From a virus: a stretch of DNA of 20,699 nt. Location of the stretch: positions 1-20,699 of the IMG/VR virus record IMGVR_UViG_3300007960_000264; one strand, given 5' to 3'. Below the pieces are notes generated by a model that saw nothing but the letters and a program-made list of their open reading frames with translations, was not told the DNA's origin and made no database searches. This document shows, piece after piece, positions 1 through 20,699 of this stretch (position 1 is the first letter of the stretch; each line of letters begins with the position of its first letter). The position numbers and the translations under genes were made by a program.

Positions 1-2
1 CA

Positions 3-1832
3 TTTAACAGTAATATGATTGTTAATGAGTCTTTCTTGGACTCGGCAACTCTTCGTGAAAACGTTGTATCTCTGGCAAAAAATATTGGTTATGTACCACG
101 CTCTAGAACAGCAGCAAAGGCAATTATATCGTTCTCTGTGATCACTACAGAGAGTGTTTCTACTCTTACCCTCAAAAGAGGTTTGGTATGTGTAGGAGAG
201 GCAAACGACACCACATACACATTCTCAATACCTGAAGATGTAACGGCAAATGTAGTAGATGGTGTAGCACAATTTAATGAGATAGAGATATATCAAGGAA
301 CATATTTAACAAAATCTTTTACATATGATGGTTCTTTAGACCAAAGATTCATCTTAAACAATCCTTTTATAGATACTTCCACTCTTCGTGTTTATGTTAA
401 AAAGACTGCCGAGGACGGTCTTGGAATAGAATACAGCATTGTAGATAATATTTTAAATATAACTCCAGTCTCAAAAATTTATCTCATACAAGAAGTTCAA
501 GATGAGAAATATGAAATTATTTTTGGAGATGGAATAATTGGTAAAAAACTTGGCGATGAAGTTGGTTCTGATGGGACTATAGTAACTGCAAATTATATTA
601 TTACTGATGGCAGAGATGGCAATGGACCTAGTGAATTTTCTTTTGCTGGTAGTATCGTAAAGGTAGTTAATTCTGTTGAAACGGTAATTGATCCTGGTGA
701 TGTGACGGTAACCACCGTCCAACAGGCGATTAATGGTTCTGACATTGAATCTATTAACTCTATCAAATATTATGCTCCTAGAGTTTATTCATCACAAAAT
801 AGAGCGGTTACCTCTAGAGACTATGAAGCAATCATCAAACAGATTTACCCAAATACAGAATCTGTTGCCGTTATCGGTGGAGAAGAATTAGATCCCCCAG
901 AATTTGGAAATGTTATTTTAAGCATCAAACCAAAAAATGGGACATATGTTTCCGATTTTGATAAGACAAGAATTCTTAGTGATTTAAAACAATACACTAT
1001 ATCTGGCATTAATCAAAAAATTATTGACCTTAAGGTACTATATGTAGAAATAGATTCTTCCATATATTATAACAATTCTCAAATTTCTGGAGAGAATAGT
1101 TTAAAGACGAAAGTAGTCAATAGTTTGACAAAGTATTCGGAATCTTTAGACCTTAATAAATTTGGTGGAAGGTTTAAGTATAGTAAAGTTCTTGGTGTAA
1201 TTGACAAAACTGATACTTCAATAACTTCTAATATTACCAAAGTAAGAATCAGAAGAGACCTACGTGCTTCTCTGAATCAATTTGCCCAGTATGAATTATG
1301 TTTTGGTAATAGATTCCATATAAATCCTACTGGACGCAATATTAAGTCAACAGGATTCACCATTTCTGGAGAGTCTTCCACGGTATATCTAACAGATACA
1401 CCATCTATTACTGTGGAATCAGGTAATAATATTACTAGTTCAACAGAAGCAGTAAATCTTTTCTTAACCAGACCCAGTAGAGTTTCTGCAAAAACTGGAG
1501 TTATTTCCGTAATTAAAATTGATTCTTCAGGCAAATCAACCGTTGTTGTTAAGGATGCCGGAACAGTTGACTATGTGAAAGGTGAAATTATGTTAGGAAC
1601 AGTTAACATTACATCTACAGAAAAACCAAATGGAGTTATTGAGATTCAGGCATTCCCAGAATCTAACGATGTTATTGGATTAAAGGATTTATATTTATCT
1701 TTTGATATTTCCAAAAGTCAAATAAATATGAGAAGAGATGTAATTGCTTCTGGTGATGAAATAACAGGAAATGTTTTTACTAGAGATTATTATACATCAA
1801 GTTACTCAAACGGGAATCTAACAAGAAACTAA
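3..1832 (+). CDS. 6: gp6-like baseplate wedge protein (5' end cut by window)
   Basis: Structural subunit of the T4-like tail baseplate. In T4, gp6 dimers link neighbouring wedges into the ring around the hub. The frame is open from base 3 (codons F-N-S-N) into the ATG at 15. The stretch after it (NESFLDSATLRENVV, then GYVPRSRTAAKA) aligns in my memory with an internal part of T4 gp6 about 65 residues from its start, so the true start lies off the left edge and the ATG at 15 is probably an internal methionine. Counting from base 15, residues 266-307 (TSRDYEAIIKQIYPNTESV, then IGGEELDPPEFGN) form the most recognisable gp6 / baseplate-J-like segment. The visible 605-609 residues plus about 60 missing would come close to T4 gp6 (about 660). 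It ends in TAA, with the next gene's ATG one base later, which suggests translational coupling. The call rests on remembered family sequence and gene order; no alignment was run. Confidence 0.88.
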   Translation, partial: FNSNMIVNESFLDSATLRENVVSLAKNIGYVPRSRTAAKAIISFSVITTESVSTLTLKRGLVCVGEANDTTYTFSIPEDVTANVVDGVAQFNEIEIYQGTYLTKSFTYDGSLDQRFILNNPFIDTSTLRVYVKKTAEDGLGIEYSIVDNILNITPVSKIYLIQEVQDEKYEIIFGDGIIGKKLGDEVGSDGTIVTANYIITDGRDGNGPSEFSFAGSIVKVVNSVETVIDPGDVTVTTVQQAINGSDIESINSIKYYAPRVYSSQNRAVTSRDYEAIIKQIYPNTESVAVIGGEELDPPEFGNVILSIKPKNGTYVSDFDKTRILSDLKQYTISGINQKIIDLKVLYVEIDSSIYYNNSQISGENSLKTKVVNSLTKYSESLDLNKFGGRFKYSKVLGVIDKTDTSITSNITKVRIRRDLRASLNQFAQYELCFGNRFHINPTGRNIKSTGFTISGESSTVYLTDTPSITVESGNNITSSTEAVNLFLTRPSRVSAKTGVISVIKIDSSGKSTVVVKDAGTVDYVKGEIMLGTVNITSTEKPNGVIEIQAFPESNDVIGLKDLYLSFDISKSQINMRRDVIASGDEITGNVFTRDYYTSSYSNGNLTRN

Positions 1833-1833
1833 T

Positions 1834-4800
1834 ATGATACAGACTGGATTTGAATCTAGAGTTAAGGTTCAGCAAATTATTGAGAGCCAACTTCCAAGTT
1901 TTATATTGGATGAAAATCCGAATGCAACAGAATTTTTGAAGCAATATTACATATCACAAGAATATCAAGGTGGACCAATTGATATTGCCGAAAATTTAGA
2001 TCAATACTTAGAACTAGATAATCTCATACCAGAAGTAATTGCAGATAATTCTACATTATCTGCTAATATTAGTGCGTCTGATACTAGCATTCAAGTATCG
2101 AGCACCAAAGGATTTCCAAGTAAATATGGTCTTTTTAAACTTGATGATGAGGTAATTACATATACTGGTATTAGTGGAAATACTTTTACTGGTTGTATTC
2201 GTGGTTTCAGTGGAATTACGGGATACCATCAAGAGTTAAATCAAGAAGAGTTAGTTTTTTCTGAAACTACTGCAGATTCTCATACTTCTGGATCTTCAGT
2301 AGAAAATTTAAGTTCTTTATTTTTAAAAGAATTTTATGAAAAGATAAAATATACTCTTACTCCAGAATTACAAAAGGTCGATTTTACTCCTAATTTAAAA
2401 GTTAGTAACTTTTTAAAGGAAACAAAATCTTTTTATGCCGCTAAAGGAACTGACGAATCGTTTAGAATTTTGTTTCGTGTTCTTTATAACGAAAAACCAA
2501 CCGTTGTAAACTTAGAACAATATTTGATAAAACCATCATCCTCAGAATATTTGAGAAGAGGGGTAGCAATTGCAGAAGTTATTTCATTAAATTTTGATGA
2601 GAGTGACTTTGATGCGACGAAATTATCTGGAAAAACAATTAGAAAAACTAATGATGATACCACCAGCGCCTCTATATCTTCGATAGAACCTTTTAGGAGA
2701 GGATCCAAAACATACTACAAACTTTTTCTTTTTGTTGGGTACAATGAATTTTCTGCAATTGAAGGCGATTTTGAAATAACCCCAAGCACAAAATCAACTT
2801 TAACAACACCAATTGGGTCTCCCGTGTTAACGGTAGATTCTACTATAGGATTTGAAAATAGTGGAACTTTAATATCTGGAAATAACACAATTTCGTATAT
2901 CGGAAAAAGTGTTAATCAATTTTTCAATTGTTCTGGAATTGATACTGAAATATCTAAGAACAGTTTAGTTACATCTAATGAAACTTACTATGTTTATCAA
3001 GATAATAATCTTTCTCAGAAAGTAAATCTGAGACTTCTTGGAGTATTATCTGATTTTGTAAAAGAGTCTAATAATATTAGAGTTACTGAAGGAAGTAGAA
3101 TATCGATTAAAAACCTTGGTGATGTAGTTAAAAATCCCATTGAAAATAAAACATATAAAGAAATTTTTGCAAACTCTTGGATTTACAATACTGCAGTAAA
3201 ATATGAAGTAGATTCAACAGGATCTAATTATAGTCTTAGAAGTAATATTGATAGGTCAAGTCTTAAAGTTGGCGATAGAGTAGAACTATTGGAGAGAAAT
3301 GGTCAAGAAAGTTTAGTAGAAGAAAATGGAAGTGTTCCCGCATATATTAGTGCTATAGATACAACAAATAACACGATAAAACTTGGTGGTTCATTTAATA
3401 CCAATTCTTCTATTGATTACGACCTCCGTAGAAAAATAAACACGGCTTTTAGTTCTGGAGTACCGATTGAATATGGCAATAATGCAGTAACATCAGACAT
3501 TCAAAATGTATATACTGAAGGAAGCGATTATGTATATGTTGCTTCAAATTCTTTACCGTCTGGTGAAATAAATGGCGATAATAGTTACAGATATAATATT
3601 GCAAAAAATATTTTTAAATTTACCATAGATTCTGAGGATAGATTATTAGATCAAGATTTAGATAAGTATTCTATTATATTAAGTAGTGATAATGTACCTT
3701 TTGTAACTGGTGATAGGATTTATTACCAACCATCTTCAGTACCTCTTGTTGGGTTAGAAACAGGTTCTTACTATGTAGAAGTATTGTCTAATCCCAAACA
3801 AATTAGACTTTATGATTCTAGATCCTTCATAGGAGGACCTGATTATAAAACTTTTAGCGCATCAGAGGAAGGAATTGGTTCTCATACATTTTCTTTATAT
3901 TCTCAGAGAGAAGATAAAATAGGCGTTCAAAAAATATTTAAAAAATTTCCATTAGGTTCAAAAATACAATCACCAGGAGAACCTACCACTCCAGGAACCA
4001 CTGGAATGTTAATTAATGGAGTTGAAATTTCTAACTATAAGTCTTTTGATAGAGTATATTATGGTCCAGTAAACAAGGTAAATGTCTTTAATCAAGGATT
4101 TGGATATGATGTAATAAATCCTCCAAGACTAGTAGTTTCGGAGAGTTCTGGAACTACTGCATTGGTTCAACCAGTTGTCAGTGGAAATATTGAAAATGTT
4201 TATATTGATACACAAGATTATGATATTGATAAAATATTGTCCATAGATATTTCTGGTGGAAATGGATCTGGTGCTGTAATAGAACCTATTATAACCAGAC
4301 AGTTTAGATCAGTATCTTTCGATGGAAGAACTTCATCCGATGGTGGTGGAATAGGAACATCTTTAAACAGAATTCAATTTATTTCTGACCACAATTTCCA
4401 GAATGGTGAAGAGATTGTTTATAACAATAATGGAAATGCTAATTTATTCATTGACGGTTCTATATCGACTTTAATAAATAATGCTTCTTATTTTGTTAAA
4501 GTTGAAAATAGCAATACCATAAGTTTATTCGAAACACAGTCTGATTATATCTCGGGAATTAATACTGTAGGATTTTCTACAGGAACCGATGGTATTCACA
4601 AATTTAAAACATCTATACCGAAAAATAAAATTTCAAGTGTAAAGATATTAAATGGTGGAAGTGGATATACAAATAGAAAACTCATAGTATCACCCTCAGG
4701 AATTTCTACTGAAAATAATACTATCAATTTTGAAAATCATGGATTTAATACCGGAGAATTGGTAACTTACGATTTTGAAACTTCTGGTATATCTGGAGTT

Positions 4801-7800
4801 TCAACAAACAATCAATATTTTGTTATTAAAATTGATGATGACTCATTTAGAATTTGCAATGCGGGGGTTGGTGGAACTATTGTAAGTGAGTTTGATAGAA
4901 AAGATTATATTAAGTTTTCAAACACTGGTTCAGGTTATCAGTATTTCAATTATCCAGATATATCAATATCAATAAAATATAACCCAGTTGGATTTTCATC
5001 TTCTTCTCAACAATATCAAGAATTATCAGTAACTCCTGTGGTCAGAGGAAGCATTGTTGATGCATATCTCTATGAAAAAGGAACAGGTTATGGTTCAACT
5101 GTCCTGAACTATAAAGAAAAACCAGTAATATCCATAGAAAATGGAAAAGATGCTTCACTTAGTCCAAATATTGTAGGCGGAGAGATACAATCGGTAACAA
5201 TACAGTATGGTGGAACAGAATATTACTCTGTTCCAGATCTAGAAGTTTTCGATCCTACGGGGTCTGGAACCGGAGCGATAGTTAGAGCAACTATTTCAAA
5301 TGGTCAAATTACAGGTATAATAGTTGTAAATTCGGGAATTTCATATTCTGCTTCTTCGATTATTAGGGTAAAACCTTCAGGAACTGAGGCATCATTTGGA
5401 GCACAAATTAGATACTTGACGGTCAATAATAACTTGAAATTTGGAAATGAAGTTTTACTAGAATCAACAAGTAAGTTAAAGTATACGGTTTCGGGTTATT
5501 TTAATTCTTTAAGAACATCTTTTAAAGAGAGTGCTTCGAATTCACTTACACCATCTATTTCTAAAATTATTGGATGGGCTTATGATGGGAATCCAATTTA
5601 TGGACCTTTTGGATACTCAGATGTAGACGATGAAACTTCACCAATCAAAATATTAAATTCTGGTTATTCATTAAATACATCGAATGTTTTAGATAGACCA
5701 TTAGGATTTGGTGGTGGATTTTTCATTGAAGATTATAAATTTGTACCTGGAAATGACCTTGATAGGAAAAATGGAAGATTTGCAAAAACACCAGAATTTC
5801 CCAATGGTGTTTATGCGTACTATGCTACAATAAATTCCTCAGGTAGTCCAGTTTTTCCATATTTTATTGGTGACGAATATGAGTCTAAAACACTCACAGA
5901 AAATGATACCTTAGATCAAACTTTCGATTTCGGGTCTTCAAATCTTTTGAGAAACACATTACCATATAAAGTTTCTGATAATGGCGCTGGATATGATTAT
6001 TTTACAGAAATTGATGACATAACAAACCAAAAAATCAAAGTAGAGTCTGTTTTTTCTGGTTCTATTGATGATTTTGAAATTTTAAATTCTGGAAACAATT
6101 ATTCTGTTGGAGATGATGTCAATTTTAACAATGCAGGAACTAACGGTGGTGGTTTGAAATTACAGGTTTCTGAACTTAAAGGAAAAGATATTGTAAGCAT
6201 AGAAACATCATCGTTAACGCAAGACAATTTTGTTATTTCTTGGGAAAATTACGACAAAGTAAAGGTAACGAGTTCAGACTATTCCAATCACCAGTTTAAT
6301 AATGAAGATTATGTAGTATTTTCAAATTTATCAAATAATCTTTCAGATTTGAATGGAATTTATAAAATATCAGTTCCTTCCGAAACTGCAACCTCACTTT
6401 CTACTGTAACTAGTGCTATTAGCATTGGTGGAACAGAACTATATGTTTCTAATATCCCAAATAATATATCCATTGGCAGTAGCATTGGTATTGGAACGGA
6501 ATTTTTACAAGTATTGGATATATTCAAAGATAAAAATATATTGAGAGTCAAAAGAGGTTTAATAGGAACTTCTCATGATAAAAATTCTATCGTTACATTC
6601 TATCCAGATTCATTTACAATCAGTAAAGAACTAAATTATTTTGATTCTAAAGTTGATGATAGGGCATATTTTAATCCACAAGAATCTGTTGGATTTGGAA
6701 CGACCGCTGGTCTTTTTGACACAAAAACTTTTGGATTTGGAATAGAAACGGTAACAAGAAGTGTTCCTACTCAATCAATTTACATAGAAAATCATCCATT
6801 TAAAAACAATCAGAGACTTTCATACAGTTATACTGGTTCATTAATTGGTATTTCCACGGATGGTGTTAATTTAATTGGTGGAGGAATACCCTCAACAGTT
6901 TATGTTTCTAATAAAGGCAAGGATTTAATTGGATTGAAGGCCAGTATTGGAACTAGCGAATTTTTCTTCCATAGTGGTGGGGATGATAATGATTATGAAT
7001 ATTATTTTGAATCAAATTACGCCCAAGAAACTGGAACGGTATCTAGAATAAAAGCAACTGTTTCAGTTTCTACTGCACATGGAATGCTAAGTGGAGATTT
7101 AGTTAATCTTACAGTCAATCCAAATCTATCCGTAGGAATCGCTTCTACTTCCGTTAAGGTTATCAGAGATTTATCTACTTCAAAGATTCTTATCAATCCA
7201 ATTGAATTTAATTCTACCGGAATTGATACAACCACAAATACTATTACCATTTCTAATCACAATTTAACTACTGGAGATAAAGTCAATTATTCTGCAGATA
7301 TAGTAGCTTCTGGTCTTTCTACTGGTGATTTTTACGTTTATAAAGTAAATGATAATAACATAAAGTTATGTGAAACTTATATTGATTCTACGAGCAATCC
7401 ACCATTGGTAGTAAGTATTGCTAGCACCGGTGGCTCTGACCAAAAACTGTCATCTATAAATCCCAGAATTAATTCTTTTAAGAAAAATAACCTAGTGTTT
7501 GATCTTTCAGATTCTTCTTTATCTGGTTATAATTTCAATATTTACGCCGATAAAGAATTTAAGTCTAAATTTGTTTCTACTGCTTCTACATCAGGTTTCA
7601 ATATTTCTAGGGTGGGAACGGACCTAACCTTAATCTATGATTCTAACACTCCCGAAAAACTTTACTACACTATAGAAAAATCTGGCACTGCAGGCACTGC
7701 ACTTCATCCAGATAAAGATGTAAAAAATTATTCCGAAATAAACTTTATAAACAGTTATTATTCAGGCAGTTATAATATAAGTGGTGTTGGAACAACTACC

Positions 7801-8499
7801 TTTGAATTAATTTTAAGTACTAATCCAGAAAGATCGTCATATGTACAATCTGAGTGTGATGTGTTGGAGTATTCTACTAATTCTAACACATCTACTGGAC
7901 CAATTAGTGATTTAAAAATAATTTCTAGCGGAAGTGGGTATAAAAAATTACCAGAATTTGAGAGTGTTACATCTTCTTCTGGAGAAAATGCAAAAATTCT
8001 TCCAAAATCTAATAAAATTGGAAATATCAAGGAATTAAAAGTTTTAAATCAAGAATTTGAGTATCCATTCGATAGTACTCTACAACCAAGTGCTTTATTG
8101 CCATCTCAAATTTCAATTAAAAATTCAAACACTTTAGACAATATTACCGTATCTAATGGTGGAAGTGGTTTCATTTCACCCCCAAGTATTATAATCGTAA
8201 GTAACGATACTAGACAAAAAATTAATTCTGGATTACTCACTCCCACACTTACAGGTAGTTCTATAAACTCTGTAAAAATTGAATCGGAACCAAAAGGAAT
8301 TCCAGATAATTCTGTAGAAATATTTACTGTCAATAACAGTAATGGTGTTACAATTCAGAAAATGCAATCTTCCAGAAGTGGAATATTTACTTGTGAAATA
8401 ACAAAACCAGATGGAGGAATTCAATTTAATGTTGGTGAAGAGGTTTTCATTGAAGGAATCCAAAAAGAAAGTATTGACGGAACAGGATTTAATTCTTAA
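1834..8499 (+). CDS. 7: Giant gp7-like baseplate wedge/virion protein with YHYH-like domain (N-terminal part, ends at in-frame TAA)
   Basis: 2221 residues, starting one base after gene 6 at ATG 1834; no strong Shine-Dalgarno is visible. Residues 200-220 (FYAAKGTDESF, then LFRVLYNE) match a motif I remember near the C-terminal third of T4 gp7, the wedge initiator that binds gp10 and gp8. Position between genes 6 and 8 agrees. Residues about 1243-1350 carry a YHYH-like domain (GWAYDGNPIYGPFGY at 1247-1261). The rest is low-charge, Ser/Thr/Gly/Asn-rich beta-type sequence with recurring modules: an H-x-F-x-x-G-[DE]-x-V-x-Y module about eight times, an RGxxGT module twice, and GGxGY motifs. There are no signal peptide, membrane segments or enzyme motifs that I can see. 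T4 gp7 is about 1030 residues, so this is greatly enlarged. Coding sense does not end at the TAA: the same frame continues at once with similar protein (see 8557-13446). The exact role of the enlarged part is unknown. Confidence 0.8.
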   Translation: MIQTGFESRVKVQQIIESQLPSFILDENPNATEFLKQYYISQEYQGGPIDIAENLDQYLELDNLIPEVIADNSTLSANISASDTSIQVSSTKGFPSKYGLFKLDDEVITYTGISGNTFTGCIRGFSGITGYHQELNQEELVFSETTADSHTSGSSVENLSSLFLKEFYEKIKYTLTPELQKVDFTPNLKVSNFLKETKSFYAAKGTDESFRILFRVLYNEKPTVVNLEQYLIKPSSSEYLRRGVAIAEVISLNFDESDFDATKLSGKTIRKTNDDTTSASISSIEPFRRGSKTYYKLFLFVGYNEFSAIEGDFEITPSTKSTLTTPIGSPVLTVDSTIGFENSGTLISGNNTISYIGKSVNQFFNCSGIDTEISKNSLVTSNETYYVYQDNNLSQKVNLRLLGVLSDFVKESNNIRVTEGSRISIKNLGDVVKNPIENKTYKEIFANSWIYNTAVKYEVDSTGSNYSLRSNIDRSSLKVGDRVELLERNGQESLVEENGSVPAYISAIDTTNNTIKLGGSFNTNSSIDYDLRRKINTAFSSGVPIEYGNNAVTSDIQNVYTEGSDYVYVASNSLPSGEINGDNSYRYNIAKNIFKFTIDSEDRLLDQDLDKYSIILSSDNVPFVTGDRIYYQPSSVPLVGLETGSYYVEVLSNPKQIRLYDSRSFIGGPDYKTFSASEEGIGSHTFSLYSQREDKIGVQKIFKKFPLGSKIQSPGEPTTPGTTGMLINGVEISNYKSFDRVYYGPVNKVNVFNQGFGYDVINPPRLVVSESSGTTALVQPVVSGNIENVYIDTQDYDIDKILSIDISGGNGSGAVIEPIITRQFRSVSFDGRTSSDGGGIGTSLNRIQFISDHNFQNGEEIVYNNNGNANLFIDGSISTLINNASYFVKVENSNTISLFETQSDYISGINTVGFSTGTDGIHKFKTSIPKNKISSVKILNGGSGYTNRKLIVSPSGISTENNTINFENHGFNTGELVTYDFETSGISGVSTNNQYFVIKIDDDSFRICNAGVGGTIVSEFDRKDYIKFSNTGSGYQYFNYPDISISIKYNPVGFSSSSQQYQELSVTPVVRGSIVDAYLYEKGTGYGSTVLNYKEKPVISIENGKDASLSPNIVGGEIQSVTIQYGGTEYYSVPDLEVFDPTGSGTGAIVRATISNGQITGIIVVNSGISYSASSIIRVKPSGTEASFGAQIRYLTVNNNLKFGNEVLLESTSKLKYTVSGYFNSLRTSFKESASNSLTPSISKIIGWAYDGNPIYGPFGYSDVDDETSPIKILNSGYSLNTSNVLDRPLGFGGGFFIEDYKFVPGNDLDRKNGRFAKTPEFPNGVYAYYATINSSGSPVFPYFIGDEYESKTLTENDTLDQTFDFGSSNLLRNTLPYKVSDNGAGYDYFTEIDDITNQKIKVESVFSGSIDDFEILNSGNNYSVGDDVNFNNAGTNGGGLKLQVSELKGKDIVSIETSSLTQDNFVISWENYDKVKVTSSDYSNHQFNNEDYVVFSNLSNNLSDLNGIYKISVPSETATSLSTVTSAISIGGTELYVSNIPNNISIGSSIGIGTEFLQVLDIFKDKNILRVKRGLIGTSHDKNSIVTFYPDSFTISKELNYFDSKVDDRAYFNPQESVGFGTTAGLFDTKTFGFGIETVTRSVPTQSIYIENHPFKNNQRLSYSYTGSLIGISTDGVNLIGGGIPSTVYVSNKGKDLIGLKASIGTSEFFFHSGGDDNDYEYYFESNYAQETGTVSRIKATVSVSTAHGMLSGDLVNLTVNPNLSVGIASTSVKVIRDLSTSKILINPIEFNSTGIDTTTNTITISNHNLTTGDKVNYSADIVASGLSTGDFYVYKVNDNNIKLCETYIDSTSNPPLVVSIASTGGSDQKLSSINPRINSFKKNNLVFDLSDSSLSGYNFNIYADKEFKSKFVSTASTSGFNISRVGTDLTLIYDSNTPEKLYYTIEKSGTAGTALHPDKDVKNYSEINFINSYYSGSYNISGVGTTTFELILSTNPERSSYVQSECDVLEYSTNSNTSTGPISDLKIISSGSGYKKLPEFESVTSSSGENAKILPKSNKIGNIKELKVLNQEFEYPFDSTLQPSALLPSQISIKNSNTLDNITVSNGGSGFISPPSIIIVSNDTRQKINSGLLTPTLTGSSINSVKIESEPKGIPDNSVEIFTVNNSNGVTIQKMQSSRSGIFTCEITKPDGGIQFNVGEEVFIEGIQKESIDGTGFNS
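2056..2231 (+). repeat. RGxxGT beta module, copy 1 (gp7-like protein)
   Basis: Encodes a module of about 58 residues: a T-S-I-Q-V strand, a hydrophobic stretch, 'DDEVITYTG', then 'CIRGFSGITGYHQ'. It has the same plan as copies at 6409-6606 and 10930-11170: strand, 'IGxExhxV', strand, R-G-x-x-G-T/I, then H or K. It is a degenerate protein-level repeat and the DNA is not conserved. Modules of this sort are common in phage tail and baseplate proteins; the function here is unknown. Confidence 0.55.
3667..4875 (+). repeat. Cluster of three H-x-F-x-x-G-x-x-V-x-Y modules
   Basis: Three copies of a module of about 55 residues lie near 3667-3837 (VPFVTGDRIYYQ ... YYVEV ... IRLYDSR), 4366-4545 (HNFQNGEEIVYN ... 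YFVKV ... ISLFETQ) and 4717-4875 (HGFNTGELVTYD ... YFVIKIDDDSFRICN). Each runs: turn with His or Pro, Phe, Gly-acidic, Val/Ile-x-Tyr strand, a Gly/Ser loop, a YF-V strand, then a short strand ending in Leu/Cys. Further copies occur near 6274-6378, 6778-6960, 7048-7215 and 7231-7400, and past the in-frame stop at 10591-10815. They are diverged protein repeats, probably small beta folds. Confidence 0.6.
5065..5385 (+). repeat. GGxGY / NGxIT beta-repeat block in gp7-like protein
   Basis: Two successive units of about 50 residues. They run: YEKGTGYGS, 'PVISIENGKDASLSPNIVGG', 'SVTIQYGGTEYYSVPDLEV', then 'GSGTGAIVRATISNGQITG' and 'IVVNSGISYS'. The second half matches blocks in the gp8-like protein (14161-14334) and the DUF4815-type protein (20316-20508). 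Single GGxGY-like motifs also occur near 4078, 4633, 4918, 5968, 7906 and 8143. This is a protein-level repeat with no long identical DNA. Confidence 0.65.
5560..5880 (+). other. YHYH-like domain inside the gp7-like protein (name-giving histidines absent)
   Basis: Residues about 1243-1350 of the gp7-like protein. The 'GWAYDGNPIYGPFGY' segment at 1247-1261 resembles the G-x-A-x-D-G-x-P-I-Y-G-P-x-G-Y core of the YHYH family. About 50 residues later come 'DRKNGRFAKTPEFPNGVY' and an 'FPYFIGDEY' ending, again as in that family. The signature tetrad reads Y-A-Y-Y (residues 1327-1330), so both histidines are missing. Family membership is from memory of the motif; the family has no firmly established activity that I know of, and here the domain is likely structural. 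Confidence 0.72.
6409..6606 (+). repeat. RGxxGT beta module, copy 2 (gp7-like protein)
   Basis: Encodes 'AISIGGTELYVSNIPNNISI', then 'GIGTEFLQVLDIFKDKNIL', then 'RVKRGLIGTSHDKNSIV'. Order and spacing of strands match copy 1 (2056-2231) and the copy in the downstream half (10930-11170). Copies of one module on both sides of the TAA at 8497 support a single ancestral protein. Confidence 0.6.
8497..8499 (+). other. In-frame TAA interrupting the giant gp7-like reading frame
   Basis: The codons before are G-T-G-F-N-S and those after are D-F-G-Y-R-F-L-T-V-K-N-Y, all in the frame that opens at 1834 and closes at 13444-13446. The 57 bases from 8500 to the first listed start (TTG 8557) are open and read like normal protein. 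No ATG in this frame occurs until 9049, and no Shine-Dalgarno precedes either candidate. TAA is the genuine terminator of all three genes whose ends are in the window (1830, 13444, 15022), so codon reassignment is unlikely. One base change from a sense codon (for example TCA, GAA or CAA) explains it. Confidence 0.85.
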
Positions 8500-8556
8500 G
8501 ATTTTGGATATCGATTCCTTACAGTCAAAAATTACACTACATCAAGTCCCTATGAT

Positions 8557-11500
8557 TTGGTAGAGTTTGATGTATCCGGAATAACAACTAATACTGGATT
8601 AGCAAAAGTAATTCAGGATGGATCTGGAATTTTGGTAAACAGAGATAATTATCCAGAGTTTAAAGTTTCGCTGAAAAATACTAAATTTTTACTGGGAGAA
8701 TCGTTAATCTTAGATAATGTAGAATTAGATCTTGTAGTAATTGAAACTAAAGGTGAATATTTAACTATTGATGGGTCTGATTCTCTCTCTATAGGAAATG
8801 TTATTACTGGCAAAGAAAGTGGAACAATAGCGACTGTAGACGGCATTTCAAATTATAATGGTAGTTATAAAGTCAATTACTCATTAACAAATAATTTAGG
8901 ATGGTCGGACAAAGTTGGAGAGTTAAATTCTGATACTCAAGTTACAACGAATAACGATTATTATCAAAATTTATCTTATACAGTAAAAAGCAGTAAAGAA
9001 TATTCGACTTTAGAATCTCCAGTTTTCAGTATTCTTCATACAAGCGGTATGAAGAATTTTGCTGATACCAAAATTGATGAAACTTCTAATGTTGGTGTTT
9101 CTTCAGGTTTAGATGGTAGTATATATTTCGAACAACTTTCAAATTCTTTGAGAGTTGATGCTGTTTATAACTTTGATTTGGTATCAGATTATGATGTTGT
9201 TAATGGAAGATCAAAATACTTGAAATTAGAAAGCACATCACTTTCTGATTATACCGAATTGAGAAATTCGGAAGTTTTAAAATTAGATGATATTAGCAAT
9301 TTATTCTCTTACTACGAGGATGAACCTAGTGAATTTCTAAATATCCAAAAATTGGACAATTCCGATTCTTACAATAATTATTTGATTAGAGTTACTAATG
9401 TAAGTAATACTGAGGTTCAGTTCACGGAACTAATAACTTTGAATACTGGAGATGACCAGTTTATCATACAAAAAGCAAATATTCAAAATAGCGATTCCTC
9501 TTATGGAGACTTTGAATTATTTGGGGACGACTTTGGTGATACTTATTTGAGATTTGTTCCTGTTAATGCTTATGATACTGACTATGATTTAAAATTAATT
9601 AAAAATTCTTATACATCATCTTTATCTGGAGTAGGAACTACTTCTATTGGATTTATAGATCTCATTAGTTCCAACAAAGTTGTAGGACCAAATACATCTA
9701 CATCTATTGCCGAATTAGATTCAAATAATTTTGAATCTATGTATGCAAATGTTCAAGTAATAGATAATGCCACCGATGAAATAAACTTTGTTGAACTATA
9801 TGTCGTTGGAATTGGAACAAATTCATTCATATCAGAATATTACTCAGATTCAGATTTTACAAATTCAACATTTACATCAGATTCTATTGGTTCATTTGAA
9901 TCTGATATATCTGAAGGTAAATTATATTTAAATTATGAAAATATTTCATCAAATACAAACACAGTTAGAGCGAAAATAGTTGGATTTGGAACTACTTCTT
10001 TAGGAGAATCAACTTACAGATTTAAGAGTGATAGGCAAACATCTGGATCTGAAAGAACAATAATTTATCAATCGGATTATGCAACTGGAGTGGGTACAAC
10101 AACTATAATATCTCTTAATAAAAATTTCTTTAATGCAGTCAAGTCTATTGTTGAAGTGAGTATAGGATCTACAAAGGCAGTTCATCAAGTACTGATGATT
10201 CAAGATGGAAATGATGTATATGTGCATCAATCTCCATTACTTTCTGTAAGTGGAATTGGAACTTTTGATACTGGTCTTGGAATTGGAACTTTTGGAGGAA
10301 ATATTTCAGGTTCTGATTTAGATTTAACATTTACACCCGAATCGGAGTATTCATCATACAACTTAGAAATCTCAGCATTTAGTCAGGCATTTTACACTGA
10401 TTTAGATGTGATTAATATTCCAAATACGCTCGAATATGGAAAAATTGAAGAAGAAACACAAGTTAGATTCTTCAATTCTATCAATGGAACTAGAATTAAT
10501 AGAACTAGGTTTAATTTGACTAGCAACTCATTCCCTGTTTTTGTTAGAATTTTTGACCCACAAGATACAAATGCCTTAATTTCAACAACAGGCGTATTTA
10601 ATTCAACAAACCATTTCTTCAAAAATAATGAAGAATTGATTTATACACCTAAATCATCAGTTATCGGCATTGCTACAACTGCAATGACATATAGCAACCC
10701 GACCAGTGGAGTTATCGATACACTTCCATCGACAGTATTTGCAATTGTAACTGATGATGATAGTTTCCAAATTTCTACAACTAGAGGTGGAACACCTGTA
10801 ACATTTACAGATCTTGGTGGAGGAAATATTCACCAATTTGAGATGGTTAACAAGGTTAACAAAACTATTATCACAATTGACGAATTGATTCAACATCCTT
10901 TAATTTATAGTGGTGAATCAAGAACTCTTTCTGGAACAATTGGTACTGAAACAACATTATTTGAATTGGATGATATATCCCGAATCAATCCATCAGATAT
11001 ATTAAAAATTGAAAATGAGTATGTAATAGTAGATAATGTTGGTTTAGGGACCACAAGTGTTGGTCCAATAACAAATACTGGTTCATTTAATCTTGTTTTT
11101 GTTGAGAGGGGATTCGTAGGAACTTCTGCTACTAATCACTCTTCCGTAAATGTAGACATTTATCGTGGTGCATATGACATTGTTGAAAACGAAATACATT
11201 TTGTAGAACCTCCGAGAGGAAATCCACAAATTGACAAAAATAGTTCCAATTTAGATTTCGAAACTTCTACTTTCGCCGGAAGAGTATTCTTACGATCGGA
11301 TTATACAACTAATAAAGTATATGATGATATTTCAAACCAATTTAACGGAATTGGAAGAACATTTACTTTACAGGTTGGTGGCGCAAATACATCTGGAATT
11401 GGCACGATTGGTGGAAATGGCATTGTTTTGATAAACGGTATTTTCCAACAACCGTCAACAGAAAACAATATTAATGGAACCATTAAAATTTTAGAGACAA

Positions 11501-13446
11501 CGACTCCTGCTCCAGGAATATCTAGTGTCGTATTTTCTGGTATAACAAAACCAGATACCGATCCAGCAGTGTTCTATACGTCAAATTATGATGTCAATAT
11601 AAATGAAACTCCAAGGGGAGGAATAATTGTTTCCTATGGTTCTACTACAGGACTCGGTTTCGCACCTCTTGTAGGAGCATCTGTAACTGCCATAGTAGGT
11701 GCAGGAGGAACAATTACAGGAATAACAACGGCACCTATTTTGGGTTCCTATGGTTCTGGTTATTATGGTGCAGTAAGTGTCGCTGTTACTGAAACTGGTC
11801 ACACTGGATTAGCAGCAACAATTACAGCAACTGTTGGTGCTGGTGGAACGTTATCGTTTAACATAGTTGGTCCAGGTGCTGGGTATACTAATCCATCAAT
11901 ATTTGTTTCTCAACCATCTTACGAAAATCTGCCAATAATAGGTGTTTCTAGACTTGGTGTTGGTGCAACAACAACTACTGGTATTGGTCTTTCTATGAGT
12001 CTCAAAGTAGGTACTGTTGGACAAACTGGAGTGGGGAAGACTTATTTTGGTGTTACAGATTTTGAATTTACAAAAACTGGATATTCTTTCCAGAGAGGTG
12101 ATGTATTCAAACCAGTGGGATTAGTTACGGATGCGAGATTAGCATCTCCTATAGAAGATTTTGAAATAACAGTCATTGAAACATATACTGACAAATTTGC
12201 ATCTTGGGAATTTGGTGAACTTGACTTAATTGATAGTATTGCACCTTACCAAGATGGTAAAAGAACTACTTTCCCACTATTCTATAATGGTGATTTAAGA
12301 AGTATTCAGGCAGAAGAAGATAGTAGAACAAATTTAGCAAGTTGCTTACTAGTTTTTGTCAATGGTATCATACAGGAACCCGAAAAGGCGTACATATTTG
12401 GAGGAGGAACATCCGTTATATTCACAACTGCACCGAAGATAGATGATAGAGTAACAATTTACTTCTATAAAGGTCTCGATTCTGATATTACAAGTGAAGA
12501 AGTTGATGAAACAATCAAAGTAGGTGATGATGTTCAGGTCTTAAAAAATAATTACGTTCAAGATTCTGTTGCCCAAGAAAAGAGAACTATAACAGATTTA
12601 ACTTTCTCTGATAAATTTGAAACTAATCCATACATTGGTCCTGGAATAGAATCTGATCAGACTAAGAACAAACCTTTATTATGGATAAAACAAAAATCCG
12701 ACAAAATAATTGGCGGCGAAATTGTATCAAAGGCAAGAGATTCACTCAAAGCGGTAATACATCCAATGGCAAATGTCATTGGTGATATTTCTATTACAGA
12801 TAAAGAAATATTTGTTGATGATGTAACATTATTCAGATATGAAAATATTGACATTACTCCATTTGATGGACTAGTTGTTGATAAGGTATCAGTCGGTTTT
12901 GGAACAACAGATCCTGTCTCTTATGTCGAATCTATAACCAATTTCTCAACAATTCAAGGAACAACAGGAAATATTACTGGAATATCATCAACCACATCTC
13001 CACAACTGGGAATTGAATTTTTAATTGATGATATAACGAATCTTCAGGTTGGTTATCCAATTTATGTGTCAAATACGAATGTTGGAAGTGGCGTTACTTC
13101 TATTAATTCCGCTGATGTTGATGTAATAGCAATAGGAACCACCAACATTGACAACATTTATCGCATCCAATCAATATCAAGTACTGGAGGTTTAACTGGA
13201 ATTATCACTTGTTATGTAGATTCCAATTCAAACTTGAGTGGCATTGACACAACAGGAAGTGTTGAGTATCCTGTCGGAAGATTTTCCTGGGGTAGATTAT
13301 CAAATACTTCAGATTTAGAAAGATTGAATCCAATTGCAATAGGCGTAACAGGAAGGGTTGTTTCTGGATTGTCTACATATCCCGTAATTATGAGAAGAGG
13401 TGGTGCCGAAACATTAAGAGGTAAAGGATCAATTTATATTATTTAA
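8557..13446 (+). CDS. C-terminal part of the giant gp7-like virion protein (separated by in-frame TAA)
   Basis: 1629 residues if counted from the TTG at 8557; coding sense really extends back to 8500 in the frame of the upstream part, giving about 3870 codons for the whole. The TTG has no ribosome site and is an artefact of the stop; the first in-frame ATG is 9049. 'NNDYYQNLSYTVKS' (residues 132-145) and 'GMKNFADTKI' just after are motifs I associate with long gp7-position proteins of marine T4-like phages. Three tandem GxGTT-containing repeats follow (about residues 275-610), then an H-x-F module, an RGxxGT module, a 'GIVLINGIFQQP' module near residue 960, a glycine-rich block (residues 1039-1125), a second such module 'FVNGIIQEPEKAYIFGGGTS' near 1267, and a conserved-looking tail ending 'YPVIMRRGG'. 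Probably baseplate-peripheral and structural. Whether it is made separately, fused by readthrough, or not made at all cannot be seen from the DNA. Confidence 0.72.
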   Translation: MVEFDVSGITTNTGLAKVIQDGSGILVNRDNYPEFKVSLKNTKFLLGESLILDNVELDLVVIETKGEYLTIDGSDSLSIGNVITGKESGTIATVDGISNYNGSYKVNYSLTNNLGWSDKVGELNSDTQVTTNNDYYQNLSYTVKSSKEYSTLESPVFSILHTSGMKNFADTKIDETSNVGVSSGLDGSIYFEQLSNSLRVDAVYNFDLVSDYDVVNGRSKYLKLESTSLSDYTELRNSEVLKLDDISNLFSYYEDEPSEFLNIQKLDNSDSYNNYLIRVTNVSNTEVQFTELITLNTGDDQFIIQKANIQNSDSSYGDFELFGDDFGDTYLRFVPVNAYDTDYDLKLIKNSYTSSLSGVGTTSIGFIDLISSNKVVGPNTSTSIAELDSNNFESMYANVQVIDNATDEINFVELYVVGIGTNSFISEYYSDSDFTNSTFTSDSIGSFESDISEGKLYLNYENISSNTNTVRAKIVGFGTTSLGESTYRFKSDRQTSGSERTIIYQSDYATGVGTTTIISLNKNFFNAVKSIVEVSIGSTKAVHQVLMIQDGNDVYVHQSPLLSVSGIGTFDTGLGIGTFGGNISGSDLDLTFTPESEYSSYNLEISAFSQAFYTDLDVINIPNTLEYGKIEEETQVRFFNSINGTRINRTRFNLTSNSFPVFVRIFDPQDTNALISTTGVFNSTNHFFKNNEELIYTPKSSVIGIATTAMTYSNPTSGVIDTLPSTVFAIVTDDDSFQISTTRGGTPVTFTDLGGGNIHQFEMVNKVNKTIITIDELIQHPLIYSGESRTLSGTIGTETTLFELDDISRINPSDILKIENEYVIVDNVGLGTTSVGPITNTGSFNLVFVERGFVGTSATNHSSVNVDIYRGAYDIVENEIHFVEPPRGNPQIDKNSSNLDFETSTFAGRVFLRSDYTTNKVYDDISNQFNGIGRTFTLQVGGANTSGIGTIGGNGIVLINGIFQQPSTENNINGTIKILETTTPAPGISSVVFSGITKPDTDPAVFYTSNYDVNINETPRGGIIVSYGSTTGLGFAPLVGASVTAIVGAGGTITGITTAPILGSYGSGYYGAVSVAVTETGHTGLAATITATVGAGGTLSFNIVGPGAGYTNPSIFVSQPSYENLPIIGVSRLGVGATTTTGIGLSMSLKVGTVGQTGVGKTYFGVTDFEFTKTGYSFQRGDVFKPVGLVTDARLASPIEDFEITVIETYTDKFASWEFGELDLIDSIAPYQDGKRTTFPLFYNGDLRSIQAEEDSRTNLASCLLVFVNGIIQEPEKAYIFGGGTSVIFTTAPKIDDRVTIYFYKGLDSDITSEEVDETIKVGDDVQVLKNNYVQDSVAQEKRTITDLTFSDKFETNPYIGPGIESDQTKNKPLLWIKQKSDKIIGGEIVSKARDSLKAVIHPMANVIGDISITDKEIFVDDVTLFRYENIDITPFDGLVVDKVSVGFGTTDPVSYVESITNFSTIQGTTGNITGISSTTSPQLGIEFLIDDITNLQVGYPIYVSNTNVGSGVTSINSADVDVIAIGTTNIDNIYRIQSISSTGGLTGIITCYVDSNSNLSGIDTTGSVEYPVGRFSWGRLSNTSDLERLNPIAIGVTGRVVSGLSTYPVIMRRGGAETLRGKGSIYII
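9350..10395 (+). repeat. Three tandem ~110-residue GxGTT beta repeats
   Basis: Three diverged copies run approximately 9350-9620, 9621-9990 and 10080-10395. Shared plan: 'SGVGTTSIGFIDL' or 'TGVGTTTIISL' opening, a V-x-V/I strand, 'FTEL'/'FVELYVV'/'HQVLMI' strand, 'QFI'/'SFISEYY'/'VYVHQ', then G-x-F/G-x-I, 'LRFVPV'/'LYLNYE'/'LDLTFTPE', and a closing Y-x-L-x-I or V-x-A-x-I strand. Copy 1 lacks the GxGTT opening. Boundaries are by eye. Likely repeated beta domains forming an elongated part of the protein. Confidence 0.6.
10252..10294 (+). repeat. 27-bp micro-duplication within the gp7-like C-terminal part
   Basis: The 16-mer GGAATTGGAACTTTTG occurs at 10252-10267 and again at 10279-10294, exactly 27 bp (nine codons) apart and in frame. 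It encodes G-I-G-T-F twice with D-T-G-L between. It looks like a recent slippage or recombination duplication in a repeat-rich gene. Confidence 0.85.
10591..10815 (+). repeat. H-x-F module in the downstream half
   Basis: Encodes 'STNHFFKNNEELIYTPKSS', a loop, then 'LPSTVFAIVTDDDSFQISTT'. It corresponds to the modules at 4366-4545, 4717-4875 and 7231-7400 in the upstream half; 'DDDSFQI' is close to 'DDDSFRI' at about 4837-4857. This ties the two halves of the interrupted frame together. Confidence 0.6.
10930..11170 (+). repeat. RGxxGT beta module, copy 3 (downstream half)
   Basis: Encodes 'SGTIGTETTLFELDDI', 'LKIENEYVIVDNVGLGTTSV', then 'LVFVERGFVGTSATNHSS' and a short tail. Same layout as copies at 2056-2231 and 6409-6606, with an extra GTT-type loop inserted before the last strand. 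Confidence 0.6.
11671..11930 (+). repeat. Glycine/alanine-rich double repeat, locally G+C-rich
   Basis: Two units with 'VGAGGT' at their core: 'VGASVTAIVGAGGTITGI' followed by 'GSYGSGYYGAVSVAV', and 'GLAATITATVGAGGTLSF' followed by 'GPGAGYTNPSIFVS'. Two lines counted by hand were about 48% (11641-11700) and about 43% (11821-11880) G+C, against about 32% in a line at 15061. Composition and residue use differ from the surrounding Ser/Asn/Asp-rich sequence, which could reflect later insertion of the module or simply the codons of Gly, Ala and Val. Confidence 0.6.
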
Positions 13447-13460
13447 TCTCTCAAAATCTG

Positions 13461-13468
13461 TATAAATA
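13461..13468 (+). promoter_or_regulatory. T4-type late promoter (TATAAATA) upstream of gene 8
   Basis: Exact match to the late promoter box used by the T4 gp55 sigma factor with the gp33/gp45 co-activators. It sits in the only intergenic gap of the window (13447-13485), 17 bases before the ATG at 13486. With usual spacing the transcript would begin around 13474-13478, giving a very short leader. By eye I saw no other exact copy in the window. It would give the gp8-like gene and the DUF4815-type gene a supply of late mRNA independent of the giant gene upstream. No terminator hairpin is visible in the gap. Confidence 0.78.
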
Positions 13469-13485
13469 TCTAAAAAACTATCAAT

Positions 13486-15024
13486 ATGTCTGCTTTAGTA
13501 ACAGATAAATTTAGAATTTTTAATGCAGGTAATTTTGTAGATTCTGTTTTAGATTCGAATAATTCTTATTATGTATTTTTGGGTTTATCAAATCCAGAGT
13601 CTCCCAATCCTGGATTTGGTAGATCCACTATTTGGAGTGATGATGGAGAAACTCCACCAAATCCAACGGATAATTTGCAATATATGTCTCATTACAGGGA
13701 CACATCACTTTTCGGGAAAAGAATTACATCCGAAAATGTTAGAAGAGTAATAAGAAAAGTAGAATGGACTACCAATACTCGTTATGACATGTATAGGCAT
13801 GATTATAGTGCCAACAATAGAACTCCAAATTCAGAATCTCTAAGACTTTATGATTCTAATTATTATGTTGTTAATAAAGATTTTAGGGTTTATATTTGCA
13901 TTGACAATGGTTCTTCTGAAACGAGTTTGAAGGGAGAGAGTTCCAAATTCGAACCAACTTCTACAGATTTAGCACCATTTCCTGCGGGAAATGATGGTTA
14001 TCTTTGGAAATATTTGTTCACAATTCCACCAAGTGATATTGTAAAATTTGATTCTTCAGAATACATTATTCTTCCTAATAATTGGGAATCTTCAACAGAT
14101 CCAGAAATATTAAGAGTAAGAAATGGTGGAGATTCTGGAGTAAATAATAACCAAATTAAAAAAGTTTACATAGAATCTGGTGGTACAAGTGGATATACTG
14201 ATGGTGTATATAATATTTTAGGTGATGGTGAAGGTGCACAGGTAGAAATAACAACAGTAAACGGTGTAATTACAGATACTAATGTTGTTTCTGGTGGTAA
14301 AGAATATACTTGGGGAGTTGTAGATCTTCAAAGAAGTGGAACAATAGCTTCTCCTCCAGCAAAACTTATTCCAATCATCCCACCATCAAAAGGTCATGGA
14401 TATGACATTTATGAAGAATTGGGTGCTGACAGAGTTTTAGTTTATGCCAGGTTCGATGATTCTACCAGAGATTTCCCTACTAATACTAGATTTGCTCAAG
14501 TAGGAATAGTAAAAAATCCAAAACAGTATTCTTCCGATACTATTAACTTTACTGGATCTTCATATTCCTCTTTATTTGCAATAAAGTTAGATGATGGATA
14601 TTCTGGATCTCCTGTTATTGGACAAAGAATAACACAAACACAATCAGAGACAAATATTGCAAAGGGTTATATTGCTTCATATGATAGTGATACAAAAGTT
14701 TTGAAATACTACCAAGATAGATCTTTGTATTTCACTAATGATTTGGACCAGACTGATTCGAATATTGTAAGTGTTGAATCAAAAATTGTAGATTTTAATA
14801 ATACAAGTCCTATAACTTTCCCAGACACTACCAATACTGTTGTTTCTTCTGGATTTACTGGAAGTGTTTATAATGGATTTAATTTGGGGGTTAATTTTAC
14901 TGGAGGTCTTGCAAATCCAGAGATAAATAAAAAGACAGGTGATATTATTTACATCGATAATAGACCAACTGTACAAAGAAACGTAAGACAAAAAGAAGAC
15001 ATTAAAATCATTCTGGAATTCTAA
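13486..15024 (+). CDS. 8: gp8-like baseplate wedge protein
   Basis: 512 residues, ATG at 13486, 39 bases after the gp7-like frame ends. The start 'MSALVTDKFRIFNAGNFV' followed by 'YYVFLGLSNPE', and 'VRRVIRKVEWTTNTRYDMY' (about residues 85-104), match the N-terminal pattern I remember for gp8 of T4-like phages: a short helix, a FxG strand, then R/K-x-x-W-x-x-G/N-T-x-Y-D-x-Y. 'NDGYLWKYLFTI' (near residue 168) also fits. In T4, gp8 is a 334-residue dimer that binds gp7 and gp10 in the wedge. This one is longer, partly because of an inserted GGxGY/NGxIT module at about residues 226-283. Preceded by a late promoter and lacking an obvious Shine-Dalgarno. Ends in TAA, five bases before the next ATG. 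Confidence 0.87.
   Translation: MSALVTDKFRIFNAGNFVDSVLDSNNSYYVFLGLSNPESPNPGFGRSTIWSDDGETPPNPTDNLQYMSHYRDTSLFGKRITSENVRRVIRKVEWTTNTRYDMYRHDYSANNRTPNSESLRLYDSNYYVVNKDFRVYICIDNGSSETSLKGESSKFEPTSTDLAPFPAGNDGYLWKYLFTIPPSDIVKFDSSEYIILPNNWESSTDPEILRVRNGGDSGVNNNQIKKVYIESGGTSGYTDGVYNILGDGEGAQVEITTVNGVITDTNVVSGGKEYTWGVVDLQRSGTIASPPAKLIPIIPPSKGHGYDIYEELGADRVLVYARFDDSTRDFPTNTRFAQVGIVKNPKQYSSDTINFTGSSYSSLFAIKLDDGYSGSPVIGQRITQTQSETNIAKGYIASYDSDTKVLKYYQDRSLYFTNDLDQTDSNIVSVESKIVDFNNTSPITFPDTTNTVVSSGFTGSVYNGFNLGVNFTGGLANPEINKKTGDIIYIDNRPTVQRNVRQKEDIKIILEF
14161..14334 (+). repeat. GGxGY / NGxIT module inserted in gp8-like protein
   Basis: Encodes 'KVYIESGGTSGYTDGVYNI', then 'GDGEGAQVEITTVNGVITD' and 'NVVSGGKEYTWGVVDL'. 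It aligns without gaps to 'GTGAIVRATISNGQITG' in the gp7-like protein (near 5270-5320) and to 'GSGLKLSITATNGVITG' in the DUF4815-type protein (near 20391-20440). T4 gp8 as I remember it does not have this segment. Confidence 0.68.
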
Positions 15025-15029
15025 AAAAG

Positions 15030-18000
15030 ATGGCACAAAAAACAGACTTAAACGTTAATCCATATTTTGATGATTTTGACGCGGACAAAAATTTTTATAA
15101 GGTCTTATTCAAGCCAGGATTTCCAGTTCAAGCAAGAGAATTAACATCTCTCCAATCTATTTTACAAAATCAAGTTCAATCTTTCGGAAGTAATATTTTT
15201 AAAGATGGTTCGATAGTATCTCCTGGAAATATATCCTATGATAGTCAACTTTATGCAGTAAAGATAAACTCTTCAAATTTTGGAATAGATGTTTCAACCT
15301 ACATTAGCAATTACGTAGGTAAAACGATAAGGGGGGAAGTATCAGGGATAACTGCAAAAGTTCAATTAGTTGCTTTTATTGATGGGGCGACAGTACAAAA
15401 TTTGACATTATATGTCAAATATTTAAATTCTAGTAATAATTTCACTTTTTCACAGTTTCAAGATGGCGAAGCACTTGTTGCTGATGAAAGTGTAACGTAT
15501 GGAAATACAACAATCAATGCAGGAACACCCTTTGCAAGTTTAATTAGTTTAAATGCAACCTCGATTGGTTCTGCGGCATCAATAGGGAAAGGAATATATT
15601 TTATTAGGGGTTATTTTGTAAATGTTGCAAAACAAACCATCATATTAGATAATTATACTAATACACCATCATATAGAGTTGGTTTAAAAATTGAAGAGTT
15701 GCTCATAAATGCAAAAGATGACTCTTCACTCTATGATAATGCAAAGGGATTTTCAAATTTTGCAGCTCCTGGAGCAGATAGATTAAAAATTAATCTTACA
15801 TTGACTAAAAAATTATTAAGTGATACAAATGATACTGATTTTATAGAATTACTTAGATTAGAAAATGGTAAGATTAAAAAAATTAATACAAAAACAGAAT
15901 TCAACAAAATTCAAGATTTTCTTGCGGAAAGAACATATGAAGAGTCCGGTCATTATTCAATAGAAGATTTTGATATTTCTGTTCATAATTCATTAAATGA
16001 TAAATTAGGAAATGATGGTCTTTTCTTAAACACACAGTCAACTGATCAGAATAATACTCCATCAGATGATTTGATGTGCGTAAAATTCTCTCCAGGAGAA
16101 GCTTATGTTGGTGGATATAATGTAGAAAAGGTATCCAATACTGTTGTTGATGTTGAAAAACCAAGAGATACTCAAACTATTACTCTAGAAAACATTTCAT
16201 TTGAAATGGGTAATGTTTTAAGAGTTAATAACGTATCTGGAGCGCCACAACAAAAGGGAGCAGTAGAACTCTATAACCAATTTGCTGGTGCTGGAACAAA
16301 AGTTGGAGATGCTAGAGTATATACTTTCAATCTAACTGACACCGTATATGAAGATGATTCAACAAATTGGGACTTATACTTATATGATATTCAAACATAT
16401 ACGTCACTTACGTTAAATACTCCTGTAGGTCCATTGGGATTTACAACTTCAACCTACGTTAAAGGAAAGAGTAGTGGTGCTAGTGGATATGCCGTAGATT
16501 CTGGTACTGGCAGCACTATTTCCTTAAGACAAACTTCAGGAACATTCTCTTCTGGAGAACAGTTGATTATTAATGGTATTGATGCTTCTGCAACAGTCAG
16601 TTCTTCGATCGTTTATGGAACTAGAGATATTAAATCAGTTTCTCAAACTGGTGTAGCAGGATATCCAGCATTTACTGCAGATTCTTTACTTGATACTTTT
16701 GCTTTGCCAAATGGCATTACGGAAGGAACTATCAGTGGTTCTGGAAGCACGAGAACTTTGATAAGTCCAGGAAAAATATTTACTGGCATTAAAGTAGGAG
16801 ATATTATCAGATATCAAAAAACATCTGATGCTGATGAGACTTTTAGTAGAGTATCTGCAAATAATACTACTTCATTAACGCTAACAACTCTCACTAGTGT
16901 TTCTGGTGTTTATAATGGAACACTCACAAATGGCACTTATAATATTAAACTAGGTATTCCAGTCATAAAGAATGAAGATGCTGGTTATCTTTATACAGAA
17001 CTTCCTGAGAAAAATATTCAATCGGTAGTTCTTACAAATTCAACCTTAGAAATTTCTGAACAAATTACAGGAGAAACCACAGATCCTGGTGGCGTATTAG
17101 AATTTGATGGAACAAGTCTCCAAGGTTCTTTAAAAGCATTCAACAATCAAAGATATTCTGTTCACTATAGTGGTGGTGGTATTGGAACAGTAACTTCCGA
17201 TGCTTTTGATTTAACTAATGATGAGGTTACAATAAAAGGTCTTACAGGAAGTGAAATAAATATTGTAGTTAATGTTACAACGGTCAAAAATCAAATACAA
17301 AGTAAGATCAAAAATTATACCAGAAGCACAGTTCTTGATGTAGTTTATTCTAAAAATAAAGAATCTGGTGTAGGTGTTAATACTTCAATTAATGATGGAC
17401 TTACTTACAATACAAATTATGGTCTGAGAGTTCAAGACGAAGAAATTTCTCTAAACTATCCAGATGTAGTAAAAGTATTGGCAGTTTATGAATCCCTTGG
17501 AACTTCTGATGCAACATTAACTAGATTACAATTTGCAGATACTTCAATTGTAACAAATGCAGTTATTGGCGAAAATATTACAAGTTCTACCAATAACACT
17601 ATTGCTAGAGTTGTTTCGAAACCAACAGCATCTCAAATTGAAATTGTTTATTTGAATCAAGGCAAATTCATTTCTGGACAATCTGTAACCTTTGAAGAAA
17701 GTAATGTTACAACCAGTATTCAATCAGTAACTTTAGGTTTATATAAGGATGTAACCTCAGCATTTGATTTGGATAAGGGTCAGAAAGAGCAATATTACGA
17801 TTATTCAAAACTTACAAGAAAGTTAGGTTCTTCTATCCCCTCAAGAAGGTTGAAGGTTATATTTGACCATTATACGGTCAACAGTGGTGATAACGGTGAT
17901 GTATATACTGTTCTTAGTTATGATAATGATAGATTTTTGAAAGATATTCCCGAAATTGGTCCTAATAAAGTAAGAGCAACAGATACTTTGGACTTCAGAC

Positions 18001-20699
18001 CAAGAGTATCACAGTTTACTGATATTGACAAATCACCATTTGACTTTGATTCCAGAAATTTTGGAACTTTGCCAAAGTTAGTCCTAAAACCAAAAGAGCA
18101 GTCATCTATAGGATATTCTTATTACTTACCTAGAATTGATAAAGTTTTATTAGATACCTTTGGTAATTTTATCGTTCAAAGAGGAATTTCTGGTAAAAAT
18201 CCTAAGGCACCTGTAAATTCAAATCCAGATAAATTAATGGATTTGGGAACAATTAAACTTCCAGCATATCTTTACAATCCAGATGATGCTTCTATTTCTT
18301 TGGTAGATAATAGAAGATATACAATGAGAGATATTGGAAGTCTTGAAGATAGAATTGAAAATCTTGAGAAAGTTACTTCTCTATCTCTATTAGAACTTGG
18401 TGCTCAGGCAACTCAAATACAAGATGTTAATGGCATTTCGAAATTTAAAACAGGATTTTTTGTTGATGATTTTAAGAATGACTCATTAATTAATTTGGAC
18501 ATATCTTCTATACAAGTAGATCCAGATGAGCAAGAGTTGACACCAATAATCAGTAGAAATACATTAAAGAGTCAAATTGCACCTCAAACAGATGTTTCTA
18601 GTGAAACATTAGATTTTTCCCAAAACTTCAATCTTTTAGATTCTAATGTTCAAAAAACTGGTGATGCAATTACTTTAAAATATCAAAATATTGGTTGGAT
18701 TGAACAATCTTTAGCAACAGAATCTGAAAATGTAAATCCATTTAATATTGTTTCTTATAAGGGATTTGTAAAATTATCTCCTTCAAATGATAGTTGGGTA
18801 AAAACTGTCAAATTACCTAAGGGAGTATTTACTTTTTCTGGAAGCACCAAATACATGCGTTCCAGAAATACACAGTTCTTGGCGACTAATTTACTTCCGT
18901 CAACACAATTCTATCAATTCCTTGATGGAGAATCTGGAGTTGATTTCATACCAAAATTATTAGAAATCGCAACAGATAATACTTTAAAAACTTATGGTTC
19001 TTCTGGTGTATTTGAAGTTGGTGAAACTGTAATTGGTTATGACGATAATAAATCTATTATAAGTTTTAGAGTTTGTAGTGCAAACCATAAGACAGGTTCT
19101 TACAATTCACCAACGACAACTTTTGAATTAAATCCATATGTTACTGATAAATCGTTATCTACTGGATATAGCCAATCGTCAAAAGTATTAAACGTTGATA
19201 CTCTTGCATTATCAGAAGAATCGCAAGGTAAATATTCCGGATATGTTGTTACTGGTGCGAAATTAGTTGGTCAAACTAGTGGTGCAGTAGCATATGTAAA
19301 AAATCTTCGTCTTATTAGTGATGAATTTGGTGATCTAATAGGTTCATTCTTCTTAAGAGATCCAAATACAACTCCACCTCCAACAGTAAGAATTACTACT
19401 GGAACTAAAACATACAAACTAACAAGTAGTTCAACAAATCAAATTCCAAAAAATGGAAGTAACACAATATCCACTGCAGAAGTAGAGTACACCTCCAAAC
19501 TTAGAGCAACATTAAATCAAAAAAATAAGTTAATAAAAACTACAAATAATTACTATAATCCATTAGCACAAACTTTTAGTGTTGGTGGAAATATTGAAGA
19601 ACCAGACATTAATGGTCAGAATGATGATGCTAATGGAGCATTTTTAACTGCATTAGATTTATTCTTTTCCAAAAAACCTGCAAAAGGTAATGATCCTATT
19701 AGAGTAGAAATAAGAACGGTTAAACTGGGATCGCCTACTAAGAAAATTGTTGGAAATCCTGTTACTTTAAAACCATCTAATGTCAGTACTTCCAAGGATG
19801 GAACTACTGCAACTATGGTTACTTTTGACTATCCAATTTATCTATCTCCAGGAAAAGAATATGCGGTAGTATTAGTTTCAGAAACAACAGATGAATATGA
19901 AGTTTGGACGGCAAAAATGGGTGAAAAGACCATTAGTACCCAGACTTTACCCGATTCTGAAGCGGTCATTTATGCTCAACAATTTGCTTTGGGAAGTTTG
20001 TTCAAGTCTCAAAACGGGACTATTTGGACTCCAAGTCAAGATCAAGACCTCAAATTTAAACTCTACAAAGCTAAATTTACTTCCAAAGTTGGAACAGCAT
20101 TCTTCTACAATCCTCCACTTGATGAGAGTAATGGATATGTAGAGCAACTGAATAATAATCCAATTACAACTTTACCAAAAACAACAACTCTTGGAATTTC
20201 AACCATTTCTGCCGGAGATGGTAATATTGGTATTTTGACAGTTGGAAGAAAGATTTCAGGATCTAATGGGTTTGGATATGGTTATATCGTTGGACAAGGA
20301 AGTTCCGTTTCCAACGTCAGCATTACTGATGGCGGAGAAAATTATGTAACAGCAACGGATTTAGAAACCACAACTATTGTTGGAAATGGATCTGGACTTA
20401 AATTGAGTATTACAGCAACTAATGGAGTTATTACTGGAATTGCTGGAACAACTGCTGCCGGAAATGGTTATCGGGTTGGAGATGTTGTTGGAATTATTAC
20501 AACTCTGGGAAGAGATGCAAGAATTTCAATTGATTCCATTACTGGATTGGACACTCTCTATCTTTCAAATGTTCAAGGAGAAAAGGGAGCATCTAAGACA
20601 TTCCAAGTTGGTGCAGCGGTTAGTTACTATAATGATTCTGGAACTATTGTATCTCTCGCAAGCACAACAATCACTGACAGAACATCGGAAGGAAGTGGA
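15030..20699 (+). CDS. DUF4815-type giant virion structural protein (3' end beyond window)
   Basis: The frame from ATG 15030 is open for 1890 codons to the last base, so the C-terminus is missing. The start 'MAQKTDLNVNPYFDDFDADK' then 'FYKVLFKPGFPVQARELTSL' is the hallmark N-terminus of DUF4815-family proteins of marine T4-like phages. Other recognisable parts: 'DTLDFRPRVSQF' (near 986), 'RRYTMRDIGSLEDRIENLEK' (from 1095; short coiled-coil), 'YMRSRNTQF' (1275) with 'LLPSTQFYQFLDG', and 'NPLAQTFSVGG' (near 1510) with 'TALDLFFSKKPA' and 'YLSPGKEYAVVLVS'. A GGxxY/NGxIT module starts near 1763. No signal peptide or membrane segment is visible. It occupies the position of T4 genes 9/10, so a role at the baseplate rim or in connecting or forming fibres is plausible but inferred. 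The stop of gene 8 lies only five bases upstream; the A-rich TAAAAAAG before the ATG is a weak ribosome site. Confidence 0.85.
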   Translation, partial: MAQKTDLNVNPYFDDFDADKNFYKVLFKPGFPVQARELTSLQSILQNQVQSFGSNIFKDGSIVSPGNISYDSQLYAVKINSSNFGIDVSTYISNYVGKTIRGEVSGITAKVQLVAFIDGATVQNLTLYVKYLNSSNNFTFSQFQDGEALVADESVTYGNTTINAGTPFASLISLNATSIGSAASIGKGIYFIRGYFVNVAKQTIILDNYTNTPSYRVGLKIEELLINAKDDSSLYDNAKGFSNFAAPGADRLKINLTLTKKLLSDTNDTDFIELLRLENGKIKKINTKTEFNKIQDFLAERTYEESGHYSIEDFDISVHNSLNDKLGNDGLFLNTQSTDQNNTPSDDLMCVKFSPGEAYVGGYNVEKVSNTVVDVEKPRDTQTITLENISFEMGNVLRVNNVSGAPQQKGAVELYNQFAGAGTKVGDARVYTFNLTDTVYEDDSTNWDLYLYDIQTYTSLTLNTPVGPLGFTTSTYVKGKSSGASGYAVDSGTGSTISLRQTSGTFSSGEQLIINGIDASATVSSSIVYGTRDIKSVSQTGVAGYPAFTADSLLDTFALPNGITEGTISGSGSTRTLISPGKIFTGIKVGDIIRYQKTSDADETFSRVSANNTTSLTLTTLTSVSGVYNGTLTNGTYNIKLGIPVIKNEDAGYLYTELPEKNIQSVVLTNSTLEISEQITGETTDPGGVLEFDGTSLQGSLKAFNNQRYSVHYSGGGIGTVTSDAFDLTNDEVTIKGLTGSEINIVVNVTTVKNQIQSKIKNYTRSTVLDVVYSKNKESGVGVNTSINDGLTYNTNYGLRVQDEEISLNYPDVVKVLAVYESLGTSDATLTRLQFADTSIVTNAVIGENITSSTNNTIARVVSKPTASQIEIVYLNQGKFISGQSVTFEESNVTTSIQSVTLGLYKDVTSAFDLDKGQKEQYYDYSKLTRKLGSSIPSRRLKVIFDHYTVNSGDNGDVYTVLSYDNDRFLKDIPEIGPNKVRATDTLDFRPRVSQFTDIDKSPFDFDSRNFGTLPKLVLKPKEQSSIGYSYYLPRIDKVLLDTFGNFIVQRGISGKNPKAPVNSNPDKLMDLGTIKLPAYLYNPDDASISLVDNRRYTMRDIGSLEDRIENLEKVTSLSLLELGAQATQIQDVNGISKFKTGFFVDDFKNDSLINLDISSIQVDPDEQELTPIISRNTLKSQIAPQTDVSSETLDFSQNFNLLDSNVQKTGDAITLKYQNIGWIEQSLATESENVNPFNIVSYKGFVKLSPSNDSWVKTVKLPKGVFTFSGSTKYMRSRNTQFLATNLLPSTQFYQFLDGESGVDFIPKLLEIATDNTLKTYGSSGVFEVGETVIGYDDNKSIISFRVCSANHKTGSYNSPTTTFELNPYVTDKSLSTGYSQSSKVLNVDTLALSEESQGKYSGYVVTGAKLVGQTSGAVAYVKNLRLISDEFGDLIGSFFLRDPNTTPPPTVRITTGTKTYKLTSSSTNQIPKNGSNTISTAEVEYTSKLRATLNQKNKLIKTTNNYYNPLAQTFSVGGNIEEPDINGQNDDANGAFLTALDLFFSKKPAKGNDPIRVEIRTVKLGSPTKKIVGNPVTLKPSNVSTSKDGTTATMVTFDYPIYLSPGKEYAVVLVSETTDEYEVWTAKMGEKTISTQTLPDSEAVIYAQQFALGSLFKSQNGTIWTPSQDQDLKFKLYKAKFTSKVGTAFFYNPPLDESNGYVEQLNNNPITTLPKTTTLGISTISAGDGNIGILTVGRKISGSNGFGYGYIVGQGSSVSNVSITDGGENYVTATDLETTTIVGNGSGLKLSITATNGVITGIAGTTAAGNGYRVGDVVGIITTLGRDARISIDSITGLDTLYLSNVQGEKGASKTFQVGAAVSYYNDSGTIVSLASTTITDRTSEGSG
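20316..20508 (+). repeat. GGxxY / NGxIT module in DUF4815-type protein
   Basis: Encodes 'VSITDGGENYVTATDLE', then 'GNGSGLKLSITATNGVITG' and 'TAAGNGYRVGDVVGI'. It is the third member of the module shared with the gp7-like protein (5065-5385) and gp8-like protein (14161-14334), and has the same order of motifs. Confidence 0.68.

Follow-up and report, generated by a model that had tools for sequence, protein, structure and literature searches.

The window, a stretch of 20,699 bases that makes up an entire virus record, holds a giant reading frame which forms a single baseplate gene, that found at the gp7 position in T4-like cyanomyoviruses (1834-13446), interrupted by a lone in-frame TAA at 8497-8499 on the (+) strand. 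This TAA is most likely ordinary and not a working feature. The favoured reading, to which we give a probability of roughly 0.63, is that the stop arose as an error in the reads or the consensus, or comes from a rare defective genome picked up by a low-coverage assembly. A genuine nonsense allele carried by the majority of the population ranks second, whilst readthrough, two separate genes and a changed genetic code are unlikely. The virus is uncultured and related to viruses infecting cyanobacteria, and "gp7" is here a name by position, between gp6 and gp8.

The reading frame and its interruption

The preliminary description of this DNA, made from the sequence alone, had reported one TAA splitting a frame of about 3870 codons opened at 1834, and this was borne out: the frame starts with ATG, stays open to 13443 and contains no other stop, being composed of 2221 codons, the stop, and a further 1648 codons. 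The peptide read across the junction, GTGFNS-stop-DFGYRFLTV, is exact, and the claim that the downstream part lacks an ATG for about 550 bases agrees with a first in-frame ATG at 9049, 549 bases past the TAA, preceded by in-frame TTG codons at 8557 and 8632. As stops account for 9.4% of codons in the other two forward frames over the 1648-codon stretch, the latter is not open by chance (P ~1e-71). The claim of at least two repeat modules common to the two parts stood up less well, since a BLASTP comparison of the halves gave one match at E 7e-4, with 31 of 117 columns identical, and the others among the matches listed had E values of at least 0.037. The features of the window are collected in Table 1.

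Table 1. Features of the 20,699-base window
Feature	Position	Strand	Remarks
gp6-type baseplate wedge gene, cut by window start	3..1832	+	PHROG 219; Pfam Gp6_C-III below its cut-off
gp7-position baseplate gene, N-terminal 2221 codons	1834..8499	+	PHROG 2885 positions 2-2255
YHYH domain	residues 1241-1334 of N-terminal part (1834..8499)		Pfam PF14240
In-frame TAA	8497..8499	+	seen in this contig alone; sense codon in 116/116 related loci
gp7-position gene, remaining 1648 codons	8500..13446	+	PHROG 2885 from position 2257; no own start codon evident
gp8-type baseplate wedge gene	13486..15024	+	PHROG 438; Pfam PF09215
VrlC-like large structural gene, open at window end	15030..20699	+	PHROG 358, Pfam DUF4815

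Family match and annotated relatives

The two parts match consecutive stretches of a single protein family, PHROG 2885 ("baseplate wedge subunit", 4179 positions), the N-terminal part in one match (E 0) and the C-terminal part in three stretches, the best of which covers positions 2257-3325 (E 0); the profile therefore crosses the TAA with one position missing. The same is seen in tblastn comparisons with the phages S-SKS1, S-SRM01, S-T4, Sf-CH8 and Sf-CH5, in which the matches of the two halves are separated by exactly three bases, that is one codon. Members of this family such as S-SRM01 YP_010670169.1 and P-SSM2 gp7 match the window gene over their full length, and in both phages the gene order gp6, giant gene, gp8 and VrlC-like gene is that of the window, unlike S-B43, S-SCSM1, P-TIM68 and S-SSM7, which have extra genes before gp8. 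The window gene differs from the relatives examined in its in-frame TAA at codon 2222, which they lack.

In 14 of the 16 annotated phage records fetched, a single CDS covers the whole gene. The other two are S-SKS1, which contains frameshifts and is annotated in pieces, and S-SSM7, where the gene is split further downstream, and in each of these one CDS still spans the TAA site. The preliminary description had named homologues ending at this point, followed by a separate downstream gene, as the case that would show two real genes; such homologues were sought in the 16 annotated records and not found.

The label "gp7 / baseplate wedge initiator" given to this gene family in database records fits badly with PMC7029224, according to which cyano- and pelagimyophages lack T4 gp7, seemingly replaced in them by VrlC. 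Single-sequence phmmer queries with either half, at E values up to 1, found no baseplate chain in the PDB that would point to T4 gp7. The gene after gp8 carries the name VriC or VrlC in several annotated relatives.

The site in related loci

For comparison, 120 loci were fetched, comprising 98 from IMG/VR (8, the best 80 of 548 confirmed, and 10), four contigs from metagenome-assembled genomes (MAGs) and 18 named phage records; a further locus (L001) is a piece of the window and stands outside the 120. The set was picked by similarity to this region and is part of what exists. Some contigs were fetched repeatedly, and removal of the repeat fetches (L012 and L112-L114) left 116 loci, 108 of them distinct over 300 nt.

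A single stop-free stretch spans the TAA site in all 120 loci. The alignment of the join to gp7-position proteins of related phages, which the preliminary description had proposed as a check, gave a sense codon in every one of the 116 loci (E 57, S 37, A 8, T 4, K 4, V 3, Q 1, R 1, G 1); the column is thus variable and mostly polar, with no stops among these 116. Relatives with a stop at the site should still have been retrieved in the IMG/VR searches, because the peptide search patterns used there do not cross the TAA site and a stop should not hide them.

The nearest contigs, three IMG/VR loci near-identical to each other (L004-L006), are unbroken at the site and share with the window an amino-acid identity of ~83% before the stop and ~81% after it. 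Protein and exact DNA searches, from which very near records may have been left out, turned up no second contig from this population across the TAA site, and the TAA may therefore be present in other genomes of the species. A megablast search of window positions 6500-11500 against phage records gave no match. The consulted portions of the literature on cyanophage baseplates, the gp7/YHYH protein, readthrough, stops and breaks in viral contigs and oxidative sequencing artefacts held nothing on this site, and a passage of PMC11633184 had no bearing on the TAA at 8497-8499.

Selection and the age of the stop

Against L004, dN/dS is 0.160 before the stop (2217 codons) and 0.162 after it (1648 codons). 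Amino-acid changes, counted where ten outgroups largely agree, fall on the window and L004 branches in the numbers 45 v 53 before the stop and 39 v 41 after it (Fisher P 0.76). The equality of dN/dS on both sides, together with the length of the open stretch, supports the earlier claim of coding selection until very recently: by this evidence the part downstream of the TAA was, until a very short time ago, still being made and selected, and the TAA is very young. From the branch counts we estimate by hand that the C-terminal part has been free of selection for, roughly, at most a fifth of the branch.

Among columns that do not vary in 17 other sequences, the window shows departures at 23 of 461 upstream of the stop and 23 of 348 downstream, the corresponding numbers for L004 being 21 and 23. 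By this measure the window does not look error-rich, which somewhat weakens the reading of the TAA as an error or rare copy and speaks for a nonsense allele.

A chimeric join was also considered. There is no sign of one, because the match to L006 is one alignment over 17.2 kb of the window (83%) and dS is similar in the 300-codon blocks flanking the site (0.66 and 0.77).

Structure and signals around the stop

A predicted model of the L004 region is weak overall (mean pLDDT 59.3) and confident at residues ~105-360, with ten-residue means of 74-93 from residue 111. The TAA site corresponds to model residue 241, between strands 222-226 and 248-254, so that a split here would place the end of one product and the start of the other within this confidently predicted stretch. 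A Foldseek search of the PDB with this model returned no matches at E 0.001 or better.

Beyond the TAA, the window shows no obvious site for a restart. The missing ribosome site at the first later start codons is weak evidence against a separate gene, since the window has three complete gene starts, of which two (1834 and 13486) lack one too, the third (15030) having a three-base one only. The base following the TAA is G, the RNA downstream of the stop shows no unusual folding (z -1.0), and no tRNA genes were found within the 20.7-kb window.

Weighing the explanations

We favour the reading in which one sense codon was changed to TAA, the change being lone and either very recent or purely technical, in a single large gene that is intact apart from this codon. 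The dominant virus in the sample would then carry a sense codon at 8497-8499, as we infer from the consideration that a genome without the final 43% of a conserved baseplate protein should not rise to a majority. Of the three options offered in the preliminary description, a nonsense mutation and an assembly or read error both fit the results, whilst readthrough is spoken against by the lack of a stop in any of the 116 loci and of any signal in the window. The chief competitor, which we regard as possible but at clearly less than even odds, is a genuine recent nonsense allele as the majority form, in which the protein is cut off after residue 2221, with the C-terminal part lost or made separately by chance restarts. 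The stop is clean and in frame with no damage nearby, and the family can tolerate a split elsewhere, as in S-SSM7 (L104, 5920-25014), where the gp7-position gene is made as two CDSs of ~3000 residues each with a virion-protein gene between them; against this, the C-terminal part is constrained as much as the N-terminal part, and the TAA falls within what is predicted to be a single confident stretch.

That natural two-gene arrangement, with an annotated start for the second CDS and the same family made as two separate proteins, is also a precedent for two real genes meeting at the TAA, and the missing ribosome site argues against these only weakly. However, the S-SSM7 split differs from the window TAA both in its intervening gene and in its position (~residues 2495/3077 of the L004 protein as against 2221), the first in-frame ATG in the window lies well past the stop, and the open stretch spans the site in every other locus whether or not the four repeat fetches are counted, which makes this explanation extremely improbable. 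Programmed readthrough, giving short and long forms of the protein, is very unlikely, if slightly less so. Readthrough yields a minor longer virion protein in the RNA phage Q-beta, and here the C-terminal part is still selected and in frame. However, the stop is conserved at the same site in none of the related loci, the folding of the RNA and the lack of a tRNA gene in the window offer no help, and the short form would end within a stretch predicted to be folded; moreover, PMC5289835 reports that of the stops UAA leaks least and that UAAU is the strongest signal. A leaky TAA specific to this lineage, from which this virus alone would make a baseplate protein of 2221 residues and a minor one of 3870, and which would be unseen elsewhere because too few close relatives have been sequenced, is equally hard to favour; should the TAA be real and also leaky, a baseplate part would be dosed in a way unusual for a DNA phage. 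That the virus reads TAA as an amino acid is the least credible of all. Its only point in favour is that the frame continues past the TAA, and it is contradicted by the TAA codons that terminate gp6 (1830-1832), the giant gene itself (13444-13446) and gp8 (15022-15024), on which the preliminary description had already judged a changed code unlikely. The lengths of the giant gene and gp8 agree with those of their L004 counterparts, and no further in-frame TAA was found inside the five frames translated.

Breaks in other copies of the gene

Other copies of the gene were surveyed for breaks by the same method, after dropping the window and repeated or identical loci (L001, L011, L012, L087 and L112-L114); loci identical over the 300 nt at the site, and so possibly of the same population, are L004-L006, L022/L025, L018/L030, L019/L061 and L098/L111. 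The gene is broken elsewhere in five of 92 distinct IMG/VR contigs (319,193 codons, many of the contigs holding part of the gene), in one of the four MAG contigs (16,380 codons; L094) and in two of the 18 phage-record loci (78,661 codons; S-SKS1 and S-SSM7). One in-frame TGA interrupts the otherwise open homologous gene in L085 (4192-4194) and likewise in L094 (3205-3207). L070 has a short stretch with two in-frame TAA codons (~6556-6588, at ~residue 1203), adjoining ~21 residues without an L004 counterpart, and L027, L028 and L063 contain frameshifts. The S-SKS1 record (L002), the annotation of which shows fragments only, has three frameshifts, at ~3641-3710, 8431-8446 and 11754-11772, which are perhaps sequencing errors.

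In L085, L094, L070, L027, L028, L063 and S-SKS1, as in the window, an isolated stop or frameshift thus lies in an otherwise open gene, and in all seven the break is at another place than the window TAA. Such differing places and kinds of breaks are as expected of errors or chance mutations, and given their occurrence in five of 92 IMG/VR contigs, no special biology is required to explain a single stop of this kind; the breaks elsewhere may themselves be real mutations. In this coding DNA 4.8% of substitutions create a stop, and the two clean single stops (L085 and L094) in 1.007 Mb therefore correspond to ~4e-5 substitutions per base; by our own arithmetic, ~0.04 such stops are expected in a 20.7-kb contig. 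With its nearly 3900 codons the gene offers a large target for breaks, and single stops in contigs of this kind should be checked against the reads before being taken as biology. As a separate observation, the four MAG contigs (L092-L095), from bins assigned to Flavobacteria, Gammaproteobacteria and Euryarchaeota, carry baseplate genes of the cyanomyovirus type and are probably virus contigs binned with cells.
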